Positions 1 through 64,000 of a DNA stretch of 64,000 bases are shown one piece after another; the stretch's first letter is position 1; every line of letters begins with the position of its first letter. The DNA comes from Gemmatimonadaceae bacterium (GTDB lineage Bacteria > Gemmatimonadota > Gemmatimonadetes > Gemmatimonadales > Gemmatimonadaceae). The stretch is from assembly GCA_020852815.1 (NCBI GenBank), contig JADZAN010000018.1, positions 1 through 64,000 on the forward strand. The letters run 5' to 3'. The notes under the pieces are model-generated. The model did no database searches and had not been told where the DNA came from. It saw nothing but the letters and a program-made list of their open reading frames with translations. A program made the position numbers and the translations under genes.

Positions 1-2
1 AG

Positions 3-65
3 CTGGAACAGGCACGGCTGGACCGACGGCGGCGCAACGACGAGCAACGGCGCGCAGCCGCATGA
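3..65 (+). CDS. possible 3' end of a truncated gene
   Basis: The first bases can be read in one frame as a short Arg/Glu/Gln-rich peptide ending in a TGA at 63-65. The charged, alanine-ending composition would fit the C-terminal tail of a helical protein whose body lies before the window. Only about 20 codons are visible and the other frames are also open here, so this is a weak call. Confidence 0.2.
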   Translation: MEQARLDRRRRNDEQRRAAA

Positions 66-128
66 CTACCGGAGGGGTGTAACTCGCTCAGGTCTTGGCC
101 AAGTGCGAAAAGCGCTGAAGCACTACAC

Positions 129-437
129 CTCCGTGAGCCTCCGTGTCTCCTCCGTGAGCCTCCGTGTCGAGCTTGTGTTGTTGCGGTTCTAACGCCCGAG
201 GCAGTCGATCGCGAGTGTGCCGAGGACATATGGATCCCAGCTTTCGCTGGGAAGGTGGGCGTGGGGGGCTGGGTTCGGCGCGTCGCGGCACTCCATGGTT
301 TACCTCCGTGTCTCCTCCGTGGCCCTCCGTGGTCCTCCGTGGCCCTCCGTGTCTCCTCCGTGGCCCTCCGTGTCTCCTCCGTGACCCTCCGCGCTTCCTC
401 CGTGACCCTCCGCGTCTCCTCCGTGACCCTCCGTGTC
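129..437. repeat. imperfect CTCCGTG repeat, 10/11-nt period, two blocks
   Basis: About 17 imperfect units carry the core TCCGTG or TCCGCG. Four lie at 129-177 and about thirteen at 303-437, separated by unrelated sequence. In the second block the spacing alternates between 10 and 11 nt, giving a 21-nt compound period, close to two helical turns. The region upstream of the kinase gene (66-551) otherwise holds nothing I recognise. Frames are open through the repeat on both strands only because the period is a multiple of three, and I see no credible gene in it. Confidence 0.75.
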
Positions 438-551
438 GTGCTTCTGATCTTCGCCCTCGAAACACGCCCCGCCTCGCCGTCGCCCTTGCCAGCCTGCCCG
501 GCCTCCCGCAGACTGGCACGAATCGCCGGCTGAGGACGTAGAGCACGAGGC

Positions 552-2426
552 ATGAACCAGACATCGATCGACACGGAGTTCCCCGGGCTGGCCGCCGCGC
601 TGGCCGGCGACTACAGCATCGTGCGCGAACTCGGGCGCGGTGGGATGGGAGTCGTATTCCTCGCCCAGGACGTCCGGCTCGAGCGCGCGGTGGCGCTCAA
701 GGTCCTCCCGACGGCGCTCGCCGGCGACCCGGCGGTGCGTGAACGCTTCGTGCGCGAGGCGCGGACGGCGGCACAGCTCTCCCATCCCAACATCGTCCCG
801 GTCTACTCCGCCGACGAGGCTGGCGGGTGGGCCTACTTCGCGATGGCGTTCGTCGACGGCGAGTCGCTCGGCGAGCGGGCAAAGTCGTTAGGCCCGCTGC
901 CGCCGGCGGAGGCGGTGCGACTGCTGCGCGACGCGGCGTGGGCGCTGGCCTACGCGCACGCGCGCGGCGTGGTGCATCGCGACGTGAAGCCCGACAACCT
1001 CCTGCTCGAACGCGGGACGGAGCGCCTGGTGGTGACCGACTTCGGCATCGCCCACGCGCCGGACGCCTCGCGCCTGACGATGACTGGGCACGTGATGGGA
1101 TCGGTGCACTTCATGAGTCCGGAGCAGGGGGCGGGCGACGGGCTCGACGGGCGCAGCGACCTGTACTCGCTGGGGACGGTGGGCTACCTCCTGCTCAGCG
1201 GGCGGCTTCCGTTCGAGCATCAGCAGGCGGCGGCGATCCTGGTGCAGCGCGCCACGCGCGAGGCGCCGCCGCTGCGTTCGGTGGCGCCCAACATCCCGCC
1301 GTCGCTGGCCGATGTCATCGACCGCTGCCTGGCGCGCGACCCGGCGATGCGCCCCCCCACGGGCGAGGCGCTGGCCGACATGCTGCTGCGCACGGTGCAG
1401 GAAGTGGCGAGCGCCGACGAGACGTCGCAGCCGCACGCGAAGCTGAGCGAGCAGGAGGCGAACGTGGTCTGGCGCCGAGCCGCCCAGCTGCAAGCAGAGG
1501 CGGCGGCGCGGTTGGAGTCGAAGACGCGCGAGCGGGCGGCACTGGGGACCGCGGGGCAGGCGGGGCAGTCGTCGCACGTTGCGGCTGGCGATGAGCCGAC
1601 CGGCTTCAATCTCACGGCGGTGCAGGCGGCGGCGGAGGAAGCCGGGATCTCTCGGCAGTTTGTCCAGATCGCCGTGGCCGAGCTGCAGGCCGATCGCGGC
1701 GCGGGGCGCGGGCTCGTGGCCCGCGGCGCCGAGGCGTCGCGCATGGTCCGCGCGTTCCTCGGACGGCACCCGCGGGCAATCACCGTGTCGCGCACCTTCA
1801 ACTACTCGCCCAAGCGCGTGCTCGCGGCGATGGGGGCCGCGCTGCAGCATCCGCCGGCCGGACTCAAGCTGCGGGAAACCATCGGCGGCCACGCGCTGCA
1901 CGGCGGGGTGCTGGTCTTCGACATCCCGGCCATCGCGGAGTACTCGATGGACGGCTCGGGGATAGCCTACGGCAATTACCTGTGGACGTGGACGCGCTAC
2001 CAATTGTGGGTCAAGACGCTGCGCGCGCAGCTCGCCGCCGTTCCCGGCGATTCGTCGCGTTGCGAGGTGACGCTCACCATCGAACCGCCGGAGGGGCACT
2101 CCTCGTCGGTGTGGGAGAGCATCGGCTTTGGTGCTGGCGGTGGCGTCGTGGGTGGCGTGACGGGCCTGATCCTCGCCAAGAAGGCGATCCTGGTCGCGCT
2201 GCTCGGACTGCCCGCCGCGGTCCCGCTCCTCGCAGGAGGATTCGCGCTCGGCGCCATCGGCAACCGCTTGCTGTACCAGTGGGCGCTGCGCGTGGCGCGT
2301 GAGGAGCTTGGGAAGGCGCTGGGAGAGATCGACCGGCAGTTCACGCGCGAACTGACGTTCGGCGACCCGTTCGGTGAACCGGCGCTTCCGTCAGCTGCAC
2401 ACAACCGGTTGCCCGGCGGTCGTTAG
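552..2426 (+). CDS. serine/threonine protein kinase with C-terminal membrane segment
   Basis: A Hanks-type kinase of 624 residues. Visible motifs are the glycine loop GRGGMG at 28-33, the ATP-binding Lys in VALKVL near 50, HRDVKPDN at 142-149, DFG at 163-165 and SPEQ at about 189-192. All catalytic residues are present, so it should be active on Ser/Thr. The kinase domain ends near 280. The following part is Ala/Glu-rich, followed by an unrecognised domain and a Gly/Ala/Val-rich hydrophobic stretch around 525-580 that could span the membrane once or twice. The kinase domain is N-terminal and probably cytoplasmic. It starts at an ATG preceded by CGAGG. It stands alone after the repeat region, so its substrate cannot be inferred from neighbours. 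Confidence 0.93.
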   Translation: MNQTSIDTEFPGLAAALAGDYSIVRELGRGGMGVVFLAQDVRLERAVALKVLPTALAGDPAVRERFVREARTAAQLSHPNIVPVYSADEAGGWAYFAMAFVDGESLGERAKSLGPLPPAEAVRLLRDAAWALAYAHARGVVHRDVKPDNLLLERGTERLVVTDFGIAHAPDASRLTMTGHVMGSVHFMSPEQGAGDGLDGRSDLYSLGTVGYLLLSGRLPFEHQQAAAILVQRATREAPPLRSVAPNIPPSLADVIDRCLARDPAMRPPTGEALADMLLRTVQEVASADETSQPHAKLSEQEANVVWRRAAQLQAEAAARLESKTRERAALGTAGQAGQSSHVAAGDEPTGFNLTAVQAAAEEAGISRQFVQIAVAELQADRGAGRGLVARGAEASRMVRAFLGRHPRAITVSRTFNYSPKRVLAAMGAALQHPPAGLKLRETIGGHALHGGVLVFDIPAIAEYSMDGSGIAYGNYLWTWTRYQLWVKTLRAQLAAVPGDSSRCEVTLTIEPPEGHSSSVWESIGFGAGGGVVGGVTGLILAKKAILVALLGLPAAVPLLAGGFALGAIGNRLLYQWALRVAREELGKALGEIDRQFTRELTFGDPFGEPALPSAAHNRLPGGR

Positions 2427-2500
2427 GCCGGCGCTTCCCTCACCGACGAATGCACGGAACGACTCGCAACTCCACGACGCAACACGACACCCTACCGCCC

Positions 2501-3859
2501 ATGCGCATCCGTTCACTCCCCACGCTCTTCCTCACGGCGCTCGCTCCCGCGATAGCTCCCGCGCAGGACACGCGCGCCCTCACCCGCTATGTCGACTCCG
2601 TCGCCAACGCCGCCGTCAGCGAGCATCGCACGCCCGGCGTCTCGATCGCGATCGTCAGAAACGGGCGGACGATTCTCGCCAAGGGATACGGCTATGCGGA
2701 CCTCGAGAATGACGTCCCCGCCACGCCAGAGACGGTCTACCGCATCGGCTCCGTCACCAAGCAGTTCACCTCCGCCGCCATCATGCGGCTCGTGGAGCAG
2801 GGGAAACTCACGCTCGATGACACGCTGCAGAAGTTCGTCCCCAACGTTCCGTCGCAGGGGAACCGCGTCACGGTACGTCACCTGCTCAACCACACGTCGG
2901 GAATCAAGAGCTACACCAATCTTGGGCCCAAGTGGCAGCGCGTGATGCGCCTCGACCTGGCTCCCGACTCGCTGGTGGCGCTCTTTGCCGGCGAACCGGG
3001 CGACTTCAAGCCGGGCGATGCGTACATGTACAACAACTCGGGCTACTTCCTGCTCGGCATGATCATCGAGAAGGTGAGCGGGAAGACGTATGGGCAGTAC
3101 CTGCAGGACGAGTTCTTCACCCCGTTAGGGCTAAAGGGGACGAGCTACTGCGACCAGGCGCCCATCATCAAGCGGCGTGCCCAGGGCTACGTGCCCAAGC
3201 CTCCCGGTGGCTTCGCCAACGCGGCGCCGCTGAGCATGACGCAGCCGTATGCCGCGGGTTCGCTCTGCTCCACGGTGAACGACCTGGCGGCGTGGACCAT
3301 CGCGCTCTCCAGCGGCAAGGTGGTGAGCGCCGAGTCGTTCCGGCGCATGACGACCCCCGACACGCTCAACAACGGAAAGCCGATGACCTATGGCTTCGGG
3401 CTCGGGACGGGGACGCTTGGCGGGCACCGGCAGATATCACACAACGGGGGAATCAACGGCTTCATCTCCGAGCTGCACTACTATCCCGATGACTCGGTGA
3501 TCACCGTGGTGCTGACCAACGTGGAAGGGCTGGTGGCGCCGCAACTGGAGCGTGTGGTGGCGCGAACCACGCTGGGGATCAAGGACCTCCCGACGGTTGC
3601 CATCGATGCCGCGGCGCTGGGGCGCCTCACGGGAGAGTACACACTGGGGCGCGGCAAGGTGCGCGTCTCGGTGGAGAACGGGCGCCTGACGATGCAGAAT
3701 GGACCGCAGCCGGCATTCGCGCTCAAGCACGTCGGCAACGGGCGATTTGTCATGGCGGACAACGACGACATCCAGTTCGACTTCGCGGCCGGCACGCCGG
3801 CGCCGAGCTTCACCCGCACGCAGGGTGGGAACGCGGCGACGGCGACGCGGGTGCCGTGA
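2501..3859 (+). CDS. exported serine hydrolase, beta-lactamase class C fold
   Basis: A periplasmic penicillin-binding-protein-like esterase or peptidase of about 452 residues. The ATG at 2501 is preferred to an in-frame one at 2450 because it opens directly into a signal peptide (MRIRSLPTLFLTALAPAIAP, then AQD). The three active-site motifs of the family are visible: SVTK (nucleophile and general base), YNN, and HNG in place of KTG. The C-terminal 100 residues (LTGEYTLGRG onward) resemble the small beta domain often found after this fold. The substrate cannot be told from sequence: D-amino peptide hydrolase, esterase and beta-lactamase-like activity are all possible. Confidence 0.9.
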   Translation: MRIRSLPTLFLTALAPAIAPAQDTRALTRYVDSVANAAVSEHRTPGVSIAIVRNGRTILAKGYGYADLENDVPATPETVYRIGSVTKQFTSAAIMRLVEQGKLTLDDTLQKFVPNVPSQGNRVTVRHLLNHTSGIKSYTNLGPKWQRVMRLDLAPDSLVALFAGEPGDFKPGDAYMYNNSGYFLLGMIIEKVSGKTYGQYLQDEFFTPLGLKGTSYCDQAPIIKRRAQGYVPKPPGGFANAAPLSMTQPYAAGSLCSTVNDLAAWTIALSSGKVVSAESFRRMTTPDTLNNGKPMTYGFGLGTGTLGGHRQISHNGGINGFISELHYYPDDSVITVVLTNVEGLVAPQLERVVARTTLGIKDLPTVAIDAAALGRLTGEYTLGRGKVRVSVENGRLTMQNGPQPAFALKHVGNGRFVMADNDDIQFDFAAGTPAPSFTRTQGGNAATATRVP

Positions 3860-3916
3860 GTGAGGTGAGCACTGGGCTCGACGGCACCACCTGGCGACGG
3901 GTGGTGCCGTCCGGCG

Positions 3917-6900
3917 TCAGGGCACGATCTTCCTCGCCTTGTTAGGGTAGGGCGGCGGCTTGGGGACCGCGCGCGGATCCTCGGCGATCTTCTTCTTCAG
4001 GTAGGCGATGGCCGCGTCGAGCTGCGCATCCTCGCCGTTGAACGTGGCATGCGGGAGGTTGTCGACGACCATGTCGGGGATCACCCCTTCCTGTTCGATG
4101 AGCCACTTCCCCTCGGGGCCGTAGACGCCACTCATCGGGGCGCGCGCCACGCCGCCGTCGCTCAGCGTGTTCGTTCCGCTGAGCCAGATCTCCCCGCCCC
4201 AGGTGCGCGTCCCGATCACCACGCCCAACCCCAAACGACGGAAACCCTCGGCGACCGCCTCGCCGTCAGAGGCCGTCTCCTGGTCCACAAGCATCACCAT
4301 GTGCCCGCGAAAGGCCCCCTGCATGTTCCAGTACGGCTCTCCCACGCGATCCTGCCAGTACATCCATGGCTTGCGCATCAGCATCTCCAGCACCCACGAG
4401 TCGATGTTGCCGCCGCGGTTCTGGCGCATGTCGAGGATGAGTCCCTGCTTGTCCACCAGCGGGGTGAACTCGCGGTAGAACTGGTTGATGTCGCCCTCGC
4501 CCATGGCGCGCAGGTGCAGGTAGCCGATGCGGTTTTCTCCCTTTTGTTCGGTCGTCAGGCGGCGCGTGTACTCCCAGTCGGTGTAGCGCAGGTTCTGCTC
4601 GTTGCCGATGGGCTCGACGACGACCTCCTTGCTCCCGCCGGCGGTCGCCACCGTCAACAGGACCTGCTTCCCCACCTGGTTGCGCAGCAGTTCGCCGATG
4701 TCGCGTGCCTCGAGGGTGCGCTGCCCGTTCACCGCGGTGATGACGTCGCCCGCCTTGACGCCCAGGTCGGGGTCGGCGAGCGGTGAACGCTCGGCGGGAT
4801 ACTCGGGATCGTTGCGGTAGATGTAGTCGATGCGATAGCCACCCTTGGCAGGGTCGCGGAAGAGACGCGCGCCGAGGGAGGCGACTTGCACCTGGTCATC
4901 GCCGCGGCGCATGGCGCCGCCGCCAACGGAGGTGTGCAGCGCCGACAGCTCGCCAACGGCCCATCCGATCAGGTCACTCAGCTCGGCGCGCGTGGTGATG
5001 CGCTGGACGAGCGGGGCGTACTTGTCGAGCGTGCCCTGGTAGTCCACGCCGTGCATGTTGGGGTCGTAGAACCAGTCGCGCTCGAGGCGCCAGGCATCGA
5101 CGAAGAGCTGGCGGAAGTCGTCGCGCACGTCAATGTCGAACGACCAACCCGCCAGGTCGAGTCGCGCGTCGGCGATGTTGGCCACCTTCGCCGCGCGCGC
5201 ATCGACGACGTGCAGCGCGTTTCCCTTGCGCACGAGGAGCTTCCGTCCGTTGCCGGACAGCTCCGCCGACCGGATGTCGTCGACCACCACCACGCCTTCC
5301 GGCTTGTCGTTGCCGATCTTGAGGGCCACGAGGTCGGTCTTCGCCTCGGCGCCGGAGCCGCGTGAGGTGACGAAGAGTGCTTCGCCGTTGGCGAAGAGTG
5401 CGTCGTAGTTGCCTGAGGGGAGGGGAACGCGGCGGATGCGCAGCGGGAGCCCGTCGAGGGCGATAACAACCGGCCGGGGAGCGCTGTCGCTGCGCGCGGT
5501 TTGTGGCGCCGCCGCCCCCGGCGTCGCGGCGGGCGAAGGATTGGCGCCGCGGGCGGGCGGCGTTGCGCCTGCCGCCTTGCGCAGCTCGTCATCGGCCACG
5601 AAGGGCGAGCGCAGCCCTGGGCGCAGCGCGAGCTGGTAGATCTCGACCTCCTTGTCGAAGTACGGCTCGGGGCGGCGGTTCCCCCACGGCGCGGAGACCA
5701 GGGTCCGCAGGTTGCGGTCGGAGAGGAAGTACAGAAACTCCCCCTTGGGGTCCCACGCCGGCGAGAAGGAGTTGGTGCGATCGGTGGTGAGCGCGGTGCT
5801 GCGCGCGCTCTCCACGCTGTACAGCTTGAGTTGCTGGAAGGAGTTTGGGGCCGACATCTGGTAGGCGAGCCACCGCCCGTCGGGCGACCAGGCCATCGAG
5901 CCGATCCCCTGGCGGTTCTCGGAGACCTTTCGCATCTCTCCGCTGGCGACGTTCATCACCCAGAGGTCGCGGTTGTTGTCGTCCCAGGCGAGCCACTTGC
6001 CGTCGGGTGAGGGATAGCCGCGGAAACGCAGGATGCGCCCCTTCTTCGTCAATGCTTCGTCGTTCCCGACGCCATTCACGGGGAGTCGCACCCACTCCAG
6101 CTCCCCGCTCTCGTCGCTGAAGGCGAGGAGTGACTTACCGTCAGCCGCAAACACGGCGTCGCGATAGCGCACGCTGTCCTTGCGCGTGGCGCGCACGAAG
6201 CGCCCGCCCTTGACCGGGGCCACGAAGACGCGCCCGCGCGACGTGAGCACGACGCGGTCGCCGTCGGGCGAAAGGTGCGCCGCCGAGAGGAACGTCATGG
6301 GGTCCTTCACCCAGTTGTCGCGCAGCTGGTCCAGGTCCGAGGCGAGCGCGATGTCGATCATCTTCGACTGGCCGCTCGCCAAGTCCAGGTCCCACAAGTC
6401 GGCCTTGAGCTGGTAGACGATATGGCCGCCGCCGAGCGATGGGTCGCGCACGTCCCACCCCTCGTGGTGCGTGAGCTGTCGCCGGTCGCTCCCGTCCTCC
6501 TTCATCGACCAGAGGTTCATCTGGCCGTCGCGGTCGGTCACGAAGTAGACGCGAGCATTGAACCACATCGGGGAATGCGATTCCCCCTGATAGTCGTTGC
6601 CCGTCAGCTGCACCGCCTCCGCCGAGCCGGTGGTGTACTTCCAGATCTGGCGCGCCGTGCCGCCGGTGTAGCGCTTGGTCACGTTGCCATGGAAGCCGGG
6701 GCGGGCGAAGTAGAGCGTGCGCCCGCTGGCGTCGTACGACCCCTCGGAGGCGCCGGCGAGCGGGACGAGCGAGCGCGCACCGCTGGCAACATCGAGTTGG
6801 ACCATGGCCTGCTTGGGGATGCCCGTGTATTGCATGGTGCGGTAGAGGAGCTTGCCGTCCGGCGTCCATGACGTGGCGATCGCGGCGTCGCCGTCGTAGG

Positions 6901-7225
6901 TCCAGCGCGTGGGCGCGCCCCCGGTCAGCGGCATCGTGTAAAGCGCCGCCGGTCCCTCGTAGCGCGCGGTGAACGCCAGCGTCTTCCCGTCCGGCGAGAT
7001 CGTCGGATCGGTCTCCTCGGCGGCGTGGCTCGTCAGGCGGTGGGCCACTCCTCCGCCGAGCGGCACCGACCACAGGTCACCCTCTGCCGCGAAGACGACC
7101 GTGTTGCCGCTGACGGCTGGGAATCGGTAGAAGCCGCGGGCGCCCCCCGCCGCTGCCTGGGCGAACGCGGTGATGGGGACGAGGAGGGCGCCGACGAGCC
7201 AGGCGGCGATGAGGGAAGTTCGCAT
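3917..7225 (-). CDS. exported Tricorn-like S41 protease with beta-propeller and PDZ
   Basis: A large (about 1102 residues) peptidase of the Tricorn type. The start at 7225 gives a clean signal peptide (MRTSLIAAWLVGALLVPITA, then FAQ), so it should be periplasmic. The N-terminal two thirds contain repeated propeller blades with motifs such as SPDGKTLAF, SWTPDGKLLY and SPDGDRVVL. A PDZ domain (VKAGDVITAVNGQ) and an S41 domain follow. The nucleophile region reads ETASDGEAVAEGF and the catalytic His is in LSALHTSV. The residue just before that His is Leu, where Tricorn has Ser. A Pro/Ala-rich linker near 600 separates the propellers. It is convergent with the upstream hydrolase. The likely role is processive degradation of oligopeptides outside the cytoplasm. 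Confidence 0.93.
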   Translation of the reverse strand: MRTSLIAAWLVGALLVPITAFAQAAAGGARGFYRFPAVSGNTVVFAAEGDLWSVPLGGGVAHRLTSHAAEETDPTISPDGKTLAFTARYEGPAALYTMPLTGGAPTRWTYDGDAAIATSWTPDGKLLYRTMQYTGIPKQAMVQLDVASGARSLVPLAGASEGSYDASGRTLYFARPGFHGNVTKRYTGGTARQIWKYTTGSAEAVQLTGNDYQGESHSPMWFNARVYFVTDRDGQMNLWSMKEDGSDRRQLTHHEGWDVRDPSLGGGHIVYQLKADLWDLDLASGQSKMIDIALASDLDQLRDNWVKDPMTFLSAAHLSPDGDRVVLTSRGRVFVAPVKGGRFVRATRKDSVRYRDAVFAADGKSLLAFSDESGELEWVRLPVNGVGNDEALTKKGRILRFRGYPSPDGKWLAWDDNNRDLWVMNVASGEMRKVSENRQGIGSMAWSPDGRWLAYQMSAPNSFQQLKLYSVESARSTALTTDRTNSFSPAWDPKGEFLYFLSDRNLRTLVSAPWGNRRPEPYFDKEVEIYQLALRPGLRSPFVADDELRKAAGATPPARGANPSPAATPGAAAPQTARSDSAPRPVVIALDGLPLRIRRVPLPSGNYDALFANGEALFVTSRGSGAEAKTDLVALKIGNDKPEGVVVVDDIRSAELSGNGRKLLVRKGNALHVVDARAAKVANIADARLDLAGWSFDIDVRDDFRQLFVDAWRLERDWFYDPNMHGVDYQGTLDKYAPLVQRITTRAELSDLIGWAVGELSALHTSVGGGAMRRGDDQVQVASLGARLFRDPAKGGYRIDYIYRNDPEYPAERSPLADPDLGVKAGDVITAVNGQRTLEARDIGELLRNQVGKQVLLTVATAGGSKEVVVEPIGNEQNLRYTDWEYTRRLTTEQKGENRIGYLHLRAMGEGDINQFYREFTPLVDKQGLILDMRQNRGGNIDSWVLEMLMRKPWMYWQDRVGEPYWNMQGAFRGHMVMLVDQETASDGEAVAEGFRRLGLGVVIGTRTWGGEIWLSGTNTLSDGGVARAPMSGVYGPEGKWLIEQEGVIPDMVVDNLPHATFNGEDAQLDAAIAYLKKKIAEDPRAVPKPPPYPNKARKIVP

Positions 7226-7390
7226 GCGAGTGCCTCTGGACGGTGGTTCGATGCCCGGAACATGGCGCGCGGAGCCCCGGCGCGGAACGGTCACGCGCAC
7301 TCGTCGAGTGTTGGCTGCAGGCGCGCGAAGCGGCAATCGTCGCGCGTTACCTCGGTCCGCACGCAACGCCGAGCGGCGGGGACCAGGCGT

Positions 7391-7933
7391 TCACCGATCG
7401 TGCGTGTCGCTACCTGCCGGTGGGAGATTGGCTGGCGGCGCCGTGTCGGCGGCCGCGCGATAAGCGTTAGGCGCTGGCGGCAGCTCGTGCGCGTCACGCT
7501 CGGCCATCAGGCGCTCTCGATCGCCGGCGCGCCGGGCCAGTGTGAGTGCTCCCGAGGCGGCAAGTGCGCCACCCAACCCCGTGATGCCAAGCACGTAGAG
7601 CGGGAGCCCGTTGGCGACGCCGATGGTCCCCAGCAGCAGGCCGGCCAGCGCCCCCCACGTCGCGAAGCGCGGGACCGACAGTTCGTCAAAGCGCCGGCGC
7701 CCGCCGGCGATCATCAGGACGAGGGCGAAGATGACGCCCCCCATGAAGCCGGGGATGGCCAGCGTCTGCGGCCACATGTCGACGCGCGAGATGAAGGGGA
7801 GGGCGCCCGGCAGCACGTTGTCGATGAGTTCCAGCACGCCACCGATCGCCGCGCCCGCCACGCCCCAGAGCACGCCCATGCCCAGCACGCCGCGTGCGCG
7901 CCGCAACCACGATTGCACCGGTCCTCCTGTCAC
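7391..7933 (-). CDS. small multi-pass membrane protein, unknown function
   Basis: A 180-residue protein that I do not recognise. It has four hydrophobic segments (about 15-35, 55-78, 90-108 and 112-130) and a hydrophilic Pro/Ala-rich tail. It ends 22 nt after the stop of the preceding hydrolase-like gene on the same strand, so the two are probably cotranscribed. No metal or nucleotide motif is visible. It may be an accessory membrane protein for its upstream neighbour. Confidence 0.65.
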   Translation of the reverse strand: MTGGPVQSWLRRARGVLGMGVLWGVAGAAIGGVLELIDNVLPGALPFISRVDMWPQTLAIPGFMGGVIFALVLMIAGGRRRFDELSVPRFATWGALAGLLLGTIGVANGLPLYVLGITGLGGALAASGALTLARRAGDRERLMAERDAHELPPAPNAYRAAADTAPPANLPPAGSDTHDR

Positions 7934-7955
7934 GTGGGTTCGCCGAGTGAGGTGC

Positions 7956-9269
7956 CTAACGACTCGCCGGCGCCTGGCTCACGCTCTGCGGGTCGTACGC
8001 CTCCAACGGGAGCTTCTCCCCACGCAGGAAGGCGCCCACGACCTCGGAGAACATGAGCGACTGCTCCAGCCAGATGTTGTGGCCGGCGGCGGGAATCGCC
8101 ACGTAGTGCGCCCCCTTGATCACCTGCAGGTACTCGGCGGAGACGTCCCAGTTGAAGTAGTCGCACGTTCCGCGGATGATGAGCGTCTCCATGTGGAGCT
8201 TGCGCAGTGCGGGGCGCGGATCGGGGAGCTCGAGGGCGTTGGCCAGGGTGTAGCTGTTGGCAAAGAAGCCCAAACCGGCGGGAGCGGGGAGCCCGGACTC
8301 GGCGGGGTCACTCTTGCAGGTGAGGTTGGGTTGCCCCAGGCGCATCGCCTCCTCGGTGCGTTGCGTCCACCACTGGTCGCCCTCCCACTCGGCGATCCAT
8401 CGGTGCGCGACCGGGGCGCTGAAGTCGGACATCATGCGCCCCAGCACCAGGCGTAGCGGTGGGCGCTCGAGCGCCGCCATGGTGGAAGCCTGCACGTCGC
8501 TCATCCTGGCGCGCGCGGCGGGGTTGATCGTCTCCGGCCATGCGGGGGCCCAGATCGCGGCGGGCGATTCCAGGATGAGTCGCTCGACGTGGTCGGGGTG
8601 CTGGAGCAAGTACTGGACGGCGAGCGTGGCTCCCCACCCGGTGCCGGCGAGGACGAGGCGCGGGGCGCCGATCTGAGCGCGAATGGCCTCGAGGTCGGCG
8701 ACGTGTCGCGCCACGGTGTACGGGGCGTCGTGCGCGAGGTCGAGACGACTCGAGAAGCCGCTCCCTAACTGATCGTAGTAGTACACGGCACGCCCCTCTG
8801 AGGCCAGGAAATCGTAGGGGCGCTTGCCGAGCGCGAGCAGGAAGGGGAGCTGGGGGGTGCCGGGGCCGTCGTGCAGGACGACGACGGGGGGACGTGGCGC
8901 GGTGGCGCCCTGCGAGTCGGCGCGCGGCTCGACGAGCTGGTAGGCGATGCGGGTGCCGTTGCCTAACGACCAATACCGCGTGTCGGGGGGAGCGGTGACC
9001 TCGGCGAGGGTGCGCGCCGGCGGGCGCCCGACGAGGAGCTGGGCGACGACGACGTACGCGACCCCGCCGGCCACCAGCCAGCGCCCGGCTTCGGCGCCGC
9101 TGCCGCCGGCCAGGCGGAGGAGGAACCAGCCGGACGCGAGGAACGCCGCGAGCGCCGCGAGGGCGAGCGGCCAGAAGCCGATGCCTAACGCCGAGGCGAG
9201 AACAAAGACGGCGATGGCGCAGAGCAGCGCACCAAGCAGCGCAACGAGGCGGCGAATGAGCGTGGGCAT
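7956..9269 (-). CDS. membrane-anchored alpha/beta hydrolase-fold protein, nucleophile replaced
   Basis: About 437 residues from the ATG at 9269, chosen because it opens straight into hydrophobic segments (about 8-28, 30-53 and 64-80). An S33 proline-iminopeptidase-like domain follows from about 95. The oxyanion signature is HDGPG (133-137, usually HGGPG) and the late Asp (GTCDYF) and His (AGHNIW) are kept. The nucleophile elbow, however, reads GTGWG at 209-213, with Gly where the catalytic Ser normally sits. It is therefore probably not a peptidase, or uses another mechanism. It runs into the small membrane protein downstream. An alternative start at 9317 would add 16 residues. Confidence 0.85.
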   Translation of the reverse strand: MPTLIRRLVALLGALLCAIAVFVLASALGIGFWPLALAALAAFLASGWFLLRLAGGSGAEAGRWLVAGGVAYVVVAQLLVGRPPARTLAEVTAPPDTRYWSLGNGTRIAYQLVEPRADSQGATAPRPPVVVLHDGPGTPQLPFLLALGKRPYDFLASEGRAVYYYDQLGSGFSSRLDLAHDAPYTVARHVADLEAIRAQIGAPRLVLAGTGWGATLAVQYLLQHPDHVERLILESPAAIWAPAWPETINPAARARMSDVQASTMAALERPPLRLVLGRMMSDFSAPVAHRWIAEWEGDQWWTQRTEEAMRLGQPNLTCKSDPAESGLPAPAGLGFFANSYTLANALELPDPRPALRKLHMETLIIRGTCDYFNWDVSAEYLQVIKGAHYVAIPAAGHNIWLEQSLMFSEVVGAFLRGEKLPLEAYDPQSVSQAPASR

Positions 9270-9490
9270 CGGCGCGGGGGAGTCGCGGGCGTGAGGTGCG
9301 CCGTTGCGGCGCGGCATGCACGGTCGCCGATAACATGCGCCGCGTTGCGCGGCATACGCCATGCGGGATTTCCCCGACACGAGTCGCCGTGTTGAAGGCC
9401 CTTCCCACACCCCTGGTCCCGTAGTCGATTCCCGGGCGACGCCGTGCGGCGCAGTCGATGAGGCGCCAAGTACTCACGAGGGAGTTCGAG

Positions 9491-10684
9491 ATGCTGAACT
9501 GGCGGCGATTGCCGACGATCGCCTGCATCACCGTGTGCGCCACCGGCGTGGGTTGCGCTCGAGAGGCGAAGGAGGGTGGCCGATCGGTCCAGGCGGATTC
9601 GTCGCTGGCGGACTCGCCGGGCGCGACGATTCGCGCCATCACCGTGTCGCCGGCGGGCGCAACCATCGCCGCCGGCGACTCCGTGCAGCTGACGGCGTCG
9701 GCGCTCGATGGCGCGGGAGCGGACGTCGACGTGCCCCTGCTGTGGGCGAGCCGCAACGCCGCCGTGGCCAGGGTGACGGCCAGCGGGTTGGTCACCGGCG
9801 TTGCTGGGGGAGTGGCGACCGTTTCCGCCTCCGCCGGCACCACGCACGGCGATGCCGCCGTCACGGTGACCGGGGGAGCGCCGCCGGACGGGACGGTCCT
9901 CATCGCCGCGGGCGACATCGCCCAGTGCGACAACCCAAACGATGAAGCGACGGCGGCGGTGGTGAAGCGACTGGCCGGGACAGTCATCGTCCTGGGCGAC
10001 AACGCCTATGAGAGCGGGAGCGCGCGCGACTACGCCAACTGCTACGCCCAGTCGTGGGGGGCCTTCAAGGGGCGCACGATGCCGGCGGTCGGCAATCACG
10101 AGTACCAGACGGCCGCGGCGCGCGGCTACTTCGACTACTTCGGCGCCGCCGCCGGTGAGCGCGGCAAGGGCTACTATTCGTATGACGTCGCCGACTGGCA
10201 CATCGTCGTCCTCAACAGCAATTGCTCGTTTGTCTCCTGCGCCGCGGGATCGCCGCAGGAGCGTTGGCTGCGCGCCGACCTCGCGGCGAGCACCAGGCGC
10301 TGCACCCTCGCCTACTGGCACCATCCGCGCTTCAACTCCGGGAATCGGCACGGCAACGACGGCGACGTGGGGGCCTTCTGGGAGGCGCTCTATCAACACG
10401 GCGCAGAGGTGGTGCTGAACGGGCACGAGCACCTGTACGAACGCTTCGCCCCGCAGGCGCCCTCCGGCGCGGCCGACTCGGCCCGCGGGGTCCGCGAGTT
10501 CGTGGTGGGGACGGGGGGGCGCGCGCTCTACTCGATCGGCGCGCCGCAACCGAATTCGGAGGTGCGCAACAACGACACCTTCGGCGTCCTGCAACTGACG
10601 TTAGGCGTGGGGACGTACCGCTGGGCGTTCATCGGCGCGGCCGGAGGGACGTTTGCCGACAGCGGGAGCGCGAACTGTCACTAG
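9491..10684 (+). CDS. lipoprotein with Ig-like domain and metallophosphoesterase domain
   Basis: About 397 residues, starting at an ATG preceded by GAGGGAG. The N-terminus is a lipoprotein signal with lipobox TGVGC. A BIG2-like Ig domain (ITVSPAGATIAAGDSVQLTA, ending VTVTGG) covers roughly 48-130. The rest is a calcineurin-like phosphoesterase with GDIAQ, GDNAY, GNHEY, HHPRF and NGHEHLYERF, which supply the two-metal site. The arrangement is like purple-acid-phosphatase-type enzymes exported to the envelope. It probably hydrolyses phosphate esters outside the cytoplasm; the exact substrate is unknown. Confidence 0.9.
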   Translation: MLNWRRLPTIACITVCATGVGCAREAKEGGRSVQADSSLADSPGATIRAITVSPAGATIAAGDSVQLTASALDGAGADVDVPLLWASRNAAVARVTASGLVTGVAGGVATVSASAGTTHGDAAVTVTGGAPPDGTVLIAAGDIAQCDNPNDEATAAVVKRLAGTVIVLGDNAYESGSARDYANCYAQSWGAFKGRTMPAVGNHEYQTAAARGYFDYFGAAAGERGKGYYSYDVADWHIVVLNSNCSFVSCAAGSPQERWLRADLAASTRRCTLAYWHHPRFNSGNRHGNDGDVGAFWEALYQHGAEVVLNGHEHLYERFAPQAPSGAADSARGVREFVVGTGGRALYSIGAPQPNSEVRNNDTFGVLQLTLGVGTYRWAFIGAAGGTFADSGSANCH

Positions 10685-10889
10685 CCGCCGCCGCGCGCAC
10701 GACCGACGCATCCCCGCGCCAACCGGCGGCGCGGCGCCTGCGACCGTGCCCCGGGCGCCGTGTGGACCGATGACGAGGCGTGGGATGGAACACGGTATCA
10801 CCCCTCCCCCATTCCCGGGGTAGCGCCGCGCCTTTCCGAGGCGGAATATGGTGGGGTCCGCTGGCCTGCCGCTCCATCCCTCCCGACTC

Positions 10890-12062
10890 ATGACCTCCCG
10901 TCGCTCCGTCATCAAGCTCGGCGCCGCCGCCGTTTTCGCGCCGATGATCAACCGCGGGCGCTTCACGCTTCCGCACATCCCGCAGCAGCAATACTCCACG
11001 CGCGCCATCGACCTCATGAAGCGCGCCGTGGTGATCGACATGCTCGCGCCGCTGCACATCGGCTCCAACGGGAACAAGTGGCTGCAGAAGCCGTCGTCGA
11101 TCACCGCCGACGATTTTGCCCCGTTCCTCGCGTCGGGGATCAACGTCTTTCACACTGCGGTCGGCTTCGGCGGGCCTAACGCGTACATCGGCGGGCAGCA
11201 GTTCTTCCACCGGCAGAACTCGATGATCGCCGAGCGTCCGGACCTGTTCCTCCGCATCGACTCGGCCGACGACTTCGCGAAGATCAAGGGGTCTGGGCGC
11301 ATCGGAATCCTGCTCGGCGCGCAGAACTCGGATCACTTCGTGCGCCCGGACTCCCGCGGCGACATGCTCGGCACCGTGGACGAGTTCTTCACGTACGGGC
11401 AGCGCGTCTCGCAGCTCACGTACAACTCGCAGAACTGGTTCGCGAGCGGCTCCACCGAGCGCGTGGACGGCGGGATCTCCGACCTGGGGGCGGCGCTCAT
11501 CGAGCGAATGAACAAGGTCGGGATGGCGGTCGACACGTCGCACTGCGGCGACCGCACCACGCTCGATGCGCTGGCGCTGTCGAAGAAGCCGGCGCTCGTC
11601 ACGCACTCCAATGCGCGCGCGCTGGCCAACAATCACCCGCGCTGCAAGCCGGACGAGGTGATCCGCGCCGTGGGCAAGGCGGGGAGCGTGATGGGGATCA
11701 CCGGCGTGCGCATGTTCGTGAAGGGGAACGAGCCCACCACCGTCGAGGACTTCTTCAACCACATCGACTACGTGGCGAAGATGATCGGGATCGAGCACGT
11801 CGGGATCGGGAGCGACAGCGACCTGCAGGGCTACGACGACATGCCGCCTGACGAGTACAAGCGCCTCAAGGACAGCTACAAGGGGAGTTACGGCTTTCGC
11901 GACAAGATCGACATCGAGGGGATCGACCATCCCAAGCGCATGTTCGACGTCACGGAAGGGCTCATCCGTCGCAAGTACACCGACGACCAGATCATCGGCG
12001 TGCTGGGGGGGAACTTCCAGCGCGTGCTGGCCGACATCTGGGCCGGGATGCCCGGGCGATAG
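10890..12062 (+). CDS. Tat-exported M19 membrane-dipeptidase homologue with altered metal ligands
   Basis: About 390 residues. The ATG at 10890 gives a Tat-like N-terminus (SRRSVIKLGAAAV). The fold is the M19 (renal dipeptidase) TIM barrel: DTSHCGDRT (His 218), VTHSNARA (His 239) and GIGSDSD are all in place. Two ligand positions deviate. The N-terminal His-x-Asp expected after VVID is missing (the text reads VVIDMLAPLH), and the bridging Glu appears to be Gln in LGAQN (about 145). It may hold one metal, have another specificity, or be inactive. The SDR gene starts 5 nt after its stop, so the two are cotranscribed. Confidence 0.88.
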   Translation: MTSRRSVIKLGAAAVFAPMINRGRFTLPHIPQQQYSTRAIDLMKRAVVIDMLAPLHIGSNGNKWLQKPSSITADDFAPFLASGINVFHTAVGFGGPNAYIGGQQFFHRQNSMIAERPDLFLRIDSADDFAKIKGSGRIGILLGAQNSDHFVRPDSRGDMLGTVDEFFTYGQRVSQLTYNSQNWFASGSTERVDGGISDLGAALIERMNKVGMAVDTSHCGDRTTLDALALSKKPALVTHSNARALANNHPRCKPDEVIRAVGKAGSVMGITGVRMFVKGNEPTTVEDFFNHIDYVAKMIGIEHVGIGSDSDLQGYDDMPPDEYKRLKDSYKGSYGFRDKIDIEGIDHPKRMFDVTEGLIRRKYTDDQIIGVLGGNFQRVLADIWAGMPGR

Positions 12063-12066
12063 GACG

Positions 12067-13014
12067 ATGCAGCTCGCCAACGCCGCCAGCGGACGCTCGT
12101 TAGGTTCACGCGCCCGCCGCGTCCTTGTGGCGCTGGCGATGCTCCTGCCGTCAGCCGCCGCCGCGCAGTACGAAACCAAGCCCTACGCCAAGGCGCCGCC
12201 ACTCCCCGACCTGTCGGGGAAGGTGGCGCTCATCACCGGCTCGACCGATGGCCTGGGGCGCGACGTGGCGCGGCGGATGGCGGCGGCCGGGGCGCGCGTC
12301 CTGATTACCGGGCGCAGCGCGCCGCGCGGCGATTCGCTGGTCGAGGAGATTTCGCGCAGCGGGAAGGGGAGCGCGAGGTTCTATCGCGCCGACCTGGCCT
12401 CGCTCGACGAGGTCCGCCGCCTGGCCGACGAGGTCACGCGCGACAACCCGCGGCTCGACTACCTGATCAACAACGCCGGCGTCGGCTTCGTCTTCGACAG
12501 CACGCGGAAGTTCAGCGCCGAAGGGTACGAGATGCACTTCGCGGTGAACTACCTCGCGCATTACCTCCTCACCAAGCGCCTCGTTCCGCTCCTCGTGGCC
12601 AGCGCGCCGTCGCGCATCATCAACGTGGCCTCCGGCTCGCAGGTCGCCATCGACTTCGACGATGTGATGATGGCCAAGGGGTACAACGGCGGTCGCGGCT
12701 ACGCGCAGAGCAAGCTGGCGCAGGTGATGATGACGATCGACATGGCCCCTGCCCTGGAACGGCAGGGGGTGCTGACCTACTCGTTGCACCCGGCGACGAC
12801 GATGGCCACGACGATGGCGCGCGCCCTCCATGTCACGCCGCGTTCCACCATCGCCGAAGGGGTGGAGTCGGTCGTCAACGCCATCAGCACCACGGAACCC
12901 ACGGGGACCTACTTCAACCAGCTCGCCCCCATCCGCGCGCATCCGCAGGCCTACGACGCGGCGGCGCGCGCACGGCTGCGCGCGATCAGTGAGCAGCTGA
13001 CGGGCGGTCGCTAG
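12067..13014 (+). CDS. short-chain dehydrogenase/reductase with a signal peptide
   Basis: A 315-residue classical SDR. The cofactor motif ITGSTDGLG, NNAG, the catalytic Ser in NVASGSQ and YAQSK are all present, so an NAD(P)-dependent oxidoreductase is expected. Unusually, the Rossmann domain starts only near residue 50. Before it lies what looks like a Sec signal (RRVLVALAMLLPSAAAA, then QYE). The start is 5 nt after the dipeptidase stop, indicating coupling. The last 29 nt overlap the 3' end of the convergent membrane-protein gene. The substrate is unknown; relatives of the retinol-dehydrogenase/WW-oxidoreductase type share the general layout. Confidence 0.88.
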   Translation: MQLANAASGRSLGSRARRVLVALAMLLPSAAAAQYETKPYAKAPPLPDLSGKVALITGSTDGLGRDVARRMAAAGARVLITGRSAPRGDSLVEEISRSGKGSARFYRADLASLDEVRRLADEVTRDNPRLDYLINNAGVGFVFDSTRKFSAEGYEMHFAVNYLAHYLLTKRLVPLLVASAPSRIINVASGSQVAIDFDDVMMAKGYNGGRGYAQSKLAQVMMTIDMAPALERQGVLTYSLHPATTMATTMARALHVTPRSTIAEGVESVVNAISTTEPTGTYFNQLAPIRAHPQAYDAAARARLRAISEQLTGGR

Positions 13015-14536
13015 CGCCGCCGCAGAGGCGCACCACGTCGGCGGGGCGCAGACGGCCGATCACCGCGGTGCGCCCCCGCCAGGCCCCGATGTTCCACGAC
13101 GGGTCGCCCTGCTCGACCATCCAGCGCGTGCGCATGGTGGTCGCGGCGATGCACGCCTCCTCCGACGGCTCCGCCACCTGCAACGCCTTCACCAGCGTGG
13201 GCATGGCGTCGCCGCTGAGGTGCGAGAGGTAGGGAAGGTCGACGGTGCGCGCGTCGGTGTCCCGCGCGAGGTTCACGCGCGCGATCAGCACCTCGGGGTT
13301 GAGCACGTTGAGGGTGCCCAGCGTGACGAACCCCGAAAGCGCGGTGAGCGCGGCGAAGGTGCGCGGACGGCCGCGCAGCACGGTGAGCGCCAACGCCCCG
13401 CACACCATCGCCAGCCACACCATGATCGCCGTCGCGTACAACCGGTCCTCGGAGAGGCCGAAGTAGCCGACGTAGAGCGACATGCGCAGCAGCGCCGAGG
13501 CCATGATCGCCGCCACGAGCGCAAGGAGCGCCGTCGAGAGCGAGCGGTGGCGCTGTACGACCGCGCGGTCCTCGGTGAGGGCGCGCGTCCCCAGGATGAG
13601 CGGGAGGACGAGCGCCGAGACGGCGACGAGTTCGAAGAAGCCGCGACGCGCATATTCGGCGACCGTAAGTCCCGTGGTGGCGAGGACCACATCGGCGCCG
13701 GCAAAGAGCCACCGCAGCTGCAACGTGACGAAGATGGCGAACAGTGCGATCACCACGCCTAACGACGCGGTGACCTCGGTCATGCCCAGCTGCATCGGGA
13801 GGCGCGCCGGCAGCGCGGGGCGGCGCGAGACGCCGAGCAGCGCACCGCGCAACCATCCAGCCGACCACCAGGCAAAGGCACCCGAGACCACGACGTGCGG
13901 CATGATCCGCGCGAGGTCGACCTGCGGAAGGCGAAAGAGCGAGGCGAAGACCGGGTCGGCACGAGACAGGAGGAGCGCGAAGACGAAGGCGATCGGTGCC
14001 GTGACCAGCACCGCCCGAAGCGCCGGCCAGGAGGCGCCGCCGCGAACCGCGGGGAGCGCTCCCAACTGCGCGTCGCGCGTCACGAGCAGCGGCGCGCCGA
14101 CCACGAGATCGCGGACCGTATAGACGCCGCCGACCATGACGTCGCGCAGGCGTGCGACGAGGATCGTCGCGGCCGGCGCACCGGCCGCGGCCATGGCGAA
14201 CATGGCGATGGCGACCAACGTGCCGAGGACGTTGGCGACGCGCAGCGCCTCCGCATCGCGCCAGGAGAAGGCGGCCGCGCAGAGGACGGCGACCGTGAGC
14301 CAGGTGACCTGTTCGCTGGTGATGCGGAGCCCGCGATGGCGAGCGACGTTGAGCGCGGCGAGGGCGAGTGCCGCGACCCAGAGCGTCCATCCGAGCCCGC
14401 CGGGCGCGGTGCGCATGGCGACGTCGGCGAGGAAACCGAGCGAGAGCGCCTCGACCAGGATGCGCCGTGCGAGTCGGGGGCGTTCTTCGGCGAGGTCTCG
14501 GGTGGTGTCGTGATCGGCGGTGACGGTGGTGGCCAT
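12986..14536 (-). CDS. DUF4173-type polytopic membrane protein
   Basis: A 516-residue protein with about ten to twelve hydrophobic segments. The region around RMSLYVGYFGLSEDRLYATAI and the following long loop with ARVNLAR match what I know of the DUF4173/DUF4153 family, whose biochemical role is not established. The N-terminus (MATTVTADHD...) is cytoplasmic-looking and charged. A perfect 8-bp inverted repeat lies about 28 nt upstream of the start and may be its operator. Its 3' end overlaps the convergent SDR gene by 29 nt. Confidence 0.8.
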   Translation of the reverse strand: MATTVTADHDTTRDLAEERPRLARRILVEALSLGFLADVAMRTAPGGLGWTLWVAALALAALNVARHRGLRITSEQVTWLTVAVLCAAAFSWRDAEALRVANVLGTLVAIAMFAMAAAGAPAATILVARLRDVMVGGVYTVRDLVVGAPLLVTRDAQLGALPAVRGGASWPALRAVLVTAPIAFVFALLLSRADPVFASLFRLPQVDLARIMPHVVVSGAFAWWSAGWLRGALLGVSRRPALPARLPMQLGMTEVTASLGVVIALFAIFVTLQLRWLFAGADVVLATTGLTVAEYARRGFFELVAVSALVLPLILGTRALTEDRAVVQRHRSLSTALLALVAAIMASALLRMSLYVGYFGLSEDRLYATAIMVWLAMVCGALALTVLRGRPRTFAALTALSGFVTLGTLNVLNPEVLIARVNLARDTDARTVDLPYLSHLSGDAMPTLVKALQVAEPSEEACIAATTMRTRWMVEQGDPSWNIGAWRGRTAVIGRLRPADVVRLCGGASDRPSAAH

Positions 14537-14564
14537 TCGGGGACCGTGGGGTGGTGGCTGGAAA

Positions 14565-14585
14565 GCACTTTATTCTGTAAAGTGC
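14565..14585. promoter_or_regulatory. operator-like inverted repeat
   Basis: GCACTTTA, five bases, TAAAGTGC: a perfect 8-bp inverted repeat in AT-rich sequence that stands out in this GC-rich window. It sits about 28 nt before the start of the DUF4173 gene and about 143 nt before the gene on the other strand. The short symmetric arms suit a dimeric helix-turn-helix repressor. Which regulator binds is unknown, and none is encoded next to it. Confidence 0.5.
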
Positions 14586-14727
14586 GAAGGCGCAAGGGGG
14601 AGTAGTTGCCGCTTGGCTGGGAGGGGCGAGGCGTGAGTGCCGTTCCCGCTTGGACGGGGTGGCGAGCGCATACATTGGCACGACCGCCGCTCGAGCGGCC
14701 AGGGCGTTCTCCCGAGATGCCGTGACG

Positions 14728-15684
14728 ATGTCCGCGACGACAGTCCTCGACTGGCTCCTCGATTCCGATCCGTCGATCCGTTGGCAGGTGCAACGCGACC
14801 TGCTGGACGCGCCGGCGTCGCTCCTTGCCGCCACGCGGGCCAGGGTTGCAACTGACGGATGGGGCGTGCAGCTCCTCGCGGCGCAGCGCGACGATGGGAC
14901 GTGGGGCGGGGTCGCCTGGAACCGCGGCTTCGACTCGACCATGCACGTCCTCATACTGCTGCGCGAGCTGGGGCTCGACCCGGCGAGCGAGTCGGCGCAG
15001 CGTGCGCTTGCGCGCGTGCGCACGCAGGTGACGTGGCGCGGGTGCGGCCCCGGGGAGACGGAACACCATCGCTTCTTCGAGGGCGAGGTGGAGCCGTGCA
15101 TCAACGCGCAGGTCGCGATGGTGGGGGCGTATTTCGGCGAGGACGTGGCACCGCTCATCGATCGCCTGCTGGGTGAGCAGCTCGCCGACGGGGGATGGAA
15201 CTGCGACGCCGAGCGCGGGTCGACGCGGTCGTCGTTCCACACGACGAGCTGTGTCCTCGAGGCGCTGCTCGAGTTCGAGCGGTCAGCGGGGGCTCGGGCG
15301 GATGTCGGCGAGTCGCGGCAGCGGGCGACGGAATACCTGCTGGAGCGGCGCCTGATGCGCCGTCGGTCGACGGGGGAGCTCGTCGTCGACCGCAAGCGCA
15401 ACGGCGCCGACTGGCAGCGCTTTGCCTTTCCGACCTGGTGGCACTACGACATCCTGCGCGGGCTCGACGTCCTGCGCATGGCTGGTGTTGCGTCTGACGG
15501 GCGGCTGGAGGAAGCGGTGGCGCGCGTGGCGGGGCAACGCGGCGCCGATGGACGCTGGGTGACCGGCGTGCAGCATGCGGGGAACATGCTGGTGGCGCTC
15601 GACGACGGTGTCGGGGCGCCCAGCCGATGGATCACCCTGCGCGCCATGCGCGTGCTGCGCGCCTTCGCCACCGTTCGGCCGTGA
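14728..15684 (+). CDS. prenyltransferase / squalene-cyclase-like alpha/alpha-barrel protein
   Basis: About 318 residues with the (alpha/alpha)6-type repeats seen in squalene oxidases and prenyltransferases. Examples are LLAAQRDDGTWGGVAW, LLGEQLADGGWNCD and RRSTGELVVD, each with a QxxDGxW-like core. The ATG at 14728 is chosen because homology-like sequence (VLDWLLDSDPSIRWQVQRDL) begins right there. The usual DxDD of class II terpene cyclases is not seen, so terpene cyclisation should not be assumed. No signal peptide is visible, so it is probably cytoplasmic. It stands alone. Confidence 0.75.
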   Translation: MSATTVLDWLLDSDPSIRWQVQRDLLDAPASLLAATRARVATDGWGVQLLAAQRDDGTWGGVAWNRGFDSTMHVLILLRELGLDPASESAQRALARVRTQVTWRGCGPGETEHHRFFEGEVEPCINAQVAMVGAYFGEDVAPLIDRLLGEQLADGGWNCDAERGSTRSSFHTTSCVLEALLEFERSAGARADVGESRQRATEYLLERRLMRRRSTGELVVDRKRNGADWQRFAFPTWWHYDILRGLDVLRMAGVASDGRLEEAVARVAGQRGADGRWVTGVQHAGNMLVALDDGVGAPSRWITLRAMRVLRAFATVRP

Positions 15685-15929
15685 TGCGGCCTTCCCCGAC
15701 GGATTCCACGGCATTTCTTCACCAGTGGGCGGGGATCCCCTGACATGTCGCGCACCGCGCGACGTCAAGTCTCGCCAGGCGCAAAGTTCGCGCTGACTTC
15801 ACCTACGTAGGGACAGGCGAGTCCTTGACGCCAACGGACATCGTTTGGGCCGAACCTTGGGTACGCAACTTCCCCACGGCACGCGGATCCGCCGCGCGTG
15901 CTCCCCCTGCCCAACAGCGGGTTCGCCCC

Positions 15930-17183
15930 ATGAAACAACTCCAATTCGCGATTCTGTTCTCCGCCGCCCTGCTCGCCGCGTGCGAAGGGCCGGCCGGTCC
16001 TGCCGGCGCCGATGGCACGAACGGAACCAACGGCACCAACGGCAAGGACGCCAACTCGGTCTGCATGACGTGCCACAGCAATGCGACCATGCTGGCCCGC
16101 ACGACCGAGTACGAACTGTCCAAGCACTTCACCGGCAACACCAGCGCGCGCAATACGAAGTACTGTGCGCGTTGTCATACCAGTGAGGGCTTCCTCGAGG
16201 TGACCGGCGCCAACAAGTACGTCGTGTCGAACGACATGCCGAATGCCACGCGCATCAACTGCACCACGTGCCACAAGCACTCGGGCTTCGAGTTCGCCGT
16301 CGACACCAACCTCCGTATCCTGCGCGCCACCGATCCCGTCATGCTCAACTACGACAAGAACGCCGTCGCGACGGATTTCGGGAAGATGAACAACCTGTGC
16401 GTGAACTGTCACCAGATTCGCGGCGTGACGTCGATCAACTACACCGACTCGCTCGGCGCGGTGAAGACGTATGACCAGATGCCGTACTTCCCGTTCTCGA
16501 AGACGAAGGACGACAACGCCGCGGTGACGTATCCGGTGGGTCGGAGCTTCTCGGTCCATGATGGGAACCAGTCCAACCTGTTCAAGGGAATCAACGGCTA
16601 CGAGTACAACGGGCAGACGTATACCCGCGTGTGGCAGCACTCCGCCGCCAACTGCACCACGTGCCACATGAACAAGTGGGATCCGGTGGCCAAGGTCGGT
16701 GGTCATTCGCTCAAGCCGAACGAAGTCGAGTGCGAGAAGTGCCACACCGACGAACACATTGCGCCGACGCGGGCCAAGATCGACGCGAAGCGCATCGAGC
16801 TGGCCGAGCTGTTGAGTGCCCGCAAGGTCTTCCGCAAAACCGTGAACGCGAGCGGCGTGGCGTCGTACTCCGCCATGCAGACGCACGACTTCTACGGAAC
16901 GCTCTTCCCGACGACGCAGAGCAGCACGCGCTATGCGACGGCGCTCGCCGGTGCCAACACCGTGTCGCCGACCACCGGGCTGGTGGTGTACGGGAACACC
17001 GTGACCATGGCGACGGACGCGAACTGGCAGTATCGCATCGGGCGGCCGTGGAAGATGGGCGAGCTGGGGGCGGCGTATAACTACGGCTACATCAACAGCG
17101 AGCTCTCGATGGGGGTGCACAACCCGGTGTACGCGATGCAGCTGCTGCAGAAGTCGATCGATTGGCTGAAGGCCAACCCGTAG
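15930..17183 (+). CDS. six-heme c-type cytochrome lipoprotein with collagen-like linker
   Basis: About 417 residues. The ATG at 15930 starts a lipoprotein signal (MKQLQFAILFSAALLAAC). A short Gly-Pro-Ala / Gly-Thr-Asn triplet run (GPAGPAGADGTNGTNGTNGK) follows, and then six CxxCH heme-binding motifs: CMTCH, CARCH, CTTCH, CVNCH, CTTCH and CEKCH. The C-terminal third has no further heme motif. This is a surface or periplasmic multiheme cytochrome, likely an electron carrier or terminal reductase subunit. The collagen-like run may hold the heme domain away from the membrane. No partner redox gene is adjacent, so its donor and acceptor are unknown. Confidence 0.9.
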   Translation: MKQLQFAILFSAALLAACEGPAGPAGADGTNGTNGTNGKDANSVCMTCHSNATMLARTTEYELSKHFTGNTSARNTKYCARCHTSEGFLEVTGANKYVVSNDMPNATRINCTTCHKHSGFEFAVDTNLRILRATDPVMLNYDKNAVATDFGKMNNLCVNCHQIRGVTSINYTDSLGAVKTYDQMPYFPFSKTKDDNAAVTYPVGRSFSVHDGNQSNLFKGINGYEYNGQTYTRVWQHSAANCTTCHMNKWDPVAKVGGHSLKPNEVECEKCHTDEHIAPTRAKIDAKRIELAELLSARKVFRKTVNASGVASYSAMQTHDFYGTLFPTTQSSTRYATALAGANTVSPTTGLVVYGNTVTMATDANWQYRIGRPWKMGELGAAYNYGYINSELSMGVHNPVYAMQLLQKSIDWLKANP

Positions 17184-17214
17184 GTCTGGGGGGGCGCCTG
17201 GGGTCAGGTCGGCA

Positions 17215-17265
17215 AATTGGGGTCAGAGTCAGCGAGAATTTGGTTCGCTGACTCTGACCCCAATT
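17215..17265. repeat. 51-nt palindrome with GGGGTCAGAGTC arms, copy 1
   Basis: Perfect 21-bp arms (beginning AATTGGGGTCAGAGTC) surround a 9-nt loop. The element could fold as a very stable hairpin. It sits between two convergent genes and could act as a terminator. The arm motif is one I associate with REP-type elements moved by Y1 (RAYT) transposases, but that link is recollection, not shown here. Confidence 0.9.
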
Positions 17266-17358
17266 TGTGTTTCGTGGCAAAATGACACACCGGACGGCGC
17301 CCGCCCGCCCTACTCCTCACCCGTGAGGAAGGGGAGCAGCGCGTCGCATAGCGCCTGG
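17215..17358. repeat. tandem duplication, copy 1 (palindrome plus copied gene 3' end)
   Basis: This 144-nt unit recurs 147 nt further on (17362-17505) with only three differences. It contains a palindrome, a short spacer and, on the minus strand, a copy of the last 14-16 codons and stop (ALLPFLTGEE) of the adjacent haloacetate-dehalogenase-like gene. The 147-nt offset is a whole number of codons. The GCGCCTGG that ends each copy also occurs 13 nt before copy 1, at 17194-17201. Confidence 0.93.
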
Positions 17359-17361
17359 CAG

Positions 17362-17412
17362 AATTGGGGTCAGAGTCACCGAGAATTTGGTTCGCTGACT
17401 CTGACCCCAATT
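17362..17412. repeat. 51-nt palindrome, copy 2 (one arm mismatch)
   Basis: The same 21-bp arms and 9-nt loop as copy 1. A single G-to-C change breaks one base pair near the loop. It lies about 45 nt past the stop of the minus-strand hydrolase gene, in a position suited to a terminator. Confidence 0.88.
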
Positions 17413-17505
17413 TGTGTTTCGTGGCAAAATGACACATCGGACGGCGCCCGCCCGCCCTACTCCTCACCCGTGAGAAAGGGGAGCAGCGCGTCGCATAGCG
17501 CCTGG
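17362..17505. repeat. tandem duplication, copy 2
   Basis: The second copy of the 144-nt unit. Here the gene tail is continuous with the intact hydrolase gene, so this is the original end of the gene and copy 1 the extra one. It differs from copy 1 at one base in the palindrome arm (TCACCGA against TCAGCGA), one in the spacer and one in the gene tail. Confidence 0.93.
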
Positions 17506-18386
17506 GGCGCTTCCTCGGGGAGGTAGTGACCGCAATCGAGCGCTGCGCCGTGCACCTTGGCGGCGACGCGGCGCCACTCCGCCAGCACGTCGTAGCCGCG
17601 CCCCACCCACCCATGCGCCCCCCACAGGGCGAGGAGCGGCGCCGTGAGCCGCGCCGCGGTGTCGCGATCGGCGCGGTCGTGTTCGAGGTCAATCGTCGCC
17701 GCGGCGCGGTAGTCCTCGCAGAAGCCATGTATTGTCGCCGGGTCGCTGGCGCAGCGCTCATATTCGGCCAGCGCCTCCGGCGCAAAGGGCGCGAGAGCGG
17801 CATGGCGCCCGGCGAGGATGCTGCGCGCGTAGAAGGCGCCGTCGTTCCCGATGAGTCGTTCCGGGAGCGGCGCAGGCTGGATGAGGAAGAACCAGTGCCA
17901 GTATGTGCGCGCGAAGCGCTCGTCGGTCTGCTCGTACATCGCGAGGGTGGGGGCGATGTCGAGCACGGCGAGGCGGTCGACGCACTGCGGATGATCGGCG
18001 GTCAACCGGTGCGCGACGCGTCCGCCGCGGTCGTGCCCCACGACGCTCCATCGTTCGTAGCCCAGCTGCCGCATGAGCGCCACCTGGTCGTGCGCCATGG
18101 TGCGCTTTGAATAGTTGGTGTGATCGGGGCGACCAGCGGGCTTGTCCGACGCGCCATATCCGCGCAGGTCCGGCGCGACGAGGGTGAAACGCTCAGCCAG
18201 GCGATCCCACACCCGGTGCCAGATGGCGCTGGTCTGCGGATGGCCGTGGAGGAGGAGGAGCGGGGGGCGGCCGGCCCGCGAGGTGCGCACCGCGATGCCG
18301 ATGGGGGCGTCGATGCTGTCGACGATGACGCGATGAGGCGGCGCAAGCACGCCGGCGTGCAGGGCTCCGCTTCGGGACGATGTCAC
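17457..18386 (-). CDS. haloacetate (fluoroacetate) dehalogenase-type alpha/beta hydrolase
   Basis: A 309-residue cytoplasmic hydrolase without a signal peptide. All residues known to define fluoroacetate dehalogenase can be placed. The nucleophile is Asp119 in GHDRGG. The carboxylate-binding Arg120 and Arg123 follow it. Asp143 is in LDIAPT, and the halide pocket His164-Trp165 is in YWHWFF. A Tyr lies in EDYRA, and the catalytic His is in DCGHYLPEE. Cleavage of a carbon-halogen bond in a haloacid by an Asp-ester intermediate is therefore the best prediction. Epoxide hydrolases share the fold but not this Arg pair. The 3' end of the gene is duplicated downstream. Confidence 0.88.
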   Translation of the reverse strand: MTSSRSGALHAGVLAPPHRVIVDSIDAPIGIAVRTSRAGRPPLLLLHGHPQTSAIWHRVWDRLAERFTLVAPDLRGYGASDKPAGRPDHTNYSKRTMAHDQVALMRQLGYERWSVVGHDRGGRVAHRLTADHPQCVDRLAVLDIAPTLAMYEQTDERFARTYWHWFFLIQPAPLPERLIGNDGAFYARSILAGRHAALAPFAPEALAEYERCASDPATIHGFCEDYRAAATIDLEHDRADRDTAARLTAPLLALWGAHGWVGRGYDVLAEWRRVAAKVHGAALDCGHYLPEEAPQALCDALLPFLTGEE

Positions 18387-18594
18387 GGAGATCGTACCTT
18401 CCTGGCGAGGTGGGCGAGGAGTTGGCGACGCAGGTTACCTCAGCATCGCCGTGACGTCTCAGGGCGTCAATGGCTACTGTCGGCACTGGACGTGTGCGAG
18501 ACGCTGATGAGATTCCGACGCATCGGCGCAACGGACGGCGTTCGGGAAGGGACGCGCCGAGGGCTCGAAGACGAACCACGACGCGGAGCTGCAT

Positions 18595-19872
18595 ATGCGG
18601 GACCGACAACATCACGTGTGCGCCACCGGCGACAATGGCGCGGAGGTCCAGCGCCGGATTGCCGGAGCGCCACCGAAACGGCGCCTTCTTCGACGGCCCT
18701 CGCGCGCCGCCTGCATTCGCGTAGGCGTCGCCCTTGTCCTTGCATCGCGGCCCACCTCTGTGCAGGCACAGCGCGTCGACACGCTCCGCTTTCGCGTGGA
18801 GTGGGAGGTGGTCGAGGGGAGGCATCCGCTTGCCGATTCCCTCGGCGAGCTGTCGGGAATCGCGCTGGACGCGCGTGGTAACGTCTACGTCTCCGACTTC
18901 AGCGCGACAACGGTCTGGATCCTCGACGCCGGGGGGCGCTCGGTGGGGCGCGTGGGGCGAAAGGGGCGAGGCCCGGGCGAGTTCGAGGCCCCCACGGGCA
19001 TTGCAGTTGCGCCTGACGGTAACCTCGTGGTGCGCGACATCAATCGCGTCACGACCTTCGCGCCTGACCCGGCCACAGGGCGCCTCGCGAAGTACGAGGG
19101 CGCGTTTGCCGGTCCGTCGATGGCCGATTGGCGCTCAACGTTCGCCACGCGCTTCGACGCGCAGCGCCGCCTGTACTATCCGGCATTCAATGTCGCCAAC
19201 CGGACCAAGCGAAGCGGTGTGTTCTACATCTTTGCACCCGACGGCCGCCTTACCGACTCGCTCGTCGTTCCACCCTTCCCAGGCGCCCCCGCCCCGACGG
19301 CACGCGTGCAGACGAGCGCGACGGGCGGTCGCATGCTTCGCGGGCTGAGTCATGCGCCGTTCGCCCCGCTCCCCAGCTGGGACGTCACCCCACGCGGGAC
19401 ACTCGTGTCGGGAATGGGGAACCGCTACGAGGTGCAGGAAACCGATGCGCGCGGGGCGCTCGTGCGCCGGTATACGCGCGCCCTCCCGCCGGAACCGATA
19501 CCGCCTCCCCTCCGGCGCGACAGCCTCGCGGCGCTGCGACAACGCCTGGACTCTGTCCCCGTCCCGCTGGAGCGCGTGCAAGGGATGCCGCCAGACGTTC
19601 GCGAGGGACGCATACCCGAACGCTTTCCCGCATTCATGGCCGTGCACGCTGCCGCTGACGGGATGCTCTGGATCCGACGCTGGTCGCTCAATCCGCGGGA
19701 GAGCGTCTTCGACGTCTTCGCGAGCGACGGCACGCTTCGACACGTCGTGATCCTCCCGCGACCGATCGTCGTCCAACCGACACCAGTCCTTTCCCTGACG
19801 CGCGTCGCCGCCATTGGCATCGATGCCGACACCGGTGCCAATACCGTGATCGTGCTGCGCGCGATGCGATAG
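18595..19872 (+). CDS. exported NHL/6-bladed beta-propeller protein
   Basis: Up to 425 residues. Blade-like repeats are visible: LSGIALDARGNVYVSD, GIAVAPDGNLVVRDI and a later MLWIRRWSLNPRESVFDVF. These match the six-bladed propeller/NHL type that binds peptides or ligands. A hydrophobic stretch (RVGVALVLASRPTSVQA, then QRV) looks like the end of a signal peptide but lies about 60 residues from the only good ATG, so the true start is uncertain and the first ~40 residues may not be translated. No enzymatic motif is seen. It is convergent with katG, with a shared hairpin between them. Confidence 0.78.
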   Translation: MRDRQHHVCATGDNGAEVQRRIAGAPPKRRLLRRPSRAACIRVGVALVLASRPTSVQAQRVDTLRFRVEWEVVEGRHPLADSLGELSGIALDARGNVYVSDFSATTVWILDAGGRSVGRVGRKGRGPGEFEAPTGIAVAPDGNLVVRDINRVTTFAPDPATGRLAKYEGAFAGPSMADWRSTFATRFDAQRRLYYPAFNVANRTKRSGVFYIFAPDGRLTDSLVVPPFPGAPAPTARVQTSATGGRMLRGLSHAPFAPLPSWDVTPRGTLVSGMGNRYEVQETDARGALVRRYTRALPPEPIPPPLRRDSLAALRQRLDSVPVPLERVQGMPPDVREGRIPERFPAFMAVHAAADGMLWIRRWSLNPRESVFDVFASDGTLRHVVILPRPIVVQPTPVLSLTRVAAIGIDADTGANTVIVLRAMR

Positions 19873-19913
19873 CGCGCGAAGCGTTAGCGCGCGCCGCGAT
19901 CGATCACAAGGAC

Positions 19914-19943
19914 AAAGGGCGACCCACCCGCGGGCCGCCCTTT
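19914..19943. terminator. bidirectional hairpin terminator
   Basis: AAAGGGCG and CGCCCTTT form a perfect 8-bp stem that ends in A and T runs on both sides, with further GC pairing possible in the loop. It lies between the convergent propeller gene and katG and could stop transcription from both sides. Confidence 0.7.
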
Positions 19944-19971
19944 CCGTTCACGTCATGCGACTGGCGAACCG

Positions 19972-22458
<2,487 letters not shown>

Positions 22459-22474
22459 TCACCCCTCCTCGTCG

Positions 22475-24289
22475 ATGCCTAACGTCAGCCGGACGCTCGC
22501 GCTTGCCGCGACGCTGCTCCTCCCCTCGCTGCTCGCGGCCCAGACCTACCCGAGCAAGACCGACCCGCGCAACAACCTCAGGCCGGGCAAGACCGACGCC
22601 GGCGTCGCGGCGCGCAACATGCGGCTCGTCTCCAACACGCCGCGCCCCGCGGGGCTCGACACCACGCGCGGCCTCACCTTCGCCAACTCGGACCTGGCGT
22701 TCGGTGACAAGTACGTCTACCAGGGGAACTTCGCCGGCTTCTCCATCTGGGACATCAGCGAGCCGACAAAGCCGAAGCTGGTCTCCACGGTGCAGTGCAT
22801 CACCTCACAGGGCGATCCGTCGATCTACCGCAACCTGCTCTTCATTTCCGCCGAGGGAATGGGGAACCGCAACGATTGCGGCAACGGCGGGGTGAAGGAT
22901 CCCAAGGACCACATGGCGGGAGTTCGCATCTTCGACGTGTCCAATCCGGCGGCGCCGCGCCTCGTGAAGAACGTGCAGACGTGCAAGGGGTCGCACACGC
23001 ACACACTGGTCCCCAGCTACAAGGACGAGAACATCCTCTACGTGTACGTGTCGGGGAGCCAGGGGGCGCGGCAGGAGAGCGACCTCGCCGGGTGCAAGGC
23101 GGGGACCGACCCGGCCGACGAGTCGAACGCGATGTTCCGCCTCGACGTGATCAAGGTGGACCTCCGCGCGCCGGAGAAGGCAGAAGTGGTGACGGGGGCG
23201 CGCATCTTCACCGGGCTCGGCGCCGCGCCTCGCGCGGCCGGCCGGCCGGCACGCATGCGTCCGCGCGCGGCGGGTGACACCACCCAGGCCCCCGTGCCGA
23301 CGGGGCCGTGGAACTGCCACGACGTGACGGCCTATCCGGAAGCCAAGCTGCTGGCGGGCGCCTGCGCCAGCTACGGACTCCTCGTCGACATCTCCAACCC
23401 GGAAAAGCCGGTGCGCCTGGATGCGAAGGCCGACACCAACTTCTCGCTCTGGCACACCGCGGTCTTCAGCAACGACGGCAAGAAGGTGGTGTTCACCGAC
23501 GAGTGGGGGGGCGGGACGTCGCCCATGTGCCAGGCCAACTCGATGATGGAGATGGGGGGGAACACGATCCTCACGGTCGACGGGAAGAAGTCGTTCAAGC
23601 AGCGCGCCTACTTCAAGATTCCCACGGCGCAGACGGAGCAGGAGAACTGCGTATCGCACAACGGCGGGCTGATTCCGGTGCCGGGGCGCGACATCATGGT
23701 GCAGGGGTGGTACCAGGGCGGGGTGAGCGTGATGGAGTTCACCGACCCCGATCACCCGAAGGAACTCGCCTTCTTCGACCGCGGCCCGATCGACAACCCG
23801 CCGGGTGTAGACGTCCCGGTGACGCCGCAGCCGGAAGGGGCGCGTCGCGGCCAGCGCGGGACGATTGGCGGGTCGTGGGGGGCATACTACTGGAATGGAC
23901 TCGTGTACTCGTCGGAAATCGACCGCGGCTTCGACATTCTCGAGTTGGAGCCGAGTGACCAGTTGTCGAAAAACGAACTGGAAGCGGCCAAGCTCGTGCG
24001 CTTCGTGCAGTACAACCCGCAGAGCCAGCCAAGGATCGTGTGGCCGGCGGCCTTCCCGGTGGTGCGATCATACCTCGACCAGTTGGTGCGCGCACAGGGG
24101 CTCGCCGCCGATCGCACGACGGCGATCGGCAGCGCGCTCGACGCGGCCGAGGCGCAGCAGGGGAAGGGGCGCCGCGACGCGCTCGACGCGCTGGCGAAGC
24201 AGGTGGACAAGGACGTTGCCGGCGCGAAAGACTCCGCGCGCGTGAAGGCGATGTCCGACGCCATCAAGGCGCTGGCGAAGGCCAGCTAG
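22475..24289 (+). CDS. exported LVIVD-repeat beta-propeller protein (paralogue A)
   Basis: About 604 residues with a Sec signal (MPNVSRTLALAATLLLPSLL, then AAQ). LVIVD-type propeller blades recur: FSIWDISEPTKPKLVSTV, VRIFDVSNPAAPRLVKNV, LLVDISNPEKPVRLD and VSVMEFTDPDHPKEL. Conserved His/Cys-containing patches (CKGSHTHT, NCHDVTAYP, FSLWHTAVF, ENCVSHNGGLIP) could bind a metal. The C-terminus is an Ala/Lys-rich helical tail. No catalytic function is known for the family. A close paralogue lies at 24995-26791 and a more distant one at 48196-50181. The Ala/Arg/Pro-rich insert near 260-280 is specific to this copy. Confidence 0.88.
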   Translation: MPNVSRTLALAATLLLPSLLAAQTYPSKTDPRNNLRPGKTDAGVAARNMRLVSNTPRPAGLDTTRGLTFANSDLAFGDKYVYQGNFAGFSIWDISEPTKPKLVSTVQCITSQGDPSIYRNLLFISAEGMGNRNDCGNGGVKDPKDHMAGVRIFDVSNPAAPRLVKNVQTCKGSHTHTLVPSYKDENILYVYVSGSQGARQESDLAGCKAGTDPADESNAMFRLDVIKVDLRAPEKAEVVTGARIFTGLGAAPRAAGRPARMRPRAAGDTTQAPVPTGPWNCHDVTAYPEAKLLAGACASYGLLVDISNPEKPVRLDAKADTNFSLWHTAVFSNDGKKVVFTDEWGGGTSPMCQANSMMEMGGNTILTVDGKKSFKQRAYFKIPTAQTEQENCVSHNGGLIPVPGRDIMVQGWYQGGVSVMEFTDPDHPKELAFFDRGPIDNPPGVDVPVTPQPEGARRGQRGTIGGSWGAYYWNGLVYSSEIDRGFDILELEPSDQLSKNELEAAKLVRFVQYNPQSQPRIVWPAAFPVVRSYLDQLVRAQGLAADRTTAIGSALDAAEAQQGKGRRDALDALAKQVDKDVAGAKDSARVKAMSDAIKALAKAS

Positions 24290-24341
24290 CAGGGCGCGAC
24301 TACCACACCGATCTCATACCGATTCCATCAGGGCACCGGCC

Positions 24342-24947
24342 ATGTGCACCATTCGCAGTTTAGTCATCGCAACGCTTGTCGTCGTCGCCAGCCTGGCGGG
24401 GCAACCGCGATCGCTCGCCGCCCAGCACGAGGGGCATCACATGGCGGAGATCAAGGTCCCGCCCGGCGCCGCGTACACGGTGGCCGACGTGCAATTCATG
24501 CAGGGGATGATTGCGCATCACGCGCAGGCGATCCACATGTCGCGCATGGCCGAGTCGCACAAGGCGAGCCCGCGCTTGTTGCGGCTGGCGATCAAGATCG
24601 ACCAGTCGCAGGTGTCGGAGATTCGGATCATGCAGGAGTGGCTCAAGTCCAACGGGCAGGTGGCGCCCGACACGTCGTCGTGGCGCACGATGCGGATGGC
24701 GGGGATGCTGACCACGGAGCAGCTCGCGGAGCTGGACGCGGCCGCGGGGGTGCAGTTCGACCGCCTGTACCTGCGCTACATGATCATGCACCACGAAGGG
24801 GCGCTGCAGATGGTGAAGGAGCTGCTGGCCAGCCCGGGGGCGGCGCAGGAAGTCGACGTGAACGTCTTTGCCAATGACGTGGTGAGCGTGCAGACGGCCG
24901 AGATCGGGGCGATGCGGCAGATGCTGTCGCAGCTCCCCGCGAAGTGA
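24342..24947 (+). CDS. exported DUF305 protein (four-helix, His/Met-rich)
   Basis: A 201-residue exported protein with a signal peptide (MCTIRSLVIATLVVVASLAG...). The two DUF305 signatures are seen: QFMQGMIAHHAQAIHMSRM and RYMIMHHEGALQMVKEL. DUF305 is a ferritin-like four-helix family often found near copper or other metal-resistance genes; a metal-binding role is plausible but unproven. It starts 52 nt after LVIVD paralogue A and ends 47 nt before paralogue B, so all three are probably one transcript. A second DUF305-LVIVD pair is at 47432-50181. Confidence 0.9.
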   Translation: MCTIRSLVIATLVVVASLAGQPRSLAAQHEGHHMAEIKVPPGAAYTVADVQFMQGMIAHHAQAIHMSRMAESHKASPRLLRLAIKIDQSQVSEIRIMQEWLKSNGQVAPDTSSWRTMRMAGMLTTEQLAELDAAAGVQFDRLYLRYMIMHHEGALQMVKELLASPGAAQEVDVNVFANDVVSVQTAEIGAMRQMLSQLPAK

Positions 24948-24994
24948 CCGACGCTCTCGCCGGGCGTTCGCGCCCCCCTCAACCGAAGGACTCG

Positions 24995-26791
24995 ATGCCT
25001 AACGCCCGACGCTCGCTCGCCCTGGCTGCGATGCTCCTCCTCGCGTCGCCGCTCCTCCCGTTGCGGCTGGCGGCCCAAACGTACCCGAGCAAGACCGACC
25101 CGCGCTCCCGGCTCAAGCCCGGGCGCTTCGACGCCGGCGAGGCGGCCAGCAACATGCGCCTCATCTCCACCACACCCAAGCCGGGGATCCTGGACTCCAC
25201 GCGCGGCCTCACCTTCATCAGCTCGGACCTGGCCTTCGCGGGAAAGTACGTCTACCAGGGGAACTTCTCCGGCTTCACGATCTGGGACGTGAGCGACGCG
25301 GCAAAGCCGACGATCGTCTCGGCGGTGGCGTGCGTGACCTCGCAGGGCGATCCGTCCATCCATGGCAACCTGCTCTTCCTGTCGGCCGAGGGGGCGGGGA
25401 ACCGCAATGACTGCGCGAAGGGCGGATGGAAGGACCCCAAGGACCACATGGCCGGGGTCCGCATCTACGACGTCTCCAACCCGGCGCAGCCGCGGCTGAT
25501 CAAGAACGTGCAGACGTGCAAGGGGTCGCACACGCACACGATCGTCCCCAGCACGAAGGACAAGGGGATCATCTATCTCTACGTCTCGGGCTTCCAGGGG
25601 GCACGCCCGGAGGCGGAGATGCCGGGATGCCGCGAGGGGACGGACGCCGCGGACGAGACGAACTCGCTCTATCGCCTCGACATCATCAAGGTCCCGCTGG
25701 CGCACCCCGAACGGTCGGAGGTGATCACCGGGGCGCGCGTCTTCACGGGACTCGATGCGGCGCCGGCGGTGCAGGGGCGCGAGTCGTTCTTCGGGAATTC
25801 GGGGCCGCGCAACTGCCACGACGTGACGGTGTACCCGGCGGCGAAGCTGCTGGCGGGGGCGTGCGGCTCGCACGGGATCCTCGTCGACATCTCCAACCCG
25901 GAAAAGCCGATCCGGCTCGACGCGCGCACCGACACCAACTTCTCCATCTGGCATACCGCCGTCTTCTCCAACGACGGAAAGAAGGTCGTCTTCACCGACG
26001 AGTGGGGGGGCGGGACATCGCCCATGTGCCAGGCCAACTCGCCGATGGAGATGGGAGGAAACACGATCCTCACGCTCGACGCGAAGAAGAGGTTCACCCC
26101 GCACGCGTACTTCAAGATCAACACCGCACAGACGGCCGAGGAGAATTGCGTGTCGCACAACGGCGGGCTGATTCCCGTGCCGGGGCGCGACATCATGGTG
26201 CAGGGATGGTACCAGGGCGGGGTGAGCGTGATGGAGTTCACCGACCCCGATCACCCGAAGGAACTCGCCTATTTCGACCGCGGCCCGATCGACAACCCGC
26301 CGGGTGTCGACGTCCCGGTGACGCCGCAGCCCGAGGGGGCACGTCGCGGCCAGCGCGGGACGATTGGCGGGTCGTGGGGGGCGTACTACTGGAACGGCTA
26401 CATCTACTCGTCGGAACTCGACCGCGGCTTCGACATTCTCGAACTCACGCCGAGCGACCAGCTGTCGAAGAACGAGATCGAAGCGGCAAAGCTGGTGCAG
26501 TTCCGCGAGTACAACCCGCAGAGCCAACCCAGACTCGAATGGCCGGCCGCCTTCCCGGTGGTGCGGTCGTATCTCGACCAGTTGGTGCGGTGGCAGGGGC
26601 TCGACGCGACGCGCACGACGGCGATCGGGAGCGCGCTCGACGCCGCGGAAGCACAGCAAGGGGGGGCGCGCCGCGCGGCGTTGGGCGCGCTGGCGAAGCA
26701 GGTGGAGCGCGACGTTGCCGGCGCGAAGGACTCGGCGCGCGTGAAGCTGCTGGCGGACGCGATCAAGGCGCTGGCACGGGTCACGCGATAG
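24995..26791 (+). CDS. exported LVIVD-repeat beta-propeller protein (paralogue B)
   Basis: About 598 residues, closely similar to the gene at 22475-24289 over its whole length. The ATG at 24995 follows GAAGGA and opens a signal peptide (MPNARRSLALAAMLLLASPL...). An in-frame GTG at 24944, overlapping the DUF305 stop, is less likely. The blades and His/Cys patches (CKGSHTHT, NCHDVTVYP, FSIWHTAVF, ENCVSHNGG) are conserved. It lacks the Arg/Pro-rich insert of paralogue A. A middle stretch around 26155-26390 is nearly identical at DNA level to 23660-23895 of paralogue A, suggesting gene conversion or recent duplication. Confidence 0.88.
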   Translation: MPNARRSLALAAMLLLASPLLPLRLAAQTYPSKTDPRSRLKPGRFDAGEAASNMRLISTTPKPGILDSTRGLTFISSDLAFAGKYVYQGNFSGFTIWDVSDAAKPTIVSAVACVTSQGDPSIHGNLLFLSAEGAGNRNDCAKGGWKDPKDHMAGVRIYDVSNPAQPRLIKNVQTCKGSHTHTIVPSTKDKGIIYLYVSGFQGARPEAEMPGCREGTDAADETNSLYRLDIIKVPLAHPERSEVITGARVFTGLDAAPAVQGRESFFGNSGPRNCHDVTVYPAAKLLAGACGSHGILVDISNPEKPIRLDARTDTNFSIWHTAVFSNDGKKVVFTDEWGGGTSPMCQANSPMEMGGNTILTLDAKKRFTPHAYFKINTAQTAEENCVSHNGGLIPVPGRDIMVQGWYQGGVSVMEFTDPDHPKELAYFDRGPIDNPPGVDVPVTPQPEGARRGQRGTIGGSWGAYYWNGYIYSSELDRGFDILELTPSDQLSKNEIEAAKLVQFREYNPQSQPRLEWPAAFPVVRSYLDQLVRWQGLDATRTTAIGSALDAAEAQQGGARRAALGALAKQVERDVAGAKDSARVKLLADAIKALARVTR

Positions 26792-27263
26792 CCGTCGACT
26801 GTACGCCGGGAATGGCGCGGGACGTGAGGGCTCCATAACGAGGCGCTGAAGTCGTCAGCTCGGCCTTCAGGTGCAAGCGAGCGCGACAGCGGTGGGCAGA
26901 TGCGCGTCGCGTCGTTGGGCTGCCCCCCTTCCGTCACCATCCAGACGGTGCAGATTCCTGTGGAGGAGAAGACGACGGCTCGGGGCACTGACCGCCTTGC
27001 AGCCGCAATTCGGGAGGGCTTACGCTGAGGGGGGAGGTGTGGAGTGGTGATACGGTCCAGGTGCAACCCGAGCGAAACGCCACGCACGATTTGGGTGTCG
27101 CCCGCGGTGATCGCGAGGAGGTGTCGCCCTCCCTGAGTGCGATGGGCGTGTCTCACTCGTGTGCCCATCGGGTTCGTCCTGAGCGCAGACGCGCCTGACG
27201 CCCCCCGACCGACCGCCGCGCTGCAGTCCCGCGCGACTCACCTCTCCGCGTAGCCCTCCCATC
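26792..27263. other. 472-nt non-coding gap with an attC-like stretch
   Basis: I see no credible gene here on either strand. At 26834-26920 lies CATAACGAGGCGCTGAAG ... GTCGTTGGGC. Its ends resemble those of integron attC sites (TAAC...GCGCT and a GTTRRRY core), and its 87-nt span is in the attC range. The inner arms do not pair well, so this is at best a degenerate site. The rest is unremarkable. Confidence 0.4.
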
Positions 27264-27740
27264 ATGCGCTCGCCTGCGCTCTCACAGTCGCAACACGACG
27301 CCCTCTCGATCCTGCTGGCCTGCCTCGACGACGCAGGCGTCTGGTATCGCGCGACCGGAGGATTGGCGGGGAATGTCCACGGATCGCGTTGGCCGTTGCA
27401 CGACATCGACGTGGACGTCCGCAAGGACGATTGGCCGCTCGTGCTCTCGGCGGTGGGCGATTTTGTCGAGACGGCGCCGCGGCCATACGAGGATGGCGAA
27501 TGCCGGGTGGTCCTGGCGAATGCGATCATCGAGGGGGTGAGCGTCGACATCGCGCAGTTGGAGGATGCCTATGTGCAGGAGGACGGCGCATGGGTCGCCC
27601 TCGACGCCGACCCGAGCCGGCGCGAACTCCACGACTGGAGCGATTTCTCGATCTGGGCCATCCCACTGCGCGACCTCATCGCCTACAAGACGCGCATGGG
27701 ACGCGTCGCCGACCTCGCGGAGTTGCGCCACCTGCTGTGA
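27264..27740 (+). CDS. nucleotidyltransferase-fold protein, small
   Basis: A 158-residue cytoplasmic protein. GGLAGNVHGSRWPLHDIDVDV resembles the GG...HG.R...DiDl core of minimal nucleotidyltransferases (MNT, AbiEii and lincosamide-transferase-like), with two carboxylates in DIDVDV. The C-terminal WAIPLRDLIAYKTRMGRVAD fits the family's closing helix. Such proteins can be antibiotic-modifying enzymes or toxin/antitoxin partners, but no partner gene is next to it. It follows a long non-coding gap and stands alone. Family assignment is from motif only. Confidence 0.7.
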   Translation: MRSPALSQSQHDALSILLACLDDAGVWYRATGGLAGNVHGSRWPLHDIDVDVRKDDWPLVLSAVGDFVETAPRPYEDGECRVVLANAIIEGVSVDIAQLEDAYVQEDGAWVALDADPSRRELHDWSDFSIWAIPLRDLIAYKTRMGRVADLAELRHLL

Positions 27741-27825
27741 GCCGGCGGTGCGCTCTGGCGCAGGGCGTGCCTGGTGCCGCATGATTCCGGAGCGCGCTGC
27801 ATCGCGCTCGATTCCTGGACCAACC

Positions 27826-28347
27826 ATGCGCTGCACCCTCGCCCTCATCTGCATTTGCGCCGTCACGGCCGGTGCGCAGTCGCCCCCCAGCTTTGCCGGC
27901 GAGTGGGTGCGCGTGGATAGCGCCCCCGCCAGGCCCACCGTTGCTGCCACGGGCGACGCCGCCTTCCGGACCGGCGACATGGGGAGCGGCTGGGGGGCGC
28001 CGATCACGATCCGGCAGACGCACGACTCGCTGGTTGTCGAGTACGTGCAGTTCTCCACCTACGACTTGCAGCCGCGGCAGCGCCTTGCCTTTGCACTTGA
28101 CGGGAGCGAGACGCGCAACCGCGTGATCGTGGGGCACGCCGAGTCCCTCCAGCGCGCGCGGGCCACGTGGCGCGGGAGCGAACTCGTGATCACCACGCTG
28201 CATCCGGCGCCGGCCGACGTGTCGTCCACCCCAACCCAGGTGCAGCAGGTGCTGTCGCTTGACGCGAGCGGGCACCTGGTCGTGGAGACCACGCGTCCCG
28301 GCTTTCGCGGGGCGAACGTGGTGCGCACCAGCTACGCCAGGCGCTGA
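27826..28347 (+). CDS. exported small protein, lipocalin-like, unknown function
   Basis: About 173 residues from the ATG at 27826, which opens a short signal peptide (MRCTLALICICAVTAGA, then QSP). The mature part (FAGEWVRVDS..., WGAPITIRQTHDSLVVEYVQ, VLSLDASGHLVVETTRPGF) is a run of short beta strands. It starts with a GxW-like turn, as in lipocalin-type small barrels. I do not recognise a named family and see no catalytic motif. It starts 86 nt after the nucleotidyltransferase-like gene. Confidence 0.65.
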   Translation: MRCTLALICICAVTAGAQSPPSFAGEWVRVDSAPARPTVAATGDAAFRTGDMGSGWGAPITIRQTHDSLVVEYVQFSTYDLQPRQRLAFALDGSETRNRVIVGHAESLQRARATWRGSELVITTLHPAPADVSSTPTQVQQVLSLDASGHLVVETTRPGFRGANVVRTSYARR

Positions 28348-28406
28348 CGGGGCGCGTGCGTCAGGCGCCGGCGTACCATGCGGGCGTACGGCGCGGCGCT
28401 CTGTTG

Positions 28407-29849
28407 CTACTTCCGTGCTGGCGGCTGGTACGGGTCGCGCGCGCCGATGGGGACGTTGGGGAAGCGCTGGACGCTCTCGTCAAAGATCCCGACCAGCGAG
28501 TCGAAGCGCGCGATGGCCCACGGGTTCACGTCCTTGATGTCGGTCTCCTCGCGCGGGTCGGAGCGCAGATTGAACAGGCGCATCAGCGGCGGCTCGGTGA
28601 CGCGCGGCTCGGGCTGGAAGGCGTAGTGGAACTTCCAGTCGTGCCACTTCACCGCGCGCACCTGGTTGCCGGTGAACATGAGGACCGACTCGCGCGCGGA
28701 GCGCGGTTGCTGTCGCGTGAGGTACGCCAGCTGGTTGATGCCATCGAACGGGCGGTCGGTGGGGACGATGGCGCCGCCCACCGCGGCGGCGATGGTCGGA
28801 AAGAGGTCGAGTTCGTGGATGATGCCATCCAGCGTTTGTCCACGCGGGATGCGCCCCACCCAGCGCACCACGCATGGCGTGCGCACGCCGCCTTCCATCA
28901 CCGTGTTGTAGAAGCCGCGCCATGGCCCCGAGGTCCCGCGCCACGGGCGCCGCCCCTCGGCGCCGTTGTCGGTGCACCAGAAGAGGAGCGTGTTGCGATC
29001 CAGCCCCAGGCGGTGAAGTGCGCCAGTGATGAGCCCCACGTTGAAGTCGACGTCGGCCATCGAGTCGCCGATGTCGCCGGCCCCGGTCTTCCCCGCGAAG
29101 TCGGGATGCGCCAGGGTGGGGAAGTGGATCTGCGTCATGGGGTAATACAGGAAGAACGGCTTCCCGGCGCGCGCGTTCTTCTCGATGAAGGCAACGCCGC
29201 GCCGCGCTGCCTCACGATCGACCAGGCGCCTGGTCTGCGTGTCGAAGATCGAGACGCGGCGCGGCGCCTCGCCCGTCTTCTGCTCCCAGATGAACGACGA
29301 GTCGTTGGGCGCGGGGCGCAGTTCGGGGGCCTGCATCCACTGCGCTTCGTTGGAGGTATTGGGGATCCCGTACCATTCGTCGAAGCCCTGGTCGACCGGT
29401 GTGCGTCCGCGTACCCAGTCGGTCCCACCCAGGTGCCACTTGCCGAAGAGTGCGGTGGCGTAGCCGAGTCCCTTGAGCGCCTCGGCGATCGTGACTTCCC
29501 AGAGCGTGAAGCCGGCGCCCTGGGTGGCGCCGGTGCGAATCGCATACCGTCCCGTCATGAGCGCGGCGCGCGAGACGGTGCAGGAGAACTCCACGTTGAA
29601 GTTGTCGAGGCGAGCTCCCTGCGCGGCGATGCTGTCGATATGCGGGGTGGGGACACCGCGCACGCTCCCGTAGGCCCCGACCTCGCCCCACCCCAGGTTG
29701 TCGGGAAAGATGAGGACGATGTTGGGGCGTTGCGGCTGCCGGCTGGCGCGCTGGGCACCGAGGGGGGTGACCGCCACGAGCGGGACGAGCAAGGTGGCGA
29801 GCGACAGCAGCGGCGGCAGCGGCGGCAGCGGCGGTGGGCGCAGGCGCAT
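28407..29849 (-). CDS. exported arylsulfatase-family protein with CTVSR active-site variant
   Basis: A 480-residue sulfatase-fold protein with a Pro/Leu-rich signal peptide. The fold signatures are clear: NIVLIFPDNLGWGEVGAYG, GKWHLGG and WCTDNGAEG (metal ligands). The sulfatase signature, which the formylglycine-generating enzyme recognises as Cys-x-Pro-Ser-Arg, reads Cys90-Thr-Val-Ser-Arg here (CTVSRAALMTGR). Val stands in the Pro position. The cysteine itself is present, so activation by a relaxed or other maturase is possible, as is loss of activity. No maturase gene is adjacent. It would cleave sulfate esters in the periplasm if active. The divergent gene is a large amidohydrolase. Confidence 0.9.
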   Translation of the reverse strand: MRLRPPPLPPLPPLLSLATLLVPLVAVTPLGAQRASRQPQRPNIVLIFPDNLGWGEVGAYGSVRGVPTPHIDSIAAQGARLDNFNVEFSCTVSRAALMTGRYAIRTGATQGAGFTLWEVTIAEALKGLGYATALFGKWHLGGTDWVRGRTPVDQGFDEWYGIPNTSNEAQWMQAPELRPAPNDSSFIWEQKTGEAPRRVSIFDTQTRRLVDREAARRGVAFIEKNARAGKPFFLYYPMTQIHFPTLAHPDFAGKTGAGDIGDSMADVDFNVGLITGALHRLGLDRNTLLFWCTDNGAEGRRPWRGTSGPWRGFYNTVMEGGVRTPCVVRWVGRIPRGQTLDGIIHELDLFPTIAAAVGGAIVPTDRPFDGINQLAYLTRQQPRSARESVLMFTGNQVRAVKWHDWKFHYAFQPEPRVTEPPLMRLFNLRSDPREETDIKDVNPWAIARFDSLVGIFDESVQRFPNVPIGARDPYQPPARK

Positions 29850-30145
29850 GGTTGGGGGCTCGGGAGGTGAGGCGCGGCAAGCTTAGCGTCGATGACGGGG
29901 GTTGTCACGCCAGTTGCGCCGACCCCGGACGCATCGGCGCTGCGCCCCGCCATGGCGACCGCTTCGCCGGTTGCGCCCCGGCTCTCTTTTCCGCAGCGTG
30001 CAGCCGTTCGCGGCGCGCCGTCGTGCGGGTACTGCGCCTGTCGGCGCGCGCGCGTCCGATTTCATCTGCTCGCTCCGCTCGCTCTGCCCGCGTTCGCTCG
30101 CTCCGCTCCGCTCGCTCTGCACTCGTCCGCCCCACAGCGCCCCGC

Positions 30146-33100
30146 ATGCCTCCTCGCCCGACCCAGCTCCTCTCGCTCGTCCTCCTTGCCGTGGCCGTCC
30201 CGCACGGTGCGCCTCGCGCGCAGGACGTTCCCACGCGCGACGTGCGCTTCACCACCAACGAGGGGACGTGGATCTCACTCGACGTCTCGCGCGATGGTGG
30301 GACGATCGTCTTCGAGTTGCTCGGCGACCTGTGGGCGATTCCCTCGCTCGGGGGGCGCGCACGGCGCGTGGCCGATGGCGCGGCATTTCAGTCGCAACCG
30401 CGGTTTGCGCCTGACGGGAATCGCCTGGCCTATGTGAGCGATGGCTCCGGCTCCGACAACATCTGGGTTGCGGCGGGCGACGGCAGTGGCGCACGCGCGC
30501 TGACGCGACTTGCGCGCGCGACGGTGCTGTCGCCGGAGTGGTCGAGCGACGGCCGGTCGATTTTCGCCACGGTGATCGACGCTCGGGTGGCGGAGTTGTG
30601 GCGATTCGATGCGACCACCGGCGAGGGGAGCCGCGTGGTGGCGAACGGCGCGGGTGCGCCGTCGCCGCTCGTGTCGAGCCCGGCGCCAGGCGTGTACGGG
30701 GCACACGCGACGCGCGACGGGCGCTGGCTGTACTATGCGAGCGTGACGCCGCGCCCCTATGGGAGCCGGAGCGGGGCGTCGAGCCGACTCGTCAGGCGCG
30801 ACCTGGGCTCGGGGCGCGACGCTCCCGTGGCGACGGACCTGGCGACGGCAATGAAGCCGCTCACGTCGCCGGATGGGCGCTGGCTCCTGTATGGTGCCGA
30901 CTCGCGCGGGCGCGCCGGGTTGCGGCTGCGCGACCTGGCGTCGGGCGAGGAGCGCTGGCTGGCCTGGCCGACGCAACGTTCCGAGCTGGAGGCGCGCGCC
31001 TCGCGCGACGTGCTGCCTAACGTGGCGTTCACGCCGGACGGACGTGCGGTGATGGCCGCGTTCGGGGGGAAGATCCATCGACTCGACGTGGCCTCGGGGC
31101 GCGATGACGTCATCCCGTTCGAGGCCGATGTGGCGATGACGGTGCCGGCGCCGCTGCGCCTGGCGGTCGCCGTGGACAGCGGTGCCGTGCGGTCGCGCAT
31201 CCTGTTGCAGCCGGCGGTGAGCGCGGCCGGGGAGCTGGCCTTCTCCACGCTGGCGGCGCTGTACGTGTCGTCGGCCGACGGGCGCACGGTGCGGCGGGTG
31301 ACGCCGGCGGCGCACCCGCGCGAGTTCATGCCGGCCTGGTCGCCCGACGGGCGGTGGCTCGCCTTCGTGACGTGGGATTCGACAGGGGGCGCGGTGTGGA
31401 AGGTGGCGGCGGGGGGTGGGGTGCCGCAGCGACTGACCACGATGCCGGGCTACTACATCGATCCGGTGTGGACCCTCGATGGTCGCGACGTGGTGGCGAT
31501 TCGCGCCCCGCTTGGCGTGGCGCGCGCGCAGCCGGTCCCGGTTCCCGTGGGGGGAGAGGTGATTCGCATCCCCGGCGACGGGGGCGCGCCGCGCGTGGTG
31601 GCGGAGGCGAGTGGGGGGCGGCATCCGCAGTTCGCCGGCGACACGGCGAGCGTGTGGCTCGTTGCGCCTGACGGCCTTGTCCGCCTCCCGCTCGACGGCA
31701 CGGGGCGCCGCGTGGCGGCGCAGCTACCGTCGATGCCGGGCCCGGGCGGCTTCCCGCTCGCCGCCGACTACCGCGTGTCGCCCGACGCTCGCGCGGTCCT
31801 CGTCCTGCAGGGTGACCGCCTCGCCGTGTATCCCCTTCCCGACGTTGGCGCGCCCCCAGCGCTGGCACCGGCGAGCGCGCGAGAGCTGTCGCGCCGCGCG
31901 CCGGCAGGATTCGCGTGGGGGAGCGACGGGGCGGTGCATTGGTTCGAGGGGCGGCGCTGGTTCCGGGCCGGCGCCGACGGCACCGCGCCGCGCGACGTGA
32001 CGCTCGAGGTCGCCGTCCCTCGCGCACGCGCGACAGGGACGGTGGTGCTGCGGGGGGCGCGCGCGATCACGATGAAGGGCGACCAGGTGGTGACGAACGC
32101 CGACCTCGTCGTGACCGACAACCGGATCGTCGCGGTGGGGAAGCGCGGGACGGTCGCGATCCCGCCAGCTGCACGCATCGTGGACGTCACGGGAAAGACG
32201 ATCGTCCCCGGGTATGTCGACGTGCACGCGCACTGGCAGCTGCGACACGAGCTGCTGGAGCCGGAGGCGCCGTCGGTGCTGGCCAACCTGGCGTACGGTG
32301 TGACGACGATCCGCGATCCCCAAACGACGGCCGACATCTTTGCCTATGCCGACCTGGCCGAGACGGGGGCAATGCCCAGCCCGCGGATCCTTTCCGCCGG
32401 CCCGGGACTGTTCGCCGAGCGCAACTTCCAGTCGCTGGCGGAAACGCGGGAGGAGCTGCGGCGCTATCGCGACGACTACGGGACGCGCTACCTCAAGTCG
32501 TACATGGTGGGGAACCGCGCGCAGCGGCAATGGGTGGTGCAGGCGAGCCGCGAGCTGGGGATGCTCCCCACCACCGAGGGGGGCGCCGACACCAGGATGG
32601 ACCTGACGCATGCGCTGGACGGCTTTGCCGGGAACGAGCACGCGCTCCCCACGGCACCGCTGTACCGCGACGCAGTTGCTGGCACAAAGCGGGATTGCCT
32701 ACACGCCGACCTTGCTGGTGTCGTTCGGCGGCGCGCTCCCGATCTTCCGCCTGTTGCACGACGAGCGCCCGTATCGCGATCCTCGCCTGCAGCACTTCTT
32801 CCCGCCGGACGAGCTGTACACGCGCACGGCCACGCGGTTGCTGGCCTTTGCCGACGAGGACTACAACGATCGCGAGACGGCGGCTGGGGCGACCAGCGTG
32901 CTGCGCGCCGGCGGGCTGGTGGCGTTAGGCGGCCACGGCGAGATGCAGGGGCTCCAGGTACACTGGGAGATGCGCCTCCTGGCGGCCGGCGGGATGACAC
33001 CGCACGAGGTGCTGCGTGTGGCAACGATCAACGGCGCGCGCGCGCTGGGGCTGGAGGGTGCCCTGGGGTCGCTCGAACCGGGAAAGCTCGCCGACGTGGT

Positions 33101-33373
33101 GATCCTCGACCGCAACCCGCTCGCCGACATCCGCAACAGCGCCTCGGTGCGCTGGGTGATGCAGAACGGGACGCTGTACGACGCGGCAACGCTGGCCACG
33201 GTCTGGCCCGCGGCACGCCCGGCACCGTCCATGTGGTGGCGTGTGGGGGGCATCGGGGGGGAGGCTCGTCAGGCAGCGCCGGTCCCGTACGACCTCGTCA
33301 TTCGCGGCGGGACGGTGGTCGATGGCACGGGTGCGGCGCGCTACCGCGCCGACGTGGCGGTCGCCGGGACTGA
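30146..33373 (+). CDS. TolB-propeller amidohydrolase, 5' part of a frameshifted gene
   Basis: The start at 30146 gives a signal peptide (MPPRPTQLLSLVLLAVAVPH...). An N-terminal TolB/WD40-like propeller (blades such as SPDGRWLLYGADSRG) covers roughly 35-620. An amidohydrolase barrel then begins (GKTIVPGYVDVHAHW, the HxH metal motif). Meaningful sequence ends near 32671, at PTAPLYRD. After that this frame turns into Arg/Ala-rich noise until the stop at 33373. The barrel continues in the next frame from about 32673 (QLLAQSGIAYTPTLLVSFGG). One extra base, or two lost bases, between about 32660 and 32675 explains it. This is either a sequencing error or a real inactivating mutation. The intact enzyme would be a periplasmic imidazolonepropionase/dipeptidase-like hydrolase. 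Confidence 0.88.
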   Translation: MPPRPTQLLSLVLLAVAVPHGAPRAQDVPTRDVRFTTNEGTWISLDVSRDGGTIVFELLGDLWAIPSLGGRARRVADGAAFQSQPRFAPDGNRLAYVSDGSGSDNIWVAAGDGSGARALTRLARATVLSPEWSSDGRSIFATVIDARVAELWRFDATTGEGSRVVANGAGAPSPLVSSPAPGVYGAHATRDGRWLYYASVTPRPYGSRSGASSRLVRRDLGSGRDAPVATDLATAMKPLTSPDGRWLLYGADSRGRAGLRLRDLASGEERWLAWPTQRSELEARASRDVLPNVAFTPDGRAVMAAFGGKIHRLDVASGRDDVIPFEADVAMTVPAPLRLAVAVDSGAVRSRILLQPAVSAAGELAFSTLAALYVSSADGRTVRRVTPAAHPREFMPAWSPDGRWLAFVTWDSTGGAVWKVAAGGGVPQRLTTMPGYYIDPVWTLDGRDVVAIRAPLGVARAQPVPVPVGGEVIRIPGDGGAPRVVAEASGGRHPQFAGDTASVWLVAPDGLVRLPLDGTGRRVAAQLPSMPGPGGFPLAADYRVSPDARAVLVLQGDRLAVYPLPDVGAPPALAPASARELSRRAPAGFAWGSDGAVHWFEGRRWFRAGADGTAPRDVTLEVAVPRARATGTVVLRGARAITMKGDQVVTNADLVVTDNRIVAVGKRGTVAIPPAARIVDVTGKTIVPGYVDVHAHWQLRHELLEPEAPSVLANLAYGVTTIRDPQTTADIFAYADLAETGAMPSPRILSAGPGLFAERNFQSLAETREELRRYRDDYGTRYLKSYMVGNRAQRQWVVQASRELGMLPTTEGGADTRMDLTHALDGFAGNEHALPTAPLYRDAVAGTKRDCLHADLAGVVRRRAPDLPPVARRAPVSRSSPAALLPAGRAVHAHGHAVAGLCRRGLQRSRDGGWGDQRAARRRAGGVRRPRRDAGAPGTLGDAPPGGRRDDTARGAACGNDQRRARAGAGGCPGVARTGKARRRGDPRPQPARRHPQQRLGALGDAERDAVRRGNAGHGLARGTPGTVHVVACGGHRGGGSSGSAGPVRPRHSRRDGGRWHGCGALPRRRGGRRD

Positions 33374-34781
33374 GATCGTGAAGGTGGCACCAGCGATCGC
33401 GCCCAACGGGGCGCGCACGATCGACGCGCGTGCTCTGGTGGTGGCGCCTGGCTTCATCGACAACCACGCGCACATGGTCACCCTCGAGCAGCACCCCCTG
33501 GCCGAGAACTTCGTGCGGCAGGGGATTACGACGATCATGGCGTCGCTGCACTCGCAGGAGCAGCCCTGGCCCATGGACGCGTACGTGGGGCGCGTGCACA
33601 TGGCGCCTAACGTGGGCCTGTTCGCGGGACACACCTGGATTCGCAAGCGCGTGATGGGACTGGCGGACCGGCCCCCCACGCCTGGCGAGCTGGCGCACAT
33701 GCAGGCGCTCGTCGACTCCACGATGCGGGGCGGGGCCTTCGGGCTGGCGACGGGGCTCGAGTACGTCCCGGCCACCTACGCCACGACCGACGAGCTGGTG
33801 GCGCTGGCCAGTGTCGCGGCGTCGTACGGCGGCGGCTACGTGACGCACATGCGTGACGAGGGGGTGCAGCTGCTCGCATCGGTGGACGAGGCGATCGCGA
33901 TCGGGAAGCGCGCCGGCCTGCGCGTCCTCATCAACCATCACAAGGTGACGGGAGCGGCGCAGTTTGGCCGGACGCGCGAATCACTCGCGCACATCGACGC
34001 CGCCGTGCGCGCCGGACAGCGCGTGGCGCACGACCTCTATCCGTACACCGCCTTCAGCACCTACTCCGACATCATGTTCCCGCCCTGGGTGCTGGCCGAC
34101 GGCGCGTCGGCGTTCGCCGCGCGGGTGGCCGATGCCACGACGCGCGCACGGCTCGTGGCCGAGATGATCCCGCGCTTCACCGAGCAGGCGGGGCGCGGCC
34201 CGGAGAGCATCCAGTTCCGCGAGGTGCCGGGCGATACCACGCTGCAGGGAAAGACGCTCGCCGAGTACCTGCGGGGGCGTGGCGAGCCAGTCACCGTCGC
34301 CGGGGCCGTGGATGCGCTCATCCGGTTGCAACTGGCGGGAGGGTTCATCGGGATCTTCCACGGCATGGACGAGGGAGACGTGGAGCGCGTGATGCGCCAC
34401 CCGCTGTCGATGTTCGAGAGCGACGGCGACCTCACGGCGCGCGGCCTCGGCGTTCCGCACCCGCGCAGCATCGGATCGTTCCCGCGCGTGCTGGGGCGCT
34501 ACGTGCGCGAGCGGCGCGTCCTCACCCTCGAGGGGGCGGTGCACAAGATGACGGCGCAGGCGGCCGACTGGTGGGGGGTGGCGGATCGCGGGCGCATTGC
34601 CCCGGGGATGCGGGCGGACCTGGTGCTCCTCGACCCGAAAACGGTCGGCGATGCCGGGTCGTACACCGATCCGCACCATGACCCCACGGGGATCCACGCG
34701 GTGGTGGTGAATGGCGTGATCGTGCTGCAGGATGGAGTGATGACGGGAGCGACCCCCGGGGAGTTCCTGCGTCGGCGGTGA
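32610..34781 (+). CDS. amidohydrolase C-terminus fused to D-aminoacylase domain, 3' part of the frameshifted gene
   Basis: Coding-like sequence begins near 32673. It completes the first amidohydrolase (GGHGEMQGLQVHWEM, INGARALGLEG, LEPGKLADVVILD), which ends near 33220. Without a stop codon it runs on through a Gly/Ala-rich linker into a second, complete amidohydrolase from about 33290 (DLVIRGGTVVDGTGAARYRADVAV). This second domain has GFIDNHAHM, YVTHMRDEG, LINHHKVTGAA, FHGMDEGDVERVM and GRIAPGMRADLVLLD. It is the N-acyl-D-amino-acid deacylase type, removing acyl groups from D-amino acids. The second domain has lost any signal peptide of its own, consistent with a fusion to the exported protein. 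Confidence 0.86.
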   Translation: MRWTALPGTSTRSPRHRCTATQLLAQSGIAYTPTLLVSFGGALPIFRLLHDERPYRDPRLQHFFPPDELYTRTATRLLAFADEDYNDRETAAGATSVLRAGGLVALGGHGEMQGLQVHWEMRLLAAGGMTPHEVLRVATINGARALGLEGALGSLEPGKLADVVILDRNPLADIRNSASVRWVMQNGTLYDAATLATVWPAARPAPSMWWRVGGIGGEARQAAPVPYDLVIRGGTVVDGTGAARYRADVAVAGTEIVKVAPAIAPNGARTIDARALVVAPGFIDNHAHMVTLEQHPLAENFVRQGITTIMASLHSQEQPWPMDAYVGRVHMAPNVGLFAGHTWIRKRVMGLADRPPTPGELAHMQALVDSTMRGGAFGLATGLEYVPATYATTDELVALASVAASYGGGYVTHMRDEGVQLLASVDEAIAIGKRAGLRVLINHHKVTGAAQFGRTRESLAHIDAAVRAGQRVAHDLYPYTAFSTYSDIMFPPWVLADGASAFAARVADATTRARLVAEMIPRFTEQAGRGPESIQFREVPGDTTLQGKTLAEYLRGRGEPVTVAGAVDALIRLQLAGGFIGIFHGMDEGDVERVMRHPLSMFESDGDLTARGLGVPHPRSIGSFPRVLGRYVRERRVLTLEGAVHKMTAQAADWWGVADRGRIAPGMRADLVLLDPKTVGDAGSYTDPHHDPTGIHAVVVNGVIVLQDGVMTGATPGEFLRRR

Positions 34782-34875
34782 GCGACGATCGCGAGCGTCC
34801 CGGCGTGCTGGAGGAACGGGCAGGAGCTGCAACGTGTTACTTCTCGACTAACCACGAACCGACGCAACGGACTTC

Positions 34876-35676
34876 ATGTCGAACATGACGGTACGGCTGC
34901 ACGCTGCGTTCAACTACTTCACCCCACCGCGCCCGCTCTCGCCGCACGAGGCGCTGCAGCTGCGGGTGCTCGCCGGCGGTGCGTTGCTGGGGCTCGCCGT
35001 CGCCTTGATCTCGGCGCTCGTCACCGTCGCCTTCTACACCAACTTTCCGCCCACCGTCATCGTGCTCTTCGGCATCGGGTGTGCCGCGTTGCTCGTGGCG
35101 ACGCGCGCCGGCGGTCGGCTGACGACGTTGCGGAGGGCGTCGCTGGTCCTGGTGGGGGGCTTTCTGACGGTGCAGAGTCTGCAGACCGTCGAGTTCGATC
35201 CGAGTACGCTCAAGTGGCTCACGCTCCTCCCGCTCATCGCGCTCCTTCTGGCCGATGCGCCGCAGAACGAACGCCAGGACGAGCGGCCCATGCGGGCGCT
35301 CTGGGGTGGCACTGCCCTCGCCCTGGTGCTCGCCGCCTTCATCCTGATCGCCAATCGCCTGGGGTGGACGGCGCACTTCGACCACGCCGACACAAAGGTC
35401 CATGGCGTCTCGGTCGTCGCCATCATCGACTACGCGATGTTTGTCCTGAGCGTGGCGGGGCTCCTCTCGCTGCATCGCGTGGCGTTGCGCCGAATGGAGC
35501 ACGAGCTGCGGACGCTTCGCACCATGCTTGCGGTGTGCGCCTGGTGCCGGCGCGTGCATGACGACGCGGAAGGATGGGTGACACCCGATCGCTACATCGC
35601 TCGGCGCGGCGATCACACCCTGACACACGGGATGTGTCCCGATTGCGATCGCACGATGAAGCAACAGCTGACGTAG
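34876..35676 (+). CDS. polytopic membrane protein with C-terminal paired-CxxC module
   Basis: A 266-residue protein with about six hydrophobic segments between 28 and 205. A short amphipathic helix (RMEHELRTLRTMLAV) follows, and then a tail with CAWC and CPDC about 30 residues apart (CAWCRRVHDD ... GMCPDC). The same kind of tail, usually reading CAWCKKIRDD...SHGICPDC, is known at the ends of PAS-containing and response-regulator proteins. The four Cys could bind zinc or sense redox state. There is no kinase or cyclase domain, so it may be a sensor or an adaptor. An Arg/Gln-rich loop lies in the middle. Confidence 0.75.
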   Translation: MSNMTVRLHAAFNYFTPPRPLSPHEALQLRVLAGGALLGLAVALISALVTVAFYTNFPPTVIVLFGIGCAALLVATRAGGRLTTLRRASLVLVGGFLTVQSLQTVEFDPSTLKWLTLLPLIALLLADAPQNERQDERPMRALWGGTALALVLAAFILIANRLGWTAHFDHADTKVHGVSVVAIIDYAMFVLSVAGLLSLHRVALRRMEHELRTLRTMLAVCAWCRRVHDDAEGWVTPDRYIARRGDHTLTHGMCPDCDRTMKQQLT

Positions 35677-35725
35677 TTGGGTGGTCGTTGGAAGCGCGCG
35701 CGTTGTTCCCAATAGTCCCCATTTC

Positions 35726-36472
35726 ATGCAGCGAATGTTGCGGGTATCTCACGATGACGTGGTCGCGGTCGGCATCTGCGGCCTGATTCGGGAAAGCGCG
35801 GTGGAGACGCTACGTGAGCGGCTCGACGAGCGCCCGGAACTGGCAACGATGCGCATTGTGGATATGCATGGCGTGGCGCGATCGCTCCTGCACGTGGTGG
35901 CCGACTGGCCCGGGCATCTCGCGCGCGGTGGAGCGTTGGTGGAATTGCTGGCCGCTGCCGGCGCCGACGTGAACGCGGCGGTCACGCATCCGACGGACAC
36001 CATGGCTGCCGAGACGCCGCTGCATTGGGCCGCTAGCAGCGGCGATGTTGCCGTACTCGAGGCGCTCCTCGATGCAGGCGCCGACCTCGAGGCGCCGGGG
36101 GCGATCCTGACGGGCGGCACGGCGATGTCGGACGCGGTCGTTTTCGCGCAGCGGCGATCGGCCCGTGCGTTGCTCGCACGCGGGGCGCGCACCACGCTGT
36201 GGCAGGCCGCCTACCTCGCGCTGCTCGATCGCGTGCGCGCGGCTTGCGAGGGCAACGATCCGCCATCGGCGCGCGACTGCACCAACGCGCTGTGGCATGC
36301 CTGTCGCGGCGGCGCACGGGAAGTCGTGGAGTACCTGGTGACGCGCGGAGCCGACGTGAACTGGCTCGGACATGATCACAAGACGCCGCTCGACGCGGCG
36401 TACGATGCCGATGATCCGGCGCTCATCGACTGGTTGCGCGCGCACGGGGCGCGCCGCGCAGCGGATTTGTAG
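35726..36472 (+). CDS. ankyrin-repeat protein
   Basis: About 248 residues, cytoplasmic. Ankyrin repeats are visible: ETPLHWAASSGDVAVLEALLDAGADL, a more diverged one, and NALWHACRGGAREVVEYLVTRGADVN followed by KTPLDAAYDAD. The first ~70 residues are partly repeat-like (RSLLHVVADWPGHL). The family mediates protein-protein contacts, so no enzymatic role is expected. The ATG at 35726 is used; a GTG 15 codons upstream (35681) and an ATG at 35735 are alternatives. It starts 49 nt after the membrane protein and may be cotranscribed with it. Confidence 0.85.
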   Translation: MQRMLRVSHDDVVAVGICGLIRESAVETLRERLDERPELATMRIVDMHGVARSLLHVVADWPGHLARGGALVELLAAAGADVNAAVTHPTDTMAAETPLHWAASSGDVAVLEALLDAGADLEAPGAILTGGTAMSDAVVFAQRRSARALLARGARTTLWQAAYLALLDRVRAACEGNDPPSARDCTNALWHACRGGAREVVEYLVTRGADVNWLGHDHKTPLDAAYDADDPALIDWLRAHGARRAADL

Positions 36473-36520
36473 CTCCGCGAACCGGTCGACATCCCCCACA
36501 CCCACCACGCACGCACCGCC

Positions 36521-38545
36521 ATGCTTTGTGCACCGCGCTCGTTCCCGTTAGGCATCCGGCGCCCCCTGGTGTCGCTGGCCGCGCCGTTGCTCGTTTGCAT
36601 CGCGATACCGCTCGCGGCGCAGCGGGCCAGTGTCGGCGCTGAGGCGGTGGGGATTGGGGTGCGTGCCCTCACGCGCCTGGACGAACTGGCCCTTCCGCGC
36701 ACGGCGGCACGCGTGGGGGCCTTCTCCAGCGCCGACCCGTCGGGCGAGAACGACGACGGCTTCAGCGGGAAGCACTCGTTCCTGCGCCGCGAGGGGGATG
36801 GGTTCGTGATCGCCGACCTTACCGGTCCGGGAGTCGTGACGCGCATCTGGACGCCCACGCCCACGGACGACCCGGTCGAGTTCTACTTCGACGGCGAGCC
36901 GACCCCTCGCCTGGTGGTCCCCTTCCGTCGCCTCTTCGTGGACGGGGCTCCTCCGTTTCGCGAGCCGCTGGTGGGCTTTGGAGCTGGCGGCTACTACAGC
37001 TATGTCCCGATTGCATACGCCCGCTCGCTCAAGGTGATCGTGCGCGGGGCGCGGGTGCAATTCCACCAGATCAACTGGGCTGCGTACCCGGCGGGTTCGA
37101 CCATCGAGAGCTGGACCCCTCGCGATACCGTGTCGGCGGGGCTGGTAGCTGCCGCGGGGAACGTTGCGGCTGTCGGCACGAACCTCAGCCGCCGCGTGGC
37201 CCCGCCGGGGAGCGTGGTCACGCGGCACCTGGCGACGCGCACGTTGCAACCGGGGCGCGCGACGACGGTCTTCGAGGGCACGCGCGGCGGGCGCATCGTC
37301 GGCCTGCGCCTGGCGCCGGCCGCCGCGCTCATGGGCGACGACCGCGCGACGCTGGTGCGCGTGACCTGGGATGGCGCCAGCACCCCCGCCATCGAGGCGC
37401 CGGTGGAGGACCTGTTTGGCGGGGCGTGGGGGAGGCCGGCGATGGCCGGACTCCTCGCCGGCACGGTGCGCGACACCGCCTACCTCTGGTTCCCCATGCC
37501 GTACGACCGCGCGGCACGCATCGAGCTGGTGCAGGCGCCTAACGCCACACCGCGCACCGTCTTTGCCGAGGTGTTCACGAGCGACGTGGCACGGCGCGCG
37601 GGCGAGGGGCGCTTCCATGCCATCTGGCGGCACGAGAACCCCACCACCCCCGCGCGCCCCTTCACCTTCCTGCGGAGCGAGGGGCGCGGGCACGTGGTCG
37701 GCGTGACGCTGCAGGTGCAAGGGATCGGGACCGACGGGACGCCGTTCTTCGAGGGCGACGACCGCGTGGTGGTGGATGGCGACACGATCGTGAAGGGGAC
37801 GGGGTCCGAGGATTCGTTCAACGGCGGATGGTACGACATTCCCGGTCGATGGGACGCGCGGCGCTCGTTCCCGCTCTCCGGCGCACTCGGCTACTCCAAC
37901 GCGCTGGCGCGCACTGGCGGCTACCGCTTCTTCCTGGGCGACGCCTATCCCTGGGCACGCAGCATCGACTTCACGATCGAACACGGCGAGACCGTGCGCA
38001 ACGAGGTCGCGGGCGACTATGCCTCGGTCACGTACCTCTACGCGACGGCGCCGCTCACCATGCGCTCGACGCCGTGGACCGCGGCCTCGCGACAGCGCGT
38101 TGCACCTGACCGCATCACCGTCAACGCCGGCTGGTCGTCGAGCATCACCTTCTTCTCGACGCGATTCGCCAGGATTTCCAAGGAATCGGAGACGGGCGTC
38201 GGGCGCTTCCTCTCCTTCGTGGGCGACAGCACGCCGGAGTTGGGGCGACACGTCCTGTCGCTCGGTGTCCCGGTGGCCGTTGCCGGGCGCTATCGCATCT
38301 CGATCATCCCGGTGACGGGGCCGGCGCAGGGGGTGGTGCAGCTGCTGCGCGACGACCAGCCCACGGGTTCGCCCGTCGACACGCGCGCCGACTCGCGGCG
38401 CGTTGCGCCGCCCATGCCGCTGGGAGAGCTGGAGCTGGGGGCGGGTGACGCTGTCTTGCACCTGCGGATCACGCCCTCGGTGCCGGGTTCACGGCGCGCC
38501 GCGCTCGACCTCGTGCGGGTGGTGCTGGAACGCGTGCCGCGGTAG
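36521..38545 (+). CDS. exported DUF2961 / GH172-family protein
   Basis: A 674-residue exported protein (signal around RRPLVSLAAPLLVCIAIPLAA, then QRA). The DUF2961 core is clear: GENDDGFSGKHSFLRREGDG, LTGPGVVTRIWTPTP, FYFDGEPTPRLVVPF and the acidic GTGSEDSFNGGWYD. DUF2961 is the basis of glycoside hydrolase family GH172, which includes difructose-anhydride and arabinofuranoside-acting enzymes using Glu catalysts. The Glu in GSEDSF is a good candidate, though I cannot place both catalytic residues. A C-terminal beta domain follows after about 530. Oligomeric barrels are known for the family. Confidence 0.88.
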   Translation: MLCAPRSFPLGIRRPLVSLAAPLLVCIAIPLAAQRASVGAEAVGIGVRALTRLDELALPRTAARVGAFSSADPSGENDDGFSGKHSFLRREGDGFVIADLTGPGVVTRIWTPTPTDDPVEFYFDGEPTPRLVVPFRRLFVDGAPPFREPLVGFGAGGYYSYVPIAYARSLKVIVRGARVQFHQINWAAYPAGSTIESWTPRDTVSAGLVAAAGNVAAVGTNLSRRVAPPGSVVTRHLATRTLQPGRATTVFEGTRGGRIVGLRLAPAAALMGDDRATLVRVTWDGASTPAIEAPVEDLFGGAWGRPAMAGLLAGTVRDTAYLWFPMPYDRAARIELVQAPNATPRTVFAEVFTSDVARRAGEGRFHAIWRHENPTTPARPFTFLRSEGRGHVVGVTLQVQGIGTDGTPFFEGDDRVVVDGDTIVKGTGSEDSFNGGWYDIPGRWDARRSFPLSGALGYSNALARTGGYRFFLGDAYPWARSIDFTIEHGETVRNEVAGDYASVTYLYATAPLTMRSTPWTAASRQRVAPDRITVNAGWSSSITFFSTRFARISKESETGVGRFLSFVGDSTPELGRHVLSLGVPVAVAGRYRISIIPVTGPAQGVVQLLRDDQPTGSPVDTRADSRRVAPPMPLGELELGAGDAVLHLRITPSVPGSRRAALDLVRVVLERVPR

Positions 38546-38611
38546 CACGGACAACGCCCCCGATCAGGGCGGAGACTGGCGAGGCGCACCTTCGCGCCGC
38601 AGTCTTGGGAC

Positions 38612-41074
38612 ATGCATCCCTTCGACGCCTTTGCCTTTGACTTGCGGCAGGCGCTCCGCGCCCTGCGGCGCCGCCCCGGCTACGTGGCCACCGTCGTGGG
38701 GTCGCTGGCGTTAGGCATCGGCGGGAGCGTGGCCGCCTTCGGCGTCCTCGATGCCATCCGGCTGCGCGCGCTCCCATTCCCGGCGGCCGAGCGCCTCGTC
38801 GTCGTCTCCGAGGTTCCCGCCGGCCAGGGGAAGGGTGCGCCCGACTGCGCCCTTCGCTGCGATGTATCGTACACGACGTTCAGCCAGGTGCTGCGGCCGC
38901 GGACATTCTCGACCATCGAGGCCCTGGCCGGCTTCACCAGCGGTGGCAAGGTCTACATGGCGGGCGGCGCACCGGTCCCCGTCTCGGGGGGCGTGATCTC
39001 GCCTAACGTCTTCGCGCTGATGGGCGCCGTGCCGCAGCTCGGCCGCGCGCTCACCGCCGCCGATGACCAGCTCGGGGTCCCGCTGGTCACCGTGCTGAGC
39101 CACGACATGTGGGCCACCTTTCTCGGCGCCGATCCGGCCATCATCGGAAAGGTGGTGAAGCTCAGCGACTCGCAGTACACGGTCGTTGGCGTGATGCCGC
39201 CGGGCTTCGACTTCGAGTCGGGATCGAAGTTCTGGCTCCCCGCCGTCCCCACGCTCGACCCCAGCACGCGCCCGTCGATTCGCTCGCTCACCGTCCTTGC
39301 GCGGCTGGCCCCTGGGCGCACGATCGCCGAGGCGCGCGCCGAGCTTGCGGCGGTCGAATTGCCGCTGGCGACGAGCGGCGGGACGCGCGTGGCGATGCAG
39401 CTCGAGGCGCGACCGCTGCGCGAGCGCTACGTCTCCGCGACGCAGTCGCACGACGCCATCTTCGCGGCAATGGTGGGGTGCCTCATGCTCCTCGCCTGCG
39501 CCAACCTGGCCAACCTTGCCCTGGTACGTGCCCTCGACCAGCAGCGCGAGTTCGCGATGCGCAGCGCACTCGGCGCGCGGCGCGGCCGATTGGTGCGCCA
39601 CCTGCTGATCGAGCACGCCGTGCTGGTGGTGGTGTCGACGGTGCTGGGGCTGGTGGTGGCGGGGTGGTTGCTCGAAGTCTTGCAGCAGGCGGCGGCGCTC
39701 GCCTCGCTGCGTCCCACGCGGATGAGCTTCGCGCTCGACGCGAGAGCGGTGGCGTTCGCGGTGGTCGCGGCGCTCGTCGTGGGCGCGGTGCTGGCCGTGG
39801 CACCGTTGCGCGTGGCGCTGTCGACCGAACCGCGCGCGGTGCTGCGCGATGGCGCGCTGGGGGGCGGCGGCCAGGCGACGACGCAGCGCATCTTCGTGGT
39901 GGCGCAGGTGGCGGCGGCCTTCGTTCTTCTCACGGCCGGGGCGCTGCTCTCCCGCGCCGCGTTGCGGCTGGCGGATGTCGACGTGGGATTCGACGCCGCG
40001 CACGTCATCACCGCCTCGCCCTCCTTTCCCCATCCCTGGCGCGTCCCCGAGAGGTACCTCCCGGTCACCGAGGCGATCGTGCGCGACCTGGCGGCGATTC
40101 CCGGGACGCGCGCCGTCGCCATGCGCGCCCGCGTCCCGCTGCGTGGAGCAGGGAGCGCACCGGCGGTCGTCGTCGATGGCGGGAGCGCCCCGCTGGCCGA
40201 TGCGCTCGTTCCGGCGAGCGTGACGGCAGTGGGGCCCGACTACTTCGCCGCAACCGGAATTGCGGTGCGACGCGGGCGCGCGTTCGACACGCACGACGTG
40301 GCGGGGGGTGCGCCGGTGGCCATCGTGAGCGAATGGACGGCGCGACGCTGGTGGCCGGGGACCGACCCCATCGGTCGCACGGTGCGCATCGACACCGCGC
40401 CGCAGCTATCGGTGCAGCTGACGGTGGTCGGCGTGGCGGCCGACAGTCGCGCCTCCAGCCCAGGGCTCCTCTTCGCGCAGCAGGGGCCGGAGCTCTATCG
40501 CCCGTGGCTGCAGGCGCATACCCCGTACCCCGCGTTCGTGGTGATGGCGCGCGGCGATGCCGCGGCGCTGGTGACGCCGGTGCGCGATATTCTCGTGCGC
40601 GCCGTCCCCGACCGCCCGCTCTCGGTGGAACCGGCGGCGCACACCATCGACGACCAGGTGGGCGGGGCGCGGGCCAACGCGTCACAGGCGCTGGCCGTTG
40701 CCGCCGTCGGCCTCCTGCTGGCGATCGTTGGGGTGTACGGTGTCCTGACCTACGTGGTGGGACGACGCACGCGCGAGATCGGAATACGCGCCGCGATCGG
40801 CGCCTCGACGTGGGACATCGTGCGCCTGGTGCTGGGAGGGCTCGCCTGGCTCGTCCTGCTTGGCCTCGTCATCGGCGCGCTGGCCGCGCGCCTCACCACC
40901 CCGCTCCTCTCCTCGCTCCTGCACGACGTGCCGCCCACCGACCCGGTCAGCTACGCCGCGGTAGGGGGCGCGCTGCTGCTCGCCTCGGGGGTGGCGGCCG
41001 CCATCCCGCTCCGCCGGGCGCTGCGCATTGCGCCTGCCGATGCGCTGCGCTCGGCGATCGACGGGAAGCGATGA
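38612..41074 (+). CDS. ADOP-type ABC transporter permease (MacB/FtsX family)
   Basis: An 820-residue permease with the layout of the Acidobacteria/Gemmatimonadota-type duplicated permease. A first transmembrane helix lies near 25-48 (GYVATVVGSLALGIGGSVAAF), followed by a MacB-like periplasmic domain. An FtsX domain around 280-410 (LMLLACANLANLALVRALDQQREFAMRSALGA), a second periplasmic domain and a second FtsX domain at the C-terminus (LAVAAVGLLLAIVGVYGVLTYVVGRRTREIGIRAAIGAS) come next. No ATPase gene is adjacent, which is common for this group. It presumably works with an ATPase encoded elsewhere, in export or mechanotransmission. Confidence 0.93.
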   Translation: MHPFDAFAFDLRQALRALRRRPGYVATVVGSLALGIGGSVAAFGVLDAIRLRALPFPAAERLVVVSEVPAGQGKGAPDCALRCDVSYTTFSQVLRPRTFSTIEALAGFTSGGKVYMAGGAPVPVSGGVISPNVFALMGAVPQLGRALTAADDQLGVPLVTVLSHDMWATFLGADPAIIGKVVKLSDSQYTVVGVMPPGFDFESGSKFWLPAVPTLDPSTRPSIRSLTVLARLAPGRTIAEARAELAAVELPLATSGGTRVAMQLEARPLRERYVSATQSHDAIFAAMVGCLMLLACANLANLALVRALDQQREFAMRSALGARRGRLVRHLLIEHAVLVVVSTVLGLVVAGWLLEVLQQAAALASLRPTRMSFALDARAVAFAVVAALVVGAVLAVAPLRVALSTEPRAVLRDGALGGGGQATTQRIFVVAQVAAAFVLLTAGALLSRAALRLADVDVGFDAAHVITASPSFPHPWRVPERYLPVTEAIVRDLAAIPGTRAVAMRARVPLRGAGSAPAVVVDGGSAPLADALVPASVTAVGPDYFAATGIAVRRGRAFDTHDVAGGAPVAIVSEWTARRWWPGTDPIGRTVRIDTAPQLSVQLTVVGVAADSRASSPGLLFAQQGPELYRPWLQAHTPYPAFVVMARGDAAALVTPVRDILVRAVPDRPLSVEPAAHTIDDQVGGARANASQALAVAAVGLLLAIVGVYGVLTYVVGRRTREIGIRAAIGASTWDIVRLVLGGLAWLVLLGLVIGALAARLTTPLLSSLLHDVPPTDPVSYAAVGGALLLASGVAAAIPLRRALRIAPADALRSAIDGKR

Positions 41075-41096
41075 CGCACTTCCCGGTTTCCAACGC

Positions 41097-42269
41097 TTAG
41101 CGGCGTCTCGCCTTCCACGCCGCGAGGACCTCGCGCTCCCGCGAGCGCGGCATCCCGGCCTGCCGCTTCTCGCGCTCGGCCGCAGGGCGCCCCTTGTCCC
41201 ACGCGATGGTGTCCATCGCCGTCACCGCCAGCGGGCGATAGGTGAGCCCGGCCGCCACCGCGCGCGCCACACTCACGTACATGATCGGGTCGCCAGGCGC
41301 CCACGCCGGGATGTCGCTCCAGATTCCGAGCTTCTGCTCGGCGAGGAATGACTCGGGGACCCAGGTGAACGAGACCGCCGCCGACGTCGCGGCGCGGCAC
41401 CCGGCAAGCATCTCGGCGAACGTCAGTCGTGTCGCGGGGCCGGTGGCGTTGAACGCGCCCGTCACGCCCCCCTCCGCCAGCCGCACAATGAACTCCGTGA
41501 GGTCGCGCTGGTCGATGACTTGCGACGAGTGCTCGGGGTTGCCTGGCGCCAGCACCTCGCCCCCTTCGTCGATGCGCACGGGCCAGTAGGTCCAGCGGTC
41601 GGTGGGGTCGGTGGGTCCCACGATGAGTCCAGGGCGAACGATTGCCGCGTGCCCTGGGAACGCGGCGTTCACGATGTTCTCGGAGAGCGCCTTGGTGAGC
41701 CCGTAAGGCACCTCCTGCCCATCCTTGAAATCGGCGGTCGCGGCAAAGCGCTCGGCATTCTCCAGCACCGGCGTGGTACGCACGTCGCTGGCGGATGCGT
41801 AGGAAAACGCGGGCGTCTTGTACGCCGAGATGGAGGAGACGAAGAGGTAGTAGTCTGTCGAGTCCTTGAGCGCTCGCGTGCTCCGTTGCACCCAGCGGTA
41901 GTCGCGCGCGTTGTTGTCGAGCACCGCATCCCATCGTCGTCCGGAAAGCGCGGCCAGGTCGCCCTCGCGATCGGCGATGATGTGCTCGACCCCTTCCACC
42001 TTGGTGCTGCTGCGCCCGCGTGTGAGGATGGTGACCTGGTGCCCGCGCTCGAGGGCGTACTTCACGGTGTGCGGGCCAATGAAGCCGGTCCCGCCGAGGA
42101 TGAGGAGCTTCTTGGCGGCGCCCGGTCGTGGTGTGGTGGAGGGGGCGCGCGCGGGTGCCGTGAGGTCGTGACCGTTAGGCACCGAGGCCAGCGTAGTGGC
42201 GGGGCGCAGGGCGAGGGCAGCGCCGGCCAGGGCGGTGGAGCGGATGAAGTCGCGGCGTGTGTCGGTCAT
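41097..42269 (-). CDS. Tat-exported NAD-dependent epimerase/dehydratase-like protein
   Basis: About 390 residues from the ATG at 42269. It opens with a Tat signal (MTDTRRDFIRSTALAGAALA) and a low-complexity Ala/Pro/Thr linker. The extended-SDR Rossmann domain begins at LLILGGTGFIGPHTVKYALERGH. The catalytic Tyr-Lys region is SSISAYKT. The protein would bind NAD(P) and act on a nucleotide sugar or related metabolite. Tat export fits a protein that folds with its cofactor before transport. It lies 71 nt downstream of an aminotransferase gene that also has a Tat signal, probably the same transcript. Confidence 0.88.
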   Translation of the reverse strand: MTDTRRDFIRSTALAGAALALRPATTLASVPNGHDLTAPARAPSTTPRPGAAKKLLILGGTGFIGPHTVKYALERGHQVTILTRGRSSTKVEGVEHIIADREGDLAALSGRRWDAVLDNNARDYRWVQRSTRALKDSTDYYLFVSSISAYKTPAFSYASASDVRTTPVLENAERFAATADFKDGQEVPYGLTKALSENIVNAAFPGHAAIVRPGLIVGPTDPTDRWTYWPVRIDEGGEVLAPGNPEHSSQVIDQRDLTEFIVRLAEGGVTGAFNATGPATRLTFAEMLAGCRAATSAAVSFTWVPESFLAEQKLGIWSDIPAWAPGDPIMYVSVARAVAAGLTYRPLAVTAMDTIAWDKGRPAAEREKRQAGMPRSREREVLAAWKARRR

Positions 42270-42340
42270 GGGGGAATGCGTGGGGGGATTCTTCGGGAGA
42301 TTCGCGTGGTCGTCACCTGGCAAAGCCGTGAGCGGCAACC

Positions 42341-43660
42341 TCACGCCTTCAGCCCGGCTACGACCTCGAGGACGCGATCGATGTCGGCGGGGCTCACGTA
42401 GTAGTGCGCCGAAAGGCGCACGCCGGGGTCGCCCTGCGAACGGACGCGGATCTTCCGCGCCCAGAGCGCGTCTTGCAGCTCGCGGCCGTTCCTTCCCCCG
42501 ATGCCGAAGGTGGTGATACCGGCGGCGAGGCGCGCGTCGCTGGGCGAGACCATCTTCACGTGCGGCATCGTCGCCAGTCCGTCGCGCAGCCGCTGGGTGA
42601 GCATCGCGTCCCATCGGGCAATGCGGTCGATGCCGAGCGTGTTGGCAAACCGAAGGGCGGCGCGCAGCCCCCAGATCACCGCCGGGCTCCCCGTGCCGTA
42701 CTGCATGAAGCGGAACGCTCCCTTGCTGCTGTCGTCGATCTCGCCGGAGGCCAGCGTGTTCCACAGGCGCGGCTGCACCGCGCGCTTGATGTAGAGCACA
42801 CCAGTTCCCTTGGGGGCGAGCAGCCACTTGTGCGGCGAGGCGGCGTACGCGTCGCAGTCGAGCGCCTTGACGTCGACGCGGATCTGCCCCACCGCCTGCG
42901 CCCCGTCCACGAGGGCGAGCGCGCCGTGCTGGTGCGCGAGGTCGCAGAGTGAGCGCGCCGGCATCACCACCCCGCGCCCCGAGGTGATGTGCGAGAACAT
43001 GATCACCTTCGTGCGCGGCGTGATGGCGTCGGCAAAGAGCTTCACGATCCCGTCGGGACCCTGCTCCAGCGCACTCGCCAGCGGCAACTCCTTCACCACC
43101 ACACCGTGTCGCTTGGCCCGCAGCCGAAAGCCGCCGATCCCCCCGCTATGCTCCTGGTCCGTCGTGAGCACCTCATCGCCAGCCGCAAGGTCGCAGCCGT
43201 TGGCGAGGAAGCTCATCCCCATCGTCGCGTTCTGCGTAAATGCGACCTCCTCGACAGGCGCATTGATGAACGCCCCAGCCTCGGCGCGATACTCGGCCAA
43301 TTGCTGGTAGCCGGTCAGCGGCTCGCCGTCCGCCTGGAAGTAGGGCCAGTCCGGCAGGTCGTGCTCCAGCTGCTGCAGCCCCTGCACCACCACGTCCATC
43401 ACGTCCTTGGGGATGGCGCCTAACGTCCCGGTGTTGCAGTAGGTGACGCTGGTGGGAAAGAGAAATCGCTTGCGCGCGGCGGCAAAGACCGCGGCGTCGT
43501 CGTCGCTGGCGGGGAGGGTGAAGCGCCCACCCGCGGGGGCGGACACCAGTCCCTCCAGTGATGGCAGCGCCGCGGCGGTGAGCGGCGGGGCGAAGCCGGC
43601 CGCGAACGACGTGGCGGCCAGACGCGTGAGGAAGTCGCGGCGCGGAAGCTGGTCGGTCAT
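42341..43660 (-). CDS. Tat-exported class-V aminotransferase (isopenicillin-N-epimerase/cysteine-desulfurase fold)
   Basis: About 439 residues. The ATG at 43660 opens a Tat signal (DQLPRRDFLTRLAATSFAAGF). The fold-type I PLP enzyme is clear: TQNATMGMSFLANG, LTTDQEHSGGIGGF, FSHITSGRGVVMP, ALVDGAQAVGQ (the PLP-binding Asp) and SPHKWLLAPKGTGVLY (the Schiff-base Lys). Substrate class cannot be settled. Relatives include isopenicillin N epimerase, cysteine desulfurases and kynureninase-like enzymes, but no iron-sulfur genes are near. It is likely cotranscribed with the Tat-exported epimerase downstream. Confidence 0.9.
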   Translation of the reverse strand: MTDQLPRRDFLTRLAATSFAAGFAPPLTAAALPSLEGLVSAPAGGRFTLPASDDDAAVFAAARKRFLFPTSVTYCNTGTLGAIPKDVMDVVVQGLQQLEHDLPDWPYFQADGEPLTGYQQLAEYRAEAGAFINAPVEEVAFTQNATMGMSFLANGCDLAAGDEVLTTDQEHSGGIGGFRLRAKRHGVVVKELPLASALEQGPDGIVKLFADAITPRTKVIMFSHITSGRGVVMPARSLCDLAHQHGALALVDGAQAVGQIRVDVKALDCDAYAASPHKWLLAPKGTGVLYIKRAVQPRLWNTLASGEIDDSSKGAFRFMQYGTGSPAVIWGLRAALRFANTLGIDRIARWDAMLTQRLRDGLATMPHVKMVSPSDARLAAGITTFGIGGRNGRELQDALWARKIRVRSQGDPGVRLSAHYYVSPADIDRVLEVVAGLKA

Positions 43661-43785
43661 GAGGGTCCTGCGTGCGGGGACGGGACGTTCGTTGAAGGTG
43701 TTGGCGGTGCGGCATGAACATGTCGCGCGTTGCGGCCGGTGGCGAGCGCTCGCCTCGACAACTCTCACCGACTAAGTTCGCGTCG

Positions 43786-46359
43786 ATGCGCATCATGCTG
43801 TCGCTCGCACTCGTTCTCTCATATCCGCTCGTGGCTCTCGGGCAGGGCGGCCGCCCGTTGGCTCGTCAGGCGCCGGCCGCCGATTCGACGCGCACGCTTC
43901 CCGTGTCGCACGCGGCGCGCACCACGGCCACCATCCAGCTCGACGGGCATCTCGACGAGCCGGCGTGGGACGCGGCCGAGCCCACCACCTCGTTCACACA
44001 GGTCGATCCCGAGGAAGGGGCGCCGGCGTCGCAACGCACCGAGGTCCGCGTCCTGTATGACGACACGTACCTCTACGTGGGCGTCCGCCTCTTCGACACG
44101 GGGGCGATCACCGGGCGGCTCGGGCGCCGCGACATGGACCTCGGCGATTCCGACTGGTTCGGCGTGATGATCGACTCGTACCACGACCGCCGTACCGCCT
44201 TCGGCTTCGACGTGAACCCGCTTGGCGTTAGGCGCGACGAGGTCAAGATCATCAACACCGACGACAACTCGTGGGACCCGGTGTGGGACGTCGCGACGTC
44301 GATCGATCGCCAGGGGTGGACGGCCGAGTACCGCATCCCCTTCTCGCAGCTGCGCTTCTCCGGGGCTCCCGTGCAGGTGTGGGGGATCCAGTTCGAGCGC
44401 GTGATCGGGCGTCGCCACGAGTATGCCACGTCCACGCCGATGCCCAAGTCGGAGGTGGGGGGCGTGCCGAAGTACGGGCTGCTCGACGGGCTGCGCGACC
44501 TGCGCCCGGGCAAGCGCATCGAACTCCTTCCGTATGTCGTGGAGCGCGGCTCGTACGTCGATCCCGGCGCCGACCCGTTCAAGCACAACCCCGACTTCGG
44601 CACCTCGGCCGGGCTCGACATGGTGCTGCGCGCGACGTCCAACCTCACGCTCAACGCGGCCATCAACCCCGACTTCGGGCAGGTCGAGGTCGACCCTGCC
44701 ATCGTGAACCTCGGCGTATACGAGACGTTCTTCGAGGAGAAGCGCCCGCTCTTCATCGAGGGGAGCGACGTCTTTGCCTTTGGCGCCAACAGCATCAGCG
44801 GCGGGCAGCTCTTCTACTCGCGCCGCATCGGGCGCGCGCCGTCGTTGCAGCCGCCGACCGCGGCCAGCGACGTCCCGGAAGCGACGACGATTCTTGGCTC
44901 GGCGAAGCTGTCGGGGCAGGTGGGGGGATGGTCGGTGGGGCTGCTGGAAGCGGTAACGGCGCGCGAGACGGCGCGCTATCGTCGCCCCGACGGGACCGAC
45001 GATGCGTTCGAGGTCGAGCCGATGGCGAACTACGTGGTGGGGCGGGCGCGCCGGGAGTTCCGTCAGGGGCAAAGCTTCGTGGGGGGCGTCGTCACCAGCG
45101 TGCAGCGCGACCTCTCCACCGACGCGTTGCAGGCGTCGCTGCACCGCTCGGCCTTGGCCGGCGGGATCGACTTCCGGCACGAGTGGGGGCGGCGGAGCTG
45201 GCTCGCCCTTGGCGACGTCGAGTTGAGCCGTGTGGCCGGCGACGCGCGGGCGATCACTGCCACGCAGCGGCGCTCCAATCACTTCTTCCAGCGCCCCGAC
45301 GCCGATCACCTCGAGGTCGACAGCAGCGCGACGTCGCTGCTGGGATACGCCATGAGCCTCGCCGTCTTTCGCCAGGCGGGGATGCACTGGCGCGGCCAGG
45401 TCGGCGCCGCGCTCACGAGCCCCACGTACGAGGTCAACGACCTGGGCTTCGCCGTGCGCACCGACCGGCGCGACGTGCAGGGGGCGGTCACGTACCTGCA
45501 GAACGTCCCGGGCGAGCACCTGCGCCGCTGGGCGCTGACTGCCTCGGTCCGCTCCGAGCACAACTACGCCTGGCAGCCCATCCTCACCACCGCCGCCGGG
45601 CAGCTGCAAACCACCACGGCCAACTACTGGACGCTCACGGCGCAGGTCCAGCGCTACTTCCGCGCCATCGACGACCGCCTCACGCGCGGGGGGCCCGTGG
45701 CCACGCGCCCGGCGTGGGTGGTGTACCAGGTCAACGCGAGTTCCGACGTGCGCAAGCCGGTGACCCTCACCTCGACGTTGCAGCTGCAAGACTACGAGTC
45801 CGGTGGGTGGAGCTGGTCGGCGGGAGGGCGCGTCGGGATCAAGACGTCGTCGCGCTGGAACCTGTCGGCCGGGCCGGTCCTGTCGCGCCTGTACACGCCG
45901 GCGCAGTTCGTCACCTCGGTCGCCGACCCCACGTACACCGCCACTTTCGGGCGCCGTTATGTCTTTGCGCCGCTGCACCAGGTGTCACTGGGAATGGAGA
46001 CGCGCTTCAACGCCACCTTCTCGCCGCGCCTGTCGCTGGAGACGTACCTGCAGCCACTCCTCTCCAGCCAGGACTACGGGAATGCGCGCCAGTTCGCGGC
46101 GCCGCAGACGTATGACTTCATCCCCTACAGCGGAACGATCCCCGAGCTCGACTTCAACCTGCGCTCGCTGCGCGGCAACGCCGTGCTCCGCTGGGAGTGG
46201 ACGCGCGGGTCCACGCTCTACGTGGCCTGGCAGCAGCGGCGAAGCGACATTGCCTCGGTGGGCGACTTCGACTTCGCGCGCGACCGGAGCGCGCTCTTCC
46301 ACACGCGCCCCGACAACATCGTCGTCGTCAAAGTCAACTACTGGGTGAACCCGCTCTGA
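43786..46359 (+). CDS. exported DUF5916 protein with CBM9-like N-terminus and beta-barrel
   Basis: About 857 residues. The ATG at 43786 opens a signal peptide (MRIMLSLALVLSYPLVALGQ). A CBM9-like sandwich follows (IQLDGHLDEPAWDAAE, VRVLYDDTYLYVGVRLFD). The DUF5916 core contains FEEKRPLFIEGSDVFAFG and LFYSRRIGRAP. The remainder alternates short beta strands ending in aromatic residues (VVVKVNYWVNPL at the extreme C-terminus), as in an outer-membrane barrel. Function of the family is not established; binding or transport of a surface ligand is plausible. It is divergent from the aminotransferase gene. Confidence 0.88.
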   Translation: MRIMLSLALVLSYPLVALGQGGRPLARQAPAADSTRTLPVSHAARTTATIQLDGHLDEPAWDAAEPTTSFTQVDPEEGAPASQRTEVRVLYDDTYLYVGVRLFDTGAITGRLGRRDMDLGDSDWFGVMIDSYHDRRTAFGFDVNPLGVRRDEVKIINTDDNSWDPVWDVATSIDRQGWTAEYRIPFSQLRFSGAPVQVWGIQFERVIGRRHEYATSTPMPKSEVGGVPKYGLLDGLRDLRPGKRIELLPYVVERGSYVDPGADPFKHNPDFGTSAGLDMVLRATSNLTLNAAINPDFGQVEVDPAIVNLGVYETFFEEKRPLFIEGSDVFAFGANSISGGQLFYSRRIGRAPSLQPPTAASDVPEATTILGSAKLSGQVGGWSVGLLEAVTARETARYRRPDGTDDAFEVEPMANYVVGRARREFRQGQSFVGGVVTSVQRDLSTDALQASLHRSALAGGIDFRHEWGRRSWLALGDVELSRVAGDARAITATQRRSNHFFQRPDADHLEVDSSATSLLGYAMSLAVFRQAGMHWRGQVGAALTSPTYEVNDLGFAVRTDRRDVQGAVTYLQNVPGEHLRRWALTASVRSEHNYAWQPILTTAAGQLQTTTANYWTLTAQVQRYFRAIDDRLTRGGPVATRPAWVVYQVNASSDVRKPVTLTSTLQLQDYESGGWSWSAGGRVGIKTSSRWNLSAGPVLSRLYTPAQFVTSVADPTYTATFGRRYVFAPLHQVSLGMETRFNATFSPRLSLETYLQPLLSSQDYGNARQFAAPQTYDFIPYSGTIPELDFNLRSLRGNAVLRWEWTRGSTLYVAWQQRRSDIASVGDFDFARDRSALFHTRPDNIVVVKVNYWVNPL

Positions 46360-46448
46360 CCAGAAGTTCGCGCCCGCACATGGCGCGCGGCGCCGCCACT
46401 CGGCGCGCGGCGCCTCCACATGGCGCCAGCGCGCCGGCGCCTAACGCG

Positions 46449-47234
46449 TCACGGCTGTGGAGGCGCCGGGGGCGCCGCGGCCGGCGCTCTCACCTTGATC
46501 GAGATGATGCGGTCGAGCTTGGGATACTCCTGGTCCAGGAAGCGGTTCGACTCGCCGTAGAAGCGGCGCGGGTTCCCCATTGGCGCCGGCGACGACGGCA
46601 TCTCGCCGTAGCCGGCGTAGAGCTGGTCGGCGAACTCCATCCCCGCGGTCACGCGCCCAATGGGGGCAAAGCGGAGCGAGTCGAGACCGAAGTTGTCGTT
46701 GAGGTTGATGAAGAGCGTGGTGGAGCGGTCGCGCGGGTTGAACTGCGCGTAGGTGATGGTCCCGCGCTCGTTATGCGCCCGCACCGAGTCGCGCGGGATC
46801 TTGCGCTCGCGCCAGAGCGCGCCCACCGCGGGGGAGGCCGGCTGCCCGAACTGCGCGATGTAGAACGGAAGGACGCGATAGAAACGCGTGTCGTCGTAGA
46901 AGCCGGCGCGCACCAGGTTGTAGAAGCGGTCCACGCCGTGCGGTGCCCACTCACGAATCAGCTCGAGCGTTAGCGTCCCCTTCGACGTCTCCATCTCCAG
47001 GGCCACGGTGTCGGGGGCGTGTGTGCGCCAGTGCGCGTGGCTGGGCGTCATGAGGACGGTGCGCCGCTGCGCCGGCGTGAGCGGCGCGGGAAGCTCGAGC
47101 GCCGCCTTAGCCTGCGGACCGGTCGTCCCCGGCGAGGCGGACTGGGCCATCGCCGCCGCCGGGGCGAGCGAGAGCGCCGCCGTCGTCGACAGGAGGAGGA
47201 CGATGGAGAGTAACCGTGCGCGGGGATTCGACAT
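46449..47234 (-). CDS. exported cyclophilin-type peptidyl-prolyl isomerase
   Basis: About 261 residues from the ATG at 47234, opening a signal peptide (MSNPRARLLSIVLLLSTTAA...). The cyclophilin domain spans roughly 80-255: TSKGTLTLELIREWAPHGVDRFYNLVRAGFYDD, then the active-site FYRVLPFYIAQFG with the catalytic Arg, and FAPIGRVTAGMEFADQL. It should catalyse proline cis-trans isomerisation in the periplasm. The usual GGD after the active site is changed to FGQP. It is divergent from the DUF305 gene at 47432. Confidence 0.93.
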   Translation of the reverse strand: MSNPRARLLSIVLLLSTTAALSLAPAAAMAQSASPGTTGPQAKAALELPAPLTPAQRRTVLMTPSHAHWRTHAPDTVALEMETSKGTLTLELIREWAPHGVDRFYNLVRAGFYDDTRFYRVLPFYIAQFGQPASPAVGALWRERKIPRDSVRAHNERGTITYAQFNPRDRSTTLFINLNDNFGLDSLRFAPIGRVTAGMEFADQLYAGYGEMPSSPAPMGNPRRFYGESNRFLDQEYPKLDRIISIKVRAPAAAPPAPPQP

Positions 47235-47431
47235 GGCTCCGAAGTAGCGATCGCGCCGCGCACGTCGCAAGGCGGGAGTCGCCGCCGGAGCGCGAGAACT
47301 TCACGGACGATTCATCACTCCCCCCTCGCCTCCGGGCGCTCCGCGTCCGAGATTTGCCGCTTCCCCCGATCTCCGGTTCGACGCTCGAACCGGCGTTCCG
47401 GCGTCTGTTGCGAACGCACGTCCCCAGCCCG

Positions 47432-48103
47432 ATGAAAGCACCCGCCGTCCTCATGGCACTCGGCGCACTCGCCGCGGTGAACCTCGCCGCGTGCAGCCGC
47501 CAGCATCCGCAGACGGCAGCCCTGTCCCGCATGGGACCCGAGGCTGCCAAGGAGCGGGCGCGCGCCGACTCGCTGCGCTACCCCTACACCAAGGCCGACA
47601 TCGACTTCATGTCGGGGATGATTCACCACCACGCGCAGGCGATCCAGATCTCCAAGTGGGCCCCCTCGCATGGGGGGTCACCATCCATCATCCGCCTCAC
47701 CGAGCGCATCATCAACGCGCAGCGCGACGAGATCAACCTCATGCAGGGCTGGCTGCGCGATCGCAACCAGCTCCCCCCGGCCGCCGACACGCTCGGTACC
47801 GGGATGTCGCATGCGGGAATGCAGCACGCCGGCATGCAGCACGGCGCGTCGCCGATGATGCCGGGGATGCTCACCGATGAGCAGCTCAAGCAGCTCGACG
47901 CGGCCCGCGGCACCGAGTTCGACCGCCTGTTCCTGACCTTCATGATCCAGCACCACCGCGGTGCCGTGACCATGGTGAAGGAACTCTTCGCCGCGCGCGG
48001 CGCCGGCCAGGACGAGACCGTCTTCAAGTTCGCCGCCGACGTCGAGGTCGACCAGTCGACAGAGATTCGCCGCATGCTGCAGATGCTCCTGGAACTTCCC
48101 TGA
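47432..48103 (+). CDS. DUF305 lipoprotein (four-helix, His/Met-rich)
   Basis: A 223-residue lipoprotein (MKAPAVLMALGALAAVNLAAC) with both DUF305 signatures: DFMSGMIHHHAQAIQISKW and TFMIQHHRGAVTMVKEL. Between them is a Met/His repeat (MSHAGMQHAGMQHGA) typical of copper-binding peptides. It is therefore a good candidate for a copper or other soft-metal binding protein at the outer or inner membrane surface. It lies 92 nt before an LVIVD gene, mirroring the pair at 24342-26791. The start at 47432 is chosen for the signal peptide. Confidence 0.92.
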   Translation: MKAPAVLMALGALAAVNLAACSRQHPQTAALSRMGPEAAKERARADSLRYPYTKADIDFMSGMIHHHAQAIQISKWAPSHGGSPSIIRLTERIINAQRDEINLMQGWLRDRNQLPPAADTLGTGMSHAGMQHAGMQHGASPMMPGMLTDEQLKQLDAARGTEFDRLFLTFMIQHHRGAVTMVKELFAARGAGQDETVFKFAADVEVDQSTEIRRMLQMLLELP

Positions 48104-48195
48104 GTTAGTCAGTCGGCCGCGCCCGCGCGGCCACCACGCAACGGTTCGCTTCGTCCCATTCGCTCACCAACCCCCTCATGAGAGAGAAGCCCCGA

Positions 48196-50181
48196 ATGCA
48201 CGCTCCCCGCCTCACCTCCCGCTTCGTGCTCGCCGCGGCGCTCGTCGCCATGGCGTCGTGCGCAAGCAACCCGCCCGCGACCACGCCGGAGCCGGTTCGC
48301 GATCCGCGCCTGGACTCGCGCGTCGGCCTCAAGGCCGGCCTCATGGATGCCGGCGAAGCGGTCTCCAACCTCAAGGTCGTCTCCAAGGCCGTCTCCCCCG
48401 AGGGCTTCCTCGGCATCACCAACTCCGACCTCGCGTTCACGGGGAACTACGTGATCCAGGGGAACTACAACGGGCCGGTGATCTGGGACATCAGCAACCC
48501 GGCGCGCCCGCAACTGGTCACGGCGTACCCGTGCCCCGCCTCGCAGAACGACGTCTCGGTCTACAAGAACCTCATGTTCATGTCGGCTGAGGCCAACAAC
48601 GGGCGAGTGGACTGCATGCCGGGCGGCGTGGCCGACACGGTGAGCGCGCAGCGCTTCCGCGGCGTGCGCGTCTTCGACATCAGCGACATCAAGACGCCGA
48701 AGCTCGTGGCCAACGTCCAGACGTGCCGCGGCTCGCACACGCACACGGTAGTCGAGAGCCCGAAGGACCCGGAGAACATCTACATCTACGTCTCCGGTTC
48801 GGCCGGCGTGCGCTCCCCTAACGAGTTGTCGCGCTGCAAGCGCGAGACGCCGGACAAGGAGTCCAACTCGGCGTTGCTCAAGATCGAGATCATCAAGGTT
48901 CCGCTGGCGGCGCCCGAGCGTTCCGAAGTGGTCAACGCCGCCGACATCTTCAGCGGGCTGACCTACACGCCCACGCACGCACCGGGTGAGGAAGACCTCG
49001 CGGCGGCGTCCAAGGCGGCCGCCGAGGCGCGCGCCAAGGGTGGCTTCACGGCCAAGGTCCCGTCGTCGGGGCAGGAGATGGTGCTGGGCGGGCAGTTCAT
49101 CAAGGTGCAGCTGGACAGCATCGTGAAGGCGCGCGGCGGGAGCGGTGCCCCCACGGCCGCCGACTCGGCGGCGCTGCGCAGCGGGCTGCAGGGGATCGTG
49201 AACCACATGTTCGGCTCGGCGCCGCAGCCCGGTTCGCCGATCAACCCGGGGCGGCAGTGCCACGACATCACCGTCTATCCGGCGTTAGGGCTGGCCGGCG
49301 GTGCCTGCGAAGGGCACGGCCTGCTGCTCGACATCTCCGACCCCGTGCATCCCGTGCGTCTCGACGCCGTGGCCGACTCGAACTTTGCCTATTGGCACTC
49401 GGCCACCTTCAACAACGACGGGACCAAGCTTCTCTTTTCGGACGAGTGGGGCGGCGGCGGCGCCCCGAAGTGCCGCGCCACCGACAAGGCGGAGTGGGGC
49501 TCGGACGCGATCTTCACCATCGAGAATCGCAAGCTCAAGTTCCAGTCGTACTACAAGATCCCGACCATCCAGACCTCGGCCGAGAACTGCGTGGCGCACA
49601 ACGGCTCGCTCATCCCGATTCCCGGGCGCGACGTGATGGTGCAGGCGTGGTACCAGGGCGGGATCTCGGTCTTCGACTGGACCGATGCCAAGAACCCGAA
49701 GGAGATCGCCTACTTCGACCGCGGCCCCGTCGATTCGACGCAGATGCGCATGGGCGGGTCGTGGTCGGTGTACTGGTACAACGGCTCGATCGTGAGTTCG
49801 GAGATTGCGCGCGGCATGGACGTCGCCGACCTGGTGCCGTCGCAATACATCTCGCAGAACGAAATCGACGCGGCCAAGACGGTGAAGTGGACGCACCTCA
49901 ATGCGCAGGGGCAGCCGCTGATTGCGTGGCCGCCGAGCTTTGCCCTGGCCCGCGCCTTTGTCGACCAGCTCGAGCGCAACAAGTGCCTCTCGACCGCTCG
50001 CATCAGCGAGGTGCGCACCGCGCTCTCGAACGCGGAGAAGGCGGCACCGATGCAACGCTCCTCACAGTTGGGGACGCTGGCCGGGCAGTTGGAGAGCGAC
50101 GCCCGTTCGTCGTGCGACCCTAACCGGGCCAAGCTTCTGCTCAAGGCGGTGCAGGACCTGCAGCACGCGACGGTGTCGTAA
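48196..50181 (+). CDS. LVIVD-repeat beta-propeller lipoprotein (paralogue C)
   Basis: About 661 residues, from an ATG preceded by GAGAGAAG, with a lipobox (VAMASC). Blades match paralogues A and B: PVIWDISNPARPQLVTAY, VRVFDISDIKTPKLVANV, LLLDISDPVHPVRLD and ISVFDWTDAKNPKEI. The same His/Cys patches occur (CRGSHTHT, QCHDITVYP, FAYWHSATF, ENCVAHNGSLIP). It has its own Ala/Lys-rich insert of about 90 residues in the middle (around 265-350) and is lipid-anchored where A and B have Sec signals. It follows DUF305 and precedes a CuNIR-like gene, so a redox or metal-related envelope role is suggested by context only. Confidence 0.9.
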   Translation: MHAPRLTSRFVLAAALVAMASCASNPPATTPEPVRDPRLDSRVGLKAGLMDAGEAVSNLKVVSKAVSPEGFLGITNSDLAFTGNYVIQGNYNGPVIWDISNPARPQLVTAYPCPASQNDVSVYKNLMFMSAEANNGRVDCMPGGVADTVSAQRFRGVRVFDISDIKTPKLVANVQTCRGSHTHTVVESPKDPENIYIYVSGSAGVRSPNELSRCKRETPDKESNSALLKIEIIKVPLAAPERSEVVNAADIFSGLTYTPTHAPGEEDLAAASKAAAEARAKGGFTAKVPSSGQEMVLGGQFIKVQLDSIVKARGGSGAPTAADSAALRSGLQGIVNHMFGSAPQPGSPINPGRQCHDITVYPALGLAGGACEGHGLLLDISDPVHPVRLDAVADSNFAYWHSATFNNDGTKLLFSDEWGGGGAPKCRATDKAEWGSDAIFTIENRKLKFQSYYKIPTIQTSAENCVAHNGSLIPIPGRDVMVQAWYQGGISVFDWTDAKNPKEIAYFDRGPVDSTQMRMGGSWSVYWYNGSIVSSEIARGMDVADLVPSQYISQNEIDAAKTVKWTHLNAQGQPLIAWPPSFALARAFVDQLERNKCLSTARISEVRTALSNAEKAAPMQRSSQLGTLAGQLESDARSSCDPNRAKLLLKAVQDLQHATVS

Positions 50182-50206
50182 GGCATCGCCGTCAGCGGAA
50201 CAACGA

Positions 50207-50240
50207 GTCGGGCGCGACGGGATGAGCCGTCGCGCCCGAC
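50207..50240 (+). terminator. hairpin terminator after the LVIVD gene
   Basis: A perfect 14-bp stem (GTCGGGCGCGACGG with its complement) and a 6-nt loop, 26 nt after the LVIVD stop. No T run follows, so it may be a factor-assisted or attenuating hairpin. It separates the LVIVD gene from the CuNIR-like gene. Confidence 0.6.
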
Positions 50241-50298
50241 GTGCGTTTGCCCGGCCGTCGGGCGTGAGGGGCGCGCCGCGTACGCTTGCGTCACGTTG

Positions 50299-50310
50299 TT
50301 GCATATGCAA
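50299..50310. promoter_or_regulatory. palindrome upstream of the CuNIR-like gene
   Basis: TTGCATATGCAA, a perfect 12-bp palindrome, lies 46 nt before the ATG of the cupredoxin gene in an AT-richer patch. It is a plausible operator or promoter element. The match to any known nitrosative-stress regulator site is not close enough to name one. Confidence 0.4.
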
Positions 50311-50356
50311 GTATCAATGGCGCCGTGTCGTCCGTCCCCTCGCCCCGGAGCACGCC

Positions 50357-51412
50357 ATGTCCCGCCCGAATCTCGCGCTCGTCGCGACCGCGCTCATTGC
50401 GGTCATCTCCATGGCTGCGTGCCAGCAGTCGCCGGGCGGGAAGCGTGGCGAGGAGCGCACGCCGTCGGGGTTGCCACCGTCATCGACGACGTCACCGGCG
50501 TCGTCCGCATCGCAGGCGCCTACGCGCATTCCCGCGAACATCTCGCATGGAGAGGCGCCGGTGGGAACGGCGGCTGACTCGGCACCCGTGGACCCCGTCG
50601 TTCCGCCGCGCTCGACGGATCGCCTGCATCGCGTGCGCTTCGAGATCGTCGACACCATCATCGCGGTCGCGCCGTCGGTGCAATACCGCGCGTGGACCTT
50701 CCAGTCGCGCGTCCCGGGGCCGGTGGTGCGCGTGACGCAGGGCGACGAGATCGAGTTCACCCTCGTCAACCGCGGGAGCATCGCGCACAGCATGGACTTC
50801 CACGCCGCGCAGATCGCGCCCAGCAAGTACTACGTGAACATCCTCCCGGGCGACTCGATCCACTATCGGTTCACGGCCGAGGTAGCGGGCGCCTTCATGT
50901 ACCACTGCGGCACCGCACCGGTGGCCGCACACATCGCGAACGGCATGTACGGAGCGCTGATCGTGGACCCGCCGGGGCTGCGACGCGCGGCGAAGGAACT
51001 GGTCTTCGTGCAGAGCGAGTTCTACATGACGGCCAATCCCACCGGTCCCCGGTCGCTGGCGTGGGATCGCCTGCTGGGGCTGGCGCCAGACTACGTGACG
51101 TTCAACGGGCGCGCCGCGCAGTACGCCACGCACCCCATCCGGGTCAAGGTGAACGATCTGGTGCGCATCTACCTCGTGAATGCAGGTCCCAACCGCTTCT
51201 CGTCGTTCCACGTCGTTGGAGGGATCTTCGAACGCGTCTTCGTGGATGGCTCGCAGCGCTCCCCGCTGGAGGGGGTGCAGACGGTGGCGGTTCCGGTCGG
51301 AGGCGGATCGATCTTCGAGATCCGCCTCAAGCAGCCCGGGGAGTACCCGTTCGTCACCCACGCGTTTGCCGATGCGACCAAGGGGGCGGTGGGGGTGCTG
51401 CTGGCCGAGTGA
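50357..51412 (+). CDS. copper nitrite-reductase-like two-cupredoxin lipoprotein
   Basis: About 351 residues, with lipobox ISMAAC and a Ser/Pro/Thr-rich linker to about 85. All copper ligands of the NirK pattern are visible. Type 1: His144, Cys184, His192 and Met197 (MYHC...AAHIANGM). Type 2: His149 in DFHAAQ, His183 and His285 in SSFHVVGG. The proton-donor Asp147 is also present. The second cupredoxin ends with EYPFVTHAFADATKGAVG. Reduction of nitrite to NO is the best guess, but the family also includes oxidases with the same motifs. The Cys-to-His spacing is one residue shorter than in classical NirK. It lies downstream of the LVIVD/DUF305 pair. Confidence 0.88.
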   Translation: MSRPNLALVATALIAVISMAACQQSPGGKRGEERTPSGLPPSSTTSPASSASQAPTRIPANISHGEAPVGTAADSAPVDPVVPPRSTDRLHRVRFEIVDTIIAVAPSVQYRAWTFQSRVPGPVVRVTQGDEIEFTLVNRGSIAHSMDFHAAQIAPSKYYVNILPGDSIHYRFTAEVAGAFMYHCGTAPVAAHIANGMYGALIVDPPGLRRAAKELVFVQSEFYMTANPTGPRSLAWDRLLGLAPDYVTFNGRAAQYATHPIRVKVNDLVRIYLVNAGPNRFSSFHVVGGIFERVFVDGSQRSPLEGVQTVAVPVGGGSIFEIRLKQPGEYPFVTHAFADATKGAVGVLLAE

Positions 51413-51472
51413 CTGCGTCGTGTGCGACGTCTCGACCCTGCGGCGCCGTCACGCCGATTGCGAGCTGACCGC

Positions 51473-53275
51473 CTAACGCGAACCGAACGTCCAGACGCGG
51501 CGGCTGCGTGCTACGCGGTGCGCGGCCCGCAGCCGCGGGGCATGGGCCGCCAGGAGGTCGCTGCGCGAGACGATCCCCACCACGCGGCGCGAACCGTCGC
51601 TGGCAATCACCGGCACGCGCCCCACGTGCTCGAGCACCATCACGTCAGCGACGTCGCGCAACGTGTTGTCCTCGTGCACGACCACCGGTGCGCGGCGCAC
51701 CACCTGGCGGACAGCCAGGGCGTCGCCAGACGCAACGTCGACGAGGTCGCGCCGCGTCACCACGCCCACCAGGGCACCGCTGGCGTCGACGACCGGGAAC
51801 CCCTGGTGCGTCGCGCCGTCGCCCCCCGCCGCCAGCCGCGCGCGCACGCTGGCCAGCGTCTCCTCCGCCGGCAACGTGACGACGGCGCGCGTTGCCACGT
51901 CGCCCACGCGCACCTGCGACAGGTGGTCCACGGCGTACTCGGTCTGCACGCTCACCCCGCGCCGGGCGAGCTTCTCCGTCATGATCGAGTTGCGGCTCAC
52001 GAGGAGCGACGACAGGTAGGCGGCGGTGCAGGCGCCCAGGAGCGGGAGGAGCCCGACGGGTTGACGCGTGGTCTCGAAGGCGAAGACGATGGACGCCAGG
52101 AGGGCGTGCGACGCGCCAGCGAAGATGGCGGCCATGCCCACGAGACCGGCGATGCGCGCGTCCACGCCCAGCGCCGGCGCCACGGATGCGATCGCCGCTC
52201 CCGCCGTGGCGCCGATGCCGCTCCCGATCGTGAACAGCGGGGCCAGCGTCCCGCCGGACGTCCCGCTCCCGAGGTAGCACGACCACGAGATGAACTTGAG
52301 GATGGCCAGGAGGAGCAACGCGCGTCCCGTCAGCGACCCGGCGAGCGCTGCGACGATGTTGTCATAGCCCACGCCGAGCGTGCGCGGCTCGACGAGCCCC
52401 ACCACCCCGACGACGAGCGCTCCGGCAATGGGCCACCACATCCAGTGCACGCCGAAGCGGTGGCCAAGCCGTTCGTAGCCGTCCTCGATGGCATAGGAGG
52501 CGCGCGTGATCCCCGCGGCCACGACCCCCATGATGAGCCCCAGCAGGGTGTAGACGGCGAGCGCGCTGCCGCGCGGTTGGGCCAGCAGCGGGATGGGGAA
52601 GGCGGGAGCGGCACCGACAAAGGCGATGCGCACCGCGGTGGCGGTGGCGGAGGCCAGCGCGACGGGAATGATCGACCGCGGACGGTACTCGAACAGCAGG
52701 AGTTCCACGGCGAGGAGGACGGCGCTGACGGGGCTCCCGAAGGTGGCGGACATCCCGGCGGCGGCCCCCGCGGCCAGAAGCACCTTGCGCTCGTCGGCGG
52801 TGACGTGGAGGAACTGACCGGCGAGCGACCCCAGGGCGCCGCCAGTTGCAATGATCGGCCCCTCGGCGCCGAACGGCCCTCCCGTCCCGATGGCGATGGC
52901 GGCCGACAGCGGCTTGAGGAAGAGGACGCGCGCCGAGATACGACTCTCGCCGAACAGCACCTTCTCCATCACCTCGGGAATGCCGTGCCCGCGGATGGCG
53001 CTCGACCCGTACCGCGCCATGAGCCCGACGGCGAGTGCCCCGGCCATCGGGGTGAGGAGGAGGACGAGCGGGCGATGCGTGCCGCCGCCAGGCGCAACGA
53101 AGGCGGTCGAGAGGCGGCCGTAGAAGGCGGCGTTGGTGACGAGGGCGATGATGGCCGTCAGCCCCTGAGCCGCCACCGCCGCCGCCACCGCGAGCACGAG
53201 GGCCAGGCACGAGAGCCAGACCGTGCGGCCGCGCACCGGCTCGTAGGCGGGCGGCGTGCGCCACTCCTCAGTCAT
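51473..53275 (-). CDS. ClC-type chloride channel/antiporter with two CBS domains
   Basis: A 600-residue membrane protein with the ClC fold. Anion-path motifs are GHGIPEV, GGPFGAEGP (the gating Glu is present) and GTSGGTLAP. The position matching the intracellular proton Glu of the E. coli antiporter is Glu in LLFEYRP, so H+/Cl- exchange is possible. Two CBS domains follow from about 460 (VGDVATRAVVTLPAEE..., FPVVDASGALVGVVTRRDLVD, VGRVPVIASDGSRRVVGIVSRSDLL) and may bind adenine nucleotides. The start overlaps the stop of the MarR gene by 8 nt, so the two are translated together. Confidence 0.93.
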   Translation of the reverse strand: MTEEWRTPPAYEPVRGRTVWLSCLALVLAVAAAVAAQGLTAIIALVTNAAFYGRLSTAFVAPGGGTHRPLVLLLTPMAGALAVGLMARYGSSAIRGHGIPEVMEKVLFGESRISARVLFLKPLSAAIAIGTGGPFGAEGPIIATGGALGSLAGQFLHVTADERKVLLAAGAAAGMSATFGSPVSAVLLAVELLLFEYRPRSIIPVALASATATAVRIAFVGAAPAFPIPLLAQPRGSALAVYTLLGLIMGVVAAGITRASYAIEDGYERLGHRFGVHWMWWPIAGALVVGVVGLVEPRTLGVGYDNIVAALAGSLTGRALLLLAILKFISWSCYLGSGTSGGTLAPLFTIGSGIGATAGAAIASVAPALGVDARIAGLVGMAAIFAGASHALLASIVFAFETTRQPVGLLPLLGACTAAYLSSLLVSRNSIMTEKLARRGVSVQTEYAVDHLSQVRVGDVATRAVVTLPAEETLASVRARLAAGGDGATHQGFPVVDASGALVGVVTRRDLVDVASGDALAVRQVVRRAPVVVHEDNTLRDVADVMVLEHVGRVPVIASDGSRRVVGIVSRSDLLAAHAPRLRAAHRVARSRRVWTFGSR

Positions 53276-53900
53276 TCCCGCCCCCTCCGCCAGATGCAAG
53301 GCGCCGTTTCCGTGGCCGGGAGTCCTCGCGCCTGTCTGCCAGTGGCGCCCTCCCGTCCGCCTCGAAGAACATCGCGGCGGGGACGTCACCGTAGCCCGCC
53401 CGTTCCAACCACTGCTCCAGCGCCCCGGCCACCGCCCACCGCTCGGCGTCGGTCATCGCCGCCAGCCCCAGGAGCAGCCGCTCCTGGGCGGTGGCGGAGT
53501 GCCGCGCCACGAGAGCGCGCCCGGTGCGCGTGAGCGTCAGCGCGCTGCGCCGCGCGTCGTCCGCGTGGGTCGCGCGCACCACGAGGCGACGCTCGACCAG
53601 CCGAGCCATCACCTCGGAGATGGTGCTCTGCCCCGCCAGGGTGCGGGCGGCCAGTTCGCTGATGGAGAGGCCGGGAGCGGCGGCGATCTGCCGCAGCAGG
53701 AAGAGCTGGGCGCCGCTGATGCTCGCCCCCCGCGCCGTCGTACGCGCCGACGCACTCAACACGCGCACGAGGCGGCGGAGCGCGTCCATGGCGCGGCGAC
53801 CGGCTTGCTCATCGGGCGCCGGCGACTCGGCGGCGGTCGCGACAGGGCGGCGGGTGGCCGGAAGCCCGCTTCGGCGGGGGGACCGTCTGGAAATCGGCAT
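53268..53900 (-). CDS. MarR-family transcriptional regulator
   Basis: A 210-residue winged-helix regulator. The HTH and wing are visible: ISGAQLFLLRQIAAAPGLSISELAARTLAGQSTISEVMARLVERRLVVRATHADDARRSALTLT... (about 60-130), with flanking dimerisation helices. The first ~45 residues are basic and disordered-looking, as is the C-terminal tail. It is cotranscribed with the ClC gene. A symmetric site lies immediately before its start, suggesting autoregulation of the pair. The inducer is unknown. Confidence 0.92.
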   Translation of the reverse strand: MPISRRSPRRSGLPATRRPVATAAESPAPDEQAGRRAMDALRRLVRVLSASARTTARGASISGAQLFLLRQIAAAPGLSISELAARTLAGQSTISEVMARLVERRLVVRATHADDARRSALTLTRTGRALVARHSATAQERLLLGLAAMTDAERWAVAGALEQWLERAGYGDVPAAMFFEADGRAPLADRREDSRPRKRRLASGGGGGND

Positions 53901-53909
53901 GCCTCAAGA

Positions 53910-53927
53910 TACATCGGTACCGATATA
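53910..53927. promoter_or_regulatory. MarR-operator-like palindrome with overlapping -10 sequence
   Basis: ATCGGTACCGAT (53913-53924) is a perfect 12-bp palindrome, with one further imperfect repeat of TA on each side. It lies 10-25 nt before the MarR start codon. TATAAT follows directly at 53924-53929 on the plus strand and could be the -10 box of the divergent acyl-CoA dehydrogenase gene at 54026. Binding here could control both directions. Confidence 0.55.
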
Positions 53928-54025
53928 ATGTCGCTGCCCTTGCCCCGGGGCGGTGCTCGTCCTCCCGCCACCCCCCGGCGCCTCCCTCTCCCACCGCCGG
54001 GCGCGGCGCGCGATGTTATCGCCCC

Positions 54026-55195
54026 ATGCCCGACATCAACCCGCTCGCCCACCAGCACGCCGAGATCCGCGCCGCCGTCCGCGCGGTGTGCGAGCCGTTC
54101 GACTCGCGCTATTGGCAGCAGGTCGAGCGCGACGGCGATTATCCGGAAGCCTTTGTCCGGGCGCTCACCGCGGCGGGGTGGCTCTCGGCGCTGATCCCCG
54201 AGACGTATGGCGGCGGGGGACTCTCGCTCACCGAGGCCTCGGTCATTCTCGAGGAAATCAACCGCTCGGGGGCCAACTCCGGGGCCTGCCACGCGCAGAT
54301 GTACACGATGGGGACGGTGCTGCGGCACGGCTCTGACGACCAGAAGGCGCGCTACCTGCCAGCGATTGCGGCTGGCGAGCTGCGCCTGCAATCGTTTGCC
54401 GTCACCGAGCCGGTCACCGGCACCGACACGACACGGACGCGCACCACGGCGGTGCGCCGCGGCGACCGCTACGTGGTGAACGGGCAGAAGGTCTGGATCT
54501 CGCGCGTGCAGCACTCGGACCTCATGCTCCTCCTGGCGCGCACCACGCCGCTGGAGCAGGTGAAGACGAAGTCGCACGGGCTCTCGGTCTTCCTGGTCGA
54601 CCTGCGCGGCGCCGAGTCGCGGGGGCTGCGCGTTCGCCCCATCGAGAACATGGTGAACCACGAGACGAACGAACTGTTCTTCGAGGATTTCGAGGTTCCT
54701 GCGGAGAACCTCATTGGCGAGGAAGGGATGGGCTTTCGCTACATCCTGGACGGGATGAACGCCGAGCGCATCCTGATTGCCGCCGAGTGCATTGGCGACG
54801 GCTACTGGTTCATCGATCGCGCGCGTCGTTATGCAGCGGAGCGCGTCGTCTTCGATCGTCCCATCGGGCAGAACCAGGGGGTGCAGTTCCCGATCGCGCA
54901 GGGCTACGCCCGCGTGCGTGCGGCGGACCTGATGCGTTACGAGGGTGCGCGCCTGTTCGACGCCGGCGCACCGTGCGGCGCCGAGGCGAACATGGCAAAG
55001 CTCCTGGCCGCCGAGGCCTCGTGGGAGGCGGCGAACACGTGCCTGCAGGTGCACGGTGGCTTTGGCTTTGCCGCCGAGTATGATGTGGAGCGCAAGTTCC
55101 GGGAGACGCGCCTCTACCAGGTGGCGCCAATCTCGACCAACCTCATCCTGTCCTATCTTGGGGAGCACGTGCTTGGGCTCCCTCGGTCCTTCTAG
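54026..55195 (+). CDS. acyl-CoA dehydrogenase, isovaleryl-CoA-dehydrogenase-like catalytic Glu
   Basis: A 389-residue flavin acyl-CoA dehydrogenase. The FAD-binding region is SFAVTEPVTGTDTTRTRTTA and the C-terminal region is CLQVHGGFGFAAEYDVERKFRETRLYQ. The catalytic Glu that most families have in the late EGT motif is absent (it reads VAPIS around 366-370). A Glu is, however, found at 247 in MNAERIL, the place used by isovaleryl-CoA dehydrogenase. It makes an enoyl-CoA from an acyl-CoA in the cytoplasm and passes electrons to ETF. It is followed after 38 nt by a CitE-like lyase and then a MaoC hydratase. Confidence 0.95.
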   Translation: MPDINPLAHQHAEIRAAVRAVCEPFDSRYWQQVERDGDYPEAFVRALTAAGWLSALIPETYGGGGLSLTEASVILEEINRSGANSGACHAQMYTMGTVLRHGSDDQKARYLPAIAAGELRLQSFAVTEPVTGTDTTRTRTTAVRRGDRYVVNGQKVWISRVQHSDLMLLLARTTPLEQVKTKSHGLSVFLVDLRGAESRGLRVRPIENMVNHETNELFFEDFEVPAENLIGEEGMGFRYILDGMNAERILIAAECIGDGYWFIDRARRYAAERVVFDRPIGQNQGVQFPIAQGYARVRAADLMRYEGARLFDAGAPCGAEANMAKLLAAEASWEAANTCLQVHGGFGFAAEYDVERKFRETRLYQVAPISTNLILSYLGEHVLGLPRSF

Positions 55196-55233
55196 CGCCT
55201 GGCCCCAACGGGCCAACGGAGTCGCTCTCCCCA

Positions 55234-56178
55234 ATGCCGCCGATGGTTTCCCGACTTGCCCGCAGCATGTTGTTTGTCCCGGCCTCGCGCCCGGACATGG
55301 TTGCCAAGGCCGCGCGCAGCGACGCCGACGCCGTCTGCCTGGACCTGGAGGACGCCGTTGCGCCTGACCAGAAGGAGGCGAGCCGCGCGCTGGTGGTGGA
55401 GGCGCTGACGACGCTCGACTTCGGCCATCGCACGCGCATGGTGCGCGTGAACGCGCTCGACACGATGTACACGTACCGCGACGTGATCGAGGTGGTGGAG
55501 GGGGGAGGGGCGCACCTGGACGTGATCATGCTCCCCAAGGCGGGGGGGGCCGCCGACGTGCAGTTCCTCGACCGGCTGCTGACGCAGGTGGAGGCTCGAT
55601 GCGGCATTCCGCATCGCATCGGGATCGAGGCGCAGGTGGAGACGGCGTCGGGGTTCGTGCACCTGGCGGCCATCGCGGCCAGCTCGCCGCGCCTGGAGGC
55701 GCTGATTTTCGGGATGGGCGACTATGCGGCGTCGATGCAGATGCCGCTGGGCAACATTGGTGTCGAGGACGAGCACGACGCCGCCTACGGGGCGCACCGC
55801 TGGCACGCGGTGATGCACGGGATCGTGGCGGCGGCACGCGCCCACGGGTTGCGGTGCATGGATGGCCCTGTCGCCAGCTACAAGGACGAGGAAGCGCTGC
55901 GGCGCGCCTGCGGCGTGGCGCGGGCCATGGGCTTCGACGGCAAGCAGTGCATCCACCCGCTGCAACTGTCGGTCGTGAACGCCGCCTTCTCGCCCGGCGA
56001 GCAGGAGGTGCAACGCGCGCGCGAGGTGGTGGCGCGCTACGAGGCGTCGGCGGGAGCGGGCGTGGGCGCCGTTGCATCCGGCGGGATCATGATCGACGCG
56101 GCCAACCTGCGCATGGCGCAGGTGACGCTCCGCGCCGCCGAGGCGCGCGCGCGCGCCGACCAGGAGCGTGGACGATGA
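55234..56178 (+). CDS. HpcH/HpaI-fold CitE-like acyl-CoA lyase
   Basis: A 314-residue TIM-barrel lyase of the CitE/CLYBL/malyl-CoA-lyase group: RSMLFVPASRPDMVAKAARSDADAVCLDLEDAV, MLPKAGG, IGIEAQVETASGFVHLAAI (the Mg-binding Glu) and LIFGMGDYAASMQMP (Mg-binding Asp). It probably cleaves or makes a 3-hydroxyacyl-CoA by C-C bond lysis. With an isovaleryl-CoA-dehydrogenase-like gene before and a MaoC hydratase after, (R)-3-hydroxy-3-methylglutaryl-CoA or a methylmalyl-CoA is a reasonable substrate. No citrate lyase partners are present. The stop overlaps the next start (ATGA). Confidence 0.92.
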   Translation: MPPMVSRLARSMLFVPASRPDMVAKAARSDADAVCLDLEDAVAPDQKEASRALVVEALTTLDFGHRTRMVRVNALDTMYTYRDVIEVVEGGGAHLDVIMLPKAGGAADVQFLDRLLTQVEARCGIPHRIGIEAQVETASGFVHLAAIAASSPRLEALIFGMGDYAASMQMPLGNIGVEDEHDAAYGAHRWHAVMHGIVAAARAHGLRCMDGPVASYKDEEALRRACGVARAMGFDGKQCIHPLQLSVVNAAFSPGEQEVQRAREVVARYEASAGAGVGAVASGGIMIDAANLRMAQVTLRAAEARARADQERGR

Positions 56179-56672
56179 GCGGCTCGAGCGAACAGGGCGG
56201 GCGCTGCTACGAGGACTTCCACGTGGGGCTGGTGATGCGCCACCCGCTGGGGCGCACGGTGAGCGAGGTGGACAACACCTGGTTCACCCTCCTCACCGCC
56301 AACACGAACCCCATCCACTTCGACAAGCACTACGCCGCGCAGACCGAATTCGGCCAGCCGCTGATGAACTCGACCTTCACCCTGGCGCTCGTCGTCGGGC
56401 TCTCGGTGAGCGACATCTCGCGCAATGCCGTGAACCTGGGATGGGACGAGGTGCGGCTCCCCGCGCCGGTGGTGGCGGGCGACACGATCTACGCCCAGAG
56501 CGAGGTGCTGGCGATGCGCGAGTCGGCGTCGCGCCCCACGATGGGGATCGTCGAGGTGCGCACCACCGGCTTCAAGCAGGACGGCACGGTCGTCATCACC
56601 TACCGCCGCACCATCCTCGTCTACAAGCGCGGACATGCGCCGGTGCGCCCCAATCCGACGCCGGCGGCCTAA
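56175..56672 (+). CDS. MaoC-family (R)-specific enoyl-CoA hydratase
   Basis: A 165-residue hot-dog protein. Key features are RTVSEVDNTWFTLLTANTNPIHFDKHYAAQTEFGQPLMN (the Asp/His catalytic pair lies in DNT...NPIHFD) and LPAPVVAGDTIYAQSEVL. It should add water to an enoyl-CoA to give an (R)-3-hydroxyacyl-CoA, the substrate type of the lyase just upstream. The ATG overlaps the lyase stop by four bases, so translation is coupled. The length is normal for single-domain MaoC. Confidence 0.93.
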   Translation: MSGSSEQGGRCYEDFHVGLVMRHPLGRTVSEVDNTWFTLLTANTNPIHFDKHYAAQTEFGQPLMNSTFTLALVVGLSVSDISRNAVNLGWDEVRLPAPVVAGDTIYAQSEVLAMRESASRPTMGIVEVRTTGFKQDGTVVITYRRTILVYKRGHAPVRPNPTPAA

Positions 56673-56741
56673 CGCTGTCGCCGGACGTTACGTATCACTT
56701 CGCGGGACAACGTCAACGGAGTACGAGCGGAGGAACTGAGC

Positions 56742-57569
56742 ATGAACCGGAGAAACTTCGTCGCATCGTCGGCACTGGGGACGTTGGGAGCCGCGGCTGG
56801 ACGCCTCGGGCTCGGCGCCGCGAGCGGTCCACTCGATCGCATGGCGAGTGAGCTTGAGCGCACGGCCGCTCCGCGCGCCGCCACGCGCAAGATCCTCATT
56901 GCGGGCGGTGGCTACCGCACGGCCTTCATCCGCTACATGGCGCAGCTGACGGGAAAGGCGCGGCCGCGCATCTGCTTCCTCCCCACCGCCTCCGCCGACT
57001 CGCCGCAGGGGATCATCTCCTTCTACGAGTCGTGCGCCCCGCTCAACGTCGAACCGTTCCATCAGGCGTCGTTCATCGCCAGCACGCGGCAGGACAAGAG
57101 CTGGGAAGAAGTCCTCCTCTCGGCCGATGGCATCGTCTGCTCCGGCGGCAACACGCTCAACCAGCAGGCCATCTGGAAGGCGCAGGGGATCGACCTCGTG
57201 CTCAAGCAGGCGTGGGACCGCGGGATCGTCCTCGGTGGCGCCAGCGCTGGCTCGTTATGCTGGTTCGAGGAAGGAACCACGGATTCGCGCCCCAGGGAAC
57301 TCACCATCGTCCAGTGCCTTGGCTTTCTCAAGGGGAGCCACTCGCCGCACTATGACGCCGAGCCCGGGCGGCGCCCGCTGTACCAGAAGCTGATTGGCTC
57401 GGGGCAGATGAAGCCGGGCTACGCGTGCGACAACGACGCGGGGATCTACTTCGAGGACAACGAGGTCAAGCGCGTGGTGCACACGCGAGCCGCGGCCAAG
57501 GTGTACTACGTGAGCGTCGTGGGCGGAAAGGTCGTGGAGAAAGTCATGGAGCCGGAGATGATTTCGTGA
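56742..57569 (+). CDS. exported S51 peptidase (dipeptidase E / cyanophycinase-like), paralogue 1
   Basis: A 275-residue protein with an N-terminal Tat-like signal (MNRRNFVASSALGTLGAAAG). The S51 fold has the nucleophile Ser168 in LGGASAGSLCW, an early ILIAGGGYRTAF and SGGNTLNQQAIW in the place of GGGDQ. It is probably an exopeptidase for Asp-containing or isoaspartyl peptides. A near-neighbour paralogue starts within four bases of its stop (GTGA). The start follows GGAGGAACTGAGC. Confidence 0.9.
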   Translation: MNRRNFVASSALGTLGAAAGRLGLGAASGPLDRMASELERTAAPRAATRKILIAGGGYRTAFIRYMAQLTGKARPRICFLPTASADSPQGIISFYESCAPLNVEPFHQASFIASTRQDKSWEEVLLSADGIVCSGGNTLNQQAIWKAQGIDLVLKQAWDRGIVLGGASAGSLCWFEEGTTDSRPRELTIVQCLGFLKGSHSPHYDAEPGRRPLYQKLIGSGQMKPGYACDNDAGIYFEDNEVKRVVHTRAAAKVYYVSVVGGKVVEKVMEPEMIS

Positions 57570-58462
57570 AGTGGCGTCTGGCGCTCGTCCTCGCGCTGGC
57601 GGTTGCCGTTGCACCTCCTGCGCGCATGCTCGGCGCGCAGGGCGACGGTGCGCCGCGCGGGGCGCTGTTCATCGTGGGAGGAGGGCCGCAGCCGCAAGCG
57701 CTGGTGGAGGAGTTCGTGCGGCTGGCGGGAGGGGCGGGGCGCGCTCGCGTCGTGGTCTTCGCGATGGCGAGTGCGAGCGGACAATCCAGCGGTGAGGAGA
57801 AGGCGCGCGCCTTGCGCGCCATGGGCGTCGACGCGGAGAACATCTGGATCGATCGCGGTGGTGCCGACGACAGTGCCGTGGTGCGTCGCGTGCGCCAGGC
57901 AACCGGGATCTGGTTTGGCGGGGGCGACCAGTCGCGGTTGACGGCCGCGCTCGCCGGGTCGGCGACGGCCCAGGCTATCGCCGAGCGTTATCGCGAGGGC
58001 GCGGTGGTTGGCGGGACTTCGGCAGGGGCGGCGGTCATGTCGGCGGTGATGATCACTGGCGAGGAGCGACATCCGGGTGGAGTGCGTCCGGACACGGCGT
58101 TGGCGTTTGGCGTGCTCATGCGCGACAACGTCGTCACGGCCGACGGCTTTTCCCTGATCTCCAACGCGATCATCGACCAGCACTTCGTGCGGCGCCGGCG
58201 TCACAATCGCCTCATCTCGCTGGTGCTGGAGCGCGCGCCGCATCTGGGCGTCGGCATCGACGAGTCGACGGCGCTCGTGGTCGAGGCGGGCGGCGGCTGG
58301 CGCGTCCTGGGCGAGAGCGTGGCGGTGATCTACGACGCGCGCCGGGCCGAGGTGACGGCCGGTGGCACGCTGGGGGCGAGCGGTGTGACGATGCACGTCC
58401 TCCCCTCGGGAAGCCGGTTCGAACCCGGGACCGGGCGCGCACACCTCGCGCCGCGTCGCTGA
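57566..58462 (+). CDS. exported S51 peptidase (cyanophycinase type), paralogue 2
   Basis: A 298-residue protein starting at a GTG that overlaps the previous stop, so the pair is translationally coupled. It has a Sec signal (MKWRLALVLALAVAVAPPARMLGA, then Q). Catalytic motifs are GIWFGGGDQSRL and VVGGTSAGAAVMS (nucleophile Ser152), both typical of cyanophycinase, which cuts beta-Asp-Arg dipeptides from cyanophycin. Export suggests that it acts on polymers from outside or on peptides in the periplasm. It lies 246 nt before the SusC gene. Confidence 0.91.
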   Translation: MKWRLALVLALAVAVAPPARMLGAQGDGAPRGALFIVGGGPQPQALVEEFVRLAGGAGRARVVVFAMASASGQSSGEEKARALRAMGVDAENIWIDRGGADDSAVVRRVRQATGIWFGGGDQSRLTAALAGSATAQAIAERYREGAVVGGTSAGAAVMSAVMITGEERHPGGVRPDTALAFGVLMRDNVVTADGFSLISNAIIDQHFVRRRRHNRLISLVLERAPHLGVGIDESTALVVEAGGGWRVLGESVAVIYDARRAEVTAGGTLGASGVTMHVLPSGSRFEPGTGRAHLAPRR

Positions 58463-58708
58463 CGAGGCGCGCGGCGGCCACGCCTCCGCAGGGCGAGGGG
58501 CGCGCGGCCGGGGGCCGTCTACCTATTGCGGCTGCGCGGGAATCTACTCAACATGTTCGCTTCCCCCGGCCGGCGCGTCGAATCGCTGGACGTGCAAGCG
58601 ATTGCGCGTCCGTAGTCCGGTCCGCGGGGCGTGACGAACGGAACGCCGCGCAGGCAGCGCCACGGATCCTCTGCCATGGCGCCGCGCGGCCATCTAGGGA
58701 GGAATCGA

Positions 58709-61700
58709 ATGAGACGTCGTGTGTGGTCCGCATGGCTCGTCGCCGCGGGGTGTCTGGCGACTTCACTAGTCCCGTCATCTGCCGCAGCGCAGGCGACGGG
58801 GTTCATCCGGGGAACGGTCGTCGATTCTGCGTCGCGACGGCCTATCGAGGGGGTGCAGGTGGTGCTGGCGGGGTCGACGTTGGGAGGCGTGACGGGGGCT
58901 GACGGCCGTTACGTCATCCGCAGCGTCCCGGCCGGAAACTACACCGTGCGCGCCACGCGCCTGGGCTTTGGGCCGGCGCAGCGCGGGGTCACGATCGCGG
59001 CGCTCGACACCGCGGTCGCCGACTTCACGCTTCGCGCCGCGGCGCTCAACCTGTCGCAGGTGGTCGTGGTCGGCTACGGCACGGCGAATCGCCGCGAGGT
59101 GACGAACGCGGTCACCACGGTACGCAGCGAGGAGCTGGTCAACATGCCGGTTGCCAGCGTCGAGGCCGCGTTGCAGGGCAAGGCGGCCGGGCTGCAGGTG
59201 ATCCAGAATGCCGGCAACCCCGGCAACGGCATCTCGGTTCGCGTCCGCGGCTCGTCGTCGCTCTCGGCGGGGAACCAGCCGCTGTACGTCATCGACGGCA
59301 TCCCCATGCTGCGCGAAAGCTATTCGCAGTTAGGGATGGGCGGGCAGGACGTAAGCGCCGTGAGCGGGCTGAGCCCGGACGAGATTGCCTCGATCGACGT
59401 CCTCAAGGACGCGTCGGCCTCGGCCATCTACGGCTCGCGCGGCTCCAACGGTGTCGTGCTCATCACCACCAAGCGCGGCCAGGCGGGGCGTCCCAAGATC
59501 ACCTTCAACGGCTACTACGGATCGCAGGACCTGTCGAAGAAGGTCAACATGCTCAATGCCAAGGAGTATGTGGCCTACTTCAACGAGGCGGCCCGGAACG
59601 ACGGCTACGGCGAGGACGAACTCCCGTTCGTGGCCGGTGTCGACGATACGATCAACACCGACTGGCAGGAGGCGGTCCTGCAGACGGCGCCCGTCTATGA
59701 TCTCTCGGTGGGGATGACCGGCGGGAGCGAGCGCGTGTCGTACTTCGTCTCCGGCGCCTTCTTCAACCAGAAGGGAATCCTCCTCGGCTCGCAGTACCGC
59801 CGCGCCAACATCCGCGCCAACCTCGACTTCTCGCCTAACTCCAAGCTGAGCGTGCGGACGTCGATCGGGCTGGGGCGCGAGGCCAACGTGCGCAACGAGA
59901 ACGACAACACCATCGACGGCGTCGCCACCAACGCGCTGGCCAATCAGCCTAACGTGCGCGTGCGCAACGCCGATGGGTCGTTCACCTCGACCGACGACGG
60001 CCTCGAGTACACGAACCCCGTTGCCCTCGGCGCGCTGGACAACGCCGAGTCGCGCACGCTGCGCGCGATGGGGAACACCGAGATGTCGTACGCGTTCACC
60101 GACCGCCTGCGCCTCAACGGGCGCGTGGGCGTGGACATGCTCAACCTGCGCGACCTGCGCTGGAACTCGCCGCTCATCATCGGGACCTATGCCGCCAGCG
60201 CCAATGGCGTGGCGCAGCAGGGGAACACGACGGTGAGCCGCTATGTGGCCGAGACGTTCCTGCAGTTCGACGTCCCCGGGCAGCGCTTTGGCCAGTTGTC
60301 GCTGGTTGGTGGCTCCGGCGTCGAGTACAACTCCGTCGAGAACGACTTCCTGCAGGGCGAAGGGTTCGGGAGCACGCAGTTCCGCTACCCGGGGAATGCC
60401 GGCAAGGTGACGTCGTACGACGGCGGGCGCACCGACAACAACCTCGCCTCGTTCTTCTCCCGTGCCAACTGGTCGCTGCGCGACAGGTACTTCGCCAGCG
60501 CCAGCGTGCGCACCGACGGCTCGTCGCGCTTTGGCAAGAACAACCGCTACGGCACCTTCTCGTCGGCGTCGTTCGGCTGGTCGCTGTCCGACGAGTCGTG
60601 GCTGTCGGCGATCAGGAAGGCCGGCGACCTGAAGCTCCGCGTGAGCTACGGCGAGACCGGGAACCAGGGGATTCCGGACGACTTCGCCCCGCTGGCGCGC
60701 TTTGGCAAGGCCAACTACGCCGACGCCCCGGGCATTGCGCCGTCGTCGCTGGCCAACCCCGACCTGCGCTGGGAAACCACGCGCGAGTTCGACATCGGCC
60801 TCGACTTCTCGATGTTCTCCGGTCGCATCGGGCTCGTCGCCGACCACTTCAGCAAGAAGACCGACGACCTCCTCGTGCTGCGCCCGATCACCTCGACGAG
60901 CGGCCTCACGAGCGTGTACGACAACATCGGCAACATCGAGAACCGCGGCTGGGAGTTCCAGCTCAACACCGAGCCCATTCGCGAATCGCGCGCCGGCGGC
61001 TTCAGCTGGAATTCCGACTTCAACATCTCGTTCATGAAGAACGAGGTCACCGCGCTGTATCGCGACGAGCCGTTCAACAGCGGTATCCGCAGCGTGAACC
61101 GCGTCGAAGTTGGGCAGCCGCTGGGCGCCTTCCAGACGCTGCGCTTCAAAGGCGTCGATCCGCAGACCGGCGACGCGATCTACGATGACGTGAATGGCGA
61201 CGGCGAAATCACCGCCGACGACCGCACCATCGTCGGGTCGCCGCACCCGAAGTACTTCGGCGGCTGGACCAACACGCTCAACTGGAAGGGGTTCGACCTG
61301 CGGTCGTTCGTGCAGTTCACGCAGGGGAACAAGGTCTTCAACGCGATCCGCATCTTTGCGGATGACGGGGGCTACTACTTCGACAACAAGCTGAGGGACT
61401 CCTACGTCAAGCGGTGGCAGAAGCCGGGCGACATCGCCGAGCAGCCGCGCCTGAGCTACGACGGCGTGTCCGGCGCGCGCGACGTGTCGAGCCGCTTCGT
61501 CGAGGACGGGTCGTACGTCCGCCTGCAGGAAGTCTCGCTGGGCTACCGCCTCCCGCGGTCGCTGGCACGCACGCTCAACCTGGATGAAGCGCGCTTCTTC
61601 GTCTCCGGGCGCAACCTCGTGACCTGGACCGACTACACCGGCTTCAACCCCGACGTCAACAGCAACGGCTCGAGCGCGTCGATCTCGCTCGGTACCGACT

Positions 61701-61756
61701 TCTACGCCTACCCGCTGGCCCGGACGATCTCGTTCGGCCTGCGCGGTTCGTGGTGA
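58709..61756 (+). CDS. SusC/RagA-family TonB-dependent outer-membrane receptor
   Basis: About 1015 residues. The start at 58709 has a strong AGGGAGGAATCGA before it and opens a signal peptide (MRRRVWSAWLVAAGCLATSL...). The N-terminal carboxypeptidase-regulatory-like domain (IRGTVVDSASRRPIEGVQVVLAGSTLGGVTGADG) is followed by a plug with VVVVGYGTANRREVTNAVT and the SusC signature GSSSLSAGNQPLYVIDGIPM. A 22-strand barrel ends at YPLARTISFGLRGSW (terminal Trp). It imports oligosaccharides or peptides with its SusD partner, encoded 11 nt downstream. No glycoside hydrolase or TonB gene is adjacent. Confidence 0.97.
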   Translation: MRRRVWSAWLVAAGCLATSLVPSSAAAQATGFIRGTVVDSASRRPIEGVQVVLAGSTLGGVTGADGRYVIRSVPAGNYTVRATRLGFGPAQRGVTIAALDTAVADFTLRAAALNLSQVVVVGYGTANRREVTNAVTTVRSEELVNMPVASVEAALQGKAAGLQVIQNAGNPGNGISVRVRGSSSLSAGNQPLYVIDGIPMLRESYSQLGMGGQDVSAVSGLSPDEIASIDVLKDASASAIYGSRGSNGVVLITTKRGQAGRPKITFNGYYGSQDLSKKVNMLNAKEYVAYFNEAARNDGYGEDELPFVAGVDDTINTDWQEAVLQTAPVYDLSVGMTGGSERVSYFVSGAFFNQKGILLGSQYRRANIRANLDFSPNSKLSVRTSIGLGREANVRNENDNTIDGVATNALANQPNVRVRNADGSFTSTDDGLEYTNPVALGALDNAESRTLRAMGNTEMSYAFTDRLRLNGRVGVDMLNLRDLRWNSPLIIGTYAASANGVAQQGNTTVSRYVAETFLQFDVPGQRFGQLSLVGGSGVEYNSVENDFLQGEGFGSTQFRYPGNAGKVTSYDGGRTDNNLASFFSRANWSLRDRYFASASVRTDGSSRFGKNNRYGTFSSASFGWSLSDESWLSAIRKAGDLKLRVSYGETGNQGIPDDFAPLARFGKANYADAPGIAPSSLANPDLRWETTREFDIGLDFSMFSGRIGLVADHFSKKTDDLLVLRPITSTSGLTSVYDNIGNIENRGWEFQLNTEPIRESRAGGFSWNSDFNISFMKNEVTALYRDEPFNSGIRSVNRVEVGQPLGAFQTLRFKGVDPQTGDAIYDDVNGDGEITADDRTIVGSPHPKYFGGWTNTLNWKGFDLRSFVQFTQGNKVFNAIRIFADDGGYYFDNKLRDSYVKRWQKPGDIAEQPRLSYDGVSGARDVSSRFVEDGSYVRLQEVSLGYRLPRSLARTLNLDEARFFVSGRNLVTWTDYTGFNPDVNSNGSSASISLGTDFYAYPLARTISFGLRGSW

Positions 61757-61767
61757 GGACGACGACG

Positions 61768-63126
61768 ATGCCTACACACATCATGCAGACACTCCTGCGG
61801 CGCCGCGTGGCGCCCACGTTCCTGGCCGCGCTGCTCTCGGTGGCGGCGGGGTGTGACAAGACGCTGACTGTCGAACCGACCACGCAGGTCGAGGAGACGC
61901 AGGCCATCATCGACGGGCCGAGCGCCCGCGCGGCGCTCGCTGGTGCGTATGACGCGCTCCAGGACGGGTCGTACTACGGCGGCGACTTCCTCTTCATCAC
62001 CGACCTCGCCTCCGACGACGTGGCGCACGTGGGGACCTTCACCACGTTCGCCGACGTCGACCAGGCGGTGACGGCCGCCGACAACAGCACGCTGGAAGGG
62101 ATCTGGGACGCCATCTACATCGCGATCGGGCGCGCCAACACGCTCATCGCCAAGATCCCCGCGGTCACGCAGCTCAGCGACGACGAACGCAAGGACATCG
62201 TGGGGCAGGCGCACCTGATTCGCGCGCTGAGCTACCACAACCTCGTGAAGCTCTGGGGGCCGGTCCCGATTCGCCTCGCGCCGCCGGTGTCGCTCAACGA
62301 ACTGGCCAACACCGAGCGTGCCACGGTTGCCCAGGTGTACACGCAGATCCTGGCCGACATCAACCAGGCGTCGCAGCTGCTGAGCAGCGACTTCCGCACC
62401 ACCTCGGCGTCGTACGTGGCCGCCGAGGCGATCAAGTCGCGCGTGCTGCTGTACCAGGGGAACTGGGCGGCAACGGTCACCGCGGCCGACAAGGTGATCG
62501 ACGAAGGGCTCGAACTGGCGCCGAGCTTCTCGTCGCTCTTCCAGCCGCAATCGGAAACGCCGGAAGACATCTGGCGCGTGGCGTTCACCGCCACCGAGTA
62601 CAACCTGTCGGGGTACTACTACCTGTCCAAGGCACTCGGCGGTCGCTACGAGATTGCGCCGACAGCGTCGCTCAACAACGCCTACGAGAGCGGTGATGAG
62701 CGCCTGTCGTGGAGCATCCAGCGCGACAGCCGCAACCGTCGTTTTGGCGCCAAGTGGCGCACGACGGAAGGGGCCGAGGACCTGCACGTCATCCGCTTTG
62801 CCGAAGTGCTGCTCAACAAGGCCGAGGCGCAGGCCATGCTGGGCGATCTGGATGGCGCGGTGACGACGTACAACGAGTTGCGCGTCCGCGCGGGGCTGGC
62901 TCCGCATCAGTTGGGAGTCGACGTCTCGTCGCAGACCGAGGTGCGCAACGCGGTGTGGCTGGAGCGCCGTCGCGAGCTGGCGTTCGAGGGCGATCGTTGG
63001 GCCGACCTCGTGCGCACGCAGCGTGCGGCGACCGTGCTCAACATCCCGTCGTTCAGGACGCTGTTCCCGATTCCGCAGAACGAGATCGACGTGGCGCCGA
63101 AGATCATTCAGAACTCGGGGTACTGA
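61768..63126 (+). CDS. SusD/RagB-family lipoprotein
   Basis: About 452 residues. The ATG at 61768 lies 11 nt after the SusC stop and begins a lipoprotein signal with lipobox SVAAGC; a start at 61783 is also possible. Helical TPR-like SusD features are visible: LTVEPTTQVEETQAIIDGPSARAALAGAYDALQ, an early LASDDVAHV and the C-terminal FAEVLLNKAEAQAMLGDLDGAVTTYNELRVRAGL and RRRELAFEGDRWADLVRTQRA. It covers the SusC barrel and binds the substrate at the cell surface. Confidence 0.96.
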   Translation: MPTHIMQTLLRRRVAPTFLAALLSVAAGCDKTLTVEPTTQVEETQAIIDGPSARAALAGAYDALQDGSYYGGDFLFITDLASDDVAHVGTFTTFADVDQAVTAADNSTLEGIWDAIYIAIGRANTLIAKIPAVTQLSDDERKDIVGQAHLIRALSYHNLVKLWGPVPIRLAPPVSLNELANTERATVAQVYTQILADINQASQLLSSDFRTTSASYVAAEAIKSRVLLYQGNWAATVTAADKVIDEGLELAPSFSSLFQPQSETPEDIWRVAFTATEYNLSGYYYLSKALGGRYEIAPTASLNNAYESGDERLSWSIQRDSRNRRFGAKWRTTEGAEDLHVIRFAEVLLNKAEAQAMLGDLDGAVTTYNELRVRAGLAPHQLGVDVSSQTEVRNAVWLERRRELAFEGDRWADLVRTQRAATVLNIPSFRTLFPIPQNEIDVAPKIIQNSGY

Positions 63127-63195
63127 GGGGCGGACGGGGGACGGGGGGCGGGAGACGGGAGTTTGGGGGTGCGCGGTTCACCACTTTCCACCGTC

Positions 63196-63226
63196 TGCCG
63201 TCCACTGTCCACTGTCCACTGTCCCC
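63196..63226. repeat. GTCCACT heptamer repeat and flanking G-rich tract
   Basis: Three head-to-tail copies of GTCCACT (63200-63220) with a partial one after. Just before them (63127-63165) is a G-rich, C-poor tract (GGGGGACGGGGGGCGGGAG). Both lie between the SusD stop and the terminator hairpin. They are simple-sequence; no function is evident. Confidence 0.6.
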
Positions 63227-63240
63227 ACTTAGTCCGATGA

Positions 63241-63284
63241 ACGAAAGCGGGCGGCTTCCGAAGGTTGGGAGCCGCCCGCTTCGT
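63241..63284. terminator. bidirectional hairpin terminator after SusCD
   Basis: An 11-bp stem (AGCGGGCGGCT with AGCCGCCCGCT) extended by ACGAA and TTCGT with a single-base bulge, and a 13-nt loop. It stands between SusD and the convergent lipoprotein gene. Confidence 0.72.
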
Positions 63285-63312
63285 TTGCGCAGGGGAAGAG
63301 CGCCTAACGCGG

Positions 63313-63750
63313 TCAGTTCACGCGGACCCAGGCGACGTAGCGCGAGCGGTCGATCCGGGCGGTGTCGTGGGGATGGGGGGCGAGGGAGAGAAGCGTGACC
63401 TTGTGTCCCCAGCCGCTCCCGCTCTTGGGCTCCAGGGTGGTGTGGAGCGAGAGAACGTACGACGCGGCCTTGCACCCTTCCTTGTAGCACCCCGGGTGCA
63501 CGGCGATGGTCGCGACGGCGTCGCCAGCCCAGACGCATTGCACGTTGCTCGGGCAGCGCGAGTCGCTGGGGACGTCGGTGAGCGTCATCCACACGTCCTC
63601 GACGTGGACATCCCTCCCGATGAGGAGCGGAATGGAGTCGGCCGCCTGCTGCAACGTGAAGTCGAACTCCGGGGTCAGCGGGTTCGCGCCCTGCCTGCCG
63701 CAGGCGGACGCTGCCATCAGGGCGAGGAAGGTGATGAGACGTCTGGGCAT
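63313..63750 (-). CDS. small lipoprotein, unknown function
   Basis: A 145-residue lipoprotein from the ATG at 63750 (MPRRLITFLALMAASAC). The mature part begins GRQGANPLTPEFDFTLQQAADSIPLL and contains two Cys pairs (CPSNVQCVW, CYKEGC), which may form disulfides. It ends YVAWVRVN. I do not recognise a family. The layout suggests a small secreted beta-sandwich. Confidence 0.65.
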   Translation of the reverse strand: MPRRLITFLALMAASACGRQGANPLTPEFDFTLQQAADSIPLLIGRDVHVEDVWMTLTDVPSDSRCPSNVQCVWAGDAVATIAVHPGCYKEGCKAASYVLSLHTTLEPKSGSGWGHKVTLLSLAPHPHDTARIDRSRYVAWVRVN

Positions 63751-64000
63751 CGTTCCTCCTGAAAGTCGCCGGCGTCGGTGCATGTGGAGACATGTCGAAG
63801 CGCGCCATGAGCACGACGGGCGGCTCCCGTCAATTGTAGCACATTCGGGGCGCGAAACGGTTCGCCGGGAGGTCCTTCGCCATCAGGTTCGCCCGGACAG
63901 TGAGTGCCACCAGGTGGGCGTCGAATGCTCAGGCGCGTGCGCCGGGGGGCGAGCGTAGCGCCGCTGCAGGCGGTAGCTTCTGGCCATGCCGACCGAGACG

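Follow-up and report, generated by a model that had tools for sequence, protein, structure and literature searches.

The propeller phosphotriesterase Sb-PTE (PDB 5HRM), a haloalkylphosphorus hydrolase of Sphingobium sp. TCM1, holds a binuclear metal site, the ligands of which we take to be E201, H258, H317, H389, E407 and H475, an assignment that fits the sequence numbering. CopM of Synechocystis is a copper-binding protein and DUF305 is its family (PMC4335983); DUF305 proteins occur elsewhere in copper-resistance clusters (PMC3707914, PMC4335983). A third described system is methanethiol oxidase (MTO) of the SBP56 kind, a copper propeller whose metal site contains His and whose gene stands next to one for a metal chaperone (PMC5739008). 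DUF305 and the LVIVD and choice-of-anchor B families are widespread in bacteria, mostly without an assigned role; our literature search found no use of LVIVD and DUF305 together, and no naming of choice-of-anchor B.

In the window, i.e., the whole stretch of 64,000 nucleotides analysed from a Gemmatimonadaceae bacterium (GenBank contig JADZAN010000018.1), two LVIVD genes flank a DUF305 gene at 22475-26791, and a second DUF305-LVIVD pair lies at 47432-50181. A preliminary description of this DNA had listed both loci, and the genes lie where it placed them and belong to the families it named:

22475..24289, + strand: LVIVD1, exported seven-bladed propeller with a C-terminal helical domain, 604 aa (Pfam LVIVD; 78% identical to LVIVD2)
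24342..24947, + strand: DUF305a, exported, CopM-like, bearing a pair of HH motifs, 201 aa (Pfam DUF305; match to CopM 5fej)
24995..26791, + strand: LVIVD2, exported seven-bladed propeller with a C-terminal helical domain, 598 aa (Pfam LVIVD; AlphaFold2 model)
47432..48103, + strand: DUF305b, exported, with a lipobox-like LAAC, CopM family, 223 aa (Pfam DUF305; NCBIfam CopM)
48178..50181, + strand: LVIVD3, exported propeller in which an insert separates blade 3 from blade 4, 667 aa (Pfam LVIVD)

LVIVD1, LVIVD2 and LVIVD3 all pass the Pfam LVIVD (PF08309) cut-off of 20.2 bits, with 36.5, 33.9 and 26.6 bits (E 3e-9, 2e-8 and 4e-6), and DUF305a and DUF305b pass that of Pfam DUF305 (PF03713; 27 bits) with 133 and 142 bits (E 9e-39 and 2e-41). 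Signal-peptide-like N-termini were read by eye on all five proteins. LVIVD1 and LVIVD2 are tandem duplicates; LVIVD3 shares 48% identity with LVIVD1 and retains every residue of the site considered below. The first three genes are co-directional, separated by 52 bp (LVIVD1/DUF305a) and 47 bp (DUF305a/LVIVD2), and 74 bp separate DUF305b from LVIVD3. Judged by spacing only, the three genes at 22475-26791 probably share a single transcript; in a promoter and terminator scan, sigma-70 and terminator patterns were no more frequent than by chance. The genome contains four DUF305 genes and five long LVIVD genes, and each of the four DUF305 genes adjoins a long LVIVD gene; in one pair (at C39), an opposite-strand lactonase-like gene stands between the two. 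The pairing in this genome is not due to chance.

The association extends well beyond this genome. Among 101 Gemmatimonadota genomes with a completeness of at least 90%, where DUF305 was counted when over its cut-off, both families occur in the identical 88 genomes and neither in the identical 13. LVIVD lies within 3 kb for at least 115 of the best 150 DUF305 matches (among the matches listed); all 115 of these pairs are on the same strand, with DUF305 upstream in 109. The pair also occurs in Acidobacteriota, Nonomuraea and Maricaulis, and the propeller adjoins DUF305 in nearly all the loci fetched; gene orders across phyla vary (same-strand, divergent or reversed), with adjacency kept. In 142 Alphaproteobacteria, only three DUF305 matches were high-scoring, full-length and with two HH motifs, and each of the three lies next to LVIVD or is fused with it; for those DUF305 matches in this set that were short, partial or weaker, there was no LVIVD within 1.5 kb. 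In one alphaproteobacterial genome, DUF305 and LVIVD are fused in a single ORF (L173, 3005-5422; first seen in L143). No third gene was found conserved beside the pair among the neighbour families at the compared loci, and lipoprotein or soluble state was not associated within pairs under a crude lipobox rule (Fisher p 1.0).

Co-occurrence in the 101 genomes, adjacency in several phyla despite differing orders, and the fusion together give strong support to DUF305 and long LVIVD forming a two-protein exported unit, as the preliminary description had suggested from repeated pairing. It had also named the finding of the two families apart in most related genomes as an outcome that would speak against such a unit, and this is not the case. 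Mere inheritance of gene order, with no joint work of the two proteins, would accommodate the LVIVD and DUF305 copies that appear solitary (among the matches listed) as well as the mirror-tree correlation of 0.88, a value uncorrected for species descent, but we regard it as highly improbable: inherited order accounts poorly for identical presence and absence, for neighbourhood that outlasts rearrangement, and for a fused ORF.

Like CopM, the window DUF305 proteins are exported, Met-rich and carry two HH motifs, the paired His-His motifs of the preliminary description:

24516..24521, + strand: first HH motif of DUF305a (H59 H60), invariant in 79 LVIVD-linked DUF305 sequences
24789..24794, + strand: second HH motif of DUF305a (H150 H151), invariant in the same 79 sequences

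In all, four His and at least seven Met are invariant among these 79 sequences. DUF305a matches the solved CopM structure 5fej with an E of 7.5e-13; against NCBIfam CopM (NF049983, cut-off 90), DUF305b scores 92.8 bits and DUF305a 74.6. The genetic setting differs: CopM genes adjoin a two-component system and copper resistance genes (PMC4335983), whereas the DUF305 genes of the window adjoin a propeller gene instead.

The AlphaFold2 model of LVIVD2 has seven blades (pLDDT 89.5, pTM 0.92). The His/Cys motifs that the preliminary description had quoted (SHTHT, NCHDVT, FSxWHTA, ENCVSHNGG) are all present, and their residues are invariant; they are not several patches, as described there, but belong to one predicted site. 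Six positions of this site are near-invariant among 75 LVIVD sequences and, with the C-terminal domain, map in LVIVD2 as follows:

25349..25351, + strand: D119, blade 2, at the place of Sb-PTE E201, give or take about 2 residues; 75/75 LVIVD sequences; pairs with choice_anch_B D88
25535..25537, + strand: H181 (SHTHT), blade 3, at the place of Sb-PTE H258; 74/75; via choice_anch_B H139
25817..25819, + strand: H275 (NCHDVT), blade 4, at the place of Sb-PTE H317; 74/75, the remaining row having X; via choice_anch_B H197
25952..25954, + strand: H320 (WHTA), blade 5, at the place of Sb-PTE H389; 75/75; direct hhalign pairing
26000..26002, + strand: E336 (TDEWGG), blade 5, at the place of Sb-PTE E407; 75/75; direct hhalign pairing
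26156..26158, + strand: H388 (ENCVSHNGG), blade 6, at the place of Sb-PTE H475; 75/75; spacing to the following GG strand equal in both families
26450..26788, + strand: C-terminal helical domain (model pLDDT 92.5)

The top Foldseek match of the LVIVD2 model is 5HRM (E 4e-14; next unrelated match 2e-8), and in a sequence-profile search of the PDB, 5HRM and its relative 5ioj were the only convincing match (E 1.9e-4). The first 50 rows of VIA-align, those ranked highest, were mostly generic WD40 propellers, and 5HRM was absent from them. Aligned with hhalign, LVIVD and Sb-PTE match over 294 columns (E 2.5e-13; 6.6e-12 with the ligand columns masked), with H320 and E336 paired with H389 and E407. 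In the N-terminal half, this alignment slips by one blade, placing H181 on H317, so that the ligands of that half were equated by counting blades and through choice_anch_B as a bridging family; in blade 2, the match of D119 to E201 may be off by about 2 residues. When LVIVD, choice_anch_B and Sb-PTE were simply merged with MAFFT, the ligands did not align. As to the bridge, LVIVD and choice_anch_B align with an E of 9.5e-13 and six of six site residues paired, and choice_anch_B H139, H197 and E267 pair with Sb-PTE H258, H317 and E407. Scores of the three window propellers against choice-of-anchor B (TIGR04312; 30.5, 27.3 and 67.9 bits) are all below the cut-off of 100; by this measure, they are related to that family, a homologous propeller with the same six site residues, and not members of it.

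By these alignments, and for some residues by blade counting, the six LVIVD residues appear to match the binuclear metal site of Sb-PTE blade for blade. At about 23% identity, the two proteins have in common the seven blades, an acidic side chain on blade 2, a His on each of blades 3 to 6, a Glu that follows strand B of blade 5 and is itself followed by a Cys, and the ENC motif in blade 6. LVIVD differs from Sb-PTE by an invariant extra His (H179), by more Cys, and by its C-terminal helical domain, which Sb-PTE lacks and for which a comparison with PDB folds returned nothing better than E 3.

The near-constant side-by-side genes, the fusion, the propeller fold and the conservation of the six residues were all established computationally; with the phosphotriesterase-type site that these residues are predicted to form, the two proteins are probably an enzyme that depends on metal and the supplier of this metal. 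Our best explanation, held with middling confidence, is an exported binuclear metallohydrolase (LVIVD) with a dedicated CopM-like metal carrier (DUF305). Long LVIVD would be a seven-bladed propeller enzyme with a predicted binuclear metal site on its axis, formed by Asp119 (blade 2), His181 (3), His275 (4), His320 and Glu336 (5), and His388 (6). As this arrangement is that of Sb-PTE, LVIVD would most likely activate water and hydrolyse phosphoesters or related esters outside the cytoplasm. DUF305, the Met/His-rich carrier, would most likely load the site with metal or shield it from the wrong one; Mn, Zn or Cu are candidate metals.

The DUF305 proteins themselves resemble carriers of Cu(I), a poor fit with loading a Mn or Zn hydrolase, and this counts against our explanation.

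Copper could enter otherwise. If the pair were a copper-defence or scavenging module, both proteins would be extracytoplasmic copper binders, with no enzyme among them; DUF305 proteins in copper-resistance clusters of other bacteria fit this (PMC3707914; PMC4335983). We consider it quite unlikely, as neither copper exporters nor CopC nor metal regulators were found among the conserved neighbours, the strict six-ligand axial site with its Glu after strand B is of a catalytic type and not that of a sponge, and several paralogous pairs per genome would better fit enzymes with different substrates.

The preliminary description had proposed metal handling or redox. Metal handling gains inferential support from the Sb-PTE-like six-ligand site and the CopM family. 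Redox is not borne out: homology to the copper oxidase SBP56/MTO was too slight to use, and among relatives whose site is known the nearest is a hydrolase. Were the propeller an exported copper oxidoreductase like SBP56/methanethiol oxidase, DUF305 would bring the copper, the part proposed for SCO1 in the case of MTO. The analogy of a His-site propeller beside a chaperone gene (PMC5739008) is joined here by the copper-binding family of DUF305 with its invariant His and Met (PMC4335983), by the His, Asp and Glu among the Cu residues of SELENBP1 (PMC10362175), and by 2ece in the Foldseek list (E 9e-8). Identity with an SBP56-kind copper oxidase failed at the profile comparison with LVIVD (probability 6%, 42 columns, zero ligands paired), and the Pfam SBP56 score is 11.5 bits against a cut-off of 34, while the links of LVIVD to Sb-PTE and choice_anch_B are far stronger. 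Furthermore, MTO is accompanied by SCO1 and MauG, not DUF305 (PMC5739008), and a survey of neighbours at the level of gene families showed no third conserved family, hence neither of these partners. Such an oxidoreductase is thus unlikely, and copper redox is less likely than the metallohydrolase.

Long LVIVD, choice-of-anchor B and Sb-PTE may together make up a single superfamily, hitherto undescribed, of exported propeller enzymes that carry a binuclear metal site, some of its members being metallated by a dedicated DUF305 partner; for this proposal we see about equal grounds for belief and doubt. If so, natural members would point to the origin of Sb-PTE, the flame-retardant-degrading phosphotriesterase of Sphingobium. 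Should the six residues prove to be a metal site, all three of DUF305, LVIVD and choice-of-anchor B could be assayed for a role as an enzyme or as the partner of one; Sb-PTE, a studied organophosphate hydrolase, would then gain a natural family, and DUF305 a defined client protein. Choice-of-anchor B matches number up to 26 in one genome. The Sb-PTE gene in Sphingobium has no DUF305 neighbour, which counts against the metallohydrolase reading; in its favour, two Sb-PTE-like plasmid genes, in Paraburkholderia and Tsukamurella, are each followed by a DUF305 gene.

The window belongs to contig C18 of a 5.38-Mb Gemmatimonadota genome. The two groups of LVIVD and DUF305 genes that the preliminary description proposed as an envelope working unit are indeed present and co-directional, and all five genes score above their Pfam family cut-offs:

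22475-24289 (+), LVIVD propeller LVIVD1
24342-24947 (+), CopM-like protein DUF305a
24995-26791 (+), LVIVD propeller LVIVD2
47432-48103 (+), CopM-like protein DUF305b
48178-50181 (+), LVIVD propeller LVIVD3

The intergenic gaps are 52 bp (LVIVD1/DUF305a), 47 bp (DUF305a/LVIVD2) and 74 bp (DUF305b/LVIVD3), a spacing that suggests operons; promoter and terminator pattern scans of the window gave no signal above chance. By eye, the N-termini of the proteins look like signal peptides. LVIVD1 and LVIVD2 are 78% identical and therefore constitute a tandem duplicate within the first cluster, while LVIVD3 is 48% identical to LVIVD1. A catalase-peroxidase (KatG-like) gene (19972-22272, -) is divergent from LVIVD1. 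Immediately 3′ of LVIVD3, a gene for a two-domain cupredoxin related to copper nitrite reductase occurs (50429-51412, +), which scores 188 bits for TIGR02376, below the cut-off of 296, and is not among the conserved neighbours of the DUF305-LVIVD pair.

The whole genome encodes five long LVIVD propellers, and each of its four DUF305 genes adjoins an LVIVD gene; in contig C39, an opposite-strand lactonase-like propeller gene (L009 2039-3307, -) separates the two. A scan of public genomes yielded 80 loci, and DUF305 is adjacent to the propeller in 77 of 86 sources, a set that includes the window itself and some overlapping fragments of the same genome. Most sources without a DUF305 neighbour end at a contig edge; three (L028, L041 and L052) have none nearby. 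Among the best 150 matches of each family, at least 115 DUF305 genes have an LVIVD gene within 3 kb, always on the same strand, with DUF305 upstream in 109 of the 115 pairs among the matches listed. Across the phylum, the same 88 of 101 near-complete genomes have a long LVIVD together with a DUF305 that passes the family cut-off, and the same 13 lack both. No further gene family is conserved beside the pair. The same-strand order, DUF305 before LVIVD, recurs in Gemmatimonadota, Acidobacteriota and Maricaulis; in Nonomuraea, the two genes are divergent. Two or three LVIVD propellers stand in tandem in L067, L069 and L075, the latter (6058-11846) having one DUF305 gene followed by three propellers.

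Outside Gemmatimonadota, the link is specific. DUF305 was found in 24 of 142 alphaproteobacterial genomes, with only three high-scoring, full-length matches with two HH motifs: two lie next to a long LVIVD gene, the third forms a fusion with a long LVIVD, and the shorter or weaker matches have no LVIVD within 1.5 kb. The fusion is a single ORF (L173 3005-5422) that specifies a signal peptide, a DUF305 part retaining the two HH motifs, and an LVIVD propeller with all its motifs. DUF305 also occurs without LVIVD, for example in Streptomyces and in Rhodococcus (there beside CopC and a CopY-type regulator), so it is a general family, one form of which is tied to the propeller.

The AlphaFold2 model of LVIVD2 (75 sequences; pLDDT 89.5, pTM 0.92) has seven blades, an N-terminal strand closing the propeller and a C-terminal helical domain; the latter (26450-26788) is well conserved and confidently modelled, and no solved fold matched it. 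The top Foldseek PDB match is 5HRM (E 4e-14; next unrelated entry, 2e-8), the propeller phosphotriesterase of Sphingobium sp. TCM1 (Sb-PTE), and the LVIVD family profile convincingly matches only 5HRM (E 1.9e-4) and its relative 5ioj (E 3.8e-4). VIA-align puts generic WD40 propellers first, so the fold alone is unspecific and the case depends on residues. Six are concerned (LVIVD2 numbering):

D119, blade 2
H181, SHTHT, blade 3
H275, NCHDVT, blade 4
H320, WHTA, blade 5
E336, TDEWGG, blade 5
H388, ENCVSHNGG, blade 6

Each residue is conserved in at least 74 of the 75 non-redundant relatives. The motifs SHTHT, NCHDVT, WHTA and ENCVSHNGG are the patches to which the preliminary description had drawn attention. 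In the model, the innermost strand of the blade begins at or next to the His in each case (H181, H275, H320 and H388). In 5HRM, two metals are presumably held by E201, H258, H317, H389, E407 and H475; this list is supported by a plasmid copy of the Sb-PTE gene (L114, 583 aa), with E, H, H, H and E at positions 201, 258, 317, 389 and 407, and by the aligned His of GSHFND, numbered 475. Alignment of LVIVD with four Sb-PTE sequences by hhalign (E 2.5e-13; 6.6e-12 with the ligand columns masked) pairs H320/E336 with H389/E407 and is shifted by one blade in the N-terminal half, so the remaining pairs depend on blade counting and on the choice-of-anchor B family (TIGR04312). The latter aligns with LVIVD (E 9.5e-13), pairing all six residues with D88, H139, H197, H251, E267 and H306, and with Sb-PTE (E 4e-12), pairing H258, H317 and E407. 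LVIVD H388 and Sb-PTE H475 have identical spacing to the next glycine pair. Ligand equivalence is established in part. Both proteins also have a Cys after the Glu and an ENC motif opening blade 6, which suggests a common disulfide.

The LVIVD-linked form of DUF305 retains H59, H60, H150 and H151 (DUF305a numbering) and has seven or more invariant Met (M56, M97, M119, M122, M147, M157 and M191). In Synechocystis, the DUF305 protein CopM is copper-binding and confers protection against the metal (PMC4335983). DUF305b reaches the NCBIfam CopM cut-off and DUF305a misses it. In plasmids of Paraburkholderia megapolitana (full DUF305 domain) and Tsukamurella tyrosinosolvens, an Sb-PTE-like gene is followed by a DUF305 gene, which links DUF305 to a wider propeller class. 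The Tsukamurella propeller gene (L176 3866-5418), immediately before DUF305, is annotated as two overlapping ORFs, either by a frameshift or by an annotation split.

The pair is best explained as an exported metalloenzyme and its DUF305 metal partner. The propeller would carry the binuclear site, whose putative metals would activate water to attack a phosphoester or a related ester, and DUF305 would load or protect the metal; we infer hydrolysis by the propeller and metal transfer to it from DUF305. What fits this reading least well is the metal: DUF305 resembles a carrier of copper, whereas 5HRM presumably holds manganese. Alternatively, the propeller could be a copper oxidase like SBP56/MTO (PMC5739008) or SELENBP1 (PMC10362175), but comparison of LVIVD with SBP56 lends this no sequence support.

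For the hydrolase reading, the type of site is already known from one enzyme and the paired unit is not known to have been described. In the literature searched, no paper listed for either term had both LVIVD and DUF305, and none used the term choice-of-anchor B. Choice-of-anchor B propellers are greatly expanded in several genomes from one family, G015 and G056 among them, with up to 26 matches per genome, and the same six-residue site is present in 13 of 13 sequences examined.
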